Source: a virus. Taken from it: DNA of 64,000 nt. Positions 1 to 64,000 of the stretch are shown here, in pieces (within the stretch, counting starts at the first letter, position 1; each line of letters starts with the position of its first letter). The DNA lies in the IMG/VR virus record IMGVR_UViG_3300021440_000017, positions 19,101-83,100 of that record. One strand, given 5' to 3'. Below the pieces are notes generated by a model that worked only from the letters and a program-made list of their open reading frames with translations, ran no database searches and was not told where the DNA came from. The translations under genes were made by a program, and so were the position numbers.

Positions 1-132
1 TTGACGCGCAGCGGTTTCCGAGTACCGTGTGGCCTTGCCCAGGTCCGGAGTCCAGTACGGGTTGTCCGTCATGTCGCTGAACGTCAGGTACTTGCCCTTG
101 GCGTTGCGCAGCACATACAGTGCGCTACTCAT
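1..132 (-). CDS. Hypothetical protein, C-terminus cut by window edge
   Basis: The minus-strand frame opens with ATG at the right end and stays open to position 1, giving 44 residues that begin MSSALYVLRNAKGKYL and continue with a YWTPDLGKATRY segment. The start overlaps the TAG stop of the next upstream gene (ATGAGTAG), the translational-coupling arrangement used throughout this leftward block. I do not recognise the family. The remainder lies outside the window, so length and domains cannot be judged. Confidence 0.6.
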   Translation of the reverse strand, partial: MSSALYVLRNAKGKYLTFSDMTDNPYWTPDLGKATRYSETAARQ

Positions 133-469
133 CGTCGAGCCCCAGCAACGATCGCTGGCGCGGCGTCAGCAGCGCCAGCGCCGCGGCCTTCTCCGCCGTT
201 TCCAAGTCCGTGGCCTCGGCGATGGCGAACGTGCAGGTCACGCGATACGGCGTAAGCACCGCGTCGTGCTTGCAGCCGATCAACGTCGGGTTGTTCAGGA
301 TGCGCAGCACCTGCGCTTCCGACAACTGAGAAGCATGCTCCAGCGAGTTCTGGCGTTTGGGCAGCCACACTCCAGAGCGTTCACCTTCGCCTTCTTCGGC
401 TGCATACAGCAGCCCGTTCTCGTTCTCGATCACGTAGAACGTGCGTGCGTCGTCGCGTTTCCAGTTCAT
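125..469 (-). CDS. Hypothetical protein (114 aa)
   Basis: A small soluble protein of 114 residues with an N-terminal strand-rich segment (FYVIENENGLLYAAE) and a helical, Ala/Glu-rich C-terminal half ending GLDDE. No signal peptide, membrane segment or catalytic motif is evident. The start has a GGATTC-type ribosome site and forms an ATGA overlap with the stop of the upstream gene. It belongs to the leftward run of tiny genes that typifies early phage regions; function unknown. Confidence 0.75.
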   Translation of the reverse strand: MNWKRDDARTFYVIENENGLLYAAEEGEGERSGVWLPKRQNSLEHASQLSEAQVLRILNNPTLIGCKHDAVLTPYRVTCTFAIAEATDLETAEKAAALALLTPRQRSLLGLDDE

Positions 470-1416
470 GTCCGAATCCTATGGTTGACGATGGTGGCAC
501 CACGGCGGGCGTCACCAGCAATGAACGAGTTCCACCAGAAGATGCCGGTCTTCCGGTTCTTGAAGTGGCCTATGACCTCGCGGAGCTTGCCGCGTGCAGC
601 GAACACCGCCCTGATGTCCGCCGTCGTGACCAGCTTCTTCCGGCCGAGCAGCGACTGATCGTCCACGAGGAAGATGTCGAGCGTGTGATAGTCGAAGAAC
701 GGAGGCTTGTGCTTGGCCGCGCGCTTGGCGTTCAGGTTCTTGGGCGCCTTCACCGCGAGCACCGTGCGTAGGTTCCGCGTGTTCACGAGCGCGAGAGCGC
801 GGAGCGCGACGCCGACGTCCTCCATGATGTCGTTCATCAAGAAGTCCATGAGCGTGGCTTCCGTGATGCCCGAGTGTCCGTCGCGGAGTTCGGCGGCGAC
901 CATCATCGGCAACAGAGGCCCTACGTCGGCCACGTACTTGTGCGTGTGCCCATCGAGGTAGAACACAGAGGTCTGGTTGTCACGGTGGAACAGCCCGACA
1001 CCCATGCTCGGCATCCACGCCTTCATGTGGTCGATGTAGTACCAGACCACGAACGCGATTTCCGCTGGCTGTCGCAGCGTGGCCTTCAGCGCGAGGGCAA
1101 GCGGGGACACGCTGCGTTCCAAGTCCAGCGCGAGCACCAGCCTGGAACTGGACTTGGACGTGTTGATGCCCTGACTGTTGATCGGCGCGGTGTCCACGCT
1201 GTCGGGCACCTCGTACTCGAACACGACCTCGGGGAAGACCATGCGGATGTATGGCACTTGCGGCAGCAGCACCTTGGCCCGGAGGTTCCGGGGTGGTGGC
1301 AGCAGCATCTTGTGCGCGCGAAGCAGGGCGTCCATCATGTTGACGAACACTGGGGCGTCGTAGCCTGCTGTGAGCATTCTCGCCGCCATGTCCAGGCACT
1401 GTGTTGTGAAGTTCAT
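466..1416 (-). CDS. Hypothetical protein with C-terminal GHFK/GIFWW motif (316 aa)
   Basis: The largest gene of the left block. The body is mixed alpha/beta with many hydrophobic strands and no recognisable catalytic motif. The last 40 residues carry a distinctive tail, VIGHFKNRKTGIFWW followed by a Gly and a final NHRIRT. I recall similar 'GHFK...TG..WW...G' endings on uncharacterised phage and plasmid proteins, but I cannot assign a function from it. A strong GGAGG lies ahead of the ATG and a GGTAAATACC element sits just upstream. It overlaps the following gene by ATGA. Confidence 0.8.
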   Translation of the reverse strand: MNFTTQCLDMAARMLTAGYDAPVFVNMMDALLRAHKMLLPPPRNLRAKVLLPQVPYIRMVFPEVVFEYEVPDSVDTAPINSQGINTSKSSSRLVLALDLERSVSPLALALKATLRQPAEIAFVVWYYIDHMKAWMPSMGVGLFHRDNQTSVFYLDGHTHKYVADVGPLLPMMVAAELRDGHSGITEATLMDFLMNDIMEDVGVALRALALVNTRNLRTVLAVKAPKNLNAKRAAKHKPPFFDYHTLDIFLVDDQSLLGRKKLVTTADIRAVFAARGKLREVIGHFKNRKTGIFWWNSFIAGDARRGATIVNHRIRT

Positions 1417-1430
1417 CGGACCTCCGTTCT

Positions 1431-1440
1431 GGTATTTACC
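1431..1440 (-). promoter_or_regulatory. GGTAAATACC element upstream of a leftward gene
   Basis: This 10-base element reads GGTAAATACC on the minus strand and is a near-perfect inverted repeat (GGTA..TACC). It lies in a 34-bp gap, about 14 bases upstream of the start codon of the 316-aa gene and before its ribosome site. The identical 10-mer occurs once more between two leftward genes near 63.3 kb. Promoter or operator function is inference; I see no convincing -35 box. Confidence 0.35.
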
Positions 1441-1450
1441 GTACGTTGGG

Positions 1451-1939
1451 TTAGCCGATGCCCACGGCTTTCCAGCCGGACTTGAGCTTGAGCACCGTGT
1501 TCTCGCCCCAGGCGCTCGCCAACGCTTCGGTCTTGAACCGCTTCGCCTGTGCCGGATCGTCGGTCACGCGCACTTTGATCTTGCCTCCGTCGTCGCGGCG
1601 AGCGTTCACGAGATACCGATCGCCTCGGCCGAGTCCATCGCGGAACACCCAGGGCCCGGTCTTGCTGGCGCGCACGCGCACGGTACCGCCCTTCAGCGCG
1701 GTCAACAACTGGATCATGAAGTCCACGTTGTCGCCGATGGTCGCGCCATCGTAAGGGAAGTTGAACCCGGCACGGTCTGCGATTTCCGTGCCGTCGGCCT
1801 TGATGATGTACTTGCGCACGCCGGCGAACTCTTTGCCGTCGGGCGCCGTGCTGATCTGCGCACGCCACACCACGGACTTGGAAACCGCGTGCTCTGCGAG
1901 CGTCCTCGCGGTCCATTCGCCTTCAGTTTTCTTCGCCAT
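1451..1939 (-). CDS. Hypothetical protein (162 aa)
   Basis: I chose the ATG giving MAKKTEGEWTARTLAEH because AAGGAG sits seven bases upstream; a longer frame exists but lacks a ribosome site. The product is a soluble protein with a long central segment predicted beta-rich (RASKTGPWVFRDGLGRG, RYLVNARRDDGGKIKVRV) and ends WKAVGIG. It overlaps the 3' end of the upstream gene by 17 bases. No family recognised; an early leftward gene by context. Confidence 0.75.
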   Translation of the reverse strand: MAKKTEGEWTARTLAEHAVSKSVVWRAQISTAPDGKEFAGVRKYIIKADGTEIADRAGFNFPYDGATIGDNVDFMIQLLTALKGGTVRVRASKTGPWVFRDGLGRGDRYLVNARRDDGGKIKVRVTDDPAQAKRFKTEALASAWGENTVLKLKSGWKAVGIG

Positions 1940-2255
1940 CGGAATCTCCTTCGTCTTTGTGAAATCTCGGGCCACAGTTCTCGCAGTTGGGGTCGCCGCA
2001 ACCAGAACCGAGCAGGGTCAGCGCCGCCGTGAACGCCGCCGCCATGGACTCGGCAGCGACTTCGGGTTTCAGCGGCGGGTAGTACCGCAGGCACATGGTC
2101 GTGAGCCCGGGGCATGCGCGTTCGTCTTCGCGTCCGGGCTCCGCGTTGTCGTGCAGCCATCGGTAGAAGCACTTGGAGCACGACGGGGACGACCAGTCTT
2201 GCATGTCCGGCGTGACCTGTTGCTCCGTGAGGCTAGTGATCGGCGGTATCGGCAT
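1923..2255 (-). CDS. Small cysteine-rich protein, possible zinc binder (110 aa)
   Basis: Seven cysteines in 110 residues: a CSKC pair near residue 30, isolated Cys in the middle, and CGDPNCENC near residue 90, followed by an acidic tail (DEGDSDGEEN). The paired spacing suggests one structural zinc site built from the CSKC and the C-terminal Cys cluster, but this is inference. Ribosome site GGAGG is seven bases before the ATG. It overlaps its upstream neighbour by 23 bases. Function unknown. Confidence 0.72.
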   Translation of the reverse strand: MPIPPITSLTEQQVTPDMQDWSSPSCSKCFYRWLHDNAEPGREDERACPGLTTMCLRYYPPLKPEVAAESMAAAFTAALTLLGSGCGDPNCENCGPRFHKDEGDSDGEEN

Positions 2256-2628
2256 TGTCGCCTCCAGAGAGTTCGGCCAGCGTTCGCTCCACTGCCTTGC
2301 GCACTCGCGGCACCCACAGTGGAGACGCGCGGAGTTCGGTCAGCAGCGCCTCGACGTTCGGCTGGAAGCCGATCCAGACCTCGGACACCGAGGAGCTGAT
2401 GACCACGATCTTGTTCTCGTTCTTCACGAGGTCGCGGGCGGCCACCTTGGACTTGACCACGAGCTTGGTCTTGCGGCCCGCGACCTTGATGCTGAGTAAC
2501 CACTTGGCATCTGCCGGGTTCTTCGACCGGGTGCGCTCCAACTTGGAGAACGCAGCGTCGCCCAGGTACGGCAGCAGAGCCGTCAACCGGGCTTCCAGCG
2601 CGAGTTGCAGTTGTGACTTGTCGCTCAT
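2233..2628 (-). CDS. Hypothetical protein (131 aa)
   Basis: Predominantly alpha-helical at both ends (LEARLTALLPYLGDAAF; VRKAVERTLAELSGGDN) with a Lys-rich central strand pair (VAGRKTKLVVKSKVAARD). A good AAAAGGAG ribosome site precedes the ATG, which overlaps the TGA of the upstream gene. No motif lets me assign a role; the basic central segment could contact nucleic acid, but that is a guess. Confidence 0.72.
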   Translation of the reverse strand: MSDKSQLQLALEARLTALLPYLGDAAFSKLERTRSKNPADAKWLLSIKVAGRKTKLVVKSKVAARDLVKNENKIVVISSSVSEVWIGFQPNVEALLTELRASPLWVPRVRKAVERTLAELSGGDNADTADH

Positions 2629-2948
2629 TCAGAGTCTCCTTTTGTTGCAGGTGCGAGAGCCGCACGGATGTCTTCGGGGGTGAGCGTGCGGGAGCTCGGT
2701 TGGAATTCTTCCGCACACATGAGCTTGTAGCAGTAGACCACGGTGGACTGCGCCTGGCCGCCGCGCACCAACTTCTGCAGCCTGGCGATGCACTCTTCGT
2801 CGGACTCCGCGTGGAACACTTCGGGTGCAGCGTTTGCGCCTGGCCGGAGTATCACGTAGTTCGGCGGCGGAGTCTTCGACTTGGCCCACGCTGCTGGAAC
2901 AGCGCGCTCGGCGCCGCCAGCTTCAAACGGTGGAGGGTTGCCGCCCAT
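2625..2948 (-). CDS. Hypothetical protein (107 aa)
   Basis: I start it at MGGNPPPFEAGG, directly after the upstream stop, rather than 12 codons earlier inside that gene; the ribosome site is weak either way. The protein has a disordered Gly/Pro N-terminus and a compact region around residues 45-95 with two cysteines (YCYKLMC) and a C-terminal helix beginning LTPEDIRAAL. Function unknown. Confidence 0.65.
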   Translation of the reverse strand: MGGNPPPFEAGGAERAVPAAWAKSKTPPPNYVILRPGANAAPEVFHAESDEECIARLQKLVRGGQAQSTVVYCYKLMCAEEFQPSSRTLTPEDIRAALAPATKGDSE

Positions 2949-2949
2949 G

Positions 2950-3237
2950 TCAGTTCTCACTGTGCTCAGCGTCGAGCACTGCAAGTTGCTGCTTCACGAC
3001 ATCGAGGCAGTTCTCCGCGCGGTCGATGTGCGCGGCCATCGTTTGCACTTCATCGGCCAGCACTTCGTCCGGTGTCAGCGGCCTGGTGTCCGGGTCCGTC
3101 AGCGGCCCTCGGAACACGTGCCCGATTCGAGAGCGCCACACGCCTGTGGCGATTCTCGTCTGGTAGTGCTCGGCGCGTAGTTGCGACTGGCGGGCTTCCG
3201 CCAGCGCCAGCGCCGCTCTCAGTTCTGGTCCCCTCAT
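2950..3237 (-). CDS. Hypothetical helical protein (95 aa)
   Basis: The start is set by AAGGAG six bases ahead of the ATG giving MRGPELRAALALAEARQ; the open frame extends further upstream but that extension overlaps the preceding gene. The protein is almost entirely helical, with a Pro-rich linker (GPLTDPDTRPLTPDEVL) between an N-terminal helix and a heptad-like C-terminal helix (DRAENCLDVVKQQLAVLDAE). A coiled coil or small oligomer is likely. Function unknown. Confidence 0.72.
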   Translation of the reverse strand: MRGPELRAALALAEARQSQLRAEHYQTRIATGVWRSRIGHVFRGPLTDPDTRPLTPDEVLADEVQTMAAHIDRAENCLDVVKQQLAVLDAEHSEN

Positions 3238-3938
3238 TTGCGACTCCTTGCTGCGAACTCGCGCAGCTTCTCTGCCACGAAATGCACACCGTTGCCCTGG
3301 TGGCACTCGCTGGCGATGTTGTGGATCAACTTGATGACCCTGCTGTTGACGCTCCCGTGCGAGCAGATCACGCACGGCCGGCTACTGCACTTGCGCTTGA
3401 TGCCCGTGTCCGAGTTGTGCGGGTCCACCCACACGATGTCCAGAGTGGGCACCTTCTGCTGTAGCTCGACGCGGTGCTTCTCGAACACGCCGGCCACCGC
3501 GACCTTGAGCTTCGGGGGCAGCAGCACTTCGAGCGGCCGTTGCTCGAACTTCATGTGCGGCGGTGCCCCGGACACGTTGACGCTGATGGTCACGGGCTCC
3601 GGTTCGGCAGCAGCAGCCGCAGCCGCAGCGTTCTTCAGCGCCTGGATTTCCGCGTCGAGTTCGGTTACGAGCGTGACCAGCGCGCTCACTGTCATCGACC
3701 CACGGCCCGGCACTTGGTACTCGCGCGGCGCCATCAACGTCGTGACGAACTTGCGGAGTTCGACAGGGGAGAACGTCATGCGGCGTCGATCGGGCTCCAG
3801 CACGTGCTGCGCGCCGTGATACAGCAACGCAGCCTTGACGGTCGTGGTCGTCGCACCGATGCTCTGAACCTCCAGGATCTCGCGCACGCTCTGCACGACG
3901 AGATCCCGTTCAGCGACTTTCCATACGATTCTGGTCAT
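3234..3938 (-). CDS. Hypothetical protein with poly-Ala linker and Cys-rich C-terminus (234 aa)
   Basis: The N-terminal 100 residues (MTRIVWKVAERDLVVQSV...) are helical; a coiled segment (VTELDAEIQALKN) runs into an eight-alanine linker, then a strand-rich domain. Near residues 185-215 there is a KRKCSSRPCVIC cluster followed by another Cys and several His, suggesting a metal site. AAAGGA lies ahead of the ATG, and the start forms ATGA with the upstream stop. I do not recognise the family. Confidence 0.72.
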   Translation of the reverse strand: MTRIVWKVAERDLVVQSVREILEVQSIGATTTTVKAALLYHGAQHVLEPDRRRMTFSPVELRKFVTTLMAPREYQVPGRGSMTVSALVTLVTELDAEIQALKNAAAAAAAAEPEPVTISVNVSGAPPHMKFEQRPLEVLLPPKLKVAVAGVFEKHRVELQQKVPTLDIVWVDPHNSDTGIKRKCSSRPCVICSHGSVNSRVIKLIHNIASECHQGNGVHFVAEKLREFAARSRK

Positions 3939-4813
3939 CGCAGTCCTTTCACCAGTGAACGTGCCACGCTGTAGCTCGTGCTGAAGTTGTGGGGGCATGC
4001 TTCGAGAAAGTCGAGCGCGCACTGCGTCTTGCCCGGAAGATCGTCACGGAGTTCGTCGTGAACCAGCATCCAGAATAACCGGGCTGCCAACGAGTCCGGA
4101 CCCGTTGCCGTCGGCAGCGGCTCGCCCGCGCGGTACTTCTCACGCCAGCGAGCGACGAACGCCTCCGCGTCGATCACGGGTCGAACGATGGTCCCTGATA
4201 GCTCCTGGTTGATGCGGCACCAGTAGCAGCTTCGATGCACATAGTGCAAGTCGTAGCCGCCGCGTCCGTGAACGACACGGGCGTTCTCCAGCGGGTTCGG
4301 CCAGTCCGTGACGTTCGGACAGCACGCGAGCACGCCCGGGTACTTGAGGTCCACGAGTCTCCGCAACTCGTCCATGCCCGCCGGCGTGAAGTACCGGGTG
4401 ACGCTCGTGAGCTCCCAGTTGAGGTAGTGAGCGGAGAACTCGACCTTGGGGATCAGCCAGTTCGTGATCTTCGCGGGGTCGCCGGCGACTTCGTAGTGGA
4501 CGCCCCGGGTGAACGACCGCTGCCAGTTGCAGTACGGCTGCATACTCGCGTCGTCGAACGACCGTGCCTGGCACTCGTAGCGCCAGCCGTCGTCCCCGAT
4601 TGCCGTGTACCCGTAGTGCGACTCGGACGGCCGGTACTCGCCCTTGGACACGACTTCGGCGTCGATCACGAGCTTCACGACGTGCAGGTTGTTCACGGCG
4701 TCAGCGTCCACGTGCTCGGGACGGGTGACCCGCGTCATGCCGAAGTCTTCATCGCCCTCGGCGACGATCAGCAGCGTCTCACCTACGCGGTAGGCATGGT
4801 GGTCAAGACTCAT
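3935..4813 (-). CDS. Hypothetical protein with Cys pairs (292 aa)
   Basis: Of two closely spaced ATGs I chose MSLDHHAYRVGETLL, seven bases after GAGGAG. The protein starts with a beta-rich domain (about residues 1-110) and continues into a helical region with two Cys pairs, LACCPNV near 185 and RSCYWCRI near 220, and several Trp. The C-terminal 60 residues are helical. It resembles no catalytic family I know. The gene overlaps the 52-aa gene upstream in another frame. Confidence 0.72.
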   Translation of the reverse strand: MSLDHHAYRVGETLLIVAEGDEDFGMTRVTRPEHVDADAVNNLHVVKLVIDAEVVSKGEYRPSESHYGYTAIGDDGWRYECQARSFDDASMQPYCNWQRSFTRGVHYEVAGDPAKITNWLIPKVEFSAHYLNWELTSVTRYFTPAGMDELRRLVDLKYPGVLACCPNVTDWPNPLENARVVHGRGGYDLHYVHRSCYWCRINQELSGTIVRPVIDAEAFVARWREKYRAGEPLPTATGPDSLAARLFWMLVHDELRDDLPGKTQCALDFLEACPHNFSTSYSVARSLVKGLR

Positions 4814-4961
4814 CGTCATTCTCCTCGTCGGCGTCAGCCGTTTGGGTTTCGGGGAACTCCGCACTGGTGTCGCGTGCAGCGCGCTTGGCAGCGAGGGCCT
4901 CGCGCACGGACTTGGCGAGTTCGGCGATGCCGGGCAGTTCGTTCAGCGGTAGCACGCTCAT
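4803..4961 (-). CDS. Tiny acidic hypothetical protein (52 aa)
   Basis: A 52-residue frame beginning MSVLPLNELPGIAELAKSV and ending in a strongly acidic tail (DADEENDDES). A GGAG lies about eleven bases upstream of the ATG, the start overlaps the stop of the upstream membrane-protein gene, and the stop runs 11 bases into the following gene. Codon use (G/C third positions) matches the neighbours. The competing frames here give arginine-rich nonsense, which supports this one. Confidence 0.6.
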   Translation of the reverse strand: MSVLPLNELPGIAELAKSVREALAAKRAARDTSAEFPETQTADADEENDDES

Positions 4962-5203
4962 TTCGGGGCGCTCCAGTCTTGCACGTGGTGAACGACGATG
5001 CCCGGACCCAGGTCATCGCAAGTCATGGGTGCCCGACCCTTGGGCACTTCCACGTGGCGGCACTCGCCGGTCACCGGGTTGAAGTACATCACGGGGCGCG
5101 AATGCCACCATGCAGAGAGCAGCAGCGCGATGATGACGGCGACGATCGCCCACGTATAGTGGCGGTGCCACGCGGGTTCGCGGTGGATGAACAACAGTCT
5201 CAT
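4958..5203 (-). CDS. Small single-pass membrane protein (81 aa)
   Basis: A hydrophobic helix at residues 17-33 (TWAIVAVIIALLLSAWW) is followed by a soluble C-terminal domain with two cysteines (GECRHVEVPKGRAPMTC) and an HHVQDW segment near the end. The basic N-terminus predicts an N-in orientation, placing the C-terminal part in the periplasm, where the two Cys could form a disulphide. GGAGG precedes the ATG. Role unknown; candidates include envelope modification or superinfection exclusion. Confidence 0.75.
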   Translation of the reverse strand: MRLLFIHREPAWHRHYTWAIVAVIIALLLSAWWHSRPVMYFNPVTGECRHVEVPKGRAPMTCDDLGPGIVVHHVQDWSAPK

Positions 5204-5216
5204 GCTTCCTCCTGGG

Positions 5217-5480
5217 TTACGAAAGGGGCGTCACGCGCAACACGTGACTGACGTTGGACGAGTAGCAGCGGCCGAGAGCCTCGGCGCCGATTCTCCGCTT
5301 CACCTTCTTCGGGTCTAGCCACGTGTTCTGCTTGTAGAACCCGGTGGCCTTGAACTCGGTGCCGGCGACCGTACCTTCACGTTCGCCCAGCCGGTTCACC
5401 AGCTTCTGCCGTTCTTCGAGGAGCGCCGCGACCTCTGCGTCGATCTCCCCGATTCGGTCTACTGCTTCTGCGATCTTCAT
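5217..5480 (-). CDS. Hypothetical coiled-coil protein (87 aa)
   Basis: Residues 1-34 form an amphipathic, heptad-like helix (MKIAEAVDRIGEIDAEVAAL), followed by a small strand-rich domain containing GTVAGTEFKATGFYKQ and ending VLRVTPLS. The combination of short coiled coil plus beta domain suggests a small oligomeric DNA- or protein-binding factor, but no family is recognised. A strong AAGGAGG precedes the ATG. A 36-base gap separates it from the gene upstream. Confidence 0.74.
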   Translation of the reverse strand: MKIAEAVDRIGEIDAEVAALLEERQKLVNRLGEREGTVAGTEFKATGFYKQNTWLDPKKVKRRIGAEALGRCYSSNVSHVLRVTPLS

Positions 5481-5516
5481 GGAACCTCCTTGTGAACGCG
5501 GCCGAAGCCGCTGATG

Positions 5517-5792
5517 TCAGAGCATATCGAGCACGACGTTAGCGGCATCGACGAACGATGCTGCTTGCTTTCTTGTTTCTTCCGTATCGTCTTTCAACAA
5601 CGAACGTGCTTGCAACTGCAACGCTGCGAACAGTACCTCGCGTAAGAGCCTGTGCCGCTCAAGCACTGCTAACTGATACTCACTGGGCTTATGTCTTGCG
5701 GCATTCGCAGCGAAACTTGTGCATGCCGCATTCATTTCACGTGCTGCCCGTTGTTCGCTTCCGATTGTACGGAGTGGTAGTTGTAGTTTCAT
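5517..5792 (-). CDS. Hypothetical helical protein, first gene after a leftward promoter (91 aa)
   Basis: The ATG giving MKLQLPLRTIGSEQRAARE has GAGGACAACC upstream, matching the ribosome site of the 125-aa gene that follows the other copy of this leader near 10.85 kb. The product is nearly all helix (HRLLREVLFAALQLQARSLL). GC content is visibly lower than in its neighbours. The direct promoter linkage suggests early expression; function unknown. Confidence 0.75.
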   Translation of the reverse strand: MKLQLPLRTIGSEQRAAREMNAACTSFAANAARHKPSEYQLAVLERHRLLREVLFAALQLQARSLLKDDTEETRKQAASFVDAANVVLDML

Positions 5793-5855
5793 GGTTGTCC
5801 TCTTCGCTGAATTCTCCAAGTTCGCTCGGGTTTCAGCGGTTGACCCGGCAACCAC

Positions 5856-5884
5856 ATTGTACCACATCCGAACTCGGGGTAAAC
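5856..5884 (-). promoter_or_regulatory. Leftward sigma70-like promoter
   Basis: On the minus strand a TACAAT -10 box lies 16 bases downstream of TTTACC (17 from GTTTAC), about 65 bases ahead of the 91-aa gene. The sequence from the -10 box to the start codon closely resembles the corresponding stretch near 10.9 kb: shared blocks include AATGTGGT, GGTCAAC, CGCTGAAA, AACTTGGA and GGACAA. A duplicated promoter plus leader is the simplest explanation. Recognition by host sigma70 is inferred from the box sequences. Confidence 0.6.
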
Positions 5885-5885
5885 C

Positions 5886-6104
5886 CTAGCGCGGACGCGG
5901 GTGCTGCGCCGGGTACAGCAGGCGGTACAGCCGCCGGACCACGGCGATCAGCACGAACATCCAGACGACTAGCGCGAGGCCCAGGTAGTCGCGCACGGCG
6001 TTGCGCACGATCAGTGGTGCCCACAGTTCGGAGCCGGTGCCCACAAGGGTGAACACCGCGAGCGTGACGGCCATGCACCAGTCCTTGAACCTCGTGAACG
6101 TCAT
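5886..6104 (-). CDS. Small two-pass membrane protein (72 aa)
   Basis: The start MTFTRFKDWCMAV overlaps the upstream stop as ATGA. Two hydrophobic helices are evident, residues 9-24 and 40-57, with a short periplasmic or cytoplasmic loop and a basic tail (RRLYRLLYPAQHPRPR). This size and topology fits holin- or antiholin-like proteins as well as membrane-acting early proteins; its place in the early block away from the lysis genes favours the latter. The leftward promoter for the next gene lies at its 3' end. Confidence 0.7.
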   Translation of the reverse strand: MTFTRFKDWCMAVTLAVFTLVGTGSELWAPLIVRNAVRDYLGLALVVWMFVLIAVVRRLYRLLYPAQHPRPR

Positions 6105-6784
6105 GATGCGCCCCACTGAAGCTCGGAGAGTTCGCAGGTGAAGAACTTGCGGAACCGGTTGTACAGCGCTGTGATCTCCTCGGTGGTGGCGCGACGCACG
6201 AACACGTTGCGGCCTATGTCCACCAGTTCCCCGATGTTCGCCCATTCACCGTCAGCGGTGTACGTGACGCCGACGCGCGTGCCTGACTTGAGGTACATCT
6301 GCTGAGGGTACTTGATGACCACCAGGGGCTCTTCGGTTTCCGGTTCGTCACGGGTCACCAGCGGCGTGCCATCGAGCCGCCACGTGTTGCCCGTGGCCGA
6401 CACGCGGACTTCGCGGACGATGGCCGTGCGCAGGAACCTCGCAAGGTCCGCGTCACCGTAGTGCGCCTTCGTGTACGGCGGCAGCAGACCAGAGACTGCC
6501 GCTTCCACGGACTCGAACACCGTGGCGTCTGTGGGCGCCACTGAAGTTTCGTCGCCGTCGTGCTCGCTGTTGTGCGTCCCTTGCATGAGGAACGTCGTGC
6601 CCTTCGGGTTCGTGACCGTGTACCCGACCACGTGCGGGTCGTTCATCATGGGCCCCACGATGGGGTCGCGGTTGACGATCAGCCCGTCGGTCGCCAGCGC
6701 TTCGTCCAGGTAGTCGCTGGCGTCGTCGCGGTTGCGTTGACCGTGGACGGCGACGCCCACGACGAAGTGAAAAACCTTGCTCAT
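6101..6784 (-). CDS. Hypothetical protein (227 aa)
   Basis: An alpha/beta protein starting MSKVFHFVVGVAVHGQRNRDD, with several Asp/Glu-rich loops, a Thr/Val-rich middle and a helical C-terminus (TTEEITALYNRFRKFF). No catalytic signature stands out. GGAGG precedes the ATG, which overlaps the stop of the upstream gene. Its size makes it one of the few domain-sized proteins of the left block. Function unknown. Confidence 0.75.
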   Translation of the reverse strand: MSKVFHFVVGVAVHGQRNRDDASDYLDEALATDGLIVNRDPIVGPMMNDPHVVGYTVTNPKGTTFLMQGTHNSEHDGDETSVAPTDATVFESVEAAVSGLLPPYTKAHYGDADLARFLRTAIVREVRVSATGNTWRLDGTPLVTRDEPETEEPLVVIKYPQQMYLKSGTRVGVTYTADGEWANIGELVDIGRNVFVRRATTEEITALYNRFRKFFTCELSELQWGAS

Positions 6785-7065
6785 ACGGCCTCCATGTCAC
6801 GAGTTGGAAATACCAGGTCCAGGGGCGGCGCTTCGCCGGCGACGAGTTCATCGCCATCCAGCGGCGTGAAGCTCGGCTCGCTCCAGAAGATTTCGACGCC
6901 GTTGTCGTCGAGCACGGGGCTGACGGACCACACAGGGTAGCCATAGTCGCCCTCGTCGGACTCGCAGATAATGCGGCTGACGAGCGTGACGAACATCCCG
7001 GCGTACTGAACGTAGACGCCGGGGTCTGTGATCTGGACGCGCTGCCCAGGGTAGAGAACACTCAT
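6781..7065 (-). CDS. Hypothetical protein (94 aa)
   Basis: Started at MSVLYPGQRVQITDPG, which follows GGAGCACGTAC; the frame is open further upstream but within the preceding gene. The N-terminal half reads like a small beta-barrel (GQRVQITDPGVYVQYAG, FVTLVSRIICESDEG) and the C-terminal third is acidic and Pro-rich. No family recognised. Overlaps both neighbours by four bases. Confidence 0.7.
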   Translation of the reverse strand: MSVLYPGQRVQITDPGVYVQYAGMFVTLVSRIICESDEGDYGYPVWSVSPVLDDNGVEIFWSEPSFTPLDGDELVAGEAPPLDLVFPTRDMEAV

Positions 7066-7454
7066 GTACGTGCTCCAGGAAAGTACTTGGGTGAGAACCA
7101 GTGATGGGTCTTCGAGCCCGGGTTGTTGAATTGCATGATCCACAGTTCGGGGAACTGCTCAGGGTACCGGATCATGGCCCGATGCATGGCGAACGCATCA
7201 ATCTCGTCGTGGCAGAACTCCAGCACCCGGGCGACCTTGTCGTCCATGGTGGTGCCGTAGATTGCCCAGCCACCAGTGGCTTCCACGATGGGCGAGCCCC
7301 GGTACGAGTACCAACGACGGCGGAACTCCACAGTCGTCGGCGTCGAACCCGGGCCCTCCAGCATGTAGCCGGTGACTTCGTAGCCCCGATCAGCGAGGTA
7401 CTGCTGTTGCTGATCGGGGCTCATGGCATTCCACCGGTGAATGCTCATGTTCAT
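7062..7454 (-). CDS. Hypothetical protein (130 aa)
   Basis: Starts MNMSIHRWNAMSPDQQQQYL; the N-terminus is helical and Gln-rich, followed by strands (TTVEFRRRWYSYRGSPIVE) and an aromatic-rich C-terminus (HHWFSPKYFPGART). A second ATG two codons in is equally possible. Ribosome site is weak. I find no motif that suggests a role. Confidence 0.68.
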   Translation of the reverse strand: MNMSIHRWNAMSPDQQQQYLADRGYEVTGYMLEGPGSTPTTVEFRRRWYSYRGSPIVEATGGWAIYGTTMDDKVARVLEFCHDEIDAFAMHRAMIRYPEQFPELWIMQFNNPGSKTHHWFSPKYFPGART

Positions 7455-7457
7455 GGG

Positions 7458-7703
7458 TCAGGCCCAGAAAGTGCGGACTGCACGCGCGAACGCTGCGGCC
7501 GGCGTGCCGCCCTCTTCCCAGGACTTCCACTGCGCGCCGGTGCGCAAGCCGGCGTAGAACTTGCCTTCTTCCACGACGACGGACAGACGCGGCAGGCCCG
7601 GTGCGGACACCGTGATGTGACGACGGAACCGCCGGAAGCGCACGGGCACGGCCTCGCGGTTGAGGCTGATGACACGGGTGACGAGTTTGGACTTGGAAGC
7701 CAT
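7458..7703 (-). CDS. Small basic hypothetical protein (81 aa)
   Basis: I take MASKSKLVTRVISLNREAV as the start; a GTG seven codons upstream is an alternative and neither has a strong ribosome site. The protein is basic (RFRRFRRHITVS), beta-rich and ends with a short Trp-containing helix (AAFARAVRTFWA). It could be a small nucleic-acid-binding protein. The 88-base gap upstream shows no clear promoter. Confidence 0.65.
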   Translation of the reverse strand: MASKSKLVTRVISLNREAVPVRFRRFRRHITVSAPGLPRLSVVVEEGKFYAGLRTGAQWKSWEEGGTPAAAFARAVRTFWA

Positions 7704-7791
7704 GATGATCTTTCGTTTGGGCACTGTGGCCCGATGGTTGATATTGGTGAACGTACTAGCAGTTGGGTTCTCTGGTGGTGGGGCCTCCTAG

Positions 7792-8052
7792 TTAGACAAG
7801 GTGAACGTGCTTGCGCAACGCGCGCATGACCTGGGAGTAGCCGTGCTTGTCGAACACGTCACGAACGAACGAGTTCTCTTCAGCGGACACGAACATCGCG
7901 GGCCTGTCAGCATCGAGTGCAGCTTCCAGTGCCGACTCGTTGTCCACGGGCTCGCCGCACTCGATGCCGCAAGTCACGCAGTCGCTGCCGATCTGCTCCC
8001 ACACGGCGTAGCACACACGGCTCAGCCGGGCAATGACGGTGGCGTCGATCAT
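7792..8052 (-). CDS. Small cysteine-containing hypothetical protein (86 aa)
   Basis: Start at MIDATVIARLSRVCYAVW after GGAGG, forming ATGA with the upstream gene. The central CVTCGIECGEPVDN segment has three closely spaced Cys, with a fourth at residue 14, a plausible zinc-binding set. Helices flank this core. A zinc-knuckle regulator is possible; the function is not established. Confidence 0.7.
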   Translation of the reverse strand: MIDATVIARLSRVCYAVWEQIGSDCVTCGIECGEPVDNESALEAALDADRPAMFVSAEENSFVRDVFDKHGYSQVMRALRKHVHLV

Positions 8053-8324
8053 GATGCCTCCAGGGTCAGCGGGTAGCTCTTGCGCTCGCCGCCGAGGTCG
8101 ATGATGAAGCCCGAGAACTGCACGCGCGCGAGCTTCCGTGCTTTGCACGTGGGGCACCACGTGTAGGTACCGTTCTCCCAAAACGTGGGGCTCTCGGTAT
8201 CGCCGGGGATCACGTGGCCGTGTTCGGCGCAGGTGATGACTCCGGTGCCACGAGGTTGCGGGTCAGCGATGATGCCCGCACGAACGAGCTTCAGCACTTG
8301 TGAGGGACGGTAGACGGTTGTCAT
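8049..8324 (-). CDS. Small zinc-ribbon-like protein (91 aa)
   Basis: Started at MTTVYRPSQVLKLVRAG with GGGAAACCC upstream. Residues 28-60 contain C-AEHGH and, about 25 residues later, WCPTCKARK, which together look like a CH/CxxC zinc site. The last 25 residues form strands (RVQFSGFIIDLGGERKS). Many early phage proteins of this size are zinc-stabilised host-protein inhibitors, but this is only context. Confidence 0.7.
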   Translation of the reverse strand: MTTVYRPSQVLKLVRAGIIADPQPRGTGVITCAEHGHVIPGDTESPTFWENGTYTWCPTCKARKLARVQFSGFIIDLGGERKSYPLTLEAS

Positions 8325-8689
8325 TTGGGTTTCCCATTGGTGACCAGCGCTGCTAGCGCCAGTAGCTGCCAAATCCATACGGAGAATTCGGCGTTGAAGT
8401 ACGTGCAGGCCAGAGACACGGCGCACGCGACATTGGCGATTGCTGCTGCCCGTGCTCCGTACCACGGAGGCAGCACCACGAAGTACGTTGCGAGTTCCAT
8501 CGTGAAACTCGCCAACGCGCGACCCAACGTGAAGCCCTTGGAGTGCATGTACGCGAAGTCCAGCACGGTGAACAGCAGGGCTGTCACGAGGTACGCGGCT
8601 CTCGTGATTTCCGGGTCACCGAAGTGCCGGGCACGAGAGAAGAACCAGAGCCGAAGGTGGTCGGCTACCAGGGCGGTCACGAAGGTCAT
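8321..8689 (-). CDS. Polytopic membrane protein (122 aa)
   Basis: Four hydrophobic helices are visible at about residues 31-48, 58-75, 80-98 and 102-117, after an amphipathic N-terminus (MTFVTALVADHLRLWFF). The start forms ATGA with the upstream stop. The layout (four short helices, few charged residues between) could suit a holin-like or exclusion-type protein. It has no recognisable family motif and sits among early genes. Confidence 0.72.
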   Translation of the reverse strand: MTFVTALVADHLRLWFFSRARHFGDPEITRAAYLVTALLFTVLDFAYMHSKGFTLGRALASFTMELATYFVVLPPWYGARAAAIANVACAVSLACTYFNAEFSVWIWQLLALAALVTNGKPK

Positions 8690-9276
8690 GACAGCCACTC
8701 GATGCGGATGCGACGGCCCCGGAGCTTGCCGCGATGGCGCCGGTGAAACGCCTCGGCATCCCGCAGCGCCGTGAAGCGGAGTTCGCACCGGTTGTCGCGG
8801 CTGCGCACACGGAGCCCAGTGGCGACGAACTTGATTGCGTACGTCCAGACTTGGCGGTCTTCCACGTAGTCATCGTCGTCCCCGTCGTCGGGGTACCAGG
8901 GCTCGTCGTGCTCGCGCAACTCGTCGAGTTCGGCGGCCAGCGCGTCGTTGATCTCCCGGCGGCAGCCACGGCACCGGTAGTACACGGGTCCGGCCATGCC
9001 CTCGTCAGGGTCACGCATGGCGAACAGCGGCGTGTCGCCGGTGCCACACCGGTCGCAGCGCCCGATGAACGCGCCGCCGTCCATCGCGGCTTTCTCCGTG
9101 CGGTACCGCTCCAGGCACTCCGCGCACACGTCGAAGTATTCGGCACCGAACGAGTCGGTTTCGCCCTGGATGCGAGCCACCGCACGGCGGTCGTCGTGGT
9201 CATCACACACGGCGTCATCGGGCAGCCGGACATGCGCACCCGGCAGCGTGGAAACGGGTCCAGAAACGTGAGCCAC
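8686..9276 (-). CDS. Zinc-finger protein with three Cys clusters (197 aa)
   Basis: I start at a GTG (VAHVSGPVSTLP) because AGGAGG lies six bases before it; an upstream ATG has no ribosome site. Cys pairs occur as CDDH, CAECL, CDRCG and CRGCRR between residues about 25 and 110, enough for two zinc ribbons resembling treble-clef or HNH-type supports, but without the HNH catalytic residues. A very acidic stretch (DDGDDDDYVEDR) follows, then a basic C-terminus (RRHRGKLRGRRIRIEWL). Possibly nucleic-acid binding. Confidence 0.72.
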   Translation of the reverse strand: MAHVSGPVSTLPGAHVRLPDDAVCDDHDDRRAVARIQGETDSFGAEYFDVCAECLERYRTEKAAMDGGAFIGRCDRCGTGDTPLFAMRDPDEGMAGPVYYRCRGCRREINDALAAELDELREHDEPWYPDDGDDDDYVEDRQVWTYAIKFVATGLRVRSRDNRCELRFTALRDAEAFHRRHRGKLRGRRIRIEWLS

Positions 9277-9289
9277 AATGGGCCTCCTT

Positions 9290-9424
9290 TCAGCGTCGGA
9301 AGAAGATGGTGACGAACGTCGTGGTGTCGTGCTGCACACGGCACGCCTCGACGACGAAAAACGAGAACCGGAGCGGTATGCAGCACAACGCCCGGGTGAA
9401 CAGCGAGTCGCGGCGCGCGATCAC
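9290..9424 (-). CDS. Tiny hypothetical protein (44 aa)
   Basis: A 44-residue frame beginning with GTG that overlaps the upstream stop as GTGA. It reads VIARRDSLFTRALCCIPL, then a hydrophobic FSFFVVEA segment, then a Thr-rich tail. Its stop is immediately followed by the ribosome site of the next gene, and it fills an otherwise empty 135-base gap in a region with no other spacing this large. Support is positional only, so treat with caution. Confidence 0.45.
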   Translation of the reverse strand: MIARRDSLFTRALCCIPLRFSFFVVEACRVQHDTTTFVTIFFRR

Positions 9425-9783
9425 GATGCGGCCTCCTGCGGAATCACGAACCGCAACATGATGCTGCCCGTGTACAGAACTTCGATGCGCACGGCCACGT
9501 GCTTGCCGAGCCCGAGGTTGCGGTGGTACTCGGCGTCGCCAGCCAGATGCTTGCCCATGCCGTGCTTGCTCTGGTACCAACGAAACCGCTGGGCCACCTT
9601 GGTGTTCAGCATCGCCAGCAGCGGCTCGAAGTCTTCGACCCGGAGCTTCGAGCCCCACACGCGGTAGCTGATTTCCGTGGCCGATGCCGTCTTGTTCGAC
9701 AACGGCAGCCCGAAGTCAGCGGCGTGCTTCTCGACCACGTGGGCCATGCGCTTGATCGTCGTCAGCGAAACTTCGTCAGTCAT
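9421..9783 (-). CDS. Hypothetical protein (120 aa)
   Basis: Starts MTDEVSLTTIKRMAHVVEKH after GGAGGGCAC, overlapping the upstream stop as ATGA. The first two thirds are helical; the C-terminal third reads as an antiparallel sheet (HVAVRIEVLYTGSIMLRFVI). Family unknown. The compact alpha-plus-beta layout suggests a single folded domain. Confidence 0.73.
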   Translation of the reverse strand: MTDEVSLTTIKRMAHVVEKHAADFGLPLSNKTASATEISYRVWGSKLRVEDFEPLLAMLNTKVAQRFRWYQSKHGMGKHLAGDAEYHRNLGLGKHVAVRIEVLYTGSIMLRFVIPQEAAS

Positions 9784-10454
9784 GTGCCCTCCGGCAATTT
9801 CATGGACTTGACCACGGCAGCGAATGCCTGTGGCGCGGTAGCAGCAGAGAAGTACCCGTCATCGGCCATGCGGTACACGACTCCAGGCACCTCGTTGTAC
9901 ACGTGAATGACGCCGACCGACTCACCGCCCGGCGCGTACACCACGTACGCGGTACCCGCATGCGGCGTGCCCGAGCCAATCGGAAACCGCTCTTGCACGC
10001 GAAGTTCCACTGAAGTGCCCCGGTGTTGCACCACCGCCTTCTTCTCGGTGACGATGCACGGGGAGCCCGAAGTTCGCGCCGCGTCGAATGCCGTGGCCCT
10101 TTCGGTCATCGCCGCGAAGTCTGCGTGCTCGGCCACGATGGCCGCACGCCACTGCCCGTGATTCCCGTTCGCGTGCGCCACGCGCAGCCGCTTCAGCAGA
10201 CGATGGTCAGCCAGGGTGTCGGTGTCGCCCCTGATGCGTGCAGCACGCGAGTACCAGCCTTCGCGGTACCTCATCACACGCTCGGAACCGGACAGCCTGT
10301 CGATGCCACCGTCAGGGTACAGCACTGCGATGTTCGTGTCCGACACGTACACCACGGCTTCGTCATCAGGCCGTCCGTCGTGGAACAGCAAGTCCGCTTT
10401 CAGCCAGTTGCGGCTCAGCAGGCTGCGATTCGCAAGTTGTTGTTCTTGGTTCAT
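9780..10454 (-). CDS. Hypothetical protein (224 aa)
   Basis: The ATG giving MNQEQQLANRSLLSRNWL follows GCGGAGG; the open frame continues upstream through the preceding gene and was trimmed. The N-terminal part contains strands (EAVVYVSDTNIAVLYPDGG), the middle is Arg-rich and helical, and the C-terminus is beta-rich (AYVVYAPGGESVGVIHVY) ending in a helix. No catalytic motif found. Early leftward gene by position. Confidence 0.74.
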   Translation of the reverse strand: MNQEQQLANRSLLSRNWLKADLLFHDGRPDDEAVVYVSDTNIAVLYPDGGIDRLSGSERVMRYREGWYSRAARIRGDTDTLADHRLLKRLRVAHANGNHGQWRAAIVAEHADFAAMTERATAFDAARTSGSPCIVTEKKAVVQHRGTSVELRVQERFPIGSGTPHAGTAYVVYAPGGESVGVIHVYNEVPGVVYRMADDGYFSAATAPQAFAAVVKSMKLPEGT

Positions 10455-10465
10455 GTTGCCTCCGC

Positions 10466-10843
10466 TCAGAACAAATGGTGCGCGAGCTTGGCGAATGCGA
10501 CGTTCGCCCTGGACGCATAATCGTGAACATACGAGCCGGGTGCGACGCACGCGCGCGCAATGTAATAGGTGCCTCGGCGCGCTTGCTTCTCGAAGACTTC
10601 GACACGGCAGCGGCCCACGCTGGCAATGCCGATCCGCTTCAAGTTCAGGCCCTTCGTAGCGTCGTCGAACTTGAACTTCACGTTCTTCACGATTCCACGA
10701 CACCGAACAGCACGCACCACGGTGCCCGTCCAGTATTGGGTGCCTTCCAGCGCCGGCAGATCGCGCACAGCGTTGGCCTCTGCCAGATCGCACAGCGCAG
10801 TGTGATGGCCCTGAATCACGCTTCCACAGTCATAGCACTTCAT
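10466..10843 (-). CDS. Hypothetical protein with N-terminal Cys/His motif; first gene of the left operon (125 aa)
   Basis: Begins MKCYDCGSVIQGHHTALC, a CxxC-HH-C arrangement that looks like a small zinc knuckle, followed by a basic beta-rich domain (GIVKNVKFKFDDATKG, RVEVFEKQARRGTYYIAR). It is directly downstream of the strong leftward promoter near 10.92 kb with ribosome site GGAAGGACAATC, so it should be the first early protein made from this unit. A role in host takeover is plausible but unproven. Confidence 0.75.
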   Translation of the reverse strand: MKCYDCGSVIQGHHTALCDLAEANAVRDLPALEGTQYWTGTVVRAVRCRGIVKNVKFKFDDATKGLNLKRIGIASVGRCRVEVFEKQARRGTYYIARACVAPGSYVHDYASRANVAFAKLAHHLF

Positions 10844-10914
10844 GATTGTCCTTCCGTTGAAATTTCCAAGTTGGTTTCCGGTGCGGTTTTCAGCGTTGAC
10901 CTACCGTTGACCAC

Positions 10915-10943
10915 ATTTTACCAGAAAAAACCGGGGTCGGCAA
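10915..10943 (-). promoter_or_regulatory. Strong leftward sigma70-like promoter
   Basis: On the minus strand TTGCCG and TAAAAT are separated by exactly 17 bases, a near-consensus host sigma70 promoter, with a T-run in the spacer. Transcripts would begin about 65 bases ahead of the 125-aa gene and run leftward. The leader resembles that of the promoter near 5.86 kb. Of all promoter candidates in the window this is the most convincing. Confidence 0.72.
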
Positions 10944-11148
10944 GTGGCAAACCGCACGTTTTTCGACCGTACGCGAGCGAACTTGGAAATTCCACACGGT
11001 GGGCCACCTACGTGAACCACCGGATTTTCCGCGTCCCCGTGTTTCCGTACGGCAAGCGCCAGCGGCGTCTCCGGCGGCCCACGGTGGCCGGTGATTGCCG
11101 TGCCAATGTCGCCTGTTGGCACCCCGTTTTTCACCCCGTTTTGTGGAC

Positions 11149-11160
11149 CGTAATTTCACG
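11149..11160 (+). promoter_or_regulatory. CGTAATTTCACG element ahead of the capsid operon
   Basis: One of four intergenic copies of a TAATTTCA core found upstream of rightward units (near 11.15, 29.72, 39.44 and 48.52 kb). Here it is about 80 bases before the first capsid-region gene. None of the four has a conserved -35 box at the usual distance, so a phage-modified or phage-encoded sigma factor reading an extended -10-like late promoter is a reasonable hypothesis. Confidence 0.4.
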
Positions 11161-11237
11161 TCGGACAACGGTGGCGGATGCCGCACACGGAACCCGTACC
11201 CAAGTCTTGATCCCTCAACCATGCAAGGAGTTCAACG

Positions 11238-12902
11238 ATGACCCGGAAAGCGATTCTCCAACGGGCTCACGTCTTGAACGCTGCCAGCTTGCAGGCCGCC
11301 GCAGCCATGGCTGTCGTGGCGACGACGGAAGCGCAACCTCCGAAGGCGGAAACCGCAAGTTTCAAGTGCGGTGACTGCTCGACGATCTTCGCTTCCAACG
11401 CCGACACCCAGCCGTTCTGCGTGTCCTGCGGTTCGCAACACGTGAAAGCGGAGGCCAGCGATGGTCTGCCGCCGGAAACCCTCCCCGGGGATTCCGAGCT
11501 TTCGGCTTACGTGTGTGCGTCGTGCGGCATCTACAACGTGCTGGCTTCCGTTCACGTGAAGGAACTGGAAACGCATGCTCACTGTGTCGCTTGCGGCACG
11601 GCGCATGCCTTCAACCTCACGGCAGAAGCCGACGACGATGCCCAGCAGCAGCAAGACGACGAGCAAGGTGCCGACGACGGCGCCGGTGCCCAGCAGCAGC
11701 AAGAAGCGACAACGGTGGACCCGGCAGCAGCGGCAGCAGCCGCCAAGGCCGCGGAAACCAAGCCGGCGTCTCCGGTGGAAGCCGGCGGCGGGCTCGCCAA
11801 CTTCGGCGACAAGAAGGCTCCGCCGATCACCGCCACCGAAGACCTGAACGAACCCATCGACGAGAAGGTGGAACGTGGCCTGGACGGCGGCATCGCCGGC
11901 GAGCAGACCGCTTCGGGACCCGCGTGCGCAGCCGACCAGCAAGGTCAGCAACAGGGCCAACAGCAAGGCCAACAAGCCAGCGACCAGCAACAACAAGACC
12001 CGGGCACGGACGTGGAAACCGTTCCGCTGGCCGACGACGAGTTGCTGCAGGACAACGGCGGACAACAGCAACAAGACCAGGGCCAAGCCGTGGAAATGTC
12101 GCTGCTGGCGGCCGCGCTGCAAGCCGACCCCAAGGCGAAGCTCTCGCTGGTGCACGCCGGCACGCGCATCCTCGCGCTCGTCAACGACCTGCATGTGGCG
12201 ACACTGCAACAGGACGCTGTGGCCGAGTTCGCCGGCGTGTTCGACAAGGCACCGTTCGCGCAGTCGATCCTGCACGCGGCAGCCGACAAGGGCGTGCTCG
12301 CGGCGCTGCACGACTACGGCTTCACCATGAAGAAGCTGGTCATCCCGCTGACGGCATCGGTGAGCGCACTCGTGCGCGCCGGCGTCGCGGAGAAGACGAA
12401 ATCGCTGGAGGCGGTGACCGCTTCGCTGGCGGAAGACCTGAAGCAGTCCCTGTCCATCGCGGCGGTCGGTCTGAACAAGGGCTTCTGGAAGTCGAAGAGC
12501 AACCCGCTGAAGGCAGCGATGGCGCAGACCCTGGCGAATCTCGGCGTCGGCAACCCCAACCGGGTGGTCGCGTCGGTGTTCGCGTCGGCGGGAGACCAGT
12601 ACATCAAGCTGCTGCTCGCCACTGCGCTCGAACTGTCGCAGAAGCCTGTCGAAGTCCGCAACGAAATCGCGACGACCCTCGGGGACATCGCGGTGCAAGC
12701 GGAAGCAGGACCTGACGACGAGGAAGACGAGGACAACGACGGCGATCACGAGTTCCGTGCATCGGCGGCGACGTTCGACGTTCCGGCCACGCCGCTCAAG
12801 GCCCCTGTCACCGCTTCGACGGATCGTTCCCCTGCCAAGGTCACCAGCATTCGCGCGATCCGCGCGAGCGTCGGTGGTCCCCTCTTCACCAAGCGCGCCT
12901 GA
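11238..12902 (+). CDS. Putative head-associated protein with two zinc ribbons and Gln/Asp-rich linker (554 aa)
   Basis: Start follows AAGGAG. Residues about 42-70 (FKCGDCSTIF ... FCVSCGSQHV) and 91-125 (YVCASCGIYNV ... HCVACGTAHAF) form two CxxC/CxxC zinc ribbons. A long low-complexity linker (about 130-290) is rich in Gln, Asp, Ala and Gly. The C-terminal 240 residues are helical (LVHAGTRILALVNDL; KSNPLKAAMAQTLANLG) and end VRASVGG-type basic. Its place directly before the decoration and capsid genes suggests a virion, scaffold or prohead-core protein. Similar zinc-ribbon proteins precede the capsid gene in some large myoviruses, as far as I recall. Confidence 0.65.
   Translation: MTRKAILQRAHVLNAASLQAAAAMAVVATTEAQPPKAETASFKCGDCSTIFASNADTQPFCVSCGSQHVKAEASDGLPPETLPGDSELSAYVCASCGIYNVLASVHVKELETHAHCVACGTAHAFNLTAEADDDAQQQQDDEQGADDGAGAQQQQEATTVDPAAAAAAAKAAETKPASPVEAGGGLANFGDKKAPPITATEDLNEPIDEKVERGLDGGIAGEQTASGPACAADQQGQQQGQQQGQQASDQQQQDPGTDVETVPLADDELLQDNGGQQQQDQGQAVEMSLLAAALQADPKAKLSLVHAGTRILALVNDLHVATLQQDAVAEFAGVFDKAPFAQSILHAAADKGVLAALHDYGFTMKKLVIPLTASVSALVRAGVAEKTKSLEAVTASLAEDLKQSLSIAAVGLNKGFWKSKSNPLKAAMAQTLANLGVGNPNRVVASVFASAGDQYIKLLLATALELSQKPVEVRNEIATTLGDIAVQAEAGPDDEEDEDNDGDHEFRASAATFDVPATPLKAPVTASTDRSPAKVTSIRAIRASVGGPLFTKRA
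11938..11995 (+). repeat. Gln-codon-rich direct repeat
   Basis: An in-frame run of short imperfect repeats (units such as CAAGGTCAGCAA / CAGGGCCAACAG / CAAGGCCAACAA) encodes QQGQQQGQQQGQQ in the linker of the head-associated protein. Such arrays change length by slippage, so linker length may vary between relatives. Confidence 0.6.
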
Positions 12903-12918
12903 GCGCCAAGGAGCAACC

Positions 12919-13614
12919 ATGCTGCTGTTTCCCAACACACGTCACGACGGCTCGTACGAGCGTCCCCTCGCCGCCGGCGTCGTCATCGAAGCCGAAGGCC
13001 AAGCGCTGATCGGCGTGTACACGGCCGGTGTCTTCGGCGTCAAGCCGAGCACCGGCGCCGCGAACGAAGTGTTCGCCGGCGTGAGCCTGAGCCGTCCGAT
13101 CTCGCCGACGCACATGCCCGTGGTCGAACGTCTGACGGTGCCGGCTTCCGGCGTCGTCGCACTGAAGGCCGCCCCCGTGGCCGGCTCGGCGCGCATCGCC
13201 AACGCCGCGTCCAACGCGGTGTTCACGCAAGTCGCGGGCGCCCCGGCAGCCGCGACCGAAGTGAAGGTGGACGCCACCGCATCGCTGACCTTCCAGGCCG
13301 CCATCGCCGGCACCGTGGTCATCGCCACGTACCTGCGTGACCTGACCGTCGCGCAATCCCTGATGGTGCAAGGCAACCAGGACATCGGCGGACCGGCCGG
13401 CGCGTACTTCGGCCAAGTCGGCCTGATCGTGCGCGGCGACGTGTACACCGACCAGTTCGACACCACGGCCGACTGGTCCAACCCCGTCGATCTGCGCCTG
13501 GGTGCGAACGGCAAGTTCACCATCGGCGGAACCGGCACCAAGGTGCCCGGCTACGTGCTCGCCACCCCGGTGGAAGGTGCCGCATTCCTGGGCATCCACA
13601 TCAACGCCGCCTGA
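12919..13614 (+). CDS. Putative capsid decoration protein (231 aa)
   Basis: Start ATG follows AAGGAG. The protein is almost all beta strand, rich in Ala, Gly, Val and Thr, with no charged active-site-like cluster; typical pieces are VERLTVPASGVVALKAA and GTVVIATYLRDLTVAQ. It lies between the zinc-ribbon protein and the major capsid protein. Position and composition fit a head decoration or cement protein; direct homology cannot be shown here. Confidence 0.6.
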   Translation: MLLFPNTRHDGSYERPLAAGVVIEAEGQALIGVYTAGVFGVKPSTGAANEVFAGVSLSRPISPTHMPVVERLTVPASGVVALKAAPVAGSARIANAASNAVFTQVAGAPAAATEVKVDATASLTFQAAIAGTVVIATYLRDLTVAQSLMVQGNQDIGGPAGAYFGQVGLIVRGDVYTDQFDTTADWSNPVDLRLGANGKFTIGGTGTKVPGYVLATPVEGAAFLGIHINAA

Positions 13615-13646
13615 TCGTCGGTCACACCCTCCAAGGAGATTTCAAC

Positions 13647-14732
13647 ATGAAGCACAGCATCAAGGGTCTGACATTCAGCACCCCCGTCGTGGCGGCAACC
13701 GCCCTCAACCGTGGTCGCGGCTCCGAACGCTTCGTCGCCAGCAACGGCGATCTGAACGCGAGCAGCAAGAAGGACCTGCTGCAACAAGCGGCGGCGTTCC
13801 TGACGCTCGCGTCGCAGACCGGCGCGGTGCCCGAAGCCGAAGCCGTGTCGGCCGAAGCGCTCGCCAAGGCGCACAAGCAGATGATGACGGCGGCGACGCA
13901 AGACCCCACCGCGCACAAGGAGCTCGGCGAGGTCATGGCCGACGAACTGTACCAGGCAGCCAACCGCGAAGGTTTCGCGCGGCGCTTCCTGGCGAAGCAG
14001 ACGCTCGGCCAGGGCCAGACCCCGCGTGTCCACATGCGCATGAAGAACGTCACGGCGGCCATCAGCACGAGCGCGACGCAGACGCACACGCAACTCGTCC
14101 GCGACAACCTGTACACGCCCCCGGAGTTCTACAACCAGACCCGGCCGTTCGTCGAGATGAAGGACATCGTCACGGCGACCGGCGACGTGCTGGAAGAGAA
14201 GTTCGTCGAAGCGACCGAGGGCATGGGCGTCCAGGAAGACCGCACGTGGCGGAACCTGTGTCTCCAGACCGTCGGCATCGACAACGACCCGGTGACGTTC
14301 TTCGGCTCGATGACCGCCAGCGGCCTGATGAACCTGCGCAACCAGGTGTCGCGCTGGAACCTGCCGGTGGCCTACTGGCTGGTCGCCAACGACATCTGGA
14401 ACGACATCGTGGGCGATTCCAGCTTCCAGCAGGTGATCGACCCGGTGTCCAAGCACGAACTGCTGCTGACGGGCCAACTCGGCGTGATCTACGGCATGAC
14501 CGTGATCTCCGACGCCTACCGTCACCCGCAGCACCGCGTGATCGACCAGGGCGAAATGTGGTGCATCGCCGATGCCGTCAACCACGGCATGATGACGGAT
14601 CGCGGCGGCATCGAGTCGAGCCCGATCGACGTGTCCATCGAAGGCATCCCCGGCCGTGGCTGGCACATGGTGGCGCTGCTGTCCATGGTCGTCGCCAACT
14701 CGCGCTCGGTCGTGCGCGGTCGTCGCGTCTGA
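13647..14732 (+). CDS. Major capsid protein
   Basis: A 361-residue protein with an AAGGAG site ideal for high expression. It begins with a helical N-terminus (about 1-110) that may be a scaffold-like delta domain, then a long HK97-like alpha/beta region: an extended arm (NVTAAISTSATQTHTQL), a spine-helix-like segment and strands ending IPGRGWHMVALLSM and VVRGRRV. The 'GQLGVIYGMTVISDAYRHPQ' segment resembles the P-domain region of large-myovirus capsid proteins. Location between decoration and neck/tail genes agrees. No prohead protease gene is adjacent. Confidence 0.85.
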   Translation: MKHSIKGLTFSTPVVAATALNRGRGSERFVASNGDLNASSKKDLLQQAAAFLTLASQTGAVPEAEAVSAEALAKAHKQMMTAATQDPTAHKELGEVMADELYQAANREGFARRFLAKQTLGQGQTPRVHMRMKNVTAAISTSATQTHTQLVRDNLYTPPEFYNQTRPFVEMKDIVTATGDVLEEKFVEATEGMGVQEDRTWRNLCLQTVGIDNDPVTFFGSMTASGLMNLRNQVSRWNLPVAYWLVANDIWNDIVGDSSFQQVIDPVSKHELLLTGQLGVIYGMTVISDAYRHPQHRVIDQGEMWCIADAVNHGMMTDRGGIESSPIDVSIEGIPGRGWHMVALLSMVVANSRSVVRGRRV

Positions 14733-14740
14733 TCTCCAGG

Positions 14741-14758
14741 GTGGGGACTAGTCCCCAC
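14741..14758. other. Perfect 18-base palindrome after the capsid gene
   Basis: GTGGGGACTAGTCCCCAC is fully self-complementary and lies eight bases after the capsid stop codon, without a following T-run. As RNA it would form a strong 3' hairpin, useful for protecting the capsid message or marking a processing site. It could equally be a protein-binding site, since it is a perfect dyad. Confidence 0.55.
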
Positions 14759-14784
14759 TCGCTCAACCCTCACAGGAGAAACAG

Positions 14785-15273
14785 ATGAAGACGACGTACT
14801 TCAAGTCGAAGGAAATGGTGATCGCGGCGTGCGCGCTGCTTCGCCAAGGTCAGCACGCCAAGGCCGGCGCCGCGCTGATGAAGGCCAGCCAGATGCCGGA
14901 CTTCGAGGACATGGTCGAGGACATGAACGACCAGCAGCAGCAAGCGCAGCAAGCCGCTGCCGAAGCTGCGGCCGCCGCCAAGAAGGGCGACCCGAAGGAG
15001 AAGCAGGTGTCCGCGCTGGCGTCCATCGTCGAAGGCATGGCCGACGGCGTGAACGACATCGGCATCGACGACCTGCTGGAAGACCTGGACTACGAGCCGG
15101 GCGACGAGCCGCCGGAGCAGGAAGAAGTCGGCGTGGACGCGCCAGGGAACCCCGGTTCCGTGAACGTCGATGTCGATGACGACCGTCCGGAAACGGCATC
15201 GCTGTCGCCGGCGCGTCAGCGGCTGATGCGCGCGCAGGCGAACCTCCAGGTGCTGACGAAGCGCGGCAAGTAA
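14785..15273 (+). CDS. Acidic hypothetical head-region protein (162 aa)
   Basis: Starts after ACAGGAG. The N-terminal 45 residues are helical (SKEMVIAACALLRQGQHAKAG), followed by a Gln/Ala-rich coiled segment, an acidic middle (GIDDLLEDLDYEPGDEPPEQ) and a basic helical C-terminus (ARQRLMRAQANLQVLTKR). The composition, acidic with a basic end helix, resembles scaffold- or core-type proteins. It is the last gene before a strong terminator. Function inferred only from position. Confidence 0.6.
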   Translation: MKTTYFKSKEMVIAACALLRQGQHAKAGAALMKASQMPDFEDMVEDMNDQQQQAQQAAAEAAAAAKKGDPKEKQVSALASIVEGMADGVNDIGIDDLLEDLDYEPGDEPPEQEEVGVDAPGNPGSVNVDVDDDRPETASLSPARQRLMRAQANLQVLTKRGK

Positions 15274-15305
15274 GCGCCTGCTGCGCCGCTCGTGGCTGCT
15301 TCGAG

Positions 15306-15345
15306 AAGCCCTGTGAGTGTTCTTCGCTCACAGGGCTTTCTTCGT
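15306..15345 (+). terminator. Rho-independent terminator after the capsid genes
   Basis: A perfect 12-bp stem (AAGCCCTGTGAG with CTCACAGGGCTT) around a 9-base loop, followed by TCTTCGTTT. It separates the capsid group from the neck and tail genes only about 15 bases before the next start codon, leaving no room for a promoter in between. Tail genes must therefore rely on read-through or on a promoter upstream of the hairpin, which would lower their expression relative to the capsid protein. Confidence 0.8.
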
Positions 15346-15358
15346 TTACGGAGTGACA

Positions 15359-16072
15359 ATGCGCACCGTTGAACAACAACCCGCCCCTGTAGAAGAAGAG
15401 GTGATCCGCGGCCTCATGAAGATGCTGTCGGAGACGTTTAACGTCGTGGACGGTTCTTCCTTGTTCTACGGCCCCTCAAGCACGAAGATGATCGCAGCGA
15501 ACCAGCAGCGGTTGAAGACCGCTGGCAAGTCTCTGTCGTGGCCGATCATGTTCGTGAAACTCTCAGCAGCGTCCCGGAACCTTCAGGTACCAGGGTACAA
15601 CCAGAAGTCGCTTGCCCGTCATGGCGTGTACGTGACCCGGGACAACGGCGACCGCAGCTACATGCGCAAGCTCCATCCCATGCGAGTGGACATGGAGTTC
15701 GAGATCGCGTACCTCATCGACGATCAACGTAAAGCCCTGAGATTCGTCAGCGACTGGATGACACTCGGCCAGGAGAACCGGCTGAACTTCACCGTGGCGT
15801 ACTACGGTGTGGGCATCGACATCGCCGTGGCCTTGTCTCCGGACATCACGGTGCCGGAGAAAGAGGGCAGCGTGGACGAAGCGTTGAACGTGTACGAGTT
15901 CGGCACGAGTCTCACCGTAGGCGGCTACATGACGGCGCAGCATGTGGACAACGACTCCGAAATCTTCCTCGTGAAATCCGTGAACGTCGGAGTGCAGCCC
16001 GTTGACGACGTAGATGCACTCGGCTCTTCCAAGATTCTGAACGCCGCACTCGCATACAGGAGCACCAGATGA
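15359..16072 (+). CDS. Putative neck or tail-terminator protein (237 aa)
   Basis: Start MRTVEQQPAPVEEEVIRGL has GGAG upstream. The protein is alpha/beta with a conserved-looking core around residues 60-190 (SLSWPIMFVKLSAASRN; MRVDMEFEIAYLIDDQ; RLNFTVAYYGVGIDIAVAL). Its place between capsid genes and sheath is where connector, neck and tail-terminator proteins are usually encoded. I infer a head-to-tail joining role; no direct family match can be claimed. Confidence 0.55.
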   Translation: MRTVEQQPAPVEEEVIRGLMKMLSETFNVVDGSSLFYGPSSTKMIAANQQRLKTAGKSLSWPIMFVKLSAASRNLQVPGYNQKSLARHGVYVTRDNGDRSYMRKLHPMRVDMEFEIAYLIDDQRKALRFVSDWMTLGQENRLNFTVAYYGVGIDIAVALSPDITVPEKEGSVDEALNVYEFGTSLTVGGYMTAQHVDNDSEIFLVKSVNVGVQPVDDVDALGSSKILNAALAYRSTR

Positions 16073-16467
16073 ACCTTCCGCCAACCGTCGTGGAGATGCC
16101 ACTGCGGGATTCAGCACGTGTGCTGTACTTCGACCTCAAGGCTTACGAGTCCGGGCGCAAGTTCCACCGCAACGTGCTGGCCGCTCGCAACGCCGTGGCT
16201 CCGGCCGCTAATTTCATCACGGAGCAAACGCTGGTTGTTCCAAGCTCGTCAACCCCGACCGAGGCAACCCACACCTTTCAAGGTACACCGGGTAACGTCG
16301 TCACGGTCATGGCTGCAAGTGCCCCACTCCGAGTACGGGTCACGCGAGACACGGGGGTCTGCGACCTCGGCCTCCAGACTCTGATGATCCTTACATCGCC
16401 GTGCCTGAGCATTACCCTCGTCAACGAGAGTGCGCAACCCGTCGATGTGGAACTGATTCACGCCTAA
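16069..16467 (+). CDS. Putative structural protein, neck region (132 aa)
   Basis: Start overlaps the upstream stop as ATGA. After a helical N-terminus (YFDLKAYESGRKFHR) the protein is beta-rich with Thr/Ser/Val strands (TFQGTPGNVVTVMAA, PLRVRVTRDTG). Small beta proteins in this position usually belong to the neck or tail completion complex. A TAATTTCA string within this gene is in coding sequence and not taken as regulatory. Confidence 0.6.
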   Translation: MNLPPTVVEMPLRDSARVLYFDLKAYESGRKFHRNVLAARNAVAPAANFITEQTLVVPSSSTPTEATHTFQGTPGNVVTVMAASAPLRVRVTRDTGVCDLGLQTLMILTSPCLSITLVNESAQPVDVELIHA

Positions 16468-16484
16468 CCCATAGGAGAACGAAC

Positions 16485-16694
16485 ATGGCTGAAAAGCTAT
16501 TGAACATGGGTCCGGTGTCCGTACCAATCCCCGTCGTGAACGGTGATGGCGCACGGGACACCGTGACTCTCCAACCAGGTGGCCGGCTGACGCTGCCGCT
16601 GGGCTACAAAGTCGATCCGGGGTTCGCAGCCGCCGGTCATCCGAAGGTGTACGTGAACGGCACACCGATGGGCAACGTCAACAAGGGGGCCTGA
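16485..16694 (+). CDS. Small structural-type protein (69 aa)
   Basis: Begins MAEKLLNMGPVSVPIPVV after AGGAGAAC. A compact beta-rich protein with the segment VTLQPGGRLTLPLGYKVDP, resembling a small jelly-roll or beta-sandwich fragment, ending NVNKGA. It sits one base before the sheath gene and is very likely co-translated. Possibly a minor virion component; function not known. Confidence 0.6.
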   Translation: MAEKLLNMGPVSVPIPVVNGDGARDTVTLQPGGRLTLPLGYKVDPGFAAAGHPKVYVNGTPMGNVNKGA

Positions 16695-16695
16695 C

Positions 16696-18651
16696 ATGCC
16701 ACTCACCTACGAAAGCTCCGACGTTTACCTGGAGGAGCGTGACCTCAGTGCCGAAGCGCAACCGGCTCCCACGAGCATCGGCGCACAGGTGTTCGCGTCG
16801 CGGCGTGGTCCGCTGGGCCGCCGCAAGATGACGAGCGTCGAGCGCTTCATCCAGAAGTACGGCAAGCCCGACGCGGCAGTGTCGTTCGGCCACTACACGG
16901 GCATCGCGTTCCTCGACGAGGCCACCGAACTCTGGTGCAATCGCGTGGTAGGTGCCGGCGCGACGTACGGCGGCCTGGTCATGCAGAAGCGGCAGACGCC
17001 GCCGGCTGACGCGACCCCGGTGCTGCGCGGCTTCACCATCGGCAAGCCCGAAGACCTGGACTTCTCCGAGGTCGGCGGCGCAGGCTCGCTGTTCGACAAC
17101 GTGTTCGCGCTCTGGTGCGAAGGTCCGGGTTCGTACTCGCAGAGCCTCCGCGTCCGTGTCGTCAGCAACAACCTGCCTGTCGTCACCGGTGTGCAAGCCG
17201 CCGACTTCTCGACCGTCGGCGTCGCCATCGTGGGTGTTCCGCTGAACGGCAGCATCCAGCCGGGCAACTACGGCTACGTGGTCACCGCGTTCAACTCCGT
17301 GGGCGAGACACTGGCGTCGGCGGTTGCCACCGTGGTGATCGCAAGCACGAACACCAGCGTGTACCTCTCGTGGCAGCCTGTCGAAGGTGCCACCGGGTAC
17401 AAGGTGTACGGGCGCACGAACGGTCTGGACGGCGTGCTCGGCACCACAGGCGGCGGCACGCTGTTCTTCATCGACCGTGGCGTTTCCGCACCGGATGCCG
17501 CGTCCAAGCCTCCGGTGACGCAGGTGTTCACGAACGAGTTCGTGCTCGAAGTCTACGACACCGAAATCTCCGTGGCGAACCCCGTGGAAGCCTTCGCGTG
17601 CTCGCTCGTGGAGCAGGTGGACGGCTTCGGGCGCCAACTGGAAATCGAGCAGTCGGTCAACCCGTTCTCCGACTACATCCAGGTGAAGTCCAACGCCCGA
17701 GTGTTCGCGCCGAACCCGATGCCGGTGCTGTACACGACCGCGAAGATCCCGCTGGCCGCTGGCTCGTCGGGTTCCGCTGTGCTCGCCTCGGACATCAGCG
17801 CCGGCTGGGACGAGTTCCGCGACCCGGAGAAGACGGATGTGCGCATCCTCATCAACGCCGGGTACGCGATTCCGAGCGTGCAGTTGCACATGGACGCGGT
17901 GGCTTCGGCGCGGGCCGACTCCGTGGCCGTGCTGGACGTGCCGAGCACGAAGCAGAAGTCGCAGGCGGCGGTGGACTACCGCAATCTCGACCTGAACCTG
18001 AATTCCAACCGCAGTGCGCTGTACACCCCGGACCTACTGGTCGAGGACGTGTACAACGGCAAGACCCTGTTCGTGCCGCCGTCCGGGCACATCGCCGGGG
18101 TGTTCGCCAAGACCGACCGCGTGGCCTACCCGTGGTTCGCACCCGCCGGTCTGAACCGAGGGCTGCTGCGCGTGCTCTCCGTGCGCTACCAGTACGACCG
18201 TGGTGACCGCGACAGCCTGTGGCGCGCGCAGGTGAACTACGTGCGGAACTTCCAGGGCCTGGGTCGCGCCGTGTGGGAGCAGCGCACGCTCCAATCGCTG
18301 CTGTCCGGCTTCTCGTTCATCAACGTCCGGCGTCTCATGGACTTCCTGGCGCTGACGATCCGGCGGACCATGTACGGCAAGGAGTTCGAGCCGAACGACG
18401 ACATCCTGCGCCGCGAAATCCGCATCATCATCGAGCGCATTCTCGTCGCCGTGCAGCAAGCACGCGGCGTGAACAAGTTCCTGGTGGTGTGCGACAACCG
18501 CAACAACCCGAAGTTCGTGACCGCACAGGGGCAACTGAACGTGGACGTGTTCGTCGAACCGACGCTGCCGGCCGAGAAGATTCGCGTGCGCATGAACCTC
18601 ACTCAGCAGGGCGTGGACTTCACGGAACTGCTGGCAAACACCGGCCTGTAA
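16696..18651 (+). CDS. Tail sheath protein with inserted FN3-like domain
   Basis: 651 residues, as expected for a contractile-tail sheath. The C-terminal half contains the family hallmarks: an ISAGWDEFRDPEKTDVRILI strand-loop, a KSQAAVDYRNLDLNLNSN segment, PPSGHIAGVFAKTD and a NVRRLMDFLALTIRRTM helix followed by the C-terminal domain (FVVEP-type end). Between residues about 183 and 273 there is an insert that reads as a fibronectin-III/Ig-like module (GNYGYVVTAFNSVGETLAS; VYLSWQPVEGATGYKVYGR). The same module occurs in a baseplate and a fibre protein in this window. It would be displayed on the sheath surface. Confidence 0.92.
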   Translation: MPLTYESSDVYLEERDLSAEAQPAPTSIGAQVFASRRGPLGRRKMTSVERFIQKYGKPDAAVSFGHYTGIAFLDEATELWCNRVVGAGATYGGLVMQKRQTPPADATPVLRGFTIGKPEDLDFSEVGGAGSLFDNVFALWCEGPGSYSQSLRVRVVSNNLPVVTGVQAADFSTVGVAIVGVPLNGSIQPGNYGYVVTAFNSVGETLASAVATVVIASTNTSVYLSWQPVEGATGYKVYGRTNGLDGVLGTTGGGTLFFIDRGVSAPDAASKPPVTQVFTNEFVLEVYDTEISVANPVEAFACSLVEQVDGFGRQLEIEQSVNPFSDYIQVKSNARVFAPNPMPVLYTTAKIPLAAGSSGSAVLASDISAGWDEFRDPEKTDVRILINAGYAIPSVQLHMDAVASARADSVAVLDVPSTKQKSQAAVDYRNLDLNLNSNRSALYTPDLLVEDVYNGKTLFVPPSGHIAGVFAKTDRVAYPWFAPAGLNRGLLRVLSVRYQYDRGDRDSLWRAQVNYVRNFQGLGRAVWEQRTLQSLLSGFSFINVRRLMDFLALTIRRTMYGKEFEPNDDILRREIRIIIERILVAVQQARGVNKFLVVCDNRNNPKFVTAQGQLNVDVFVEPTLPAEKIRVRMNLTQQGVDFTELLANTGL

Positions 18652-18664
18652 AGGAGCAACGAAC

Positions 18665-19174
18665 ATGACGCGCACGAGCTTCCGTGACGTGGCGGGTCTG
18701 CCCGACCCGCTGCTCACCTACAACTTCGACCTGTTCTTCGACAGCATCCCCGGTGGTGCAGGTCTGGACAGCCGAGGCATCACCATCCGGTGCATGACCA
18801 CGGCACTGCCAGGCATGCAGATCGACCAGGTGACGGTGCCGCTGCACGGGGTCGAGGTGAACTACGCGGGGCGGCAAATCTACACCAAGCAGTTCACGGC
18901 GACGCTGCACGAGACACGGGACTCCGGCGTCCGTGCGGCGATGCGTGGCTGGATGGAGTTCGCCCGGAACAACCGCAACAACAGCGGCAACTACAAGACG
19001 AACTACGCGCGCACCGCCGAAATGGCGGTGTACGACGACATCCCGAACGAGATCAAGCGCGTGAAGATTTTCGGGTGCTTCCCGCTGAGCTTCGACGACT
19101 TGCAGATGGACGGGAGCACGAGCACGAGCGCGCAGTACAACGTGACGTTCAGCTTCGACTACACCGAGGAGTGA
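18665..19174 (+). CDS. Tail tube protein (gp19-like)
   Basis: 169 residues with a good AAGGAGC site, directly after the sheath gene as in T4-like phages. The sequence contains LPDPLLTYNFDLFFDSIP at the N-terminus, GMQIDQVTVPLHGVEVNYAG, a tube-type TLHETRDSGVRAAM helix-strand and a C-terminal IFGCFPLSFDDL strand, all typical of the gp19 beta-barrel tube fold. It polymerises into the inner tube around the tape measure. Confidence 0.9.
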   Translation: MTRTSFRDVAGLPDPLLTYNFDLFFDSIPGGAGLDSRGITIRCMTTALPGMQIDQVTVPLHGVEVNYAGRQIYTKQFTATLHETRDSGVRAAMRGWMEFARNNRNNSGNYKTNYARTAEMAVYDDIPNEIKRVKIFGCFPLSFDDLQMDGSTSTSAQYNVTFSFDYTEE

Positions 19175-19178
19175 CCCG

Positions 19179-19778
19179 ATGTCGCAACTGCTTGACCAGC
19201 TAGTCAGCAGGGGCATCGCGGATGTGTCTTCGTCGCTGGGGAAATCAGCGCCGGCAGCAGCAAGAGGCGGAGCGGGTGGTGCGAATACACGTAGCTGGCG
19301 AACCGCTGCGCTGTCTCGTGCCGACCCGCTTCTGCAATTCGACTGGGACATCCACATCCAGGTCGGAGGGCTGACGCACCGGCCGGAGTTCGTCGAGAAC
19401 ATCGTGGTGCCCGGAACCACGGTGGAAGCGGAGCCGATCTACCGGGCAGGTTCTCGCGTGTACATCGCAACGGTGCACAACGTGGGGGCCGTGAGCATGC
19501 GGCTCTACGAAGACATCCAGATGTCGTCCACGAAGTTCCTGCGCTCGTGGTTCGGACTGATCGTGAAACCCAATGGCGACCACGGGCTACCCGTGGAGTA
19601 CAAGGGAGTCATCGAAGTGTACCCGACTGATGCACGGGGTACGCGAGTCGCCAAGATCAAGTGCATCAATGTGTTCCCCACGCAGAACCCACCTCTGACC
19701 TTCGGGTCCGAGAACGAGCGGCAGTCACTCGACGTGGAGTTCTCCTGTGACGTGGTGGAGTACGAGTTCTACAAGTGA
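19179..19778 (+). CDS. Second tail-tube-fold protein (199 aa)
   Basis: Related in layout to the tube protein just upstream: after a Gly/Ala-rich N-terminus it has DPLLQFDWDIHIQV, NIVVPGTTVEAEPIYRAG, a MRLYEDIQMSSTKFLRSW segment and a C-terminal INVFPTQNPPLTF strand with an SLDVEFSCDVVEYEF ending. Contractile phages commonly use tube-like paralogues as initiator or terminator rings; I infer such a role. Ribosome site GAGGAG; four-base spacing from the tube gene. Confidence 0.75.
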   Translation: MSQLLDQLVSRGIADVSSSLGKSAPAAARGGAGGANTRSWRTAALSRADPLLQFDWDIHIQVGGLTHRPEFVENIVVPGTTVEAEPIYRAGSRVYIATVHNVGAVSMRLYEDIQMSSTKFLRSWFGLIVKPNGDHGLPVEYKGVIEVYPTDARGTRVAKIKCINVFPTQNPPLTFGSENERQSLDVEFSCDVVEYEFYK

Positions 19779-19831
19779 CGGCGGTTCGCCGCTGACCCTA
19801 GAGGTACATCATCAACGCGAGAGGTACGTGC

Positions 19832-20818
19832 ATGTCTACGCCCAACGACAATGGATTCAATCTTCCCGATGACCTGACGACTGTGGACCCCAAGGCCGTC
19901 GTCGGTCAACGCAGTGCTGGTTACGGACGAGGTGCCTTTGTGACCCGCGTCCCGGAACCCGGCAACAACGGCGACGCTGCCGCAATGGCAGCACTGACTG
20001 AGCATCGCCAACCTCCCGACTCGCAATACCTGGTGACCGGTCTGCCAAGCCTGTGTGCGTTGTATACCGGTTCGACGGACAACAGCATCGGCGTCCGGCG
20101 CTTCAACAACGACGACGTGCTGAAAATCTACGACGCCCGCGCCGAGAAGAGCCTGCGAATGCTCGCGGAAGCCGTGGGCGCCACGCTCGACGGGTTCTCC
20201 ATTTGGGACCTCACGGTCGGTGACTTCTGGTACCTCATGTACTGGCACCGCCTGCACTCGTACCCGAAGAACCCGTTCATCGTGTCCTGGACGTGTACGG
20301 CCGATCCGCACCTACAGGACGTGCGAGACGAGAAAATCAGCGTCAAGACGCTGGAGCAGGAGATGATCCTCAAGAACTCCGATCTGGACATCGTGGAACT
20401 GGATGTCCCTGGGTTCACCACGCTGCTGGAGAAGATCAAGACGGACTTCGGGGTCACCGCGACGGCCATGCGCATGGGCGACTACGTGCGGCTGATCGAG
20501 ATGGAGGACGAGAACGAAGAAGCGATGCGCAAGTCCATGGAAACCCAGGGCAAGTCCGTGCCGAAGTACCGAGCGTCGGACTTCTTGCGCGCGCGGCACG
20601 CAGCACACCTAAGTTCCGTCCACGGGGCCTCGTTGGAGCAGCGAAGCTCAGCGCTGATGACCTTGGCGGACTTCAGCCTCTGGCCGTGGCTCGACAAGGT
20701 AGCCACAGGGTCTGAGCACGGCGTGCGGGAGACCTACGGCGTGCGCTGCGCAGTGTGCAACACCCGAGCGGAAGTGGAGGTGGCGCTTGATGCGCTGACC
20801 TTTCTTCCCGAACTATAA
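19832..20818 (+). CDS. gp26-like baseplate/tail assembly protein (328 aa)
   Basis: After a disordered N-terminus, residues about 90-190 resemble the T4 gp26/gp51 baseplate-assembly family: a helix-turn (IYDARAEKSLRMLAEAVG), then IWDLTVGDFWYLMYWHRLHS, which matches the family's 'DLT.GDR..LL...R..SYG' core, then WTCTAD. A CAVCNTRAEVEVALDAL segment at the C-terminus fits the expected C..C zinc pair plus strand. Its place between tube and tape measure fits an assembly role. The 3' end overlaps a small frame shifted by +1. Confidence 0.68.
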   Translation: MSTPNDNGFNLPDDLTTVDPKAVVGQRSAGYGRGAFVTRVPEPGNNGDAAAMAALTEHRQPPDSQYLVTGLPSLCALYTGSTDNSIGVRRFNNDDVLKIYDARAEKSLRMLAEAVGATLDGFSIWDLTVGDFWYLMYWHRLHSYPKNPFIVSWTCTADPHLQDVRDEKISVKTLEQEMILKNSDLDIVELDVPGFTTLLEKIKTDFGVTATAMRMGDYVRLIEMEDENEEAMRKSMETQGKSVPKYRASDFLRARHAAHLSSVHGASLEQRSSALMTLADFSLWPWLDKVATGSEHGVRETYGVRCAVCNTRAEVEVALDALTFLPEL

Positions 20819-20828
20819 GGCATCGGAC

Positions 20829-21002
20829 GTGTTCGACCGTGACTACTCGATCATGGCGAAGCTGCACGTCGCGTTGCCCTTCGACCGCGTGAGCTTCCAG
20901 CGGTTTCTGTACATCAGTGACTGTGTAGCCCGTGACCTCAGGCGGGAGGAAGAAGAGATGCGCAAGCTGCGCGCTCGTCAAGCTGCGGGCTTCAACCGGT
21001 AA
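20829..21002 (+). CDS. Small tail-assembly-type protein with ambiguous start (57 aa from GTG)
   Basis: The frame ending at TAA 21000-21002 is coding-like: FDRDYSIMAKLHVALPF, then a helical RREEEEMRKLRARQAA tail. From the GTG at 20829 it gives 57 residues with only a weak AAGG site; ATG 20853 is another option. Further upstream, ATG 20790 in the same frame has an excellent GGAGGT site eight bases away, but the third codon is TGA, after which the frame is open without a break. The frame is +1 relative to the gp26-like gene it overlaps, so nonsense mutation, recoding or a +1 shift are all possible. Confidence 0.6.
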   Translation: MFDRDYSIMAKLHVALPFDRVSFQRFLYISDCVARDLRREEEEMRKLRARQAAGFNR

Positions 21003-21014
21003 CGGAGAACGATC

Positions 21015-23474
21015 ATGAGTGAAGACGCGCTGATGGCTCGCGCTAAGGCCTTCTTCGAGGGCAAGTCCAAAGGCGGGACCAAGCTCAAGGGTGACGAAGA
21101 CCCGGAACTCCAGACGTTCCTGAAGAGCCTGGAAAAGCAGGTGAAAGCTGCGCAGAACGACAAGGACTTCAAAGCCAGTCTCGTGCGCACGCTGGCCGTA
21201 CTCGAACGGGAAATCCGCAGCCGTCGTGACGCCGCTACGCCCGGAATCGTGAACGCGGCTGCCGCATCAGGCCAACGGTTGTCCGGTGACGAAGTGGCTG
21301 CGCAAGCGTTGCGTGCGGTGCCACGTGAACTCCGGTACCTACAGTCATCGGGTCTGGCCTTGGTTGCCGCGCTCAACGGCAACTCGAAGATGACCGAGAA
21401 GGAGCTGCGCAAGTTCAGCGACCGTAGCTCGGCGTTCGCCGCGGGCATCGACAAGCTGCGCACCTCTGGTCCCAAGGGTGCGGACTACGCTCAGGAACGT
21501 GGAGCCGGTGGTATGTCCTTGACCGAGCGGTTGCAGCAGCACCGTGAAGGTCAACTCATGGACACGAAGCGCCATGAGGAGCTGCTGAAGAAGCTGGACG
21601 AGACAGCGGATCGCGGAGACAAGCGCAGCAAGGAGACGTCAGACGCAACGAAGCTTGGGCTAACCGCGCTGTTCGGTCCGGCGGCTCCGTTGTTCCAACT
21701 GTGGTTCGACGCCAAGGAAGACTGGAAGCGCATGCGTGGCGACACCAAGTCCACGCTTGACACCCTGAAGTCCAAGTTCCGATGGGACCGTGCTGAAGCC
21801 GAAGACGAGAAGAAGTATGAGCGGAGAAAGACCTCGCTGTGGGAGCGCATGCTCGGAGCACTGCGCCGGCAGTCTCAAGGAGAGTCCGGACGCGGCATGC
21901 TCGGATCGTTGTTCGGCGACGGCCCAGGTCGTGGACGCATCGGGAGAATCGCACGTGGCGCTGGCCGTGTACTTGGGAGAACTGTTCGTGGCGCTGGTCG
22001 GCTACTCGGTGCAGGTGGCCGTGGGCTAGCTGCCATCGGCCGGGGTGCCGTCGGACTCGCTGGTCGTGGCCTCGCTGGTATTGCGGCCTCTGGTGCAGGA
22101 GCGTTGGCAGGTGCAGCGACAGCCGTGGCCGGAGCCGGGTACGCCGGGTACAAGGCTGGTGAGTGGCTGAACGACAACGTGCTAACCGACGAGCAGAAAG
22201 AGGCGATCGGCAACGCCATTGGCCCAGCTATCGACTACATCATAGACGGCGGCAAGTCCGTAGGGTCTGCTTTGGCCTCAGCGGGGTCGAACATCGCAGG
22301 GTTCTTCGACAAGGTGGGCTCGAACATCGGCATCGGCTTGTTCAACGTGAAGGAAGAACTGGGCAAGAAGTTGGATGATGCCGGCACCACCGTGAAGAAG
22401 TGGAGTGACGATGCGAAAACGAACCTCGCGGACTTTTGGGACGCCTTCAAGTCCCGTGCTACGAATAACCCGGTGGTCAACAACGTCCGCGACTTTTTCA
22501 ATCCACAAGCCGGCGGGAACAAGCTAGACCCAAGCCAGATGTCAATGGGGGAGCGCGCAAGGTCTGCGGTGAGCAATCTCGTGGATCGTGGTGCTTCCTT
22601 CTTTGGCGGCGGTTCTGGTGGGCGCATGCAAGAGGCGCTAGAAGCACAGATGACGCGCTCGGGTATCACAGACCCGAGAGAGCGAGCCATGATGCTGGCA
22701 CAAATGAGTCACGAGTCATCGGGCTTCAAATCCGGAGAAGAGTCTTTCAACTACCGTGATGCGGACCGGTTGGCTTCGGTATCTGGACAGGCACGCAAAG
22801 CAGGCCCCGCTGCCATACAAGCGGCCATGGCAAAGGGCCCTGAAGCGATTGCCGAACTGATGTATGGCGGCCGCATGGGTAACGTAGACCCAGGTGACGC
22901 CTACAAATTCCGTGGGCGTGGAGTGATCCAGCTAACCGGACGCGAAAACTACGAGAAGTACGGCAAGAAGCTGGGCATTGACCTGTTGTCCAATCCGGAA
23001 CTTGCCAAGGACCCGGAAATCGCGGCGAAGATCGCTACCCAATACTGGCAAGACCGCAACCTTGGCTCGGCTGCACGGGCTGGTGACGTAACAGCGGTGA
23101 CACGCGGCATCAACGGTGGTACTAACGGGTTGGCCGATAGGCAAGCTCGCTACGACTACTACATGAAGCAGCAAGGTGCAGGGCCAGCAAACGCATTCGC
23201 TACGTCAACGGCAGGTGCCGGCCGCGCTGGGTTCGCGGGCACTGCGCTGGACCCGAGAAGAACGGACTACGCGGCTGCACGACCTGCTGGGGTCCCCGGC
23301 TACGAACGCGCAGCCGCGAACTCTGGTAGCCCTGTGGTGGTTCAACCGCCGGCGCCAGCCGCAGGTTCAGGTGGTGCCACGACCTCCAGTGCGAACAAGG
23401 TGGGCATGTCCAACTCGGACTTCTACGTGGACGACCTCGGGCTCATCATCATGAACCGTGGCTACAACGGCTGA
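21015..23474 (+). CDS. Tail tape measure protein with C-terminal GH19 lysozyme domain
   Basis: 819 residues. Residues 1-290 are helical and charged; 300-385 are Gly/Arg/Ala-rich with hydrophobic helices (GLAGIAASGAGALAGAATA), typical of the membrane-interacting zone of tape measures; 390-535 are helical linkers. Residues about 537-720 form a GH19 chitinase/lysozyme domain: MSHESSG with the likely catalytic Glu at 567, EESFNYR, KFRGRGVIQLTGRENY and RGINGG. The tail is Pro/Ala-rich. It follows the assembly genes and precedes the tube-cap protein, the gp29 position of T4. The enzyme domain would cut peptidoglycan during infection. Confidence 0.85.
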   Translation: MSEDALMARAKAFFEGKSKGGTKLKGDEDPELQTFLKSLEKQVKAAQNDKDFKASLVRTLAVLEREIRSRRDAATPGIVNAAAASGQRLSGDEVAAQALRAVPRELRYLQSSGLALVAALNGNSKMTEKELRKFSDRSSAFAAGIDKLRTSGPKGADYAQERGAGGMSLTERLQQHREGQLMDTKRHEELLKKLDETADRGDKRSKETSDATKLGLTALFGPAAPLFQLWFDAKEDWKRMRGDTKSTLDTLKSKFRWDRAEAEDEKKYERRKTSLWERMLGALRRQSQGESGRGMLGSLFGDGPGRGRIGRIARGAGRVLGRTVRGAGRLLGAGGRGLAAIGRGAVGLAGRGLAGIAASGAGALAGAATAVAGAGYAGYKAGEWLNDNVLTDEQKEAIGNAIGPAIDYIIDGGKSVGSALASAGSNIAGFFDKVGSNIGIGLFNVKEELGKKLDDAGTTVKKWSDDAKTNLADFWDAFKSRATNNPVVNNVRDFFNPQAGGNKLDPSQMSMGERARSAVSNLVDRGASFFGGGSGGRMQEALEAQMTRSGITDPRERAMMLAQMSHESSGFKSGEESFNYRDADRLASVSGQARKAGPAAIQAAMAKGPEAIAELMYGGRMGNVDPGDAYKFRGRGVIQLTGRENYEKYGKKLGIDLLSNPELAKDPEIAAKIATQYWQDRNLGSAARAGDVTAVTRGINGGTNGLADRQARYDYYMKQQGAGPANAFATSTAGAGRAGFAGTALDPRRTDYAAARPAGVPGYERAAANSGSPVVVQPPAPAAGSGGATTSSANKVGMSNSDFYVDDLGLIIMNRGYNG

Positions 23475-23486
23475 CGAGGAGCAATC

Positions 23487-24332
23487 ATGCCAGGTATAGA
23501 TAGGATAGTAGGTGACACAGGTAGCAACATTCGAGAGTCGCAAGACTATCGAGCACAGGCCGCTGCTGAAGAACTAGCTGCTCGTGGGCTCAATCCGAAC
23601 TACTTTGCGCGCCTTGTATATCAATCGACAGCCGGCGATGACCCGGGCGTCATCACGCTGGCGCTACCGGAGAACTTCCAGTTCAACTTCAGTTCGAGCT
23701 TCGACCAGCCGTTCGCGCAAGGCATCGTGAACGCACCGGGGTTGTCGCAAGTGACGAAGTTCTTCGGCGCGTCGCTCACGTCCCAGTCGATGTCCGTGCA
23801 GGTGTGGCAAGGTTCGTCGTGCCCCGAGTTCAACCTCACGTTCCAGTTGATCGCGGAAACCGATTCCGTGAAGGACATCTTGCTGCCGGTATCCAGACTG
23901 TCGCGGCTCGTGGTGCCCGGCGTCGTCGGCGGCTTGCTGGCACCACCAGGACCGCGTCTGGACCCGAAGAAGGTTGCGGAAGCTGGCGTAGTCGCCGCCA
24001 AGTCAATCCTCGGTGTCGGCGTGCAGGGTGGTGGCATCGCCGGCGTGCTGACCGGCGGCTTCGAGGGCTTCGTACCTGCGCTGTCCGCCACGGCAACGAA
24101 CATCGGCAACGCGCTGGACGGCATCCTCAAGGAACCGGCCAACAACGTGACGCTGCACATCGGTCGGTTCTTGAAGTTCCCGTCGGTCGTGATCCAGAAC
24201 GTGTCGCAGACGTACGACACGGTGTTCGACAAGCGTGGGCTCCCGCTGAAAGCCAGCATCGACATCACGCTCAGCACCTGGTACGTGCCGGTCAAGGACG
24301 ACATCAACACGATCTTCCAGCTTCAGGGGTGA
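23487..24332 (+). CDS. Baseplate tail-tube cap/initiator (gp48/gp54-like)
   Basis: 281 residues. Contains a tube-like N-terminal barrel (VITLALPENFQFNFSSSF; SQSMSVQVWQGSS), an Ala/Gly-rich helical insertion at about 155-210 and a C-terminal strand set (IGRFLKFPSVVIQNVSQTY; GLPLKASIDITLSTWYV). The C-terminal 'P..V..V..TY.T.FD..G.PL.A...' pattern is typical of tube-initiator proteins that cap the baseplate hub. Order after the tape measure matches T4 29-48-54. Confidence 0.72.
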   Translation: MPGIDRIVGDTGSNIRESQDYRAQAAAEELAARGLNPNYFARLVYQSTAGDDPGVITLALPENFQFNFSSSFDQPFAQGIVNAPGLSQVTKFFGASLTSQSMSVQVWQGSSCPEFNLTFQLIAETDSVKDILLPVSRLSRLVVPGVVGGLLAPPGPRLDPKKVAEAGVVAAKSILGVGVQGGGIAGVLTGGFEGFVPALSATATNIGNALDGILKEPANNVTLHIGRFLKFPSVVIQNVSQTYDTVFDKRGLPLKASIDITLSTWYVPVKDDINTIFQLQG

Positions 24333-24335
24333 CGC

Positions 24336-24716
24336 ATGCCTACGAACAGCAATGAACGTCGAGCCTACGTGCCGCTGTCGGTACTCACCGACGCTGCCGG
24401 CGCACTCGAACTGAGCCTGGACCTGCTGAGCGCCACGTACTCGAACATCCACGACCAGAACATCAGCTCCCAAACGTACCAAGTCACCGAGAGCGAAGCC
24501 GGAGCCCCTGATGCCATCGCTGACAGGTTCTACGGGGACTCACGGCTCTGGTGGGTGATCTGCACCTTCAACTCCGTGATCGACCCGTACACGGAAATCA
24601 CTGCGGGGAAACGCCTGTTGATCCCTTCGCTGGACGAGGTGATGCTGTATCTCACTCGTGACGACGTGTCTGCGTCCTCAACGTCAAACCGCGTCGGTTC
24701 CATTGGGGTACTCTGA
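24336..24716 (+). CDS. gp53-like baseplate wedge protein with LysM-type core (126 aa)
   Basis: Residues 45-105 carry a LysM-like pattern: YQVTESEAGAPDAIADRFYG, then LWWVICTFN and ITAGKRLLIPS, the sequence style shared by T4 gp53 and related wedge proteins (IA..YG....WW.I...N...G..L.IP). The stop codon overlaps the next start as TGATG. It should help to join wedges to the hub. Confidence 0.78.
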   Translation: MPTNSNERRAYVPLSVLTDAAGALELSLDLLSATYSNIHDQNISSQTYQVTESEAGAPDAIADRFYGDSRLWWVICTFNSVIDPYTEITAGKRLLIPSLDEVMLYLTRDDVSASSTSNRVGSIGVL

Positions 24717-25888
24717 TGCTCCGGATAAAGCAAGACGTATTCCTCGGCTTCGTCATCGGCGGTGTGGACTACCCGCTGGAGGCTACTGGGTTCAACTCGC
24801 TGAAGATCGTGAGCTCCCGCAGCATCTCTGTACCCATGGTCGAGATGGAACTCGTGGATTCCTTCAACTTCTTCTCCGAGAAGGTGACGCTGGCCGACGG
24901 TGTGCAGTTGAAAGTCCTGCTTGGTACGTCGCAGGAAGAGTACGACACCATGGTCTTCCGCGTGTTCTCGTTCTCGGACCCGAAGGCCGGTGGTAGCACG
25001 TCCGTGAAGATCATCGGGTACCTCGACGTTGTGGCCTACTACATGGCTACCGCGAACAAGCCAATCTCGGGCACGAGCTACAACGTGCTGAAGGCCATGG
25101 CTGACATGGCTGGCATGACCTTCGAGGGGGACGCAACGTCAGATGACCAGGTGTGGATACCCGGCAACGACAGGTACTGCCAGTGGGCGCGCAAGATCGT
25201 GGCACATGCGTACGGCAACGACATGAGCCTGATGGCGCTGGCGGTGACGCCGCTCAAGGTCATGCGGTACCGCGATGTCATGGCCCTAGACGTTTCGGGT
25301 GACATGCCCGCGTTCGTCAACGGTGACTCGCGTCCGAAGTCCAAGATTTTCCAGATGCGGGACTCACACTCGCTGTCTCGCTCCGGGTCGAACAACGCCA
25401 GTGGGGCATACGGTCATCGCATCGTCGTGCAACGAGCGAACGCCGAGCTACAGACCGTACGCGATGCGATACGGTACAAGCGGTTCGCCTCGTTCACGAA
25501 CGTCGCCAAGGACGTGCGAGACGCTGTGAAGAACGCCGAAGGGTCGCCGGGCGTGCTGAACACGCAGTTCTCGCCCATCGAATGCGGCAACGTGCACGAG
25601 CACTACTGGGAAGCGCAGTACCAGAACGCTCGGCTGTCTCGCCTGTTCTCCACAGGTGCAACGCTGCTCGTCGAAGACCGGACGAAGATTGAAGTCCTCG
25701 ATCCGGTAAAGTACATGCCGAGTTCAGCGCCAGGTGCGACAGGCGCTGAAGCCAAAGAACAAGTGCAGGGCATCTACGTGGTGACCAGCAAAGCCGTGGT
25801 CGTGCAAATGGGCAACTACTTCGAGCGCTTCGAGTTGTACACGTCAGGTCCAAGCACGGACCCGGCAGCGCTTGGCAATCAGGAGTGA
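24716..25888 (+). CDS. Baseplate hub protein (gp27/gpD-like)
   Basis: 390 residues, coupled to the gp53-like gene by a TGATG overlap. Beta-rich N-terminal domains (LRIKQDVFLGFVIGGVDY; SISVPMVEMELVDSFNFF) are followed by a segment with conserved aromatics (GYLDVVAYYMATANKP), a helical middle and a C-terminal barrel (GATLLVEDRTKIEVLDP; GIYVVTSKAVVVQMG). This is the layout of trimeric hub proteins that adapt the tube to the spike. It directly precedes the spike gene, as in many contractile phages. Confidence 0.78.
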   Translation: MLRIKQDVFLGFVIGGVDYPLEATGFNSLKIVSSRSISVPMVEMELVDSFNFFSEKVTLADGVQLKVLLGTSQEEYDTMVFRVFSFSDPKAGGSTSVKIIGYLDVVAYYMATANKPISGTSYNVLKAMADMAGMTFEGDATSDDQVWIPGNDRYCQWARKIVAHAYGNDMSLMALAVTPLKVMRYRDVMALDVSGDMPAFVNGDSRPKSKIFQMRDSHSLSRSGSNNASGAYGHRIVVQRANAELQTVRDAIRYKRFASFTNVAKDVRDAVKNAEGSPGVLNTQFSPIECGNVHEHYWEAQYQNARLSRLFSTGATLLVEDRTKIEVLDPVKYMPSSAPGATGAEAKEQVQGIYVVTSKAVVVQMGNYFERFELYTSGPSTDPAALGNQE

Positions 25889-25891
25889 CGG

Positions 25892-26569
25892 ATGAGCACG
25901 ACAGGGATGGTCGATCCGCTGGAGCAGCAACGGAGTCGCAACGACTACGACGGCCAATTCTTCCTCGGTACTGTGGTGGACAACGAAGACCCGCAGAAGG
26001 AAGAGCGGCTGCGCATTCGCATTCCGAACCTGCTAGGGGAAGAACTGTCCGACACTGAGCTACCGTGGGCACGTCCGGTGAAGCACCGCGTGCGTGGCAG
26101 CAATTCCCAGGTACAGTCGCTGTCGGTCCCCGTCGTGGGTTCCAAGATGATCGTGGTGCTGCAAAACGGTGATCCGTACCATCCGCTGTACCTGGGCTCG
26201 CTGCTGGTGGGCGCTGATGTGGCCTCGGTGCTGACAACGAACTACCCGAAGCGGTACGGACTCCGCGACGACAAGGGCAACCACATGTTCGTGGACACGC
26301 AGACCGGTGACATGGAACTCCGGCATTTCTCGGGCACCACGCTGAAGATCGTACCGGACGGCTCGGTGTCGGTCACGAGTCCGAAGAACCTGACAGTGGC
26401 CTTCGACGGCAACGCCAGTGTCGCTGTCAAGGGCAACCTGTCGGCAACCGTGGATGGCAATGCCAGTGCCGTGGTCAAGGGCACTCTGGATGTCAAAGCT
26501 GATGGCGCAACGACCATCGAGTCTTCCTCGGGTATCACGATCACGGCACCGACCGTGGACATCAACTAG
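25892..26569 (+). CDS. Baseplate spike protein (gp5/gpV-type, OB fold plus beta-helix)
   Basis: 225 residues. Residues 20-115 form the OB-fold of spike and VgrG proteins: FFLGTVVDNEDPQKEERLRI, LPWARPV, PVVGSKMIVVLQNGDP and YLGSLLVG. From about 130 on, repeats of Val/Thr/Ala strands (LTVAFDGNASVAVKGNLSA, TVDGNASAVVKGTLDV) make a triple-stranded beta-helix. There is no lysozyme domain; that activity is in the tape measure. The point lacks an obvious HxH iron-binding tip, so a separate tip protein may exist. Confidence 0.85.
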   Translation: MSTTGMVDPLEQQRSRNDYDGQFFLGTVVDNEDPQKEERLRIRIPNLLGEELSDTELPWARPVKHRVRGSNSQVQSLSVPVVGSKMIVVLQNGDPYHPLYLGSLLVGADVASVLTTNYPKRYGLRDDKGNHMFVDTQTGDMELRHFSGTTLKIVPDGSVSVTSPKNLTVAFDGNASVAVKGNLSATVDGNASAVVKGTLDVKADGATTIESSSGITITAPTVDIN

Positions 26570-26577
26570 GAACCACC

Positions 26578-26955
26578 ATGGCCGCGACGTGGATCGACGT
26601 TAACAGCAACTACGGCATCACCGTGGCCGGTGGTGAACTCGCCCTCGATGTCATAGCCGTGAAGAACAGCATCGAGAACATCCTGAGTACGCCAATCGGC
26701 AGCCGGCCGTTCCAACGGGACTACGGTTCCAAGCTGTACCACTTCCTGTTCGAGCCGGGTGACGCGATGACCGAAGAGGACATTCGGGTGTCGCTGATCC
26801 AAGCTCTCGGTAAGTGGGAGCCACGGATCACCGTGGACGCACAGCGCACCGTCGTGAAGCAGCAGGGCTCGGCGGGCTACGTCATCGACGTGCATTTCAC
26901 CATGGTCGTACCGCAGACACGCGAGTCCGTCCAATTCGTAGCAAAGAGGATCTGA
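26578..26955 (+). CDS. Baseplate wedge protein (gp25/gpW-like)
   Basis: 125 residues with the family signatures: VKNSIENILSTPIGSRPFQRD with YGSKLYHFLFEPGD after it, and the WEPRITVD EPR motif. This protein anchors the first sheath ring to the baseplate in contractile systems. A GGAA site precedes the ATG and the gp6-like gene follows two bases after the stop. Confidence 0.92.
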   Translation: MAATWIDVNSNYGITVAGGELALDVIAVKNSIENILSTPIGSRPFQRDYGSKLYHFLFEPGDAMTEEDIRVSLIQALGKWEPRITVDAQRTVVKQQGSAGYVIDVHFTMVVPQTRESVQFVAKRI

Positions 26956-26957
26956 CC

Positions 26958-28676
26958 ATGGCAACGATTTCACTAAGCCGCATCCACCCGGACTACGGGC
27001 AAATCCGAGCGCAGTTGCAACTGGCACTGGCTGGCCTGGACACCTGGAAAGACCTGTTGCCGACGGCGACGGGCCAAGCGGTGATCGACTTCGTGGCCGC
27101 CGTCGGCGACATGGACCAGTACGGGATCGAGCACGCTTACCGCGAAGCGTTTCTCTCCGCACGCAAGTCCTCGTCGGTGTACGCGATTGCGAAGATGCTG
27201 GGTGTGCGCCTCGCTCGCAAGGTACCTGCCGCAGCCACTGTATCGTTGTCTCGCAAGGTCACGGCAACGACGCTGACGATCCCGGCGTACACGGTGTTCA
27301 ACGGCGGCGGCGTCTCGCTGTTCAACCGTGAGCCCGTGGTGTTCAACATCGGGGTCACCTCGGTCCCCGTGCAGTTGTACGAGGGGCAGGTCAAAGAGCT
27401 TCAGCAACTGGCCGACGGCTCGGACTTCCAAGCGTTCATCGCGTCGGAACGGGACTTCACGATTTCCGACGCCGATGTGCAGGTACTCGCCGGCAACACG
27501 GAGATCCCAGTGACGCAATCCGGGCTGTGGACGCTGAAGGGCGTCCCAGGCGTACAAGACCTGACGCAAGAGCGCGGTGAACTCCTACTCGTGTTTGGCA
27601 ACGACATCTACGGGTACAAGCCTGTGGTCAACACGCTGCTGACGTTCCGGTATGTCGTGAACCAAGGAGCATCAGCGAACTCCGCGAGGTTCACAGGGCA
27701 GAGCGTTACCGTACCGGACTTCGCGGACGTGAAGGGCGTTGCCAGCACGGGTTTGACCGCAGGTGCGAACGAGCGTGACCCTGGCTTCTACCGTCGGTTC
27801 GGCCCACAACTGTTCTCCAGTTCCGAGCGTGCGGTGACCGAAGACGAGTTCCAGGCCACAGCCGTGAACTACCCGTCGGTGGTCGATGCGTTGATCGTCG
27901 GCCAGCGCCGGTTGAGCCCGAGTGACAACCGTTACATGAACCTCGTTCGCGTGTCGCTGCTCACGAACAGCACGTGGGGAACACCGCAGCGGGAAGCGTT
28001 TCTCCGGTACTACCAGACACGCACGATGTTCCCAACGCGGTTCTACTTCGAGGACCCGTCGTCACTGACTGTCGATGTCGAGGCCAACGTGTACTGTCGC
28101 TTCGAGGGTGACCTGAACGAAGTGCAGGCTGCCGTGCAGCAGTCACTGGCGACGTTGTTCGCTCCGAGAGCCGGCATCATCGGGCTGAACTTCTTCAAGT
28201 CCGACATCGAGGCGGCGATCCGCACGGCGAGTCCGCACATCGAGTTCTTCGAGTTGCTGAACCCAGTGACCGATGTGTACCCGATGTTCAAGCCGCCCAA
28301 GCCGCCGATAGTGACGGAGGTACCTGGTGGAGGCACTCTCGCTGCTGGACCAGTGGCGTACGCGGTTACCGTGATGACGCCCCTTGGTGAGACACTGGCA
28401 GACAACATCGGCACGCAGGTGCTGGCAGCAGCAGGCTCAGCAGCGCACGTCGAGTGGAACGCGATCCCCGGCGCGCTCGGGTACCGTGTATACGGTCGGA
28501 GCTTCCCCGGTGCGAGGCTGCTGGCAACCACAGCGGCATCGGCCACGAGCTTCACGGACGTGGGCTTCCCGCTGACGACAGTGGAACCACCGGTGGTTGA
28601 CACCAGCGGAGTACGGTACTGCACGCTCGGGAACACCGTGCTCAACATGTTCTACACGGCACGGAGGCTCACATGA
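26958..28676 (+). CDS. Baseplate wedge protein gp6/gpJ-like with C-terminal FN3-like domain
   Basis: 572 residues. The J-like core covers about 1-445: a helical N-terminus (GQIRAQLQLALAGLDTW), TVSLSRKVTATTLTIPAYTVF, GELLLVFGND, FADVKGVASTGLTAGANERD and ERAVTEDEFQATAVNYPSV, all typical of Baseplate_J. Residues 452-548 are an FN3/Ig-like module (GGGTLAAGPVAYAVTVMT; AHVEWNAIPGALGYRVYGR), followed by a short tail. The added module resembles that in the sheath. The upstream open frame continues into the gp25-like gene; the ATG at this start has AGAGGATC upstream. Confidence 0.88.
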   Translation: MATISLSRIHPDYGQIRAQLQLALAGLDTWKDLLPTATGQAVIDFVAAVGDMDQYGIEHAYREAFLSARKSSSVYAIAKMLGVRLARKVPAAATVSLSRKVTATTLTIPAYTVFNGGGVSLFNREPVVFNIGVTSVPVQLYEGQVKELQQLADGSDFQAFIASERDFTISDADVQVLAGNTEIPVTQSGLWTLKGVPGVQDLTQERGELLLVFGNDIYGYKPVVNTLLTFRYVVNQGASANSARFTGQSVTVPDFADVKGVASTGLTAGANERDPGFYRRFGPQLFSSSERAVTEDEFQATAVNYPSVVDALIVGQRRLSPSDNRYMNLVRVSLLTNSTWGTPQREAFLRYYQTRTMFPTRFYFEDPSSLTVDVEANVYCRFEGDLNEVQAAVQQSLATLFAPRAGIIGLNFFKSDIEAAIRTASPHIEFFELLNPVTDVYPMFKPPKPPIVTEVPGGGTLAAGPVAYAVTVMTPLGETLADNIGTQVLAAAGSAAHVEWNAIPGALGYRVYGRSFPGARLLATTAASATSFTDVGFPLTTVEPPVVDTSGVRYCTLGNTVLNMFYTARRLT

Positions 28677-29344
28677 CTGAGCGGGTCGGACTGCTGGCTC
28701 CTCAACTGGAGAAGTCCAAGGTATGGCGCGACTTCGCAGCCGCTGTAGACCGAGTGTTCACAGACCTCGGGATCGACGGTGCACGTGATCTGCTGGCGTC
28801 GTTGCGTGCGCCGTTGAACCTCAAGGACGTGGTCGGTGCCGAACCCGGTGGCGCGCTCACTGCACTAGACGTGATCCCCAGGGCGGAGCGTCAGACGCTG
28901 GTGCGCAACGCCGAGCTCCTTGGGTTCCGCTTCTACGACAGCGCGATTCTCGACGCTGAAGACTACGTGCGGCTCTGCATGTTCCTCGGTCAATACTACG
29001 ACGAGGACAAGGGTACCGCAAGGTTCGCGGATTTCATGGGGTTCATGGCGAACGTCAAGCTCCAAGTGGTACCGACGTGGACGCAGGACTACGTGACGTT
29101 CCTCAAGGAAGGCGACCCCGGCATCGGTGTACCCGTGTACCGTGGAGGACCGTGGTATCCGACGACGCACGTGGTGCTCAGCTTCGGACTCGGCAAGTTT
29201 GCAGGCGTGGACCGGAACTCGCTGATCGAGTTCTTCTACTACTTTGCGAACATCAACCTCGTGCTATGGGCCATTGAAATGACGGACGACGCCAGTATGT
29301 CCGTGAACATCAGTGGCGCAGGCACACTCGACATCTGGCTCTGA
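28673..29344 (+). CDS. Baseplate-region structural protein (223 aa)
   Basis: Coupled to the gp6-like gene by ATGA with GGAGG upstream. Helical N-terminal half (FAAAVDRVFTDLGIDGARDL; MFLGQYYDEDKGTARFADF) and a C-terminal region rich in aromatic residues (NSLIEFFYYFANINLVLWA) ending with a small beta segment. Genes in this position often encode gpI- or gp7-like wedge components or fibre adaptors; I infer one of these without a specific match. Confidence 0.62.
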   Translation: MTERVGLLAPQLEKSKVWRDFAAAVDRVFTDLGIDGARDLLASLRAPLNLKDVVGAEPGGALTALDVIPRAERQTLVRNAELLGFRFYDSAILDAEDYVRLCMFLGQYYDEDKGTARFADFMGFMANVKLQVVPTWTQDYVTFLKEGDPGIGVPVYRGGPWYPTTHVVLSFGLGKFAGVDRNSLIEFFYYFANINLVLWAIEMTDDASMSVNISGAGTLDIWL

Positions 29345-29346
29345 CC

Positions 29347-29712
29347 ATGCAAATGTGCGAACCACACTACGCAGCGCTGCGTACGGAAATCGAAAACCAA
29401 GGGATGGCTTCGATGATTCCAGAGACAGCGGAGCAAGCACGTGCCTCCGTGATAACAGCGCTGGAGGAAGCGCAGACGGGGGTGCAAGAAGGACCGTTCG
29501 ATCCGCTGCTCACCGCCGTGTTCCAAATCTACGGGAACGCCGTACGCACCGGCGGTCTATACCTGCTGGCGGGTGACTACTGCCCGTTGTGCGAAGTGCG
29601 CAAGCACGTGCCTGCGGCGGAAAACAACGCCGACGCCCTGTGGATTTCCGGCTGCGTCACGGCCATAGCCGAACACGTACGGGAGAACGGGCTGCTCAAG
29701 CCACCGAACTGA
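29347..29712 (+). CDS. Conserved-type phage protein with MC..H and CPLC motifs (121 aa)
   Basis: Begins MQMCEPHYAALRTEI and later has YCPLCEVRKH; a distal Cys follows in ISGCVTAI. The CxxH...CxxC pattern implies a zinc site joining the two halves. I recall many proteobacterial phages encoding small proteins that start 'MCxPHWxxLR' and contain FDPL and CPLC (present here as FDPLLTAVF), but none with a known function as far as I know. It closes the baseplate operon before the next late-type element. Confidence 0.72.
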   Translation: MQMCEPHYAALRTEIENQGMASMIPETAEQARASVITALEEAQTGVQEGPFDPLLTAVFQIYGNAVRTGGLYLLAGDYCPLCEVRKHVPAAENNADALWISGCVTAIAEHVRENGLLKPPN

Positions 29713-29717
29713 AACCC

Positions 29718-29727
29718 GGTAATTTCA
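29718..29727 (+). promoter_or_regulatory. GGTAATTTCA element ahead of the fibre genes
   Basis: An intergenic copy of the TAATTTCA core, placed 61 bases upstream of the next start codon, in the only sizeable gap between the baseplate genes and the fibre genes. No -35-like box at the expected distance. Inferred late promoter. Confidence 0.4.
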
Positions 29728-29780
29728 AGACCGTGCGCGAGAATGCACGCCACTGCAAACCACGTCCGAAAAGGAACCTC

Positions 29781-30161
29781 ATGAAACTCGACCTCTCCCC
29801 CATCGTCGTCGGTCTGGACGGAAACGCGCTGAAGCGCAGCGCCGTCAACAAGGAGTTCGGTGACGAGCCGCTGACCTTGGCTTTCGCCCTCGCTCACGTG
29901 CTCTCCGTCGCCGTGGAAGACGTGGGCGTGCTGGAGCAAGCGGCCGCGAACCCCGCGAACCCCGACGCGGACTCCGTGCGTGCGCGAGCCTTCGCCATGA
30001 AGGTCGAGCGTGGCAACCTCGCGTTGCGCCTGGCAGCCGTTGTCGGCGATGCGGCCACCGCCGTGGAACTGACGCCGGAAGAACTGGTGCTGCTGAAAAC
30101 CGTCGCGGGACCACGTCTCATGCCCATCGTGCTGGCACAGGTGAACCGCGTCATCGGCTGA
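29781..30161 (+). CDS. Hypothetical protein (126 aa)
   Basis: Start at MKLDLSPIVVGLDGNALKRS after AAAAGGAAC; the frame continues upstream without ribosome site. The protein is alpha-helical (ALAHVLSVAVEDVGVLEQAA; ERGNLALRLAAVV; TPEELVLLKTVAG). It looks like a small helical bundle and could be a chaperone for the tail-fibre proteins that follow, but that is only an inference from position. Confidence 0.68.
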   Translation: MKLDLSPIVVGLDGNALKRSAVNKEFGDEPLTLAFALAHVLSVAVEDVGVLEQAAANPANPDADSVRARAFAMKVERGNLALRLAAVVGDAATAVELTPEELVLLKTVAGPRLMPIVLAQVNRVIG

Positions 30162-30182
30162 TCCGACGCAAAGGAACTCCAA

Positions 30183-31079
30183 GTGGACCTGACAATACTC
30201 GACTCTGGCCGGACCGCTTCTCTGAACTCCGGAGTGCCCGGCATCAAGATCGAAATCGGTAGCTTCACCCTGGGCTCAGCGTTCGGGTACGCGGTGAATC
30301 CCGCAACGGACACGGCGCTGCACGGTGCCGTGCTGTACACGGGGACGCCCATCGGGTACTCCGTGATCGACGCGGACACTTGCGAGTTCATGTTGCAGGT
30401 CCCTGGCAACGTCGGCACCTTCAACTTCGGTGAGGTAGGGCTCCACCTGGTTTCTGGTGCGCTGTACGCAGTCGGCGTGCTGCCGGGTTTGCAGCAGAAG
30501 ATCGCGGCGCCCGGCACCGGCTGGAACACGATCAACATCAGGGCGAGGCTGCACGAATCGGGGTTGCCGGCGACCATCACCTTCGTGATTCAGGAGATCA
30601 CGGCGGGTGCCATCATCGAGCTTCCCAACTGGTCCACGCTGAACCGTCCTGCGGATGCACCGTCCAACGTGTACATCGTGCATGACGCTGACGACTTGGG
30701 CAACGACGCGCTGGTCACGAGAAGCCATGATGGCACATGGGACGTCAGCACACACGGGTACCCCGTTGTCGAAGCCGGCGCGTTCACTGTCGGTCCTGGT
30801 GCCACGGGGTCCGCGCTGCTGGCTTCTGGCGTGCTGCCGATGGAAGCGAGCTTCCCGCTCGGTCGCTACCTGATCCAGCCGAAGACCGGAGCACAGGCTG
30901 GCAACATCCGCAAGGTCACGAGCGTCTCGGGCTCAGTGCTTCACTGGTCACCGTCGTTCGGTGCGCCGCTGGACACCGGTGACGAGTTCGAGATCCTTCA
31001 ATCCACCGCGAGTCTGTCGGAAACAGTGGGCACCGACATCGCGTTGTTTCACGCACTTGCCACACGGAGCTTCTCATGA
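30183..31079 (+). CDS. Tail fibre N-terminal-type protein (298 aa)
   Basis: Starts with GTG after AAAGGAAC. The first 165 residues have the style of tail-collar fibre attachment domains (LNSGVPGIKIEIGSFTLG; YSVIDADTCEFMLQVPG; FGEVGLHLVSGALYAVG). The second half has repeated strands (GYPVVEAGAFTVGPGATGS; FPLGRYLIQPKTG; DTGDEFEILQS). Likely a baseplate-proximal fibre or fibre adaptor. It overlaps the next gene by ATGA. Confidence 0.65.
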   Translation: MDLTILDSGRTASLNSGVPGIKIEIGSFTLGSAFGYAVNPATDTALHGAVLYTGTPIGYSVIDADTCEFMLQVPGNVGTFNFGEVGLHLVSGALYAVGVLPGLQQKIAAPGTGWNTINIRARLHESGLPATITFVIQEITAGAIIELPNWSTLNRPADAPSNVYIVHDADDLGNDALVTRSHDGTWDVSTHGYPVVEAGAFTVGPGATGSALLASGVLPMEASFPLGRYLIQPKTGAQAGNIRKVTSVSGSVLHWSPSFGAPLDTGDEFEILQSTASLSETVGTDIALFHALATRSFS

Positions 31080-31396
31080 CCATTTCCTACAAGGGCGGTG
31101 GCATGCCGCTAACGACCGTGGCGCAAGCGCTGCACACGGTCGCTGCCGGAACCAAATCTGCGGTTCCCGTGAGTGTCCACGTCACGAACGTCGATAAGGA
31201 GTTCCGCCGACGGCTGAACTTCTGGCTGTCGATCACCGGAGGCCGCAACATGATTGTGGTCAACGGCGCCGAGGTCGAGTTCGGGGTCACCACGGTGTTC
31301 GCAGGTCCCGCACTGAACCCCGGCGAATCGCTGATGGCGTACGCCGAGACACTCGGGCTGCTGGTGGCAGCGTCGTCCACAGGAGAACAACGATGA
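31076..31396 (+). CDS. Small structural-type protein (106 aa)
   Basis: Beta-rich protein starting MTISYKGGGMPLTTV, with core strands (VSVHVTNVDKEFRRRLNFWL; NMIVVNGAEVEFGVTTVF) and an ETLGLLVAASST end. Overlaps both neighbours as ATGA, so it is part of a tightly coupled fibre operon. Possibly a head- or fibre-decoration protein; function unknown. Confidence 0.62.
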   Translation: MTISYKGGGMPLTTVAQALHTVAAGTKSAVPVSVHVTNVDKEFRRRLNFWLSITGGRNMIVVNGAEVEFGVTTVFAGPALNPGESLMAYAETLGLLVAASSTGEQR

Positions 31397-32163
31397 AATT
31401 TCCGACCAAGCGCGTTGCGCTACCGTACACGCTGAGTCCTGGCGACGAGGGTGTTCTCGAACTCCAGAACTCGGGCACGCTGTACGTGCCGGCAACGATT
31501 CCGTTGATGGTCCGGCGGTTCTCCGTGATCCTCATGAACCAGTCTGCTGGTTCCGTCACCCTGGAATCCCCGGTAGCGAATCTCAGCGTGCACGGGGCGA
31601 CCGAGACAGCGACGATCGTGATTCCAGCGGGGCGTGCCGTGCTGCTGGCCGCGCATGACGGCGTGGCACGGTGGTTGGTGGTGAACATCACCAACCTCTC
31701 CAGCGGTGCTCCAGTGGGCGCTGTTGGTGCTCCAGTAGGGGCTGTTGGTGGCTCTGGAACAGCGGTTCTCCAGTGGGGTCCGCAAGGTGGCGACACCATC
31801 AACGGAGTTTCCTGGCTGAGCAACCCCACGCTGGCAAACGGGGGCACGTTCAACTACGTGCTACACGTGACGAATCCGAGTTCCTCGGCGGTCGGCTTCA
31901 ACGGCGCTACCGCCGTGTACAGCAAAGCCACGGGGAACCCGCCACCGGGTGTCATCAACGTGCCTGCAGGTGGCAACATCACGGTCACTGGCAACATCAC
32001 GGTGAACGGAGCAGTCGGCTCACCAGGCTTCATCCGGCTGACGCTGCACGATCCGTTCGGCGCGGTACAGCGTTCGGACATCAACTTCGTTGTCGGCCCC
32101 GCACCCGTCGGAGCACCGCCGGTAGGCGCACCTCCGGTCGGTGGCACCGGCGTCGGCGACTGA
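31393..32163 (+). CDS. Putative fibre/decoration protein with GAPVGA repeats (256 aa)
   Basis: Residues 1-105 form a beta domain (GDEGVLELQNSGTLYVPAT; RRFSVILMNQSAGSVTLE). A duplicated linker (GAPVGAV twice) follows, then an Ig-like domain at about 120-235 (LANGGTFNYVLHVTNPSSSA; AGGNITVTGNITVNGAV; FIRLTLHDPFG) and a Pro/Gly/Val tail of APVGAPPVGAPPVGG. The modular, linker-separated beta architecture suits a virion surface protein. Confidence 0.6.
   Translation: MKFPTKRVALPYTLSPGDEGVLELQNSGTLYVPATIPLMVRRFSVILMNQSAGSVTLESPVANLSVHGATETATIVIPAGRAVLLAAHDGVARWLVVNITNLSSGAPVGAVGAPVGAVGGSGTAVLQWGPQGGDTINGVSWLSNPTLANGGTFNYVLHVTNPSSSAVGFNGATAVYSKATGNPPPGVINVPAGGNITVTGNITVNGAVGSPGFIRLTLHDPFGAVQRSDINFVVGPAPVGAPPVGAPPVGGTGVGD
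31705..31746 (+). repeat. Tandem 21-base repeat encoding GAPVGAV
   Basis: Two adjacent 21-base units differ at only two positions and encode the linker GAPVGAV-GAPVGAV. A related but shorter repeat recurs at the 3' end of the same gene (about 32105-32150, APVGAPPVGAPPVGG). Tandem linkers of this kind expand and contract readily. Confidence 0.65.
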
Positions 32164-32175
32164 CAGGAGAACACC

Positions 32176-32496
32176 ATGGAAATTGGAACACCACGGTCAT
32201 CGGGGCCCTACCCGCTGAAGCACGTCTCTGCCCCGTACGTCATGGACGCGAACGACATCGGGTTGACGATCATGGTCGCAGCAGGTGCCGGTGCCGTGAC
32301 GCTGCCCCCGGTGGACCCGAACGTCACGGAGTTCCCGTTCATCATCGTGAACGGCACCGGAGCAGCGTTGACGATCACAGGACCTATGGCAGTGCATGGA
32401 GTACCCGGGTCCTCGTACTCGCTGGCGACGGTGCTCGCGCTGATCGGCACGCGGTACGCAGGAGACGCTCAGTACCGGGCGGAACTCATCGGCTGA
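32176..32496 (+). CDS. Small structural-type protein (106 aa)
   Basis: Preceded by ACAGGAG. Beta-rich: a Pro-containing N-terminus, then VMDANDIGLTIMVAAGAG, FPFIIVNGTGAALTITGP and a C-terminal TRYAGDAQYRAELIG. It resembles a single small beta-sandwich unit, similar in style to fibre-associated proteins nearby. Function unknown. Confidence 0.6.
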   Translation: MEIGTPRSSGPYPLKHVSAPYVMDANDIGLTIMVAAGAGAVTLPPVDPNVTEFPFIIVNGTGAALTITGPMAVHGVPGSSYSLATVLALIGTRYAGDAQYRAELIG

Positions 32497-32501
32497 CGGT
32501 G

Positions 32502-33155
32502 ATGAAGCTGACGGTACCAAGGCTCAGCGAGTACGTCGGACCGGCGCTGGACTTCCCGAGAGAACCGATTCGGGTGTTCAACGTGTGGACGCCCGCGCGA
32601 GCCGCGATGATCCGTGCTGAACTCGATGCCGTGCAATCCGAAGCTGAAGCCCTGGTGTTTCAGACGAACGGGAACGCAGGCTACGAGAACCCTGGGGTGC
32701 GCTCGTGCACGGTACTGAACCCCGGTGCGGAGCTACGGGCCTCGGTCACCAGCGATCTGCTCTCCGTGTTTCGTCCGTTCGTCCAGGCAGAACTGAAGAT
32801 GCAGCGTGCCTCGTTGCACGGAGAAATCCAGTTCATCAGGTACCGCAAGCGGGATTCAGGGCGAGCCGATCACTTCGTGTTTCACGCGGATGCCGCGATC
32901 TTCGTGAACGGCCGATGGCTTGTGAACACGCCTGAGCGGCATCTGACGTTCAGTGCGTACGTCAACGACGACTTCTCAGGCGGAGACTTCGTGTTCAAGA
33001 ACGTGGTCCACGATGGCGGAGTACCAGTGACAGTGCAACCTCGACCAGGGCTCGCGCTGCTGTTTCCGTCGGACCCACGGTATGAGCACGCAGTGACGCC
33101 AATGCGTAAGGGCACTCGGTACGCAATGGTCGGGTGGCTGACAATGGAGGCTTGA
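32502..33155 (+). CDS. 2-oxoglutarate/Fe(II) oxygenase, prolyl-4-hydroxylase-like (217 aa)
   Basis: Contains the double-stranded beta-helix iron signature: FHADAAIF with H128 and D130, then FSAYVNDDFSGGDFVFKN, and the distal H196 in RYEHAVTPM followed by R206 (GTRYAMVGW), the 2-oxoglutarate anchor. Such enzymes hydroxylate protein side chains, nucleic acids or metabolites. It lies at the end of the fibre operon with only a five-base gap and a weak ribosome site, before a terminator. Substrate could be a virion protein or a product of the adjacent enzyme cluster. Confidence 0.82.
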   Translation: MKLTVPRLSEYVGPALDFPREPIRVFNVWTPARAAMIRAELDAVQSEAEALVFQTNGNAGYENPGVRSCTVLNPGAELRASVTSDLLSVFRPFVQAELKMQRASLHGEIQFIRYRKRDSGRADHFVFHADAAIFVNGRWLVNTPERHLTFSAYVNDDFSGGDFVFKNVVHDGGVPVTVQPRPGLALLFPSDPRYEHAVTPMRKGTRYAMVGWLTMEA

Positions 33156-33157
33156 AC

Positions 33158-33178
33158 GGGTGCTGCGGCACCCTTCTT
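33158..33178 (+). terminator. Hairpin terminator between convergent units
   Basis: GGGTGC-TGCG-GCACCC is a perfect 6-bp GC-rich stem with a tetraloop, followed by TTCTTCATTT. It starts three bases after the stop of the oxygenase gene and lies between convergent transcription units, so it ends the rightward fibre operon. Confidence 0.68.
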
Positions 33179-33753
33179 CATTTCCGGTGCTCGGGTAGCA
33201 AGAACACGTGACGGATCGCCATCTCCTGGTCGAACATGGCAGTACCCATCACCTCGTCCCAGTAGAACGAGAACGCGGACACCGTGCGTGGAGGCAACTG
33301 TTCTTCCAGTGCCGACACGTACCGTCCGGTCTTGCGGCGAGCAACGCGGTCCCACACGCGGTCGTGCTGCTCTGCGCGGGCCGCTGGCGTGTACGTGAAG
33401 TACCGGTAGTACCGCTTGGACTCAGCGTACTCGATGGCGGCATCCAGTAGGATGCCCAAGCCGTTCATCGGAAGCCCGTTGCTTGCCGTTTGATCGCTGA
33501 TGACGAGAAGCAGCAACCAGGCACGCTGGCTCGTCATCAGCTTCTGCAACAGGTAGCACCAGATGCGCCCCTCGCTGTCCACGAGGCCCCAGGTGCGGTA
33601 CATTTCGTTCTCGGGCACTAGGTACTGGTTCTCCAGGTAGTGCCGTGCGTACATCGGGTTGGCGAGGGGCGCACCGTCTATGTCAGTTGGGTTGCCCTGG
33701 CGGATGCGCATAAGTTGGTCGGCATGTTCGGGGCGGAGTCGGAGTACGTTCAT
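33178..33753 (-). CDS. GNAT-like acetyltransferase (191 aa)
   Basis: I start at MNVLRLRPEHADQLMRI, overlapping the upstream stop as ATGA. The order of strands and helices (N-terminal LRPEHADQL helix, WGLVDSEGRIWCYLL beta hairpin, AWLLLLVISDQ strand, GLGILLDAAIEYAESK helix, YYRYFTYTP strand) suits the GNAT acyltransferase fold, although the acetyl-CoA pyrophosphate loop is degenerate. Second gene of a leftward two- or three-gene unit with an asparagine-synthetase-like enzyme. Substrate unknown. Confidence 0.6.
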   Translation of the reverse strand: MNVLRLRPEHADQLMRIRQGNPTDIDGAPLANPMYARHYLENQYLVPENEMYRTWGLVDSEGRIWCYLLQKLMTSQRAWLLLLVISDQTASNGLPMNGLGILLDAAIEYAESKRYYRYFTYTPAARAEQHDRVWDRVARRKTGRYVSALEEQLPPRTVSAFSFYWDEVMGTAMFDQEMAIRHVFLLPEHRK

Positions 33754-34739
33754 GTGCGTCCTAGTGGGTGGTTGATTAGCGAGAGCAGATCGCGGTACGG
33801 GATCTCCGTAGACGACCAGCAACGGAAGGGCATGCTCGTGCGCACGGCTTCGGACTCCGTGAACACCTGCGTGAGTTCACGTTCGTAGCCCGTGTACTTC
33901 ACGCGAGGTCGCAGTCCATAGGCACGGTCTTTCACGAGGTCCGAACTGTGAACCCGACGGTTGTACTGGCCGGCGACGAGGCGGACGAGAAACGGGTTCG
34001 CCAGATACGCAGCCCATAGCTCCAGACTGTACTGGTAGAACGACGGGATGACCCTGTGGTTGTCGGTCCAGTGCAGGTACTTCTGGAACGCAGGGAACCG
34101 CTCATGGTCGTGGAACATGAACGTGCCCTTGCTGTAGTCTCCGTCGATCTGCGCTTGAAGGTCCGGCACGTAGTTGACCTCGGGTTCGTTGAACCCGGAC
34201 ACGAGGGCACCCGGTGTGTCGCGCACAGCGACGTACCACGGTGCGTAGCCCACATGCTTGCACTGGCTTACACGCGCGAGTTCACGAGCCTCACCGCTGT
34301 CGATCAGCACCTGCATGTCGATGTCGAAAAATCGGTAGTCGAGCCCGAGCTTGTGCGCGAGTCGCAATGCCGGCACCAGATCGTGACGATTGCCTCCGCG
34401 CGCATGCCGGATCAGCAACGTAGTGAACGGGACACCAGCGTCCAAGAACCTCCGGACCATGTACTCGGAATCAAGGCCACCGCTGAGCATCAGCACCAGG
34501 TCTTCGCCGTGGAACCTGTCGGCGATAGCCCGAGCGTTGAGTACCGCTTCGTCACGTAGAGTACCAAGAGCCCTGGTGAGCCCTCGATTGATCTTCATCA
34601 CGTACGTTGCGTCCTCGTGCACACGGAACAAGCCGGGGAACCCGGCGTACCCGTAAGCGAACCACGAGTCGGCAGTGAACCTCGGTGTGGGAACCAAGTT
34701 CAGGCGCACCCACGCTGCGACGAGTTCGTCATTGTCCAT
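33750..34739 (-). CDS. Asparagine-synthetase-like PP-loop ATP pyrophosphatase (329 aa)
   Basis: LVLMLSGGLDSEYMVRRFL contains the SGGxDS PP-loop (residues 86-91) that binds ATP in asparagine synthetase-type enzymes, followed by alternating strands and helices (FTTLLIRHARGGNRHDLVPA; YRFFDIDMQVL). There is no N-terminal glutaminase domain, so it probably uses free ammonia or an amine acceptor. It would adenylate a carboxylate and form an amide. It is divergent from, and next to, the rightward biosynthetic block. Confidence 0.8.
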   Translation of the reverse strand: MDNDELVAAWVRLNLVPTPRFTADSWFAYGYAGFPGLFRVHEDATYVMKINRGLTRALGTLRDEAVLNARAIADRFHGEDLVLMLSGGLDSEYMVRRFLDAGVPFTTLLIRHARGGNRHDLVPALRLAHKLGLDYRFFDIDMQVLIDSGEARELARVSQCKHVGYAPWYVAVRDTPGALVSGFNEPEVNYVPDLQAQIDGDYSKGTFMFHDHERFPAFQKYLHWTDNHRVIPSFYQYSLELWAAYLANPFLVRLVAGQYNRRVHSSDLVKDRAYGLRPRVKYTGYERELTQVFTESEAVRTSMPFRCWSSTEIPYRDLLSLINHPLGRT

Positions 34740-35394
34740 CGGGGTCTCTTTGTGGAAGCGTCACTGGTCCGTGATACATGCGCACGACGTTCAGCGTCTG
34801 AGGATGGACCTCGACGAACGAGTTCTCCAGGCCGAAGTGCACCACATGGTTGTACACGAGGACCGCCAGTATATGAGCGAGCACCACGGGGCGTACGGAC
34901 TCTGCGGAGTCCGGCATCGGAAACCCGAGCCGTGCGTCCCACACCTGCACGTACCCTTGCGGGCTCGTGTTGAACCGGAACACACGGCCGAACGCGACCT
35001 CAGCGTCGGTCACGATCTCCTGGGTGTCCACGAGAATGATCGACGCTCGTTCTCGCGGGACGTCCACGTTAAAGAACGGGGACAGCAGGTCGTGTACGAC
35101 GGAGTTTTCGGTAAATACAGACACGTCGTCCACTTGGTTCCCGTGCCACTTCGCATCTGGTGTCACGACGGGGGCACACACAGCGGTCATCTGCGTGTGG
35201 TACTCGGGGCCTGGTGTCCAGCCGGACGCTACTGATGTCAGCAGCGACCGGTACGCTTCATGCACAGGCACCTGACCACGCAGGGTCTTTCGCAGGATCT
35301 CAGTCGGAGACAGCGCGAACAACACACGGGCGCCGCCATGCGTGATTTCGACGACGGTGTACCCCAGGGCTTCTTTCTCAGCTTTCCAGGTCAT
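34729..35394 (-). CDS. Hypothetical protein of the leftward biosynthetic unit (221 aa)
   Basis: First gene of the leftward unit, with GGAGG before the ATG. Alpha/beta, with strands (GYTVVEITHGGARVLFAL; RASIILVDTQEIV) and helical stretches (PVVLAHILAVLVYNHVVHFG). No catalytic signature is clear. Its overlap with the asparagine-synthetase-like gene suggests a partner or substrate-supplying role. Family not recognised. Confidence 0.7.
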   Translation of the reverse strand: MTWKAEKEALGYTVVEITHGGARVLFALSPTEILRKTLRGQVPVHEAYRSLLTSVASGWTPGPEYHTQMTAVCAPVVTPDAKWHGNQVDDVSVFTENSVVHDLLSPFFNVDVPRERASIILVDTQEIVTDAEVAFGRVFRFNTSPQGYVQVWDARLGFPMPDSAESVRPVVLAHILAVLVYNHVVHFGLENSFVEVHPQTLNVVRMYHGPVTLPQRDPDGQ

Positions 35395-35419
35395 CTGGTC
35401 CTCCAGTAGTTCACAACTG

Positions 35420-35427
35420 ATTTACCC
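35420..35427 (-). promoter_or_regulatory. GGGTAAAT element in the divergent 48-base gap
   Basis: Reads GGGTAAAT on the minus strand, about 26 bases before the first leftward gene, in the short gap from which the leftward and rightward halves of the enzyme cluster diverge. The same 8-mer occurs ahead of the ATP-grasp gene. Proposed as a promoter element by similarity with the other intergenic copies. Confidence 0.35.
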
Positions 35428-35442
35428 ACGTTCGGAGTTCAC

Positions 35443-36225
35443 ATGTACGTCTCGGATCATGCACGTCGCATTCTCATTCCCATTCATCTGCTGTTCGCCG
35501 CAGTGACGGCCGCCTGGGTGTACAACGGGGCTCACGTACCGTGGCCGGCAGCAGTTCTCGCCGTCGCATGGTGGACGCTGCTCTCTGGGCTTGGCATCGC
35601 CGTGGGATTCCACCGGTACTTCAGCCATCTGGCGTTTCCGGCCAAGCCGTGGGCGCGCAAGCTCATGCTCGGCGCCGGAACACTCGCTGGGCAGGGGTCA
35701 CCGATCTTTTGGGTGGCGTTGCACATGGGCTACCACCATCCGCATTCGGACGAACGGAAAGACGTGCACTCCCCGGTGCACGGCATCTGGTCTGCGTACA
35801 TGGGGTGGATGATCCGGCTACGGCCTGACGATGTGAGTCTCAAGTACGCGGTGCGGTTGCTCAGGGACCCGCTGATCGTCACCGTGCATCAGCGGTACTA
35901 CACGGTGTTCTGGCTGGCGTACGCAGCGATACTCGGGATCGCAGCTACAGCAGGGCTACCGTACGTCATGGCCGTGATGACCGCGCTTATCGTCGCCGTA
36001 CACCAGGAGTGCGCGGTGAACGTGCTGAACCACAGTCGCTGGTTCGGTTACGTGAACTACTACACGGGAGACAACAGCGTGAACAACGTGGTCACTGGCC
36101 TCTTGTGTTGGGGCCAGGGGTGGCACAACAACCACCATCAGTTGCCTGGCCGAGCGAACTTCGGTGTCCGATGGTTCGAGTACGACCCGACACGGTTGCT
36201 GATTCCCCTGGTTCGCGCACGCTGA
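35443..36225 (+). CDS. Membrane fatty-acid desaturase (acyl-CoA/acyl-lipid delta-9 type)
   Basis: 260 residues with the three histidine boxes of membrane di-iron desaturases: HRYFSH (57-62), HMGYHH (94-99) and HNNHH (228-232), plus NHSRW at 196-200. Hydrophobic segments at about 10-30, 36-56, 80-95, 150-190 give the usual two membrane hairpins. The order and spacing match stearoyl-CoA-type delta-9 desaturases. It would introduce a double bond into an acyl chain at the cytoplasmic membrane. A lipid-modifying enzyme is unusual in a phage and opens the rightward enzyme block. Confidence 0.9.
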   Translation: MYVSDHARRILIPIHLLFAAVTAAWVYNGAHVPWPAAVLAVAWWTLLSGLGIAVGFHRYFSHLAFPAKPWARKLMLGAGTLAGQGSPIFWVALHMGYHHPHSDERKDVHSPVHGIWSAYMGWMIRLRPDDVSLKYAVRLLRDPLIVTVHQRYYTVFWLAYAAILGIAATAGLPYVMAVMTALIVAVHQECAVNVLNHSRWFGYVNYYTGDNSVNNVVTGLLCWGQGWHNNHHQLPGRANFGVRWFEYDPTRLLIPLVRAR

Positions 36226-36235
36226 GGACACGATC

Positions 36236-37309
36236 ATGAACGTAAACCCCGTTGAGCAGTTCCCCACCGCCGTGCTCTGGAAAGACCTGATGAGTCCCGA
36301 GGGCATTGTCGCCATGTCCAAGACACTTGGTCCCGGCACCGTGTTCTTTCTCAATGCGGAACCTCGTGACTACGAGGAGTTCCGTGCGCTCGGCATCGAC
36401 GTGCGCCCGCGGTCACAGGTGTCTACGTCGCTGGTCACCGTGGAACGACCAGGGCAGACGCAGATAACGGCGACTACGAGCGCGGCGTCCGCAGTCATGG
36501 GCAAGTCGTGGTCGCTGATCTGCGACGCCGGAGTCCGCACGTTCGTCGTCGAGAACGGCAAGGTGTGGTCCTCAGTGTGCAAACAGCGCAAGCTCATGGG
36601 TGTGCCCGACAAGTTCGAGATTTCTGATTACCCGACACGGTGCATGCGCAACGCCTGCGACTACCACTTCGACGCGCTGGCTCCGAAGCACGGCAGCGAG
36701 AACCTGGAACTCCCGAACTTCAGGAAGTTCGAGGTGCCCACGGAACTCGCATCGACAGTGGAAGACGTGCGCGTAGCGCTGCTCACGAAGCTGCAACGTG
36801 AGGAAGCAGGGTACGCAACAGGCGTCAATCGTCAACGGTATCCGAACACGCCGTTCAAGACCACGAGGTCAGTGCTACTGCGCAAGCACTGCAACATCCG
36901 GGCGTACAACTGGCAAGCGAACCTGCAAGGGAGCTACGAAGACGTGGAGTGCGCGGATGATCCCACGTGGATGACTCCGTACTCGGAAGCAGGTGTATTC
37001 GCTCGTGAACTGCTGCCGAAGATCGTCGGGGTCGAGTGGCAAGACATCGGCCAGATCATCCTGTCGAAGCTGCCGGCCGGAGAGGTCATCACCACGCACT
37101 GGGACGCCGGCTACTACTTCGAGTTCTACAACCGGTACCACTTCGTCCTCGATACGAACGACGACTGTGACTTCATGATCCGGGACGAGACAACGAACAT
37201 GAAGGTTGGGAGCATCTACCGCATCAACAACATCGTCCGGCACTCAGTGGCAAACCGGGGCACCACGGACCGTTATCACGTGGTCGTGGACGCGAGGTAC
37301 CGTCGATGA
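36236..37309 (+). CDS. Aspartyl/asparaginyl beta-hydroxylase-like oxygenase (357 aa)
   Basis: The C-terminal 90 residues show the family pattern: THWD (H288, D290), RYHFVLDTNDDCDFMI, VGSIYRINNIVRHSVAN (H336) and R346 in DRYHVVVDARY, the iron- and 2-oxoglutarate-binding set. The first 250 residues are an additional region with several Cys (RCMRNACDYHF) and no clear match. Ribosome site GAGGACACG; it overlaps the radical SAM gene by ATGA. Probably hydroxylates an amino-acid or peptide carbon. Confidence 0.82.
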   Translation: MNVNPVEQFPTAVLWKDLMSPEGIVAMSKTLGPGTVFFLNAEPRDYEEFRALGIDVRPRSQVSTSLVTVERPGQTQITATTSAASAVMGKSWSLICDAGVRTFVVENGKVWSSVCKQRKLMGVPDKFEISDYPTRCMRNACDYHFDALAPKHGSENLELPNFRKFEVPTELASTVEDVRVALLTKLQREEAGYATGVNRQRYPNTPFKTTRSVLLRKHCNIRAYNWQANLQGSYEDVECADDPTWMTPYSEAGVFARELLPKIVGVEWQDIGQIILSKLPAGEVITTHWDAGYYFEFYNRYHFVLDTNDDCDFMIRDETTNMKVGSIYRINNIVRHSVANRGTTDRYHVVVDARYRR

Positions 37310-38883
37310 CTGACGCAGTGGTGTTCGCGGGGTACTCCCGTGCGGCAATCGGGGTGAAGCCAGCGGGAGCACACATCATCGCCAACGTGTTTCGCCGTGC
37401 AGGACTCACTGCTGTCGTCATAGACATGTGCACGGTGCTCACCCGGGAGCAACGGCAGAAGCTGTTGCGTTCGCACGTGACGCCGTACACGAAGTTCGTG
37501 TGCCTGAGCACCACGTTGTTTGGGCTTGCCGGCGACATGGTTACGGAGATCGAGGAGGTGGATGCGAGCATGACCACGATGTTCGGAACCCTGCGGCGTC
37601 GCGCGCCGGCAGCGACGTTCATCATAGGCGGGTCGAAGGTCACAGCGGGTGACCGCACGACCATGGACTTCGACTACGGAGTGATCGGGCAAGGCGAAAC
37701 GACGTTGCTGGCAATCGTGAACCACGTGCTGTACGGTGATCCCCTGGTCACGGACTTCACGGTGAACAACGTGCGGTACGTCAGCGACAAGACCTACCCG
37801 TACGGGACGTACAACACGGATGATCTCCTGGAGTTCACGGCGGATGACGGAGTAGCTCCGGGAGAGACGCTACCACTGGAGTTCGGTCGCGGCTGCGTGT
37901 TCAAGTGCAGCTACTGCATGTACGCGCTGACCGGCAAGGAGTTTGGTGACTACACGAAGCCCGCGAAGCTGCTGGCCGATGCCATGCGCCGGAATTACGA
38001 GCGCTTCGGGACCACCAGGTACGTGCTGACCGACGACACGGTGAACGACAGCCTGGAGAAGGCCCGCGTGTGGGAAACGGCAGTGTCCATGCTGGACTTC
38101 CCGGTTGAGTTCGGCGGGTACATGAGGCTCGAACTGTTCCACAAGTACCCGGAACTCATCGAGTTGTACGCGCGCACGGGGCTGCGCGCGGTGAACTTCG
38201 GCGTCGAAACCTTCAACAAGGTCGCGGGCTCAGCCGTCGGCAAGGGGTTCGGAGAACGCGGCCGTGACACGCTGCTGGCGCTGCGTGCTGCCTGGGGTGA
38301 CAACGTACACGTGTCCACGAACTTCATCATCGGATTGCCGACGGAGACAGAGGAGCAGATACGAGCAGATGCCGAGTGGCTCCGAAGAACTCGTGCCTGT
38401 CACTCTGCCACGTACTACAAGCTGCTGGTGGCCCGTGACCGGTCACAGCAGGGATTCGGACCGGAGTACGCCGGCTACTACCGCGAGACGGACGAGCCGT
38501 TGCCTCCGCAACTGGACTGGACAGCGTACCTGCGTCGGTACATCAACTGGAAGTCCCCGTGCATGTCGTTGGCGCAAGCTCATCGGTTGCAAGTGGACCT
38601 GAACACCAAGTGGGAGAACTGGCGGTGGAGTCTCGACGCGACCGTTAGCGCCTTCGGCTTCATGGCGCTGCGTCGCTGGTACTCTCAGCACGAGTTGACG
38701 CACAGCACGCGCGTAGGCTACGCCGAGCACCTACGGGAAATCGCGGAACTCCGGCGTGACACGTACGCGGCACTCATGGCCGAAGTGCCCTCGACAAGGG
38801 GTAACCCGATACGTGTCACGCCCAAGATCGTGCCTGCTTCGTCGCTGGCGTTCGTGAACAAGTGGGACAAGCGAAAGGTCTGA
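37306..38883 (+). CDS. B12-binding-domain radical SAM enzyme (525 aa)
   Basis: Residues 1-140 look like a cobalamin-binding Rossmann domain (AAIGVKPAGAHIIANVFR; ATFIIGGSKVTAG; FDYGVIGQGETTLLAI). The radical SAM core follows, with the [4Fe-4S] motif GRGCVFKCSYC (C197, C201, C204), then YVLTDDTVNDSLEKA, FGGYMRLELF, VNFGVETFNKVAG and NFIIGLPTETEEQ. The C-terminal 130 residues are helical. Such enzymes do methyl transfers to carbon or phosphorus, ring rearrangements and other radical steps. It is flanked on both sides by oxygenases. Confidence 0.9.
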   Translation: MTDAVVFAGYSRAAIGVKPAGAHIIANVFRRAGLTAVVIDMCTVLTREQRQKLLRSHVTPYTKFVCLSTTLFGLAGDMVTEIEEVDASMTTMFGTLRRRAPAATFIIGGSKVTAGDRTTMDFDYGVIGQGETTLLAIVNHVLYGDPLVTDFTVNNVRYVSDKTYPYGTYNTDDLLEFTADDGVAPGETLPLEFGRGCVFKCSYCMYALTGKEFGDYTKPAKLLADAMRRNYERFGTTRYVLTDDTVNDSLEKARVWETAVSMLDFPVEFGGYMRLELFHKYPELIELYARTGLRAVNFGVETFNKVAGSAVGKGFGERGRDTLLALRAAWGDNVHVSTNFIIGLPTETEEQIRADAEWLRRTRACHSATYYKLLVARDRSQQGFGPEYAGYYRETDEPLPPQLDWTAYLRRYINWKSPCMSLAQAHRLQVDLNTKWENWRWSLDATVSAFGFMALRRWYSQHELTHSTRVGYAEHLREIAELRRDTYAALMAEVPSTRGNPIRVTPKIVPASSLAFVNKWDKRKV

Positions 38884-38884
38884 C

Positions 38885-39439
38885 ATGGATTTCGGAGCGG
38901 ACTTCCGATTGCTGGAAGCAGAAGTACCGGCACGGTTGTGCCTTCGTGCGGTTGCCGAGATACAAGAGCGTGCAGCCGCTGGGGACTTCGACAACGTAGA
39001 CAACCGCGCGCGGCATCGGCTGTATCCCGAGTTGGCCGAAGCGGATGTCGTGTACCTACGAGCCCCTGTACTTCAGGGACAGCCCGGTGTGCGCGGCGAC
39101 ATACTGGACTGTGAGAACACGCCGGCGGTGGCGAAGTTCCCTTGGTGCTGGGTTGCACTGAGAACGGCGCTACCAGACGCCGTGTTCGGTCGTGTGATGG
39201 TCTCCCGTGTGGACGGTCCCGGTCGAGTAGCCACGCACGTGGACGCTGGTGCCATGGCCGTGCAACACCGAAGGCACCATGTGTGTCTCACAGTGGAAGA
39301 CGCGGAGTTCACGGTGGGTACCACGACAGTGAGGATGGAGCCGGGGTCCGTGTGGGAGATCAACAACCGACGGCCGCACTCGGTCACGAACCACAAAGGG
39401 CTACGGTTGCACCTGATCGCTGACGTGGTTCCACGCTAA
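38885..39439 (+). CDS. Second aspartyl/asparaginyl beta-hydroxylase-like oxygenase (184 aa)
   Basis: A shorter relative of the 357-aa oxygenase two genes upstream: ATHVDAGAM gives H118 and D120, followed by RRHHVCLTVEDAEF, MEPGSVWEINNRRPHSVTNH with H165, and R174 in GLRLHLIADVV. All metal and co-substrate residues are present. AAAGG precedes the ATG. It probably acts on the same pathway as its neighbours, perhaps a second hydroxylation. Confidence 0.8.
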   Translation: MDFGADFRLLEAEVPARLCLRAVAEIQERAAAGDFDNVDNRARHRLYPELAEADVVYLRAPVLQGQPGVRGDILDCENTPAVAKFPWCWVALRTALPDAVFGRVMVSRVDGPGRVATHVDAGAMAVQHRRHHVCLTVEDAEFTVGTTTVRMEPGSVWEINNRRPHSVTNHKGLRLHLIADVVPR

Positions 39440-39444
39440 TTTCA
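39435..39444 (+). promoter_or_regulatory. GCTAATTTCA element
   Basis: A TAATTTCA core beginning at the stop codon of the second hydroxylase-like gene (the TAA of the core is part of it), 33 bases before the next start. It marks a likely internal transcription start for the three small genes that follow. No conserved -35 box seen. Confidence 0.35.
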
Positions 39445-39469
39445 GAGCACCTGTGAAAGAGAGGCTGCA

Positions 39470-39793
39470 ATGGCTTACCAGATCAAAGTGCAAGTGACGA
39501 AGACGAAGCCCGGCGCGAGATTCCTGCGGGAAGTGCCGGTGGACGAACCGACGCGCAAAGCCGTGTACGACCTGTACGGGATCAAGGACGTGGCGACCGG
39601 CTACCTGGGTCGAACGTACACGAGTGACGACACCGGTGCGACCGAGACACTGACCGAGACGTGGGAGTCGAAGGCCGCGTGGCTGGCGTACCGGAAAGCG
39701 AACGCTGCGGCGGCCACGGCAGCGGACAAAGCAGGAGCAGCGTTTCACAAGGCGGAGGGCAACACGCTGTTGATTACCACCGTCGTAACCTGA
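39470..39793 (+). CDS. Hypothetical protein (107 aa)
   Basis: Begins MAYQIKVQVTKTKPGARFLR after AGAGAGG. Beta-rich first half (GIKDVATGYLGRTYTSDD) and an Ala-rich helix in the second (AAWLAYRKANAAAATAAD), ending TLLITTVVT. A small alpha/beta domain without recognised motif, placed before two membrane proteins. Function unknown. Confidence 0.68.
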   Translation: MAYQIKVQVTKTKPGARFLREVPVDEPTRKAVYDLYGIKDVATGYLGRTYTSDDTGATETLTETWESKAAWLAYRKANAAAATAADKAGAAFHKAEGNTLLITTVVT

Positions 39794-39804
39794 AGGAGCC
39801 TACC

Positions 39805-40170
39805 GTGCAAGGTTCACCTGTAATGGACTTCCTTGCCGGCGTTCTCAACTACACGGACCCCGCGACGTTCGGGGCCGGAATCACCGGAGCGTCGATCTAC
39901 TACGTGCTGTTCGCGGATCGCGGTCGCTGGGCAAACATCGCGTTGTTCCTAATCTCGATACCCGTAGCGCTGCACGTGTCTCCGATCTTCGCGGTGAAGA
40001 CCGGGCTGCACGGAAGCGGTGTTGCGCTGTTCACTGGAGCACTAGGACTCATGTTCATCGAGAAGCTCGCGTTCTACACGAGGCATCCGTCGGCGTTCAT
40101 CAAGACGCTGCGCGATGCACGTGCTGCGTTACGACACGACACAGGAGGCGGTGATGACGCTCGACCCTAG
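39805..40170 (+). CDS. Membrane protein, holin candidate (121 aa)
   Basis: Starts with GTG after AAGGAGCC. Three hydrophobic segments at about 20-37, 43-63 and 70-88, and a charged C-terminal tail (KTLRDARAALRHDTGGGDDA). Size, three helices and charged tail fit a class I holin. It is 8 kb from the spanins and endolysin, which weakens the case; a membrane partner for the desaturase is an alternative. Confidence 0.6.
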   Translation: MQGSPVMDFLAGVLNYTDPATFGAGITGASIYYVLFADRGRWANIALFLISIPVALHVSPIFAVKTGLHGSGVALFTGALGLMFIEKLAFYTRHPSAFIKTLRDARAALRHDTGGGDDARP

Positions 40171-40552
40171 CATGATTACGGAGACGTACATGGTCATCGT
40201 GACGATCACACACGTGCTATTCGCAGTCATCGTCCTGCGGCTCTACCAGTTGGTGAAAGCTGCGGGGTTCGGAGAGCAATCGTGGGCACTCAGGATCGGG
40301 GTGATCCTCATCGTCGCCGGAACGCTGACGCTGGCGATGATCCCGACGACGTTGCCAGCGGTAGCCACCGTCAAGGACGTGAGCATGGACGTGCTCATCT
40401 GGTCGCTGCTGCGAACCCTCGGGCTCATCATCGTGTGCTCACTGATCTTCACGAACATCGCGCGGTTCAAGCCGTGGGACGGACACAGCGAGCGACGCAC
40501 GGGTCTGACAAGACCGGCGACGCTTGACGACCGAGTGAACTCCCGCCACTGA
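40154..40552 (+). CDS. Membrane protein with three helices (132 aa)
   Basis: ATG follows AGGAGGCGGTG, 17 bases inside the previous gene. Hydrophobic segments at 10-30, 46-66 and 80-100 with a basic/polar C-terminus (ARFKPWDGHSERRTGL). Coupled to the preceding membrane protein, so the two may form a holin-antiholin pair or a small membrane complex. It ends directly before a strong terminator. Confidence 0.62.
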   Translation: MTLDPSMITETYMVIVTITHVLFAVIVLRLYQLVKAAGFGEQSWALRIGVILIVAGTLTLAMIPTTLPAVATVKDVSMDVLIWSLLRTLGLIIVCSLIFTNIARFKPWDGHSERRTGLTRPATLDDRVNSRH

Positions 40553-40565
40553 GACGTTGCCATTG

Positions 40566-40597
40566 GCCGGGCTGGCGCAAGTCACCCCGGCTTTTTT
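40566..40597 (+). terminator. Rho-independent terminator
   Basis: GCCGGG and CCCGGC form a 6-bp stem around a 14-base loop, followed immediately by TTTTTT. It ends the unit that begins with the desaturase and separates it from the ATP-grasp unit. Confidence 0.78.
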
Positions 40598-40613
40598 CAC
40601 GCCCAAATCGAGT

Positions 40614-40621
40614 GGGTAAAT
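40614..40621 (+). promoter_or_regulatory. GGGTAAAT element ahead of the ATP-grasp unit
   Basis: An 8-base element identical to the minus-strand copy in the 35.4-kb gap, located 17 bases after a terminator and 32 bases before the next start codon, where a promoter for the downstream operon is needed. Inferred late or middle promoter. Confidence 0.4.
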
Positions 40622-40652
40622 GCGGTTACGGATCAACCGCTTTGGAGCATTC

Positions 40653-41990
40653 ATGGGACTACGTATCGTTGTGAGCGACGCCGGCTACTACCCGTCCTTG
40701 GTAGACCGTCTCGTCTCCGAGGGACACACCGTACATCTGACGATGCCGAACTTGCCGCCGGGTGCAACGCTGGGCTACCTTCCCGGAGACGGCACGTACA
40801 TGACGGATGAACAAGTGGTGCTCGCTGCCGTCGCCAACAGCATCGACCTGTACGTCGGCTTCGAGTTGGGCGACACGCTGGGCACGACGCTGCGGATGTT
40901 CGATCTGCCGGTGCTGATGCACGACGAATCGGCCTTCCGTCTGGAGACGAACCGCGCGCTCGGCGCAGCGTTCATCCAGCACCGAGTCTCCGGTGTCCGC
41001 GTTGCCAAGGCACAGACGTTCGACTCGTTGCCGGAAGTCAAGAAGTTCCTGGCGGGCAGCAAGAGCAAGCTCGTGGTGAAGCCGGCTCCGAACTCCGTCG
41101 GTCAGGCAGACAACGACCTGCGATGCCACTTCAGCACACCGCCTCATCGCAACACGTTGGCGCTCGTGGCCGAAGATGGCGGGTACTTCGACGAAGACGG
41201 ACAGGGTAGCGTTCGCATCGAGGAGTTCCTCCCTGGTGTGGAAACATGTGTGGGTTGCATGTTCGACGGCACGAAGTTCGACACCGTGTTCTACATCTGC
41301 CATGAGCACAAGGATGCGCAGAACGATAGCCGCAGTGGCGTGCTCACGGGGGAGGTCGGCAGCACGCTGACATGGCACCACCGTGTACAGAATCCAGTGG
41401 TGGACGCGCTGCTGGACGAAGTGGCGCAGAGCCTGAAGGGCACTGGTGCGGGGTTCATCGACCTGAACCTCATGCTTGACCCCAAGAGGAAGACCGTGAC
41501 GCTGATCGAGTGGACGGTGCGTTGGGGACGCCCGACAATGGAACTGGTGCTCGCCACGTACATGGGCGATTTCGGTGCCTACCTGCACAGGGCAGCGGCG
41601 GGCAAAATCGGCACGGTGGTCGCGGATTACGCGAAGGCAGCCCTGGGTATCGTGGTCTACCCATACGGCTATCCGTTGGTGCCAGGCAACGAGAAGCCAC
41701 AGCAGTACCCTCCGTGCTTCAAGAAAACCAAGGGCGCTGCGCTGTACCCGCTGACGTGTGTGCGGCTGACCCCCACGACGTACATCGCGCAGGATCGGTA
41801 CGCGGTGGCGGTCGCGGTGGCAGACACGATACCGAACACGGAGGAGCAAGTGCTGATGCTGCAAGCACGAGCAACGGCGCTAGCCGCTCGTATGGACATT
41901 CCAGGCAACACATGGCGTGACGACATCGGCAGCCATTGGCTCGACGACCTGGAAACCGCACGTATCTGCCTGGGGCTCAACCGTGGTTAA
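40653..41990 (+). CDS. ATP-grasp ligase, PurD-like (445 aa)
   Basis: Start MGLRIVVSDAGYYPSLVD follows TTTGGAG. An N-terminal Rossmann-like domain (residues 1-95) precedes an ATP-grasp core: FIQHRVSGVRVAKAQTFDSL, SKLVVKPAPNSVG (the ATP-binding Lys strand), SVRIEEFLPGVETCVGCMF, and a metal-binding TGAGFIDLNLMLDP...LIEWTVRWG segment. This arrangement is close to glycinamide-ribonucleotide synthetases. It would make an amide or peptide-like bond through an acyl phosphate. First gene of the unit after the terminator. Confidence 0.85.
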   Translation: MGLRIVVSDAGYYPSLVDRLVSEGHTVHLTMPNLPPGATLGYLPGDGTYMTDEQVVLAAVANSIDLYVGFELGDTLGTTLRMFDLPVLMHDESAFRLETNRALGAAFIQHRVSGVRVAKAQTFDSLPEVKKFLAGSKSKLVVKPAPNSVGQADNDLRCHFSTPPHRNTLALVAEDGGYFDEDGQGSVRIEEFLPGVETCVGCMFDGTKFDTVFYICHEHKDAQNDSRSGVLTGEVGSTLTWHHRVQNPVVDALLDEVAQSLKGTGAGFIDLNLMLDPKRKTVTLIEWTVRWGRPTMELVLATYMGDFGAYLHRAAAGKIGTVVADYAKAALGIVVYPYGYPLVPGNEKPQQYPPCFKKTKGAALYPLTCVRLTPTTYIAQDRYAVAVAVADTIPNTEEQVLMLQARATALAARMDIPGNTWRDDIGSHWLDDLETARICLGLNRG

Positions 41991-42966
41991 CGAGACGACA
42001 GTCAGAGCCCTGGTGAACCAGGCGGATGCGGTGCCCCCTTTGGTACACGCCACCGTGGTCAAGCTCGTGGAAATAGAAGCGGGGCTCAACGCCGTGCTCA
42101 AGCCCGAGTTGGAACTGCTGCTGGACGAGCGTGTACTCCTCGTGGACGGTACAGCGAGAATGCAGTGGCGCGATGACATGTGGCATCCGTTCTTTCACGA
42201 TCTGATTCCGTTTCCGGACTGGGACGTCGATGCACAGTCACTCGACCTCGTACTCGGGCACTGCGACGATGGCAAGACCGGGTTCAACCTCTACGGGTTC
42301 ACCGAGGACATTGAATCCGTGCACGAGCTTGCGGTGGAAACCGAAATCCACGTGTTCACGAGGGCCACGAGTGCTCCGCTAGCCCGGCTGAACTCGAAGC
42401 AACGGAATGCCATCGGCAACACGGCGATACCCGAGGGCATGACGTTGCACCCGTGCGTTGACTCGTCGGTGTACCGGTTGCTTCCGCTCATGGTCAGTTC
42501 CTGGGTGTACAAGCACAACGTGGACGACGTGGGCAACCTCGTGCAAGAGATTTGTTCGTGGACGTACGTGGCCGAAGCGGCGAAGATGAACAGAGCCTGG
42601 CTGTGGATGCTGAAGTACGAGGAACAGCCGGTGTCGCTGATCGGCTTGGTACAGCACGACGAAGACACTGCGGTGTTCCAAGCGTTCTGGCAACTGCCCT
42701 TCGACTACGGGCTGAACAACGGATACGATCCGAAGCGGCCGTTGGGCACGCTCATGCTCGCAAACGCGCTGACCACAGTGTCTCTTCAAGGCTTCGACAC
42801 TGTGCTCACATGGCCGTCCTTTACCGGACCCGGAGAGCCCATGAGCTACGAAGCGTACAAGCGCAAGTTCAGCAACGAACGCCGCGCCGCGTACTCGTAC
42901 TACGGGACACACGGCAAAGCCACACCACCGTACTATGACCTGACAACCAAGGAGCTACGCAAGTGA
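41983..42966 (+). CDS. Putative FemAB/BioF2-like GNAT-fold acyltransferase (327 aa)
   Basis: Starts with GTG overlapping the ATP-grasp stop. The C-terminal half has the style of GNAT/FemAB-type acyltransferases (PVSLIGLVQHDEDTAVFQAF; PLGTLMLANALTTVSLQGFD) ending in a characteristic YEAYKRKFSNE 'YK..F' stretch. The N-terminal half is alpha/beta without a clear match. Its tight coupling to the ATP-grasp gene suggests both act on one amidated product. Assignment is by pattern only. Confidence 0.5.
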   Translation: MVNETTVRALVNQADAVPPLVHATVVKLVEIEAGLNAVLKPELELLLDERVLLVDGTARMQWRDDMWHPFFHDLIPFPDWDVDAQSLDLVLGHCDDGKTGFNLYGFTEDIESVHELAVETEIHVFTRATSAPLARLNSKQRNAIGNTAIPEGMTLHPCVDSSVYRLLPLMVSSWVYKHNVDDVGNLVQEICSWTYVAEAAKMNRAWLWMLKYEEQPVSLIGLVQHDEDTAVFQAFWQLPFDYGLNNGYDPKRPLGTLMLANALTTVSLQGFDTVLTWPSFTGPGEPMSYEAYKRKFSNERRAAYSYYGTHGKATPPYYDLTTKELRK

Positions 42967-43877
42967 AACCGTTGAAGATCGTGAAGGACTGGGACCACGT
43001 GTACGAGCACGCGGCGCTGTACCGAATGGGTTTCGGACACGGGCCGGCGCACATCGCGTACGAGACGGTGCTGATGCTGCAAGTCCTCGACCGCGTGCTG
43101 AACACTGTGGACCCGATCACCGTGCTCGAACTCGGTTCGGGTCCGCGTTCGTTCTACAAGGACGCGTTCTTGCGCTACGCGCCGACTGCGCTGAAAGCTC
43201 CGGTTGCCAAGTACCTAGGCTCCGACTTCGTGGTCGAGCCGGGCGTTCGCGATGTGATCCCCTGGGACTTCACCAAGGTGCTGAAGACGAAGCTCCGCGT
43301 GAACGTCGTACTGATGCCCTACTACCTCGTGAACTCGCTGATGGACTTCACGACGTTCAAGCCCATGAGTCAGCCACTGGTGCAGCAGTTCTGGAACTCG
43401 GTGTCCACAGTGCTCGAGCCCGGTGGCTTGCTCGTGGCGCACACGCCGTACCAGTCTGAGGCGAAGCGCGACCGGTGGAAACGCGAGAGGTTCATACAGC
43501 ACGCGCTGATCGGCTACCACTTGGTGCCCGAAGTGGAAGCCGTGTTCGGCTTGCAACCAGGCACGTTGAAGACCCCGGTGTTCTACAAGTCGCACAGGTC
43601 AGTTGGGCACGACGACGTGTACAACTGGGACACCGTGCGGCGCATCGTCATCAACGGGGAGACCACACGAGGTCAGCCTGTATCGCTGGAAGCACGGTTC
43701 CGCAAGTCCACGCTGTACTACCCGGTGGGCAAAATCCAGTACGTGCAGTCGCAGAAGCTCGTACCTGTGGCGAAGTTCTTGGATGCCGAGCGTGCGGACT
43801 TCGAGGACCTGGTGACACCGGTAGCTCTCAAGGCCTTCACGGACACGCAGTATTGGACGGTGTACCGCAATGCCTGA
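42963..43877 (+). CDS. Class I SAM-dependent methyltransferase-like protein (304 aa)
   Basis: GTG start in a GTGA overlap with AAGGAG upstream. Motif I reads TVLELGSGPRSF, followed by KYLGSDFVVEP (motif II region), IPWDFTKVLK and VLEPGGLLVAHTP (motif III/IV), a Rossmann-type methyltransferase order. The C-terminal 110 residues add a beta-rich region (ARFRKSTLYYPVGKI). Substrate unknown. Confidence 0.72.
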   Translation: MKPLKIVKDWDHVYEHAALYRMGFGHGPAHIAYETVLMLQVLDRVLNTVDPITVLELGSGPRSFYKDAFLRYAPTALKAPVAKYLGSDFVVEPGVRDVIPWDFTKVLKTKLRVNVVLMPYYLVNSLMDFTTFKPMSQPLVQQFWNSVSTVLEPGGLLVAHTPYQSEAKRDRWKRERFIQHALIGYHLVPEVEAVFGLQPGTLKTPVFYKSHRSVGHDDVYNWDTVRRIVINGETTRGQPVSLEARFRKSTLYYPVGKIQYVQSQKLVPVAKFLDAERADFEDLVTPVALKAFTDTQYWTVYRNA

Positions 43878-44340
43878 CGTGACGCTGTACGAAATCGAGT
43901 ACGACCAGACCGTAGACACCGTGTACGATCTGCTGTCGTTGCTCGAAGAGTACCCTGTAGGCTGTGCGCCTGAAGACGTGGCACACTGGATGTCCAACTG
44001 GGATCGCTTCCGCATTGTGCTGGCCTACCGAAGGGGTAAACCAGTGGGGTTCGCCGTGGTGTTCGTCACACCCGGCTACAAAGAGATGCCCTTCGATGTG
44101 AACCACGTGCTGCTCGACGTGCTGTACGTTAGAGCCCGCTACCGTGGTCAGAACATCGGGCAGGTACTTGTGGACTACGTGAAGTCCGAGTACCCATCGG
44201 GATTCACCGTGCGCACGGACGTGGCCGACGCCATTCGCTTCTACAAGCGTGAAGGCTTTCGCGTGCTACAAACGGAGCCGCATGCGCTGGAACTAGGCAC
44301 AACAGGGACGAGACTAGCATGGCAACCGAAGAAGCGATGA
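43870..44340 (+). CDS. GNAT N-acetyltransferase (156 aa)
   Basis: LLDVLYVRARYRGQNIGQVLV contains the GNAT motif A acetyl-CoA loop (R-x-x-G-Q-x-I-G), preceded by a beta-hairpin (FRIVLAYRRGKPVGFAVVF) and followed by AIRFYKREGFRVL, the motif B pattern. Length is typical of the family. It overlaps both neighbours. Likely acetylates an amine generated or exposed by other enzymes in the block, such as the PIG-L-like deacetylase product. Confidence 0.87.
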   Translation: MPDVTLYEIEYDQTVDTVYDLLSLLEEYPVGCAPEDVAHWMSNWDRFRIVLAYRRGKPVGFAVVFVTPGYKEMPFDVNHVLLDVLYVRARYRGQNIGQVLVDYVKSEYPSGFTVRTDVADAIRFYKREGFRVLQTEPHALELGTTGTRLAWQPKKR

Positions 44341-45086
44341 GCGTAGGGGACTCGAAGGTCGAGCACGCCGTCCGCACGCTAGCGAAGATGGCGCAGGTCT
44401 ATGGGGCTCACGAGTTCCAGATGCAGTACGAGCACTTCAGCATCGGCGAGTTGCCTTACGAGGTCAGAGAGACAGGAGATCGTGGGTTCATCCCCATACC
44501 GTTCGCTCAGATGGAGTTTCCGGCAGAGTGGGAGACCGTGCTCAACGCGCTAGGTCAAGAACGAGCGTCGCTTATCCGGGTCGTAGACGATGGGTCCTCG
44601 GACTGCGTGGTGGACGTACCCGCAACCAAGGAACTGCTGTGGAAGCAGCAGCGGAGATTCGCACGCACATGGGTCGAGAACCTGGTATTCACGACGGAGG
44701 CGCCTGCGACATCCGTGATCGAAGAACTGCTGGAGTCGAACAAGAAGCGGTGGCTAGCCCGAGGTATCGTCCAAGAACCTGGCTCCCTGGCGACGACGCT
44801 ACTGCGGTTGGCACACGTCTTCGGTCCACGTACCGTCTACTACGTGTGGGACGCCTCTAAACTCATCGCCGTGATCGAGACGCAGGATCTTCCATCGGGA
44901 CCGACGTATTGGGTAAATACCTACCTATGCGCGGACGCCAACCGTAGTGGTCTTGGCAACACGTGCCTGCTGTACCTGATGCTTCAGCATCTAGGGCACT
45001 CCGTAGACCTTGGAATCTCGATCCTGGAGTACAAAGCGCTGTGGAAACCACGTATCACGTCTGTCAAGGGGTTTGACTGGCTATGA
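44337..45086 (+). CDS. Putative BioF2/FemAB-like acyltransferase (249 aa)
   Basis: I chose the ATG giving MSVGDSKVEHAVRTLAKM, in an ATGA overlap, though an ATG six codons upstream is possible. The second half carries the pattern of a GNAT-fold acyltransferase: SNKKRWLARG, TVYYVWDASKLIAVIE, TYLCADANRSGLGNTCLLYL and DLGISILEYKALWKP, where the final 'D.G....EYK..WKP' resembles BioF2-type proteins. Related in style to the protein after the ATP-grasp ligase. Confidence 0.55.
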   Translation: MSVGDSKVEHAVRTLAKMAQVYGAHEFQMQYEHFSIGELPYEVRETGDRGFIPIPFAQMEFPAEWETVLNALGQERASLIRVVDDGSSDCVVDVPATKELLWKQQRRFARTWVENLVFTTEAPATSVIEELLESNKKRWLARGIVQEPGSLATTLLRLAHVFGPRTVYYVWDASKLIAVIETQDLPSGPTYWVNTYLCADANRSGLGNTCLLYLMLQHLGHSVDLGISILEYKALWKPRITSVKGFDWL

Positions 45087-45616
45087 AGAAAGCTCTGTGC
45101 GTCTTCGCGCATCCTGATGACTCGTTCCTCTTCGCGCACAACATCAGACGCAGCACCCCTGATGTCGAGTGGTTCGATCTGTGCCTCACGTACCGTGCAG
45201 ATCAGCGCAGAGGTCGAGAGTTCGTACAGGCCTGCGCCATCATGGAATCGCAGCCGTTGCTAGCGGGGCTCATCGACAACGTGTATGAGACGCCAGCACC
45301 GAGCGTGTACCAAGAGGCAGTAACGCATACCCTGGGTACCGCAGGCTTGACCTTGGATGACTTCACTACGGTGGTCACGCACAATCCAGTTGGCGAGTAC
45401 GGGCATGGTCATCACAAAGCTGCGCACCGCGCGCTCGTGGGCCTACCGTTCACCGCGCAGCTTCTGATGCCTGCGCACAACTACGCTGTACCCGAGACGA
45501 CGTACGTGTCCATGGACAAGCTGAAGAGCCCCCTCGTGGACCTGTTCGAGTCCGAGCACTACCTGCTGTTTCACTTCGACCTGATAACGGAAGGCTTCGT
45601 CACATGGCAACGATAG
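45083..45616 (+). CDS. PIG-L/LmbE-type N-deacetylase (177 aa)
   Basis: The N-terminal VFAHPDDSFLFAHN holds the zinc-binding HPDD motif (H10, D13 or so), and VVTHNPVGEYGHGHHKAAH provides the second HxxH zinc-binding set; both are diagnostic of GlcNAc-deacetylase family proteins. Such enzymes remove acetyl groups from amino sugars attached to lipids, inositol or other groups. It overlaps both neighbours and is followed by a glycosyltransferase, a common pairing. Confidence 0.88.
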   Translation: MKKALCVFAHPDDSFLFAHNIRRSTPDVEWFDLCLTYRADQRRGREFVQACAIMESQPLLAGLIDNVYETPAPSVYQEAVTHTLGTAGLTLDDFTTVVTHNPVGEYGHGHHKAAHRALVGLPFTAQLLMPAHNYAVPETTYVSMDKLKSPLVDLFESEHYLLFHFDLITEGFVTWQR

Positions 45617-46632
45617 TCATACGGAGCCCGGAAGCTACGTTCAGGCCTGAAGGGTACATCGTCAACCACGTTGTCCGCGAACTGGTTGACGCCGGTGTTC
45701 ACGTCACGGAACTCTGGTCGGCACCGTCTCCCGCGGTGTCCGCACAGACAGGCTTCTTCGACAACGCCACGCTATCTCGTGCTCATCTGGAAGCCGTGCG
45801 CAAGGCAATAAGCGTGGTGCGCGATGGTGACACCGTGTTCTTCTCTGACCTACTGGGACCGCCGCTTTCAGTGTTGCGCATGCATGCGTACTGCGCGAAG
45901 ATCAGGATCACCGTGTGCGGAGTGCTGCACTGCTTTGTCAACCGACCTCGGGACTTCCTATACGATGCGCCACCCTGGGCATACCAGATGGAGTCTCACA
46001 TGCTGGAGTGCGCGGACGAAGCCTACGTTGCCACCCCGCACGGTCAGGAGTGCATACGCGGAAACCGCTTTGTCTCGGAAGCTCAGTTTCAGAAGGTCAA
46101 AGTCGTGCGGTTCCCTTTTCTGGTGGAGCCGCGTGTCACGGAGAAGCCGTCGAGGCGACGAGTGGTGTTCGCGCACAGGTGGTCCCCTGAGAAGAACCCG
46201 CAGCAGTTTACGCAACTGGCAGCGTTGGCAGCAGCCCAGGGTCTGGACATGGAGTTCGTGGTGCTGCACCCGACGCCGTTGCCGGCCGAAGTCCAAGAAC
46301 AAGCCCACGTGAAGTTCATTCTGTGCCGCACGCGAAGTGACTACGAACGGGAACTACAGTTGGCGCACTTCGTGTTCTCGGCATCCATGCTGGAGTCTTT
46401 CGGCTACGCCATCATCGACGGGCTGTCCTACGACGCGATCCCCGTAGTCCCCGACGTGTCTTGCTACCCCTTTCTGTACAAGCCCGAGTACGTGTACCCG
46501 CCGGGTGACTTGCAGGCTGCTCTAGCGTGCATGTCGCGGCAGCATCAAGGGTTTCCGCTGCAAGAGTGGTACTCAGAGGCTCCCACCATAGGGGCGAGCG
46601 TTCTTTCACTGACATCAAGGCACCAGACATGA
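45604..46632 (+). CDS. GT-B fold glycosyltransferase (GT4-like, 342 aa)
   Basis: N-terminal Rossmann-like domain (TIVIRSPEATFRPEGYIVNH; TVFFSDLLGPPLSVLRMHAY; VCGVLHCFVN) and a C-terminal nucleotide-sugar domain: RRRVVFAHRWSPEKNPQQF matches the 'V...R...EKNP' start, and ASMLESFGYAIIDGLSYDAI contains the E-x-FG-x-x-x-x-E/D-type donor-binding segment. It transfers a sugar from a nucleotide donor to an unknown acceptor; neighbouring deacetylase, acetyltransferase and methyltransferase genes suggest a modified amino sugar. Confidence 0.85.
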   Translation: MATIVIRSPEATFRPEGYIVNHVVRELVDAGVHVTELWSAPSPAVSAQTGFFDNATLSRAHLEAVRKAISVVRDGDTVFFSDLLGPPLSVLRMHAYCAKIRITVCGVLHCFVNRPRDFLYDAPPWAYQMESHMLECADEAYVATPHGQECIRGNRFVSEAQFQKVKVVRFPFLVEPRVTEKPSRRRVVFAHRWSPEKNPQQFTQLAALAAAQGLDMEFVVLHPTPLPAEVQEQAHVKFILCRTRSDYERELQLAHFVFSASMLESFGYAIIDGLSYDAIPVVPDVSCYPFLYKPEYVYPPGDLQAALACMSRQHQGFPLQEWYSEAPTIGASVLSLTSRHQT

Positions 46633-47213
46633 ACCTGCATACTGCACACCACGGCAAAGACGAGAGCGGACGAGCGCCGATCATCGAGGGCTACATTCGC
46701 CAATCCGTGGACTTTGCGTTCTCGAACATGGGGAGCACAGGTTCGGCGGTGAAGATGATGGACGTGGGTGCCGACTACGGCTATGCCATGCACTACGCAG
46801 CGACGACTTACGGTGCCCAGGTGTGGGGGCTAGAGCCGTACACGCAGAGCAACGTGTGGGGTCTGAACATCATGCAGGGCTCGGTGGAAGACCCGGCATT
46901 GCAATACCGGTGGCTCGCCGCTACATGGCCGAAGGTCGATCTCCTGTTTCTCAACCACGTGCTGGAGCACTTCTGCGATCCACATGTTGCGCTGATGAAT
47001 CTCCGGCATCTGTTGAAGCCCGATGGCTGGATTTTCGTGGCGACGCCGGAAGCGAACTCGGAATGGGCACTATGGGACGGCCACTTGTCGATCTACACAA
47101 GGCCGTTCACCGACTACCTGATGAACATGCACGGGTTCATGGTGGAAGCTCGTGACGAGAAAGAATTCAGACCAGGGAACGTCGAGCTATGGACGCTCGC
47201 AAGGAGTGTGTAA
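46629..47213 (+). CDS. SAM-dependent methyltransferase (194 aa)
   Basis: Motif I KMMDVGADYGYAMHYAATTY, LFLNHVLEHFCDPHVALMN (the HVLEH motif of Methyltransf_23) and LLKPDGWIFVATPEA are clear. Length is typical of a small-molecule methyltransferase. The HVLEH type often acts on sugars and polyketides. No strong ribosome site, consistent with coupling to the glycosyltransferase by overlap. Confidence 0.87.
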   Translation: MNLHTAHHGKDESGRAPIIEGYIRQSVDFAFSNMGSTGSAVKMMDVGADYGYAMHYAATTYGAQVWGLEPYTQSNVWGLNIMQGSVEDPALQYRWLAATWPKVDLLFLNHVLEHFCDPHVALMNLRHLLKPDGWIFVATPEANSEWALWDGHLSIYTRPFTDYLMNMHGFMVEARDEKEFRPGNVELWTLARSV

Positions 47214-47990
47214 GTGGACAAGCGAATTGCGGTGTGTGTCTCCGGTGGACTCGACAGCTTTCTTGCCTACCGTTGCGCGTGTGCACGGTACGGCAAAGAC
47301 AACGTGGCCTCCGTGTTCATTGACTACGGACAACCGTATCTGACCAAGGAGGTGCGTGCGGTAACGCAGTTGATCCCCGATGTCACGTGTGTACACGCGG
47401 AGTTGGCGGTGCCCGCATTGTTCAACGTGCCGACGGTGGAACATCAGGAGGTCTTCGGTCGGAACATCCTGCTGGCGTTCTACGGTGCGCAGTTGGCACC
47501 TGAAGTGTGGCTGTCGGCGTTGGAAACGGAAATGAACGTGACGGCAGTGCGGGACAAGCAGCCGGAGTTCCTGCACATGCTGTCTGCGCTGTTCACCTAC
47601 ACGTTCGTCACCAAGAGGGCGGAGACGGTGGTGACAACGCCGTTCCGTCATCACACCAAGTCAGACATCGTGGAACTGGCGCTGGACGAAAACTGGGCTT
47701 CCCAACAGGAGATACTGAGCACCGTCAGTTGCTACGATGGAGCGCATCAAAACTGCGGAGCCTGCAGTACGTGCTTCAAGCGATGGTTAGCCATGGTCAA
47801 CAACGGGATACACGAAGACTACGTGCTGTCACCGCTGCTCAACCACTACGGGCGTACGGTCTGTCGGTTGATGGCGGAGGAAGAAGCCACCGGAAAACGA
47901 AGCGGCCGGTTCTCTGCTGCGCGAGTGCAGGAGACCAAAGCGGCGCTCGCCAAGGTCGGGTACTCCCTGGAATCGTTCGGCAACGCGTGA
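47214..47990 (+). CDS. queC: QueC-like 7-cyano-7-deazaguanine synthase family protein (258 aa)
   Basis: GTG start seven bases after AAGGAG. Signatures: the PP-loop VCVSGGLDSFLAY (10-15), VFIDYGQPYLTKEV (the DYGQ motif of QueC), VFGRNILLAF (GRN), RHHTKSDIVELAL and a C-terminal zinc site with C173 and CGACSTC (C181, C184, C187). All are typical of QueC/ExsB, which converts 7-carboxy-7-deazaguanine to preQ0 with ATP and ammonia. No FolE, QueD or QueE is in the window, so its substrate must come from the host or elsewhere in the genome, or the enzyme has been recruited to another amidation. Confidence 0.82.
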   Translation: MDKRIAVCVSGGLDSFLAYRCACARYGKDNVASVFIDYGQPYLTKEVRAVTQLIPDVTCVHAELAVPALFNVPTVEHQEVFGRNILLAFYGAQLAPEVWLSALETEMNVTAVRDKQPEFLHMLSALFTYTFVTKRAETVVTTPFRHHTKSDIVELALDENWASQQEILSTVSCYDGAHQNCGACSTCFKRWLAMVNNGIHEDYVLSPLLNHYGRTVCRLMAEEEATGKRSGRFSAARVQETKAALAKVGYSLESFGNA

Positions 47991-48001
47991 AGGAACACCA
48001 G

Positions 48002-48397
48002 ATGATTGCCTATGACTTGGATGGTGTGCTCGTGTCCGACGTGTGGTCCCTCGACCTTGAGTACCGCATTGCCACTCGGAACTTCCTGAAACCCGTGTTC
48101 GTGCCGCAAGGTGAGTACGCGATCATCACAGGACGCCACGTAGCGGACGCCAGGGCCACGATGGAATGGGTCGCGCTGCACCTACAACGGAACCCGCCTG
48201 TAGCGTTGCACATCGGAGCTACTGAAGGTGGCGCACGAGCGTCGGCTGCCTGGAAAATCCGGGTGCTCCGGGAGCATCCTGAGTACCGGACGTTCGTGGA
48301 GTCCGACGAGGGGCAGTACAAGGAGATTCGGGACGCGTTGCCGGACACCCGCGTTCTGCACTTCGAGTACGAACTGGGCGCCAGATTGGCGTTCTAA
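48002..48397 (+). CDS. HAD-superfamily hydrolase (131 aa)
   Basis: AYDLDGVLVSD is the HAD motif I (nucleophile D and acid D), YAIITGRHV motif II, AAWKIRVL supplies the motif III Lys and TFVESDEGQYKEI the motif IV acid. The small size implies a minimal core without large cap, as in phage and archaeal small phosphatases. Probably dephosphorylates a nucleotide or sugar phosphate in the preceding pathway. It closes the enzyme block before a terminator. Confidence 0.8.
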   Translation: MIAYDLDGVLVSDVWSLDLEYRIATRNFLKPVFVPQGEYAIITGRHVADARATMEWVALHLQRNPPVALHIGATEGGARASAAWKIRVLREHPEYRTFVESDEGQYKEIRDALPDTRVLHFEYELGARLAF

Positions 48398-48446
48398 ACC
48401 ACCCTGTTGGGACCTCCAACGACGGGGTTTCCCGCAGGAATAACGA

Positions 48447-48484
48447 AGCCGGGTACAGCCGATGGCCGTACGCCGGCTCTTTTT
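48447..48484 (+). terminator. Rho-independent terminator at the end of the enzyme block
   Basis: AGCCGG and CCGGCT, with inner pairing GTAC/GTAC-like bases, form an interrupted hairpin followed by CTTTTT. It lies 50 bases after the HAD gene and before the next late-type element, separating the biosynthetic genes from the lysis genes. Confidence 0.7.
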
Positions 48485-48520
48485 GCGCCCGGAATCCGTT
48501 CTCCGCGCTCGCGGAACCAC

Positions 48521-48530
48521 GGTAATTTCA
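48521..48530 (+). promoter_or_regulatory. GGTAATTTCA element ahead of the lysis genes
   Basis: The fourth intergenic TAATTTCA copy, 36 bases after the terminator and 36 bases before the i-spanin start, in the position expected for a lysis-operon promoter. The downstream AACTTGGAGG also resembles the leader sequence of the leftward promoters. Role inferred from repetition and position. Confidence 0.42.
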
Positions 48531-48557
48531 CGGCACCCGAAACTTGGAGGTACATAC

Positions 48558-49016
48558 ATGGCGATCACATTCGGCGGCGCCCTAGGTGGCGCGGCAGTCA
48601 AGGTAGCGGTCCTCGCTGGCGTTGCCGTAGCGGCATGGTGGGGCTACATGGAGTGGCGGTCCACCGTGTACCAGGAAGGCTACGACGCGGCGATCAAGGT
48701 CGCAACGGCAGACTGCGAAGCCAAGCGCAAGGCGTACTTCGACGGCGCGGCGGAAGCGGCAGCGCGAGTGGAAGCAGCAGCCTCGGCGGCAGCCGACCGG
48801 CTCACCGCGCTGAACGAGGAAACGGCTGCGAACGTCGATGCCACGGTGAAGACCGCGATGCGCAAGTGGAAGAAGACGCCGCCCATCGTGTACAACAAGA
48901 CGACGAACAAGTGCGCGCCGTCCGTCACGTTCCAACTCGACTGGGCGCTCATCAACAAGGCTGCGAACGCTCGTGGCTACGTCGTGGTGCCGGCTACGCC
49001 GGGAGCACAGAAGTGA
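48558..49016 (+). CDS. Rz-like inner-membrane spanin (152 aa)
   Basis: N-terminal signal-anchor helix at residues 8-28, then a periplasmic Ala/Glu-rich coiled coil (about 58-100; AEAAARVEAAASAAADRLTA) and a C-terminal region with a Cys. This is the layout of i-spanins, which bridge to an outer-membrane lipoprotein and fuse the two membranes at lysis. A GGAGG precedes the ATG, and the next gene, a lipoprotein, overlaps as GTGA. Confidence 0.82.
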   Translation: MAITFGGALGGAAVKVAVLAGVAVAAWWGYMEWRSTVYQEGYDAAIKVATADCEAKRKAYFDGAAEAAARVEAAASAAADRLTALNEETAANVDATVKTAMRKWKKTPPIVYNKTTNKCAPSVTFQLDWALINKAANARGYVVVPATPGAQK

Positions 49017-49285
49017 AAACCTGGGTCTTGCTCACTGCCGCGCTGGCCGGTTGTGCGGGACCCCGCGTGAACATGCCAGCGTTCGTTCCCGACCCGAGCC
49101 AACAGGTGAAGCTCGTGATCGACCCGAGGTTGCTGGAGCCGTGTCCTCCACTCCCTGAGGACGTGAAGATCGTCGAGATCGAAGACATCCTGGTCGTGAA
49201 AGCCCAAGAGGCAAAGCTGTATGCGCAGTGCCGTGCTCGTCATGGCGAACTCAGTGATCTGGTGCGGAAGGAGCTTCAGAAATGA
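49013..49285 (+). CDS. Rz1-like outer-membrane lipoprotein spanin (90 aa)
   Basis: GTG start inside the end of the i-spanin gene. A short signal sequence ends in a lipobox, LAGC (Cys 14), so the mature protein is a lipoprotein. Pro-rich stretches (ACVPDPSQQ-like region; PCPPLPED) and a helical C-terminus (AQEAKLYAQCRARHGEL) resemble o-spanins. The overlapped arrangement with the i-spanin is the classic pair. Confidence 0.82.
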   Translation: MKTWVLLTAALAGCAGPRVNMPAFVPDPSQQVKLVIDPRLLEPCPPLPEDVKIVEIEDILVVKAQEAKLYAQCRARHGELSDLVRKELQK

Positions 49286-49662
49286 CGACGATGAGCATGG
49301 TCGAGGGCGAGACATGGACTCGCGAGTTCGTGATCGACCGGAACAACGACATGGGGTTCACGGACGTGACGTGGGGCATCGACTTCACGCTGTACGACGC
49401 GGCGGACCCGGAGACGCCGCTGTTCACGTCCTCGACGGGGAACGGCAAGGCCAAGTGGCTGCAACGCGGCGTCGCGCGCGTGGTCATCCCACAGAACGAC
49501 GTGCAGGGCTTCACCTTCGCCACTGCGGCGTTCAGGCTGCGCGTGGTCAACGGCGCAGACACCGTGGATGATCCGGCTGGTCGTGCCTGGGTGTGCATGC
49601 GCGGAACCTTCGACATCGTGAGCGCTGCTCCGGGCTCCGCAACAGGAATGAGGGCCTTCTGA
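49282..49662 (+). CDS. Hypothetical structural-type protein (126 aa)
   Basis: ATGA overlap with the o-spanin gene and AAGGAG upstream. Beta-rich throughout (TWTREFVIDRNNDMGF; VTWGIDFTLYDAAD; ARVVIPQNDVQGFTF; AFRLRVVNGADTV), like a small beta-sandwich. Similar 'tail fibre accessory' proteins often stand next to fibre genes. Function unknown. Confidence 0.62.
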   Translation: MTTMSMVEGETWTREFVIDRNNDMGFTDVTWGIDFTLYDAADPETPLFTSSTGNGKAKWLQRGVARVVIPQNDVQGFTFATAAFRLRVVNGADTVDDPAGRAWVCMRGTFDIVSAAPGSATGMRAF

Positions 49663-50087
49663 TGGAACAACTGTACAAAGGCTCCGATGGAGTCCGTGTT
49701 CGCGTCTTCGGATTCAATGAGGCCGTGGCGGCGCTGTCCGCTGCGCCGGCTCCGACGCCGGCTCCGGCTCCACCGGGACCCACAGCGCTCCCTGCGTTGA
49801 TCCCAGGTGCGATGATTGCGCTGACGCCCGTGAACGACGTGACCTACCTGGGTACCGTCGTGGATACCGGAGGCATCGACCTGACTTCTGCGTCCGTTGT
49901 CGGCAACGAGTTCAAGATCGTGCTGGCGAATCCCGGCGGTGCAGCGGCTACTGTGTCGCTGAAGCTCGGTCCCACGTACACATCGGTCGTGGCGATCCCC
50001 GTAGGGACGCTCGCCGTCGTGATGTCGTTTACCGTCGCAAGCGCTGGACTGCTCACCGCAGTCGTCCAGTTCACGCCCCTGGTGTGA
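49662..50087 (+). CDS. Hypothetical structural-type protein with Ala/Pro linker (141 aa)
   Basis: An N-terminal segment (GSDGVRVRVFGFNEAVAAL), a linker of alternating Ala and Pro (APAPTPAPAPPGP) and a C-terminal beta domain (DVTYLGTVVDTGGIDLTSA; GGAAATVSLKLGPTYTSVV). Modular layout typical of virion surface proteins. Its end overlaps the endolysin start region. Confidence 0.6.
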   Translation: MEQLYKGSDGVRVRVFGFNEAVAALSAAPAPTPAPAPPGPTALPALIPGAMIALTPVNDVTYLGTVVDTGGIDLTSASVVGNEFKIVLANPGGAAATVSLKLGPTYTSVVAIPVGTLAVVMSFTVASAGLLTAVVQFTPLV

Positions 50088-50089
50088 CC

Positions 50090-50764
50090 ATGAATGCGAA
50101 CCAGATACGTGCGGTTGCTCCCACGGTGGACCCTGGCATCTGGCTTCCGCTGCTGACAGCCGCAGCAGCGAGGTTCAACATCGTCGGTGTCCAGGCGGAG
50201 GCTGCGTGGCTAGCGAACGCCGGTCACGAGTCAGCGGGGTTCACCGTGCTGGAGGAGTCGCTGAACTACAAGTGGGTGGCGTTGCTCGGGCAGTGGCCGC
50301 GCAAGTTCGACCCGGTTACGGCCGTGCGCGTCGGTCGCGTGGACACCGTGGTCACTTCCGGGGGCCGCACCGGCGTGTACAACGGGTCCCAATTCATTCC
50401 GACGGCGGCGCATCGAGCGGACCAGCAGAGCATTGCGAACATCGCATACGCCGGGAGATTCGGCAACGACGTGCCTGGCGACGGCTGGAAGTTCCGTGGG
50501 CACGGGTTGTTCCAACTGACGTTCAAGGACAACTACGCGCAGTACGCGGCGGCGGTCAACGCGCCCTCGGTGATGAACGACCCGAGTCTGCTGTCGAAGC
50601 CGGAGCACGCTGCGTCTTCGGCAGCCTGGTTCTGGAAGTCCAAGGGGCTGTCCCAAGTGCTGGCATCGCGTGGCTTCGATGCCGTGTGCATCGCCATCAA
50701 CGGTGGAAAGATCGGACTGCCCGAGAGGCAACAACTGTATGCGCGCGTCGTAGCCGCAACCTGA
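50090..50764 (+). CDS. GH19-family endolysin (224 aa)
   Basis: A free-standing muralytic enzyme: AGHESAG (catalytic Glu 47), EESLNYKW (second acid), FGNDVPGDGWKFRGHGLFQLTF and ININGG-like CIAINGGKIGLPERQQLY match the GH19 pattern also seen in the tape measure's C-terminal domain. No signal sequence or cell-wall binding domain, so it needs a holin to reach the periplasm. A GTG two codons upstream (50084) is the alternative start. Confidence 0.88.
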   Translation: MNANQIRAVAPTVDPGIWLPLLTAAAARFNIVGVQAEAAWLANAGHESAGFTVLEESLNYKWVALLGQWPRKFDPVTAVRVGRVDTVVTSGGRTGVYNGSQFIPTAAHRADQQSIANIAYAGRFGNDVPGDGWKFRGHGLFQLTFKDNYAQYAAAVNAPSVMNDPSLLSKPEHAASSAAWFWKSKGLSQVLASRGFDAVCIAINGGKIGLPERQQLYARVVAAT

Positions 50765-50773
50765 GGAGCACCC

Positions 50774-51196
50774 ATGTTTGTCGAAGCAATCAACACGAAC
50801 CCCCAGCTTGGGCTGCCGGACCCGGCATCCAAAATCTGGGACCATCGGAGTTCGCCGGCGTACGTTTCCAAGGACGCCGGCACCGGAACCACCGCCGTCG
50901 GACTTGCCGCTGGTGAGAAGCGAGTGGTCCCGCTGACAATGCACACGCCGTACGTCAACGATGACGGCGTACTCAGCCTGCAAGCGTCAGCCGCTGTCAC
51001 CGTCAAGGTCACGACGCTGCCGTTGTCGGAAGTCCAGGCCGCAGCGGCCGCAGTCGCTGCCGGCGGGCCTGCACCTACAGCGATGTGGGCACCTGTGACA
51101 GTGGCAGCAAACTCAGTGGTGACGTTGCCGACGAACGTCACGGGCGTGTACCTGGAAGCGGCCGGAGCCGCGTACGTGGTCATCCGGAGGACCTGA
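50774..51196 (+). CDS. Hypothetical structural-type protein (140 aa)
   Basis: GAGGAG site upstream. Beta-rich with an Ala-rich helix in the middle (VQAAAAAVAAGGPAPT): GEKRVVPLTMHTPYV, ASAAVTVKVTTLPLSE and AANSVVTLPTNVTGVYLEA. Looks like a small decoration or fibre protein. No family recognised. Confidence 0.6.
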   Translation: MFVEAINTNPQLGLPDPASKIWDHRSSPAYVSKDAGTGTTAVGLAAGEKRVVPLTMHTPYVNDDGVLSLQASAAVTVKVTTLPLSEVQAAAAAVAAGGPAPTAMWAPVTVAANSVVTLPTNVTGVYLEAAGAAYVVIRRT

Positions 51197-51197
51197 C

Positions 51198-52919
51198 ATG
51201 CGCATTCTCGATACCACGGTGACGGCCGCGTTGCCAACTTCGGGGGCCACAGCGTTCGCTGCGATTCTGCTCACGGCAGGGAAGCACTACGACGAAGCGA
51301 AGACCGGCATCCTCAAGAAGTCGAAGAACGACTTGGCACCTCTGTGGAGCCTCGCCGACGACTTCGTGTACGGGCACGGCGGCGCAAAGCGCGCATGGCG
51401 ACTGTTCCGCAACTGGTGCGACTCTCCGCCGACCGCGAGTTCCGACGATGAAGAGTACGGCCCGTACGAAGACGCACTGAAGGAAGTGCGGAGCAAGAAG
51501 TTCCGCGACCGCGTGAAGAACGACGGCGCACTCACGCAGGAGCAAGCGCAGGTCGCGCTAGACGCGCTGGCCTGGTGCGTCACAGGGTCGCAAACGGCGT
51601 TTCTTCGGATTCGCAAGCTCGGCACCTCGGTGGGTTTGCCGGCTTCTGTCTTGTCCCTGCTGTTCGTCGAGTCCGGAACCCAGGACAAAGAAGTCAAGAC
51701 GCTGACCGCGCTGTACCGCAAGTACAAGCTGCCGATCCGCCCGGACTTGCGGCTGACCGTCGGAGAAGCGACAGCGTTCGCCGAGGAGTATCCCGAAGAA
51801 GCCAAGCGCATGTCCGACATGCGCAAGAACGCGCTGAAGGTCTTCAAGACCGAGTTGATGAACTTCATTCGCGGAGCCGGCGGCCCGCAACCGGTGGAGC
51901 ACGTGCGCAAGCACATGCAAGCACAGGGCATCCTCGTCACGAGACTGCCACCCGACGTGTTCCGAGGGCAGATCGGCGAAGACGGCAAGCTGTTCACCAC
52001 CGCAGGCGAACCCATCGACGGCGGGTACTCCGACGACATGGTGCTGAACCCGAACTACGACCCGCAGAAGGACAACGGGTACGTGTACAAGTACAAGGCC
52101 ACACCGGATAGCCCGGGGTGGACAACGGTGTTCACGCGCTCCTGGAACCAGCGCAGCGACGACAAGACGTTCAAGCTCGCTCAGGAGCTCGAAGACAACC
52201 TGGACACCGTACGGTCCAAGCTCATGAAGGCCATGCGTGGCTCGGATCGCAAGAGCCAGGTCCTGGCGGCCATGCTCGAACTCCAGTACCTGACGGCCAT
52301 GCGCATCGGCAACCCCGGTGGTGCAACCAAAGGGAAGGACGGCGTGGTCGAACCCACCTACGGGTTGACCACGTTGGAAGTCCAGCACGTACGAGTGCGT
52401 GGTCCGGGCCTGGTCATCGTGTTTCACGGCAAGTCCGCTGTCGAAGCAACGTACACGGTGACGCCTGTGGACGCGAGGATGAAGCTCGTCATCAACATCG
52501 TCAAGTCGCTTCTCGTCAACGAGGATGGGTCGCCGAAGGCCAAGACCGACTACGTGTTCGAGGACCGCTCCGGTCGGTACAACAGCGCGCGCGTGAACAA
52601 GTACCTGCGGTCGATCACGGGCATCACGGGCATCACGAACCACAAGATTCGGCACATGCGCGGCACCGCACTGGCGCGCACGGCCATCGCTGATATCCCG
52701 ATGCGGCTGACGCAGGATTCGGCAGAGCATCAGTTCCTGGATGCCATGACCAAGGTCGGCAAACTCCTGAACCACGTGAAGGGTGTCGTCGGCGGAGCCA
52801 GGCAGGTCACGCCGGACACCGCGATCAAGAACTACGTGGACCCGAAACTCATGCTCGACTTCTTCCGCACACGGGGCCTGCGCATTCCCAAGAAGCTCCA
52901 GCAGTTCGCCAACCGATAG
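51198..52919 (+). CDS. Topoisomerase IB-like protein with long N-terminal region (573 aa)
   Basis: The C-terminal 270 residues show the type IB catalytic set: LQYLTAMRIGN (R369), a YGLTTLEVQHVRV strand followed by FHGKSAV (K412), KIRHMRGT (H486, R488) and the nucleophile Y546 in KNYVDPKLMLDFF, which resembles the '.YIDPR' active-site motif of poxviral and bacterial TopIB enzymes. The first 300 residues are helical and Lys-rich and have no obvious match; a segment near 260-310 may correspond to the N-terminal beta domain. It would relax supercoils by single-strand cleavage. Its place between lysin and fibres is unexpected. Confidence 0.8.
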   Translation: MRILDTTVTAALPTSGATAFAAILLTAGKHYDEAKTGILKKSKNDLAPLWSLADDFVYGHGGAKRAWRLFRNWCDSPPTASSDDEEYGPYEDALKEVRSKKFRDRVKNDGALTQEQAQVALDALAWCVTGSQTAFLRIRKLGTSVGLPASVLSLLFVESGTQDKEVKTLTALYRKYKLPIRPDLRLTVGEATAFAEEYPEEAKRMSDMRKNALKVFKTELMNFIRGAGGPQPVEHVRKHMQAQGILVTRLPPDVFRGQIGEDGKLFTTAGEPIDGGYSDDMVLNPNYDPQKDNGYVYKYKATPDSPGWTTVFTRSWNQRSDDKTFKLAQELEDNLDTVRSKLMKAMRGSDRKSQVLAAMLELQYLTAMRIGNPGGATKGKDGVVEPTYGLTTLEVQHVRVRGPGLVIVFHGKSAVEATYTVTPVDARMKLVINIVKSLLVNEDGSPKAKTDYVFEDRSGRYNSARVNKYLRSITGITGITNHKIRHMRGTALARTAIADIPMRLTQDSAEHQFLDAMTKVGKLLNHVKGVVGGARQVTPDTAIKNYVDPKLMLDFFRTRGLRIPKKLQQFANR

Positions 52920-52927
52920 GAGCGACC

Positions 52928-53647
52928 ATGACAACGGACATCCGCGTCCAGGTCTTCACCGTGTACAACACGACGAACGAGCGGATGATGTTTCGCAACC
53001 TCATCATCCCCGGGAAGTCGGCGCGCACGACTGAAGACTCGACGCTGTTCCTCGAACCCGACGTGCAGATGGCAATGCGCGCTCATGCCATCGAGGTGGT
53101 GCCCGACCCTGGTCTGTTCTACGCAGCATCGTCTGGTATTCCCGAGACAGCGACGGGAACCGGAGGCACTGGCGGCGGCACCGGCACCGGTGGAGGTACA
53201 GGTACAGGCGGTGGCACTGGTACGGGGACCGACGACAACAACATCGTCCGCACGTACCGCAACGCCGACGGGTTCGCGTTCTCGCCGGGGATGCCCGTGT
53301 ACGTGCCGGGTGCAGATCAGGCGTTCGCTGCCGTGGGTAATTTCGATGGACGCAACGTCATCGGCTTGTACCGGGGTACCGCGCTGCTTCCTGTTGGTGC
53401 TTCCGGCGAGTTCCTGGTCGAAGGTACGCTGAACATGAGCGCTGGCGATTGGGACGCGATCACCGGCACCGTCGGCGGACTCGTTCGCGGCAAGAAGTAC
53501 TTCCTCGACCTGGTGACACCAGGTCACATCCGGCTGTTGGTACCCCGTACAGGTATCCCCAGTCCGTCATACCAAGTCTGCGTGGGCTATGCACTCACGA
53601 GCACCGAGTTCAAACTCGAAATCCAACCACCTGTACGACTAGCCTGA
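52928..53647 (+). CDS. Tail fibre-type protein with Gly/Thr repeat linker (239 aa)
   Basis: N-terminal beta domain (VQVFTVYNTTNERMMFRNL), a GTGGGTGTGG-type linker around residues 77-100, and a C-terminal domain with FSPGMPVYVPGADQ, VGNFDGRNVIGLYRG, GLVRGKKYFLDLVTPGHI and VCVGYALTSTEFKLEI before PPVRLA. The C-terminal domain recurs at the end of the 687-aa fibre two genes downstream. Likely a trimeric fibre or adhesin. Confidence 0.7.
   Translation: MTTDIRVQVFTVYNTTNERMMFRNLIIPGKSARTTEDSTLFLEPDVQMAMRAHAIEVVPDPGLFYAASSGIPETATGTGGTGGGTGTGGGTGTGGGTGTGTDDNNIVRTYRNADGFAFSPGMPVYVPGADQAFAAVGNFDGRNVIGLYRGTALLPVGASGEFLVEGTLNMSAGDWDAITGTVGGLVRGKKYFLDLVTPGHIRLLVPRTGIPSPSYQVCVGYALTSTEFKLEIQPPVRLA
53156..53232 (+). 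repeat. Gly/Thr-coding tandem repeat
   Basis: A stretch of imperfect GGTGGAGGTACAGG/GGCACTGG-type units encodes GTGGGTGTGG in the fibre linker. Unit boundaries are irregular. Length variation would change the reach of the C-terminal domain. Confidence 0.6.
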
Positions 53648-53657
53648 AAGGCACATC

Positions 53658-54005
53658 ATGTTTAAGCTCAAGATGGACAGCACCGTGCTCATGGTCGATG
53701 GCACCGAAGCCAAGTTCCCGGAGAACCCCCTGACGTTGCGCAGCGTTGTCGTCACTGCGCTCGTGAAGGTGGCCGAAGGAGACCAGTTCTTGCCGGTGGA
53801 AGCACGAGCCTACCGTACGGAACTGGCGACTCGTGCACAACGTCAGGACACGCTGGCGCTGTCTCTCGCTGACGTGGTGTCTCTCACCCCGTTGATCGTC
53901 CGCTCGTTCACGAGCCCTCTGGTTCTCAACACGTGGCTTCGCATGCTCGAAGACTCCGTGAAGTCCGTACCCACGGTGACCGAAACACCACCACCTCAGG
54001 AGTAA
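53658..54005 (+). CDS. Hypothetical protein between fibre genes (115 aa)
   Basis: GAAAGG site upstream. N-terminal strands (MDSTVLMVDGTEAKFPEN) followed by mostly helical sequence (LRSVVVTALVKVAEGDQF; LADVVSLTPLIVRSF) and a Pro/Thr tail. Mixed alpha/beta composition differs from the surrounding beta-only fibres, so a fibre chaperone is conceivable. Function unknown. Confidence 0.62.
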   Translation: MFKLKMDSTVLMVDGTEAKFPENPLTLRSVVVTALVKVAEGDQFLPVEARAYRTELATRAQRQDTLALSLADVVSLTPLIVRSFTSPLVLNTWLRMLEDSVKSVPTVTETPPPQE

Positions 54006-54008
54006 TCC

Positions 54009-56072
54009 ATGGCCGCACAGAAACCACTGTACATCGACGTAAACAACGACCACTCGGTCTTCCTCACAGGGGACTTCGTTGATGTCACCAATGGCGGTAC
54101 CGGGGCAGTCGATGCTGCCGGTGCTCGCACAAACCTCGGACTCGCGCTCGGCACGAATGTGCAAGCGTGGGACGCCGACCTCGACGCGGTGGCAGCGCTC
54201 GCGTCCACGGGCATCCCCGTACGCACGGGTGCTGGCACCTGGGCTCAGCGCACGTTGCAACCACCGGCCGCTGGTCTGACGATCACGAACCCCGCTGGCG
54301 TTGCCGGTGATCCCACGTTCGCGCTGGCGAACGATCTGTCGGCGCTGGAAGCGTTGGGGTCCACAGGTTTTGCCGTGCGCACAGCGGCGGACACCTGGGC
54401 ACAGCGGGTGATCGCCACAGCAGGCGCAACGCGAATCGCCATAACCAACGGCGACGGCGTAGCCGGCAATCCCACGATTGACCTGGCGAACATCACGGAC
54501 TCGGGCGTCGGCACGTTCAAGAAGATCACGGTGGACACGTTCGGACGTGTCACGGGCACCACAGCGGTGGTCGCCGCAGACATCACGGCACTGGTGGACG
54601 CGACGTACATCAACGTCGGTGGCGACACCATGACGGGCTTCCTCACGCTGAACGCTGATCCCACGAATGCGCTGCACGCGGTGACCAAGCAGTACGCGGA
54701 TGCCATCGGTGCAGGGCAGCGTGTGAAGACCAGCGTGCGCGCGCTCGGCAACACGAACGTGTCCACAGCGAATCCCGGCACCGCCGTGTTCGATGGCGTC
54801 ACGCTGAACAACGGGGATCGTCTGCTGCTGACGGGTCAGACCTCGCCGGCGGAAAACGGCCCCTGGGTGTTCAACGGCGCCGGCGCTGCGCTGACGCGGC
54901 CTGCTGACTACAACACGAGCGCGCAGGCGGCTCCGAACGACACCTTTTGGGTGAACGAGGGCACGAACTTCGCGGACACAGCGTGGACGCTGACCACGAA
55001 CGGCGTCATCACCCTGGGTTCCACAGGCCTGACGTTCACGCAGTCCAGCGGCCTGGGTCAAGTGGTGGCCGGTGCGGGTCTGACGAAGACCGGGAACCAA
55101 CTGGACATCGGCACTGCGAGCACCGCGCGCATCGTCGTGAACGCCGACAACATCGACCTGGCAACCACGGGCGTCACCGCCGGCACGTTCACGAAGATCA
55201 CGGTGGACGTGTATGGGCGTGCGACAGCGGGTGCCACGGCGACACCGGCGGACATCGGTGCACAGCCTGCGGACTCCGACCTGACGGCGCTGGCGAACAT
55301 CGCCACAACCGGTCTGTACGCAGTCACCGCAACGGGCACGTCGGCCACGCGGACGTTGCAGGCACCGGCCGCCGGCTTCACCATCACGAACCCCGCAGGC
55401 GTCGCTGGTGATCCGACGTTCGTTCTCGCCAACGACCTCGCTGCGCTGGAAGCCCTGGCCGGCACCGGTATCGCGGTGCGTACGGCGGCCGACACCTGGG
55501 CACAGCGACAAATCGTCTCTGCGGGTGGTCGCATCTCCATCACGAACCCCGCAGGCATCGCCGGCAACATCGACGTGGACCTCACTTCCGGGGTCGTCAC
55601 ACCGGGCACGTACAACTCGGTCACGGTGGACACGTACGGTCGCGTCACCGCTGGCTCTGTGGCCTCGGCTACCGTGGACTCCACGGTGGTTGCGTTGCAG
55701 AACAACCAAGGCGCTGCAACTGCCATCGGTCGCGCCGTGTACACGGACGCTTCGGGCACCGTGAAGCTCGCGCAGTCGAACGCGGCGGGCACTTCCAAGG
55801 TCACGGGCCTGCAACTCGATGTCAACGTGAACGCTGCGGCCACCGGCAACTACGTCACGGAAGGCGTGGTCACCGCGACTACCGTGCAGTGGGACGCCGT
55901 GACCGGCCAAGCTGGCGGTCTGACACCGGATGCCTACTACTACCTGAGCGGCAGCACCGCCGGCGCGATCACGCCGACAGCACCGACGACGAACTACCTG
56001 TGCCGCATCGGCAAGGCGGTTTCGACAACGAAGATGCTGGTGCGCGTGGAACCCCGTGTCCGTCTGACCTGA
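54009..56072 (+). CDS. Large repetitive tail fibre (687 aa)
   Basis: Begins with an attachment-like segment (DVNNDHSVFLTGDFVDVTNGG), followed by a repeated fibre unit: about 65 residues with AAGLTITNPAGVAGDPTF, ALEALGSTGFAVRTAADTWAQR and FKKITVDTFGRVTG occur twice in near-identical form (first around residues 85-190, again around 450-560). The middle resembles a DNGDRLLLTGQTSPAENG knob typical of phage adhesins. The last 60 residues repeat the C-terminal domain of the upstream 239-aa fibre (GLTPDAYYYLSGSTAG; PRVRL). A receptor-contacting fibre is the likely role. Confidence 0.82.
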   Translation: MAAQKPLYIDVNNDHSVFLTGDFVDVTNGGTGAVDAAGARTNLGLALGTNVQAWDADLDAVAALASTGIPVRTGAGTWAQRTLQPPAAGLTITNPAGVAGDPTFALANDLSALEALGSTGFAVRTAADTWAQRVIATAGATRIAITNGDGVAGNPTIDLANITDSGVGTFKKITVDTFGRVTGTTAVVAADITALVDATYINVGGDTMTGFLTLNADPTNALHAVTKQYADAIGAGQRVKTSVRALGNTNVSTANPGTAVFDGVTLNNGDRLLLTGQTSPAENGPWVFNGAGAALTRPADYNTSAQAAPNDTFWVNEGTNFADTAWTLTTNGVITLGSTGLTFTQSSGLGQVVAGAGLTKTGNQLDIGTASTARIVVNADNIDLATTGVTAGTFTKITVDVYGRATAGATATPADIGAQPADSDLTALANIATTGLYAVTATGTSATRTLQAPAAGFTITNPAGVAGDPTFVLANDLAALEALAGTGIAVRTAADTWAQRQIVSAGGRISITNPAGIAGNIDVDLTSGVVTPGTYNSVTVDTYGRVTAGSVASATVDSTVVALQNNQGAATAIGRAVYTDASGTVKLAQSNAAGTSKVTGLQLDVNVNAAATGNYVTEGVVTATTVQWDAVTGQAGGLTPDAYYYLSGSTAGAITPTAPTTNYLCRIGKAVSTTKMLVRVEPRVRLT

Positions 56073-56087
56073 TCTTCAGGACCGTAA

Positions 56088-57170
56088 ATGGCCGCGATCT
56101 CAACCGTCCTCTACGTTGACCCGACGACGGGTGACCACTCGGTCATCCTCGCCGGCGACACGATAGCACCTGCTCTGTTCCCAGCGGCGGTTTCGGCGCT
56201 TGCATCCCTGGCGCTGGTGCAGGGTGACATCCTGTACCATAACGGCACGGCGCTGACGAGGCTCGCGGCAGGGACCGCAGGGCAGGTGCTGACCACTGGA
56301 GGCCCAGCCGGAAACCCAAGCTGGGCGGCCGCCGGCGGCGCAGGTGTGACATCGCTGACGGGGACTCTGAACCAGATCACGGTGTCGTCGTCAACGGGTG
56401 CCATCACGTTGACGTTACCGCAGGACATCGCGGCAACGTCGTCGCCGACGTTCGTGGACGTGACAACAACGGGGATCCACAAGAAGGGTACGCTGACGTA
56501 CGTTCCGACAAATCCGTTGACGACGTTGCAGTCCTCTGTGAACAGCCACAACCAAGTGGTCGTTCAGAACAGCAACGCAGGCACCTCCGCGTCGTCGAAC
56601 TTCGTCGTGAACAACGACGTGAGTACGGACACCACGAACTACGGCGAGTTCGGGATCAACAGCAGTGCGTTCTCGGCGACCGGCAGGCTGAACGCTGCGT
56701 CCATCGTGTACGTCGCAGCACAGAACTACCCGTTGGTACTCGGTACGTGGACCGCGCAGCCCATCGACTTCGTGGTCGGCAACGCCGCGTCACCGAACCT
56801 GCGAATCGGCGCTGCGAACCAATGGGAACTCGCTGGAGTCGCCGGCACTGCTGGTCAGGTGCTGACGAGTCAGGGTGCGGCAGCGGCTCCCACATGGACA
56901 ACGCTGACGATTGCTACGCCAGGCGCGGACAAGCAGGTGCTGTTCAACGACGCAGGCACCGGTGCTGGCGATGCTGACCTAACCTGGGACAAGACGGCAA
57001 ACGTGTTGACGTTGAACGGCACGATCAAGCTCGCTGGTGGTGCCCCCGGTGCCGGTAAGGTGCTGACATCTGATGCCACCGGTGCTGGATCGTGGCAGAC
57101 ACCGGCATCCAGTTCCTCCGTCTCTCTCGGACTCGTCTACGCAATAGCCGCCGGCTACCCTCTGCTCTAA
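56088..57170 (+). CDS. Tail fibre (360 aa)
   Basis: AGGACC site upstream. Starts with a segment like the one opening the preceding fibre (VDPTTGDHSVILAGDTIAP), then repeats of the type GTAGQVLTTGGPAGNPSWAA and GTAGQVLTSQGAAAAPTWTT, separated by beta strands (ITVSSSTGAITLTLPQDI). The 'G..GQVL...G....P.W' units are common in phage fibre shafts. The C-terminus (SVSLGLVYAIAAGYPLL) is short, with no enzymatic or chaperone domain. Confidence 0.78.
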   Translation: MAAISTVLYVDPTTGDHSVILAGDTIAPALFPAAVSALASLALVQGDILYHNGTALTRLAAGTAGQVLTTGGPAGNPSWAAAGGAGVTSLTGTLNQITVSSSTGAITLTLPQDIAATSSPTFVDVTTTGIHKKGTLTYVPTNPLTTLQSSVNSHNQVVVQNSNAGTSASSNFVVNNDVSTDTTNYGEFGINSSAFSATGRLNAASIVYVAAQNYPLVLGTWTAQPIDFVVGNAASPNLRIGAANQWELAGVAGTAGQVLTSQGAAAAPTWTTLTIATPGADKQVLFNDAGTGAGDADLTWDKTANVLTLNGTIKLAGGAPGAGKVLTSDATGAGSWQTPASSSSVSLGLVYAIAAGYPLL

Positions 57171-57185
57171 CCAACAGGACCGACC

Positions 57186-57926
57186 ATGCCAGGAAATCCA
57201 TCACCCATCTTCTCCGCCGTCGGTGACATCCAAGGCGGCGAGATACTGACAGCGGCAGCCGCTGACGTTACCGGCCAAGGCGTGAACAACGTGGTGGTGT
57301 TCACTGCGAACGCCGTGAACGGGGGCTTCGTCCAGCGACTGCGTGCGAAGCCCCTGGGGACGAACGTCGCCTCCGTGCTCCGCATGTACATCAACAACGG
57401 GTTACACCGGTTGGCAACGGCGTTGGCAACGGTAGCCGGTACGCCCACAGGGACTCCAAGTGCGGCCGGTGGCACGCTCGCATCAGGCAACTACTTTGCG
57501 AAAATTGTCGCGGTGGACGGCTACGGAGGAGCAACAGCACCGTCCACGGAAACGGCAGCGGTTGCCGTCACGGGACCTACCGGCAGCATCACCTGGAACT
57601 GGACAGCGGTAGCCGGTGCGGTGTCGTACCGGATTTACGTGGGCCCGGTGACAGGTGGACAGGTCACGTACTTCACGTCCACCACGAACTCGCTCGTGCA
57701 GACAGCCATGATCGGAACACGGGACTCCATCGGTGTTCCGAACAACAACAACTGGTTCTACGGTGAACTGACGCTGCCTGCGACAACGGCGAGCGCAAAC
57801 TCCGCGTTGCTCGACGCGGATTACCCGTTGAACCTCGCGTTGCCGCCGGGCTACCGCATCATCTGCGGCCTGGGTACTGCGGTCGCCGCCGGCTGGCAAG
57901 TCGGGGTCATCGGCGGAGCCTACTGA
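57186..57926 (+). CDS. Fibre-associated protein with FN3-like insert (246 aa)
   Basis: Residues 1-90 and 180-246 form one beta domain (NNVVVFTANAVNGGFVQRLR; WFYGELTLPATTASANS), interrupted by an FN3/Ig-like module at about 94-176 (GGTLASGNYFAKIVAVDG; ITWNWTAVAGAVSYRIYVG). The insert resembles those in the sheath and the gp6-like protein. Such modules usually bind carbohydrate or other surfaces weakly. It overlaps the first Gly-rich fibre as TGATG. Confidence 0.72.
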   Translation: MPGNPSPIFSAVGDIQGGEILTAAAADVTGQGVNNVVVFTANAVNGGFVQRLRAKPLGTNVASVLRMYINNGLHRLATALATVAGTPTGTPSAAGGTLASGNYFAKIVAVDGYGGATAPSTETAAVAVTGPTGSITWNWTAVAGAVSYRIYVGPVTGGQVTYFTSTTNSLVQTAMIGTRDSIGVPNNNNWFYGELTLPATTASANSALLDADYPLNLALPPGYRIICGLGTAVAAGWQVGVIGGAY

Positions 57927-58843
57927 TGCTCGACTTCTCGCACCTGCCGGACAGCGTAGGTGCCCACCTACAGTTTTTCACAGGTGCGGACACGTTGGCA
58001 GCGGGTACCGGTGGCAAGGCCTGGCCGAAACCACGAAACTGCTCTATCGTGTTCATGCTCTGCCAAGGAGCTGGCGGTGGTGGTGGTGGCGGGCTTACCG
58101 GAGCGGCGGCAACCGCACGCGGTGGCGGTGGCGGTGGAGGCTCTGGTGCGATCACCACGCTGATGATTCCGTCCTTCATGGTCCCTGACGTGTTGATGGT
58201 CATGCCAGGTGTCAACGGACTTGGAGGTGCGGTGGGTGCGGCGGGAACCACAGGTGCGGCTTCTTACGTGTCCGCAGAGTTCGTGCCGAACAACGCGCTG
58301 AACTGCTTCTGCATAGCGGCAGGCGGAACAGGCGGAACAGCAGGTACAGCAGTGACACCGGGTGCAGCAGGTGCTGGTGGCGCTGCGGCAACAATTGCGA
58401 CGATGGGACTCGCTGGCGGTGGCGTGTGGCGGTCGTTCGCGGGGCAAGCCGGTACCGCAGCAGGTGCCGTTGCCGGCGCAGCCGGAACGAACCAGACGCT
58501 AGCGTCTGTCGGTCAGATCGCTATGGGCGGCACAGGTGGCGGAAGCACGACGAGCGCAGCGTTCCCTGGCGGCGTGGTCAACCCAATTGCCGGGGCCCTG
58601 CTGTCGCAGATCATGCCCGACAATCTGGCGACCACGTTGTTCGCAGCGGGGTTCACCGTGCGAGGACCGACGTACCCGTTTTTCTCAGCACCAGGGCTCG
58701 GCGGCTCCGCAAACAACGCTGGTGCTGCAATCCCTGGTGGAGACGGAGTGAACGGTGGCGGTGGTGGCGGTGGTGGCGGTGGTAACCCAGCGGGTGCCGG
58801 CGGCAACGGAGGCCACGGATTCATCATCATGGCGGCTTGGTAA
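57926..58843 (+). CDS. Glycine-rich fibre paralogue 1 (305 aa)
   Basis: An N-terminal MLDFSHLPD opener leads to an N-terminal beta domain, then QGAGGGGGGGLTGAAATARGG and long runs of Gly/Ala/Thr with interspersed strands, ending GGHGFIIMAAW. Glycine-rich blocks at this density can pack as polyglycine-II sandwiches, as in some T4-like adhesin tips. It shares opener, Gly block and a terminal W with the next two genes, so all three arose by tandem duplication. Probable receptor-binding role. Confidence 0.78.
   Translation: MLDFSHLPDSVGAHLQFFTGADTLAAGTGGKAWPKPRNCSIVFMLCQGAGGGGGGGLTGAAATARGGGGGGGSGAITTLMIPSFMVPDVLMVMPGVNGLGGAVGAAGTTGAASYVSAEFVPNNALNCFCIAAGGTGGTAGTAVTPGAAGAGGAAATIATMGLAGGGVWRSFAGQAGTAAGAVAGAAGTNQTLASVGQIAMGGTGGGSTTSAAFPGGVVNPIAGALLSQIMPDNLATTLFAAGFTVRGPTYPFFSAPGLGGSANNAGAAIPGGDGVNGGGGGGGGGGNPAGAGGNGGHGFIIMAAW
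58097..58119 (+). repeat. 23-base conserved block, copy 1
   Basis: A 23-base segment encoding the TGAAATAR stretch of the glycine-rich fibres. It is identical to copy 3 (59936-59958) and differs from copy 2 (59001-59023) at two positions, while flanking codons have diverged more. Such conserved patches can serve as sites of recombination between the paralogues. Confidence 0.7.
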
Positions 58844-58844
58844 C

Positions 58845-59765
58845 ATGCTCGATCTCAATCACGTTGCCGATGGCGTCTCTTTCACGAGCCTGGTCACCGC
58901 GTCGGGAAACGGCGTTTGGCTCAACTGGAACAAGCCCCGTGGCTGCTCCCAGGTGTACATGGTGGCAGCCGGTGGCGCAGGCGGTGGTGGTGGCGGGTTT
59001 ACCGGAGCAGCGGCTACCGCACGTGGCGGTGGCTCTGGCGGTGGTGCCGGAATGCTGGCCGTCGCATGGGTCCCTGCGTACTTCATGCCCGACGTGCTGT
59101 ACCTGCAAGTGGGGTTCGGCGGACTTGGCGGTGCGGCAGCATCAGTAGGCTTCGCCGGTTCCAACTCGTACGTCTCGGTGGCACCGAGTTCCGCACAAGC
59201 CAACCTGTACCTCACAGGGCAGGCTGGTGGTGCTGGTAACCCAGGTTCAGCTACGGCGGGTGGTGCTGCAGGCACAGGTGGTGGCGCAATCGGCATTGCC
59301 GGGTCTTCGCTATCTTGCTGTGGGCTGTTCACGAACCTACCGGGTGCTCCTGGTGGCGCGGGTGGCGCGCAGACAGGTGCCGTTGGCGCAGTGAGTTCTA
59401 TCACGTTGACCGGTGCGCTACGCGGAGGCTGTGGTGGTTCCGGCACCACATCTGCGGACTTCGCCGGCTCCGTAGTGACGCCAACGGGAACGCAGTCTGC
59501 GCCCACCGTGTTCTACGATCCGTACACGCAAGCTGCGGCGCCTGCAGGATCGACAGTGACACCGTTCGCCAACATGCTGCTACGGCCTCCGATCAACATG
59601 TTCTACGGGTGGCCGGGCAATGGCGGTGCGTCGTCGAACGCGGCCACAGGTGGTCCTGGCACCGACGGATCCTACGGAAACGGTGGTGGCGGTGGTGGCG
59701 GTGGCGTCACAGGCGGCGCCGGTGGTCGCGGTGGCGACGGTTTCATCTTCATTTGGGCCTGGTAA
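58845..59765 (+). CDS. Glycine-rich fibre paralogue 2 (306 aa)
   Basis: Opens MLDLNHVADGVSF, starts two bases after the previous stop. The same architecture as its neighbours: N-terminal strands (VWLNWNKPRGCSQVYMVAA), GGGGGGFTGAAATARGGG, alternating Gly-rich and strand segments, and a C-terminal GGRGGDGFIFIWAW. Central segments (LTGALRGGCGGSGTTSADFAG) differ from the other two copies, which suggests distinct receptor specificity or a hetero-oligomer. A Cys pair (LSCCGLF) is unique to this copy. Confidence 0.78.
   Translation: MLDLNHVADGVSFTSLVTASGNGVWLNWNKPRGCSQVYMVAAGGAGGGGGGFTGAAATARGGGSGGGAGMLAVAWVPAYFMPDVLYLQVGFGGLGGAAASVGFAGSNSYVSVAPSSAQANLYLTGQAGGAGNPGSATAGGAAGTGGGAIGIAGSSLSCCGLFTNLPGAPGGAGGAQTGAVGAVSSITLTGALRGGCGGSGTTSADFAGSVVTPTGTQSAPTVFYDPYTQAAAPAGSTVTPFANMLLRPPINMFYGWPGNGGASSNAATGGPGTDGSYGNGGGGGGGGVTGGAGGRGGDGFIFIWAW
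59001..59023 (+). repeat. 23-base conserved block, copy 2
   Basis: Second copy of the block in the glycine-rich fibre genes, with two substitutions relative to the identical copies 1 and 3; the encoded residues (TGAAATAR) are unchanged. Confidence 0.7.
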
Positions 59766-59767
59766 GC

Positions 59768-60673
59768 ATGCTCGATCTATTCCACATGGTGACCAGGGCT
59801 CACGAGAACGGCGACTACCAAGTCTTCGGGCCCACAGGTGCGAACCCCGTGGTGCAGAAGTTGGTGAAGCCCCGTGGTGCCAAGCTCATGTACGCCGTGG
59901 CCTTCGGTGGCGGTGGCGGTGGTGGCGCAGGAGCTACCGGAGCGGCGGCAACCGCACGTGGCGGTGGCGGTGGCGGTGGTTCCGGTGGTATGTACGTCGG
60001 CTTGTTTCCCCTGGCGTTGTTGCCTGACGCGCTGTACGTCGCGGTAGCGCCAGCGGCTGCCGCCGGTGCAGCGGGCACCGCCACGTACCTGTCGTTGTAC
60101 ACCGCGAACAACGTGCTGAACCACCTGCTATTGGCCCAGGGCGGCGGAGCAGGGGGAACGGGTACATCGACTGCGGTCGGTGCAGCAGGAACTGCGGCTA
60201 CTAACCCGACGGGTCCGTTACTCGGTGCAATGTTTGGGCACACGCAGTTCACTTCGGGCCAAGCAGGTGCCGCTGGTGGCGCGATTGCCGGCGGAGCAGG
60301 GCCTCAGATAACGATTGCCGCAGGGTTCCGCGTCACCGGTGGCAACGGCGGTGCAGGCACAACCAGTGCTGACTTTGCCGGTGGCTTCCACGTAGCGACA
60401 GTCGGTGCGATGATCCCACAGGTACGGCCAGTGGGTCCGGCCGCAGGGTCCAACCCAGGAGGCGCAGGGTTCACCGTCGGCAACATCTTGGGTTCCAACA
60501 GCATGCCTCTGTTCTACTTCGGCGGCCAAGGCGGCTCGTCGTCGAACACGCTTCCGGGTGGCCGTGGTGGCGACGGGGCTCCCGGTTGCGGCGGTGGCGG
60601 TGGCGGTGGCGGAACCACCGGTGGCGCGGGTGGCTCAGGCGGCCCTGGTCAGGTCATCGTGCTCTTCTGGTAA
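59768..60673 (+). CDS. Glycine-rich fibre paralogue 3 (301 aa)
   Basis: Opens MLDLFHMVTRAHENG, also two bases after the previous stop. Contains VAFGGGGGGGAGATGAAATAR, repeated Gly/Ala runs, GFRVTGGNGGAGTTSADFAGG (a stretch shared with paralogue 2) and a terminal GGPGQVIVLFW. Of the three it has the longest run of small residues. Together with the others it forms a tandem fibre array at the end of the late region. Confidence 0.78.
   Translation: MLDLFHMVTRAHENGDYQVFGPTGANPVVQKLVKPRGAKLMYAVAFGGGGGGGAGATGAAATARGGGGGGGSGGMYVGLFPLALLPDALYVAVAPAAAAGAAGTATYLSLYTANNVLNHLLLAQGGGAGGTGTSTAVGAAGTAATNPTGPLLGAMFGHTQFTSGQAGAAGGAIAGGAGPQITIAAGFRVTGGNGGAGTTSADFAGGFHVATVGAMIPQVRPVGPAAGSNPGGAGFTVGNILGSNSMPLFYFGGQGGSSSNTLPGGRGGDGAPGCGGGGGGGGTTGGAGGSGGPGQVIVLFW
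59936..59958 (+). repeat. 23-base conserved block, copy 3
   Basis: Third copy, identical to copy 1 (58097-58119) although about 1.8 kb apart. Encodes TGAAATAR in paralogue 3. Confidence 0.7.
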
Positions 60674-60693
60674 CGGGTAACGAAGGAACGTAC

Positions 60694-61209
60694 ATGAAGA
60701 TCGTGGCGGCAACAACGCTCAGGGACTCGCTGATCGCGGATTTCGTCCGCAGGTTCCCCAAGGTGATGACACGCGCCGGTTCGTACGGCAAGTGCAAGTT
60801 CCTGAGCTACGAGCTTGCGCTGTACCTGCGCCGGCGGGGTGTTCGCGCCACCGTGCTGCACTGTCAGTCCCTGGCGAAGAACCACGGGTGGAAGAAGACT
60901 GCACACGCATCCTGGGTGGAGAAGCCTCGGTCCGAGTGGAGTCACTACGTGGTTGTGTCAGATGGCCTGGTGTACGACGTGACGGCACGCCAGTTCGACC
61001 AGGACCTACCGGTGCCGTTCGTGATCGACCGCGCGGTACTCAGCACCTACTGGGACACCGTGGAACGGGACACATTCGTGAACAACATGGTCACAGAAGT
61101 GCTGCGGTCGCATCTGGATGCCGGACGCACGCTGCGTCCTGGTGCCGTGAGCAAGATTGCGCCAGCAGCAGGCGCACAACAACTGCGGCCGCCGGTCGCC
61201 AACCCATAG
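60694..61209 (+). CDS. Transglutaminase/papain-like cysteine enzyme (171 aa)
   Basis: The ATG follows GAAGGAACG. A Cys in GSYGKCKFLSYELALYL at the start of a helix, a His in EWSHYVVVSDGLVYD and an Asp in YDVTARQFDQD give the Cys-His-Asp order of transglutaminase-like and related papain-fold proteins; the 'H.VV...G...D.TARQF' stretch is the clearest match. It could cross-link or cleave peptide bonds in host or virion proteins. Directly after the adhesin array, so modification of fibres is one possibility. Confidence 0.65.
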   Translation: MKIVAATTLRDSLIADFVRRFPKVMTRAGSYGKCKFLSYELALYLRRRGVRATVLHCQSLAKNHGWKKTAHASWVEKPRSEWSHYVVVSDGLVYDVTARQFDQDLPVPFVIDRAVLSTYWDTVERDTFVNNMVTEVLRSHLDAGRTLRPGAVSKIAPAAGAQQLRPPVANP

Positions 61210-61218
61210 GAGGCACCC

Positions 61219-61719
61219 ATGGACGTTTCAGCATTCTCCACGTGGCTCGGAAACACCGTTGACCTCCCGGCACTGGTGTTGCTGTTGCTGCTCTACATGG
61301 GCTACCGTGTCACGCGCGCGACGCAAGCGAATCCGGAGAACGGGTTCGACTTCGCGGACATGCTGCGTGACGACCGAGGCAAGCCCAGTAGTTCACGCAT
61401 GGCCGTGTTCGTGTGCCTTGCGCTCACGTCATGGGCGCTCATGTACATCGTGATCCACAACAAGGGTGCCGTGGACACGTGGCTGTTTCTAGGATACGCG
61501 GGCATCTGGTCCGGTGCCAAGGTCGTGGACTCCGCGCTCGCAGCGTACACGAAGACGAATGGGCCGCCGACTACGATGTACCGCAGTCCTTCCAGTATGC
61601 CGGTGTTGACCGACGAGGTTCAGGCACCTGAACCTCCGGCAGAGACTACGGCGACGGACGCAACGCCGCGCGGTAACCCCCAGGGCGCGCCGACGGCACG
61701 CGGCGGCAAACAACGGTAA
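61219..61719 (+). CDS. Membrane protein, holin candidate (166 aa)
   Basis: TAGGAGG site. Hydrophobic helices at about 15-29, 62-80 and 86-104, with a conserved-looking GFDFADMLRDDRGKPSSSR loop between the first two, and a long Pro/Thr-rich tail. I recall the loop 'D..DM..D..GK.S..' from phage membrane proteins annotated as holin-like. It is an alternative to the candidate near 39.8 kb. Its last 74 bases overlap the convergent primase gene. Confidence 0.62.
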   Translation: MDVSAFSTWLGNTVDLPALVLLLLLYMGYRVTRATQANPENGFDFADMLRDDRGKPSSSRMAVFVCLALTSWALMYIVIHNKGAVDTWLFLGYAGIWSGAKVVDSALAAYTKTNGPPTTMYRSPSSMPVLTDEVQAPEPPAETTATDATPRGNPQGAPTARGGKQR

Positions 61720-62725
61720 GGAACATCGGAAGCGGCAGGTTCGCAGCGTCGAGCTTGGTACCCTTAGGCACCAGCTTGTCTTTCACAGCTTGGGCTTCCA
61801 GCCGCTTGACGTTGACGAATGTCACCTGTGTGAAGCCCGCGAACGAGCGCCGCAGCATGTTCGTTGCGGTGATCCCTGCGGTATCCGCGTCGAAGAAGAT
61901 GACAACGTGTGTGGCTCCAAGCGCGAGCACGAGGTCCCGTTTCGCAGATGACCACACCTTCGCTCCGAGCACAGCAACGGCGGGCACGCCGTAGTACAGC
62001 AGTCGCAGCGCGTCACGTGGACCCTCAACCACGTATACCGTTGTTGCTCCTGCCGCGATCAGCTTGGCCGCTAGATCGTAGCCAAGAAGCCCCTGCTTCT
62101 GCGACCAAGTCCCGGGCGAGTTCACGTAAGATAGCTCGTTCCGGACCTTCGCCAGATTGGCTTTCACGTAGCCGACTGGTTCTCCGCCTACGGACACTGG
62201 CAACAACGCGCACTCGACTTTGCGCCTTGTGTCTACCGCCAGTTCGCAGCCGACGGCGTTGAGATACCCTCCGGGGAATCCCCTCCACTTGCGATCCACG
62301 GGCCACGGCTCCACGAAGTCCAGGTCGAAGTGCCGCACCGTCTCCTCATGGAGGTTGTCGGTGCTCAGCAACCGGGGGTCTGCTTTGCGCCCGTGAAACT
62401 CGGACACACGCGACGCCGCTGCCTCGTCCACGAGCGGCCACCCGAGCTTCTTCGCCAGCTTGTTCCAGAGGCCACGCTCGCCACAGCCAAAGCAGAACCA
62501 GAGTCCCGGTGGCTTCTTCGACCCGTGAACGAGGTTGATGCTCAGGCTCGGTGTCTTATCCGGGTGAAACGGACACCGGATCATCACGCCCTGGTTCGTG
62601 GACTTGATCGGGCGTGCGCGCTGCACCTGCGTGAGCATCATCCGGTGCGCGTCGTTCACGGCATTGAACTTGGCTCCGGGCACAGTGCCGACGGTCTTCG
62701 GCGCGCGGAACATCGGTGCGGGCAT
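61646..62725 (-). CDS. DnaG-type DNA primase (359 aa)
   Basis: A CHC2 zinc finger (C51, H54 in RCPFHPDKTPS; C78 and C81 in WFCFGCGERG) is followed by a small helical domain and a TOPRIM domain: YVVEGPRDALRLL with E234, then FFDADTAGI with D279 and D281. The N-terminal zinc domain reads DNA templates; the TOPRIM region synthesises the primer. It is smaller than bacterial DnaG and lacks the helicase-binding C-terminal domain. The start overlaps the upstream stop (TGATG, GGAGCG site). First of a leftward replication-type unit. Confidence 0.88.
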   Translation of the reverse strand: MPAPMFRAPKTVGTVPGAKFNAVNDAHRMMLTQVQRARPIKSTNQGVMIRCPFHPDKTPSLSINLVHGSKKPPGLWFCFGCGERGLWNKLAKKLGWPLVDEAAASRVSEFHGRKADPRLLSTDNLHEETVRHFDLDFVEPWPVDRKWRGFPGGYLNAVGCELAVDTRRKVECALLPVSVGGEPVGYVKANLAKVRNELSYVNSPGTWSQKQGLLGYDLAAKLIAAGATTVYVVEGPRDALRLLYYGVPAVAVLGAKVWSSAKRDLVLALGATHVVIFFDADTAGITATNMLRRSFAGFTQVTFVNVKRLEAQAVKDKLVPKGTKLDAANLPLPMFLTVVCRRVPSARPGGYRAALRPSP

Positions 62726-63048
62726 CACAGCGCTCCGTGATCGAGCCCCGAGCAGTTGGTTTCAGGGTCGTAGCGGAACGCCCAGCGATGAAGATCGGTG
62801 GCGTCCACGTAGCCAAGCACGTACGGGACATCGCGGGTCAACGGCGCACCAGTGTCACCAACGTGCATGGATTCCGGCGACCACGAGCCGTCACCGAAGA
62901 AGAAGATGCGCGTGCCCTCTCCGTCATGACCGAGGTCCACGGCAATGGCAGAGTCAACGCCGGGACCTGGGTGCTCCAACTGTGCGCGGCTGAACACCGG
63001 GGCACACACGTGCGTGACGAACGCGACGACGGCTACTCGCTTAGTCAT
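62725..63048 (-). CDS. Hypothetical protein (107 aa)
   Basis: Starts MTKRVAVVAFVTHVCAPVF; a mixed alpha/beta protein with GEGTRIFFFGDGSWSPES in the middle and a D/H-rich C-terminus (VDATDLHRWAFRYDPETN). No motif I can assign. GGAG lies upstream of the start, and the start overlaps the next gene's stop. Replication-region neighbour of primase. Confidence 0.7.
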   Translation of the reverse strand: MTKRVAVVAFVTHVCAPVFSRAQLEHPGPGVDSAIAVDLGHDGEGTRIFFFGDGSWSPESMHVGDTGAPLTRDVPYVLGYVDATDLHRWAFRYDPETNCSGLDHGAL

Positions 63049-63302
63049 GGTCTTTCTCCTGGAGGCCAGTACCGGAGTACGGTACAGACCGCATACGGGT
63101 GAACTCGGCGGTATAGCCTGGTGCCAACGAGGTACCAGCCTTCGACCACCAAGTCGTAGATTCCTGGGCGCATCACGTAGTTCCGGTCGAGAAGCACCAA
63201 CGGCGTGCCCTTCAAAGCACTGAGGTCGATCACGTGTACATCGGGCTCCGCGAAGAAGCTCACAACGTGGTTACCGGCGACCGGTGCTACGATCATGCGC
63301 AT
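63045..63302 (-). CDS. Small hypothetical protein (85 aa)
   Basis: A compact beta-rich protein: MRMIVAPVAGNHVVSFFAE, then VIDLSALKGTPLVLLDRNYV and YDLVVEGWYLVGTRLYRRV. A GGTAAATACC element lies directly before the first ATG, which has little ribosome-site sequence; a second ATG is two codons in. Function unknown. Confidence 0.68.
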   Translation of the reverse strand: MRMIVAPVAGNHVVSFFAEPDVHVIDLSALKGTPLVLLDRNYVMRPGIYDLVVEGWYLVGTRLYRRVHPYAVCTVLRYWPPGERP

Positions 63303-63312
63303 GGTATTTACC
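63303..63312 (-). promoter_or_regulatory. GGTAAATACC element before a leftward gene
   Basis: Minus-strand GGTAAATACC directly abuts the ATG of the 85-aa gene and overlaps the stop codon (TAA) of RNase H. It is identical to the element near 1.43 kb. A promoter this close to a start would make a leaderless message, so an operator or simple coincidence in one of the two places cannot be excluded. Confidence 0.3.
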
Positions 63313-64000
63313 GGCTGGCGTCACGGAGCGCACGGGCAGCAGCACCCGCCAGCGCGTCAGCCTTGGTGTTACCAGGATGACCGTTGTGGCCCTTCACCCA
63401 GGTAAACGCCACGTCGTGCGCCAGCGCGATCTCCTTAGCGAGCGCACGCCAGCGGTCGGCGTTGGCGACCCCGGTGTACCCGTTCGTAGCCCAGCGGTGC
63501 CGCCACGTCGTGGCCCCTGTTACCACGTACCGGCTGTCGCTGACGATCTTGAGCGCGACACCAGGCTTGTGCTTGCGAAACCACCGCAGGGCGTAGATTG
63601 CCGCATCCAGTTCCATGGCGTTGTTCGTCACGTCCAGGGCGCTGCCGCTGCGGCTGCCGTGCCGGCTGTAGAAGCCCCAACCGCCGAATCCGGGGTTACC
63701 CAGGCACGAACCGTCCACGTACACGGGAATCCGATGATCCTCGGTTTTCACCCCGGAGCCCGGCTTTTTCTTCACCAGCGGTACTCGCTCGGTAACCCAC
63801 GGGAACCTCTCTGACAAACCGGGAACTACCGTTGCCAGTACCTCCAACGAGGCTAGTTGGTGCTGTAATTCGGTGACCAGCGTGGTCTGCTCGTCGCTCT
63901 CCACCCGCGTGAACCTCTTGAGTTCCCGTAGGGTTGGGAACACGATTTTCGAGGGCGTTGTTTCTCCGGTTTTCAGCAGCTTCGTGAGGCATCGTAGGAC
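63308..64000 (-). CDS. rnhA: RNase HI with N-terminal extension, start outside the window
   Basis: The C-terminal 145 residues show all RNase HI signatures: PVYVDGSCLGNPG (first Asp), NNAMELDAAIYAL (Glu), LKIVSDSRYVV (Asp) and FTWVKGHNGHPGNTKADALAG (His and last Asp). The frame stays open to the window edge (LTKLLKTGETTPSKIVFPTL...), and no start with a ribosome site is seen, so the protein probably continues beyond; a GTG at 63943 is the shortest plausible start. The extension (ESDEQTTLVTELQHQLASL) is helical. RNase H removes RNA primers, in keeping with primase nearby. Confidence 0.88.
   Translation of the reverse strand, partial: VLRCLTKLLKTGETTPSKIVFPTLRELKRFTRVESDEQTTLVTELQHQLASLEVLATVVPGLSERFPWVTERVPLVKKKPGSGVKTEDHRIPVYVDGSCLGNPGFGGWGFYSRHGSRSGSALDVTNNAMELDAAIYALRWFRKHKPGVALKIVSDSRYVVTGATTWRHRWATNGYTGVANADRWRALAKEIALAHDVAFTWVKGHNGHPGNTKADALAGAAARALRDASR

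Follow-up and report, generated by a model that had tools for sequence, protein, structure and literature searches.

What does a QueC-like enzyme do in a phage sequence that holds none of its usual partners? QueC takes part in the synthesis of modified bases in DNA and RNA, and a gene of this family lies at positions 47214-47990 (plus strand) of the stretch studied here, a 64,000-nucleotide window that spans bases 19101-83100 of the 83,100-base virus record IMGVR_UViG_3300021440_000017. The remaining left arm of the record is referred to as L003. A first-pass annotation of the window had reported FolE, QueD, QueE and DpdA as missing and offered three readings: the partners are encoded elsewhere in the genome, the host supplies the precursor, or the enzyme is a QueC relative that amidates another carboxylate.

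The open reading frame encodes 258 amino acids from a GTG start located directly after the stop codon of the preceding gene, and an AAGGAG sequence ends seven bases upstream. Its GC3 is 0.75 and its codon usage resembles that of its neighbours. The Pfam QueC model matches the protein with 66 bits (cut-off 22, E = 4.5e-18), and PHROGs assigns it to phrog_1550, 'QueC-like queuosine biosynthesis' (E = 3e-20). Pfam, tree, structure model and structure matches place it as a QueC-family N-type ATP-pyrophosphatase of a non-aromatic branch. As judged from its sequence, it is a real QueC-family enzyme within a tight operon.

The protein had been credited with all QueC signatures. This holds for SGGLDS (S10-S15), DYGQ, GRN and the four cysteines (C173, C181, C184 and C187), but not for two substrate motifs. 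The YPDC position reads V112-R113-D114-K115, with Val in place of Tyr and Lys in place of Cys. In YxQxHxxE, the residues Y38, Q40 and E46 are kept, the His is absent and the Glu follows one residue later, a shift that the available text of PMC13329287 also gives for Cap9. R83 and N84 are retained in a VFGRN where VPxRN would be expected. The same portion of PMC13329287 names Y35, R99, Y189 and Tyr131 as essential in E. coli QueC, with Y131A inactivating the enzyme. By our own mapping, the first three correspond to Y38, R83 and Y174 of the window protein and are kept, while the fourth, Tyr131, is Val. D114 corresponds to D117 of Cap9, which reads the Watson-Crick edge according to the accessible part of PMC13279940. 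This Asp is invariant in 28/28 aligned rows, as are the RN and the zinc-binding cysteines. The NCBIfam QueC equivalog model gives the protein 54.8 bits, which does not reach its cut-off of 150.3, and the chain ends in a helical extension (about residues 200-258).

The structure model, built from 28 sequences (pLDDT 90.5, pTM 0.89), resembles several enzymes to a similar degree. Foldseek ranks B. subtilis QueC first and Cap9 second. With VIA-align, the Z values of QatC (18.4 over 221 residues), Cap9 (17.5 over 173 residues) and QueC (17.2 over 181 residues) are nearly tied; the QueC and Cap9 alignments cover residues up to about 200, and QatC alone of the three spans the C-terminal helices, reaching about residue 251. 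In QatC, these helices bind the partner QatB, as described in the available sections of PMC13279940.

These likenesses bring in an alternative that we regard as unlikely, although it is the main rival to the reading favoured below: a Cap9/QatC-like conjugating ligase, which would activate 7-carboxy-7-deazaguanine (CDG) or another acid and join it to an amine made by neighbouring enzymes or to a protein N-terminus. Conjugation to a protein N-terminus is what Cap9 performs (PMC11996544 and PMC13279940, as far as their available text goes). In favour of such a ligase, a PDB sequence search with the single protein has Cap9 as its best match (E = 3.6e-5), QatC gives the longest structural alignment, which takes in the C-terminal extension, and QatC likewise lacks the CDG-binding Tyr in the account given by the accessible part of PMC13279940. 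Against it, the Z values hardly differ, and the 28-row profile places canonical QueCs (5.5e-33 and 6.6e-31) ahead of Cap9 (9e-25) and far ahead of QatC (2.4e-8). Moreover, the NCBIfam QatC model gives only 20.2 bits against a cut-off of 280, and the protein retains the D114 contact, whereas for QatC the same text reports the loss of the CDG-binding Asp as well as the Tyr.

A feature-by-feature comparison separates the protein from all three enzymes. With canonical QueC (2pg3, 3bl5 and the QueC of phage CAjan) it shares the fold, the ATP loop, the RN and the zinc site; it differs in the lost Tyr and Cys of YPDC and His of YxQxHxxE, in the added C-terminal extension, and in its position outside the canonical branch. 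With Cap9 of type IV CBASS (9nto) it shares the Y/FxQ(x)5E spacing, the RN, PF(x)4K and the zinc cysteines. However, it lacks the Tyr and Cys of YxDC and has 258 residues compared with about 185, and Cap9 falls outside its branch, on a long edge of the tree. The Cap9 motifs H(x)4YxDCxxxF and CE(x)6CxxCxxCxD do not match, owing to Val for Tyr, Lys for Cys and CY for CE. In type IV CBASS the operon partner of Cap9 is a CD-NTase with an N-terminal glycine; no CD-NTase was detected among 20 ORFs scanned with Pfam. With QatC of qatABCD (9y01 and 9y02) the protein shares a non-aromatic substrate motif and aligned C-terminal helices, but it has no N-terminal domain, retains D114, and is shorter (258 versus about 400 residues). 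Because it lacks defining features of each, we do not file it as a canonical QueC, a Cap9 or a QatC.

Its changed substrate site recurs among other viral QueCs. Viral contigs were scanned with an alignment of five QueCs, and the best 80 of 150 relatives were kept. Together with phage records, the window and three PDB chains this gave 94 sequences, which were dereplicated to 80 rows. The YPDC Tyr column holds Tyr or Phe in 51 of these rows, namely 48 loci and the three PDB chains. The other 29, including the window, are non-aromatic (Val, Ala, Ile, Gly, Ser, Cys, Gln or a gap), a label defined after the alignment had been inspected and under which the gap of L024 is counted. Two pairs, L009/L049 and L040/L043, are near-copies, and the rows are not independent by descent. 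In the tree, the 29 non-aromatic rows fall on one side of a branch with support of 97/92, recovered in 98% of 200 bootstrap trees. In a second tree, from which the long rows L008, L109, L024, L038 and L007 were dropped and to which the QueCs of five phages with chemically typed DNA were added along with two Gat-QueC domains, the remaining 26 stay together (100/99, 100% of bootstrap trees). The three PDB chains are the only cellular sequences in the tree, from which a phage-only status of the branch cannot follow; a genome scan with the window protein returned no relative.

Like Moby gp041, L004, L034, L048 and L051-L056, to which it is 24-30% identical in the alignment, the window protein has lost the Tyr of YPDC and kept the Asp. 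These viral QueCs often have a C-terminal extension, as the window protein does, and often a HAD-like neighbour. In contrast to the window gene, which adjoins sugar- and acyl-transfer genes, they occur together with folE, queD, queE or DpdA genes. Four other branch members score 36-53 bits with the QueC equivalog model, next to 54.8 for the window. A phylogenetic position outside QueC had been named as evidence against the QueC reading. The protein does lie outside the branch that contains the bacterial QueCs of solved structure, yet the branch to which it belongs is itself one of QueCs and is linked to 7-deazaguanine genes.

Counting DpdA, QueD, QueE and FolE at E<=1e-3 in the flanks examined, and drawing on the best 80 of 150 relatives, all 28 other branch rows have at least one partner gene nearby, 26 at least two and 24 at least three; for the 48 aromatic loci the corresponding numbers are 40, 33 and 31. 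When all of the sequence available for each record was searched, the non-aromatic gene was the sole QueC in 23 of 26 records, and therefore the branch enzyme usually appears to be the QueC of its pathway. The complete genome of Stenotrophomonas phage Moby, a Menderavirus, illustrates this with one QueC, plus FolE, QueE, QueD and a transglycosylase. In the other 3 of the 26 records (behind L034, L042 and L054) a Gat-QueC-like gene, labelled by eye from an MCGI start and a glutaminase-like first half, stands alongside. The branch enzyme can thus coexist with another QueC, which fits a different step, and where the two co-occur it may carry out another one. The Gat-QueC-like frame of L054 (7094-9364, 757 amino acids) has its QueC part interrupted by what looks by eye like an intein-like stretch.

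The proposal that the enzyme amidates another carboxylate can be judged on this basis. In its widest form, the protein would be a PP-loop ligase outside 7-deazaguanine chemistry, whose substrate for amidation or thiolation would be some unrelated carboxylate of the surrounding enzyme island. The non-aromatic YPDC position, the lack of any pathway gene in the record and the location in a 13-kb enzyme island are in line with it. Nevertheless, the 28/28 association with 7-deazaguanine genes and the invariance of D114, the RN and the zinc cysteines make this widest form very unlikely in our view. A QueC relative that simply amidates another carboxylate may still be the right reading, given the lost Tyr of YPDC, the Gat-QueC-like genes in those 3 of 26 records and the place of the gene at the end of an operon that also encodes PIG-L, GT4 and GNAT-like proteins.

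Which product the branch makes is a separate matter. The DNA modifications of phages CAjan, nt-1, HVTV-1, Dp-1 and CP220 were taken from the available text of PMC6884629 and PMC8306585. All five typed phages are aromatic, with Tyr in CAjan, nt-1, HVTV-1 and Dp-1 and Phe in CP220. Since these five are all of the aromatic type, we know of no product for the non-aromatic branch. CAjan (243.1 bits), Dp-1 (173.1) and nt-1 (168.1) pass the QueC equivalog cut-off of 150.3; HVTV-1 (140.1) and CP220 (139.3) are typed phages that also fall below it.

Are the partner genes truly missing? The absence reported for the window extends to the whole 83.1-kb record. The Pfam models of FolE and QueD find no match there, and profiles of DpdA, QueE, FolE and QueD, for each of which four to seven phage sequences were aligned, give none at E<=10 in the window and the left arm. 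A separate phage DpdA alignment likewise finds no match in the record. We discarded a null result with PF01702 as evidence against DpdA, as the same model fails to recognise the transglycosylases annotated in Motura, Moby and Finch.

The record itself, however, looks like a fragment of a giant myovirus of the Motura/BcepSauron type, as judged from its gene content. It matches the capsid protein, sheath, tube, topoisomerase and primase of Motura, with capsid protein identities of 43% to Motura and 46% to BcepSauron, myoviruses of 221 and 263 kb, respectively. Of 30 core-gene queries, 8 matched and 22 did not, although the misses could include divergent genes that escape detection. The Motura helicase, the Motura protease and the BcepSauron portal have no match in the record. 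The PhiXhv-12 queries among them (0/7 matched) lack a positive control, which leaves the fragment argument to the Motura and BcepSauron queries without a match. The nearest of three capsid-protein relatives in viral contigs (64% identity) lies on a 176,943-base record, of which 21 kb were examined and are collinear with the window record over the head-tail block. A DNA polymerase B model found no match in any of seven records and hence provides no completeness marker. A weak QueC-profile match in L123, the locus from the 176,943-base record, runs antisense inside a sheath gene and was dismissed as spurious. Given these signs of a fragment, the failure to find folE, queD, queE and dpdA is weak evidence, and we rejected it as proof of a lone QueC.

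A lone QueC would act on host CDG, raising host queuosine or modifying phage DNA with a host base-inserting enzyme. Most bacteria make CDG, which would provide the substrate. Phages with partial pathways, as well as lone or divergent phage QueCs, are described in the accessible part of PMC6884629. Yet this enzyme is divergent and has lost the Tyr, and its loneliness does not follow from a record that looks like a fragment; we consider a lone QueC highly improbable.

The giant Xanthomonas phage PhiXhv-12, whose sheath protein is 33% identical to that of the window record, demonstrates how widely the pathway can be scattered. On its 227.6-kb linear record FolE lies at 8706, a QueE-like gene at 11391, Gat-QueC at 120910 and QueD at 211106. 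The Gat-QueC is at least 88 kb away from folE, queE and queD, and any 83-kb piece around it would miss FolE, the QueE-like gene and QueD. No DpdA was found in PhiXhv-12 by two models, one of which is insensitive. In Motura, unlike PhiXhv-12, the whole pathway set lies within 6.2 kb. The 7-deazaguanine cluster of Motura also contains an asparagine-synthetase-like gene (L022 8038-9318) between QueC and the transglycosylase. With the fragment-like record, the scattered PhiXhv-12 pathway and the branch context, a location elsewhere in the genome is the best supported of the earlier readings, and the missing partners are probably encoded in a stretch of the giant phage's genome that is still unsequenced.

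Taken together, we somewhat favour a viral-branch QueC enzyme that amidates CDG in a 7-deazaguanine pathway encoded elsewhere in the phage genome or partly supplied by the host. To the observed family, ATP and zinc residues, branch membership, operon and fragment signs, this reading adds a conditional mechanism. The SGGLDS loop would bind ATP, and the enzyme would adenylate what we suppose to be its substrate, the carboxylate of CDG. Ammonia would then attack the adenylated CDG to yield the presumed product, the amide ADG, perhaps followed by conversion to preQ0. FolE, QueD, QueE and a base-inserting enzyme would be encoded on the unsequenced part of the genome or come in part from the host. 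Amidation of CDG is supported by the pathway genes near 28/28 branch rows, the sole QueC in 23/26 records, the invariant D114 and the retention of three of the four residues essential in E. coli. The replacement of Tyr131 by Val, the lack of pathway genes in 83.1 kb, the score far below the QueC equivalog cut-off, and a sugar- and acyl-transfer operon with no adjoining que genes argue against it.

This operon comprises nine plus-strand genes, from an ATP-grasp gene (40653) to QueC (47990), with junctions of -22 to 0 bases: seven of the eight are overlaps of 4-22 bases, while at the last one the QueC gene directly abuts its predecessor, several gene starts (including 40653 and 41983) being gene-caller predictions. 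The probable first gene of the run (40653-41990) encodes a PurD-like ATP-grasp protein (NCBIfam purD 66.5 bits, E = 2e-18, below the cut-off; Pfam GARS_A). It is followed by a protein with no family match (41983-42966) and a probable methyltransferase (42963-43877) that shares 4 and 8 bases with the genes on either side and has no Pfam match, but carries VLELGSG, which we take to be a methyltransferase motif. Next come a GNAT acetyltransferase (43870-44340; Pfam Acetyltransf_1, E = 1e-11) and a protein without Pfam match whose GNAT/Fem-like fold was assigned by eye (44319-45086). A PIG-L-type N-deacetylase (45083-45616; Pfam PIG-L 25.3 bits, below the cut-off of 28.2) and a GT4-type glycosyltransferase (45604-46632; weak Pfam Glycos_transf_1, below the cut-off) precede a SAM methyltransferase (46629-47213; Pfam Methyltransf_23, scanned from an earlier start at 46527) that ends one base before the QueC start. 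As the first-pass annotation stated, QueC stands at the end of an enzyme cluster, save for a HAD-like ORF downstream. At its start (35443-39439), the 13-kb island holds a fatty-acid-desaturase-like gene, two aspartyl/asparaginyl-hydroxylase-like genes and a B12-binding radical SAM enzyme. A second PP-loop protein with LSGGLDS is encoded at 33750-34739 (minus strand); it matches phrog_1550 weakly and has no relatives by tblastn in the phage collection.

Part of this cassette recurs in PhiXhv-12. Homologues of the PIG-L protein (41% over 184 amino acids, E = 3e-43) and of GT4 (34% over 323 amino acids, E = 1e-57), together with a gene that matches the GNAT/Fem-like protein over 53 amino acids near its C-terminus (36%, E = 3e-4), immediately surround its Gat-QueC. 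In PhiXhv-12, the QueC domain shares its chain with a glutaminase-type domain and is 22% identical to the window protein, and the gene order differs. Finding the cassette in two lineages, next to QueCs of different types, suggests that the QueC step goes with the sugar genes, although two cases are few. In 50,697 phage records, relatives of the window PIG-L at E<=1e-5 occur only in PhiXhv-12, -15 and -16 and Erwinia phage Ep032, of which PhiXhv-12 is the one whose neighbourhood was examined. Viral scans for the neighbouring methyltransferase, radical SAM enzyme and GT4, a genome scan with a GT4 alignment, and tblastn in phages for the methyltransferase gave no relatives. The main text of the PhiXhv jumbo-phage paper mentions no QueC, queuosine, deazaguanine or deacetylase.

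With its altered base pocket and this gene context, the enzyme could also be the conjugating ligase discussed above, whose amine could, for example, be a sugar amine freed by PIG-L after GT4 adds an N-acetyl sugar. The tight packing of 40653-47990 with QueC last save the HAD-like ORF, and the GNAT-like, PIG-L and GT4 homologues flanking the PhiXhv-12 Gat-QueC, speak for such a ligase; on the other hand, the cassette is seen in two phage lineages only, and six more distant IMG/VR PIG-L loci have no QueC in the flanks examined.

The HAD-like ORF lies 11 bp downstream of QueC (48002-48397, plus strand) and begins MIAYDLDGVL, its DLDGV motif pointing to a probable HAD-type phosphatase. It has no Pfam HAD or PDB sequence match and is missed by a motif scan. 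The HAD profile used here was seeded from the window, L004 and L005, all branch members, and a profile made without the window reaches the ORF weakly (E = 8e-4). Among the best 80 of 150 relatives, 13 of the 28 other branch rows have a HAD-like gene at most 432 bases from QueC or in fusion with it, against none of the 48 aromatic loci. A profile-independent motif scan finds one in 8/29 branch rows (the window not among them) versus 0/48. HAD genes are common in phages and also occur in loci without QueC; only the adjacency stands out. The ORF is thus a probable HAD protein and a candidate for the QueC-adjacent HAD of the branch. In Motura, a small ORF just upstream of QueD and QueC (L022 6571-6915) shows HAD-like motifs by eye and has no Pfam match.

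The branch and its neighbour invite a further proposal, which we regard as quite unlikely: the non-aromatic QueC and the HAD would form a distinct enzyme type that makes a CDG amide with an amine other than ammonia, giving hypermodified 7-deazaguanines. Here and in PhiXhv-12 the amine would be an amino or acylated sugar made by GT4, PIG-L and GNAT. We found no description of the Tyr-less branch or the HAD neighbour in the literature searched, which covered few subscription papers and is no proof of absence from print. The branch combines a changed substrate site with an unexplained HAD partner, while the typed systems (5/5) are aromatic. If a new base or conjugate is made, it would add to the known DNA or protein modifications and have a bearing on the route by which the defence enzymes Cap9 and QatC arose from QueC.

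Two further features of the record were recorded in passing. The window encodes a type IB topoisomerase-like protein at 51198-52919 (77 bits). On L003, two adjacent minus-strand genes, presumably for a nicotinamide phosphoribosyltransferase (15137-16687) and a ribose-phosphate pyrophosphokinase (16684-17523), could form an NAD salvage pair.
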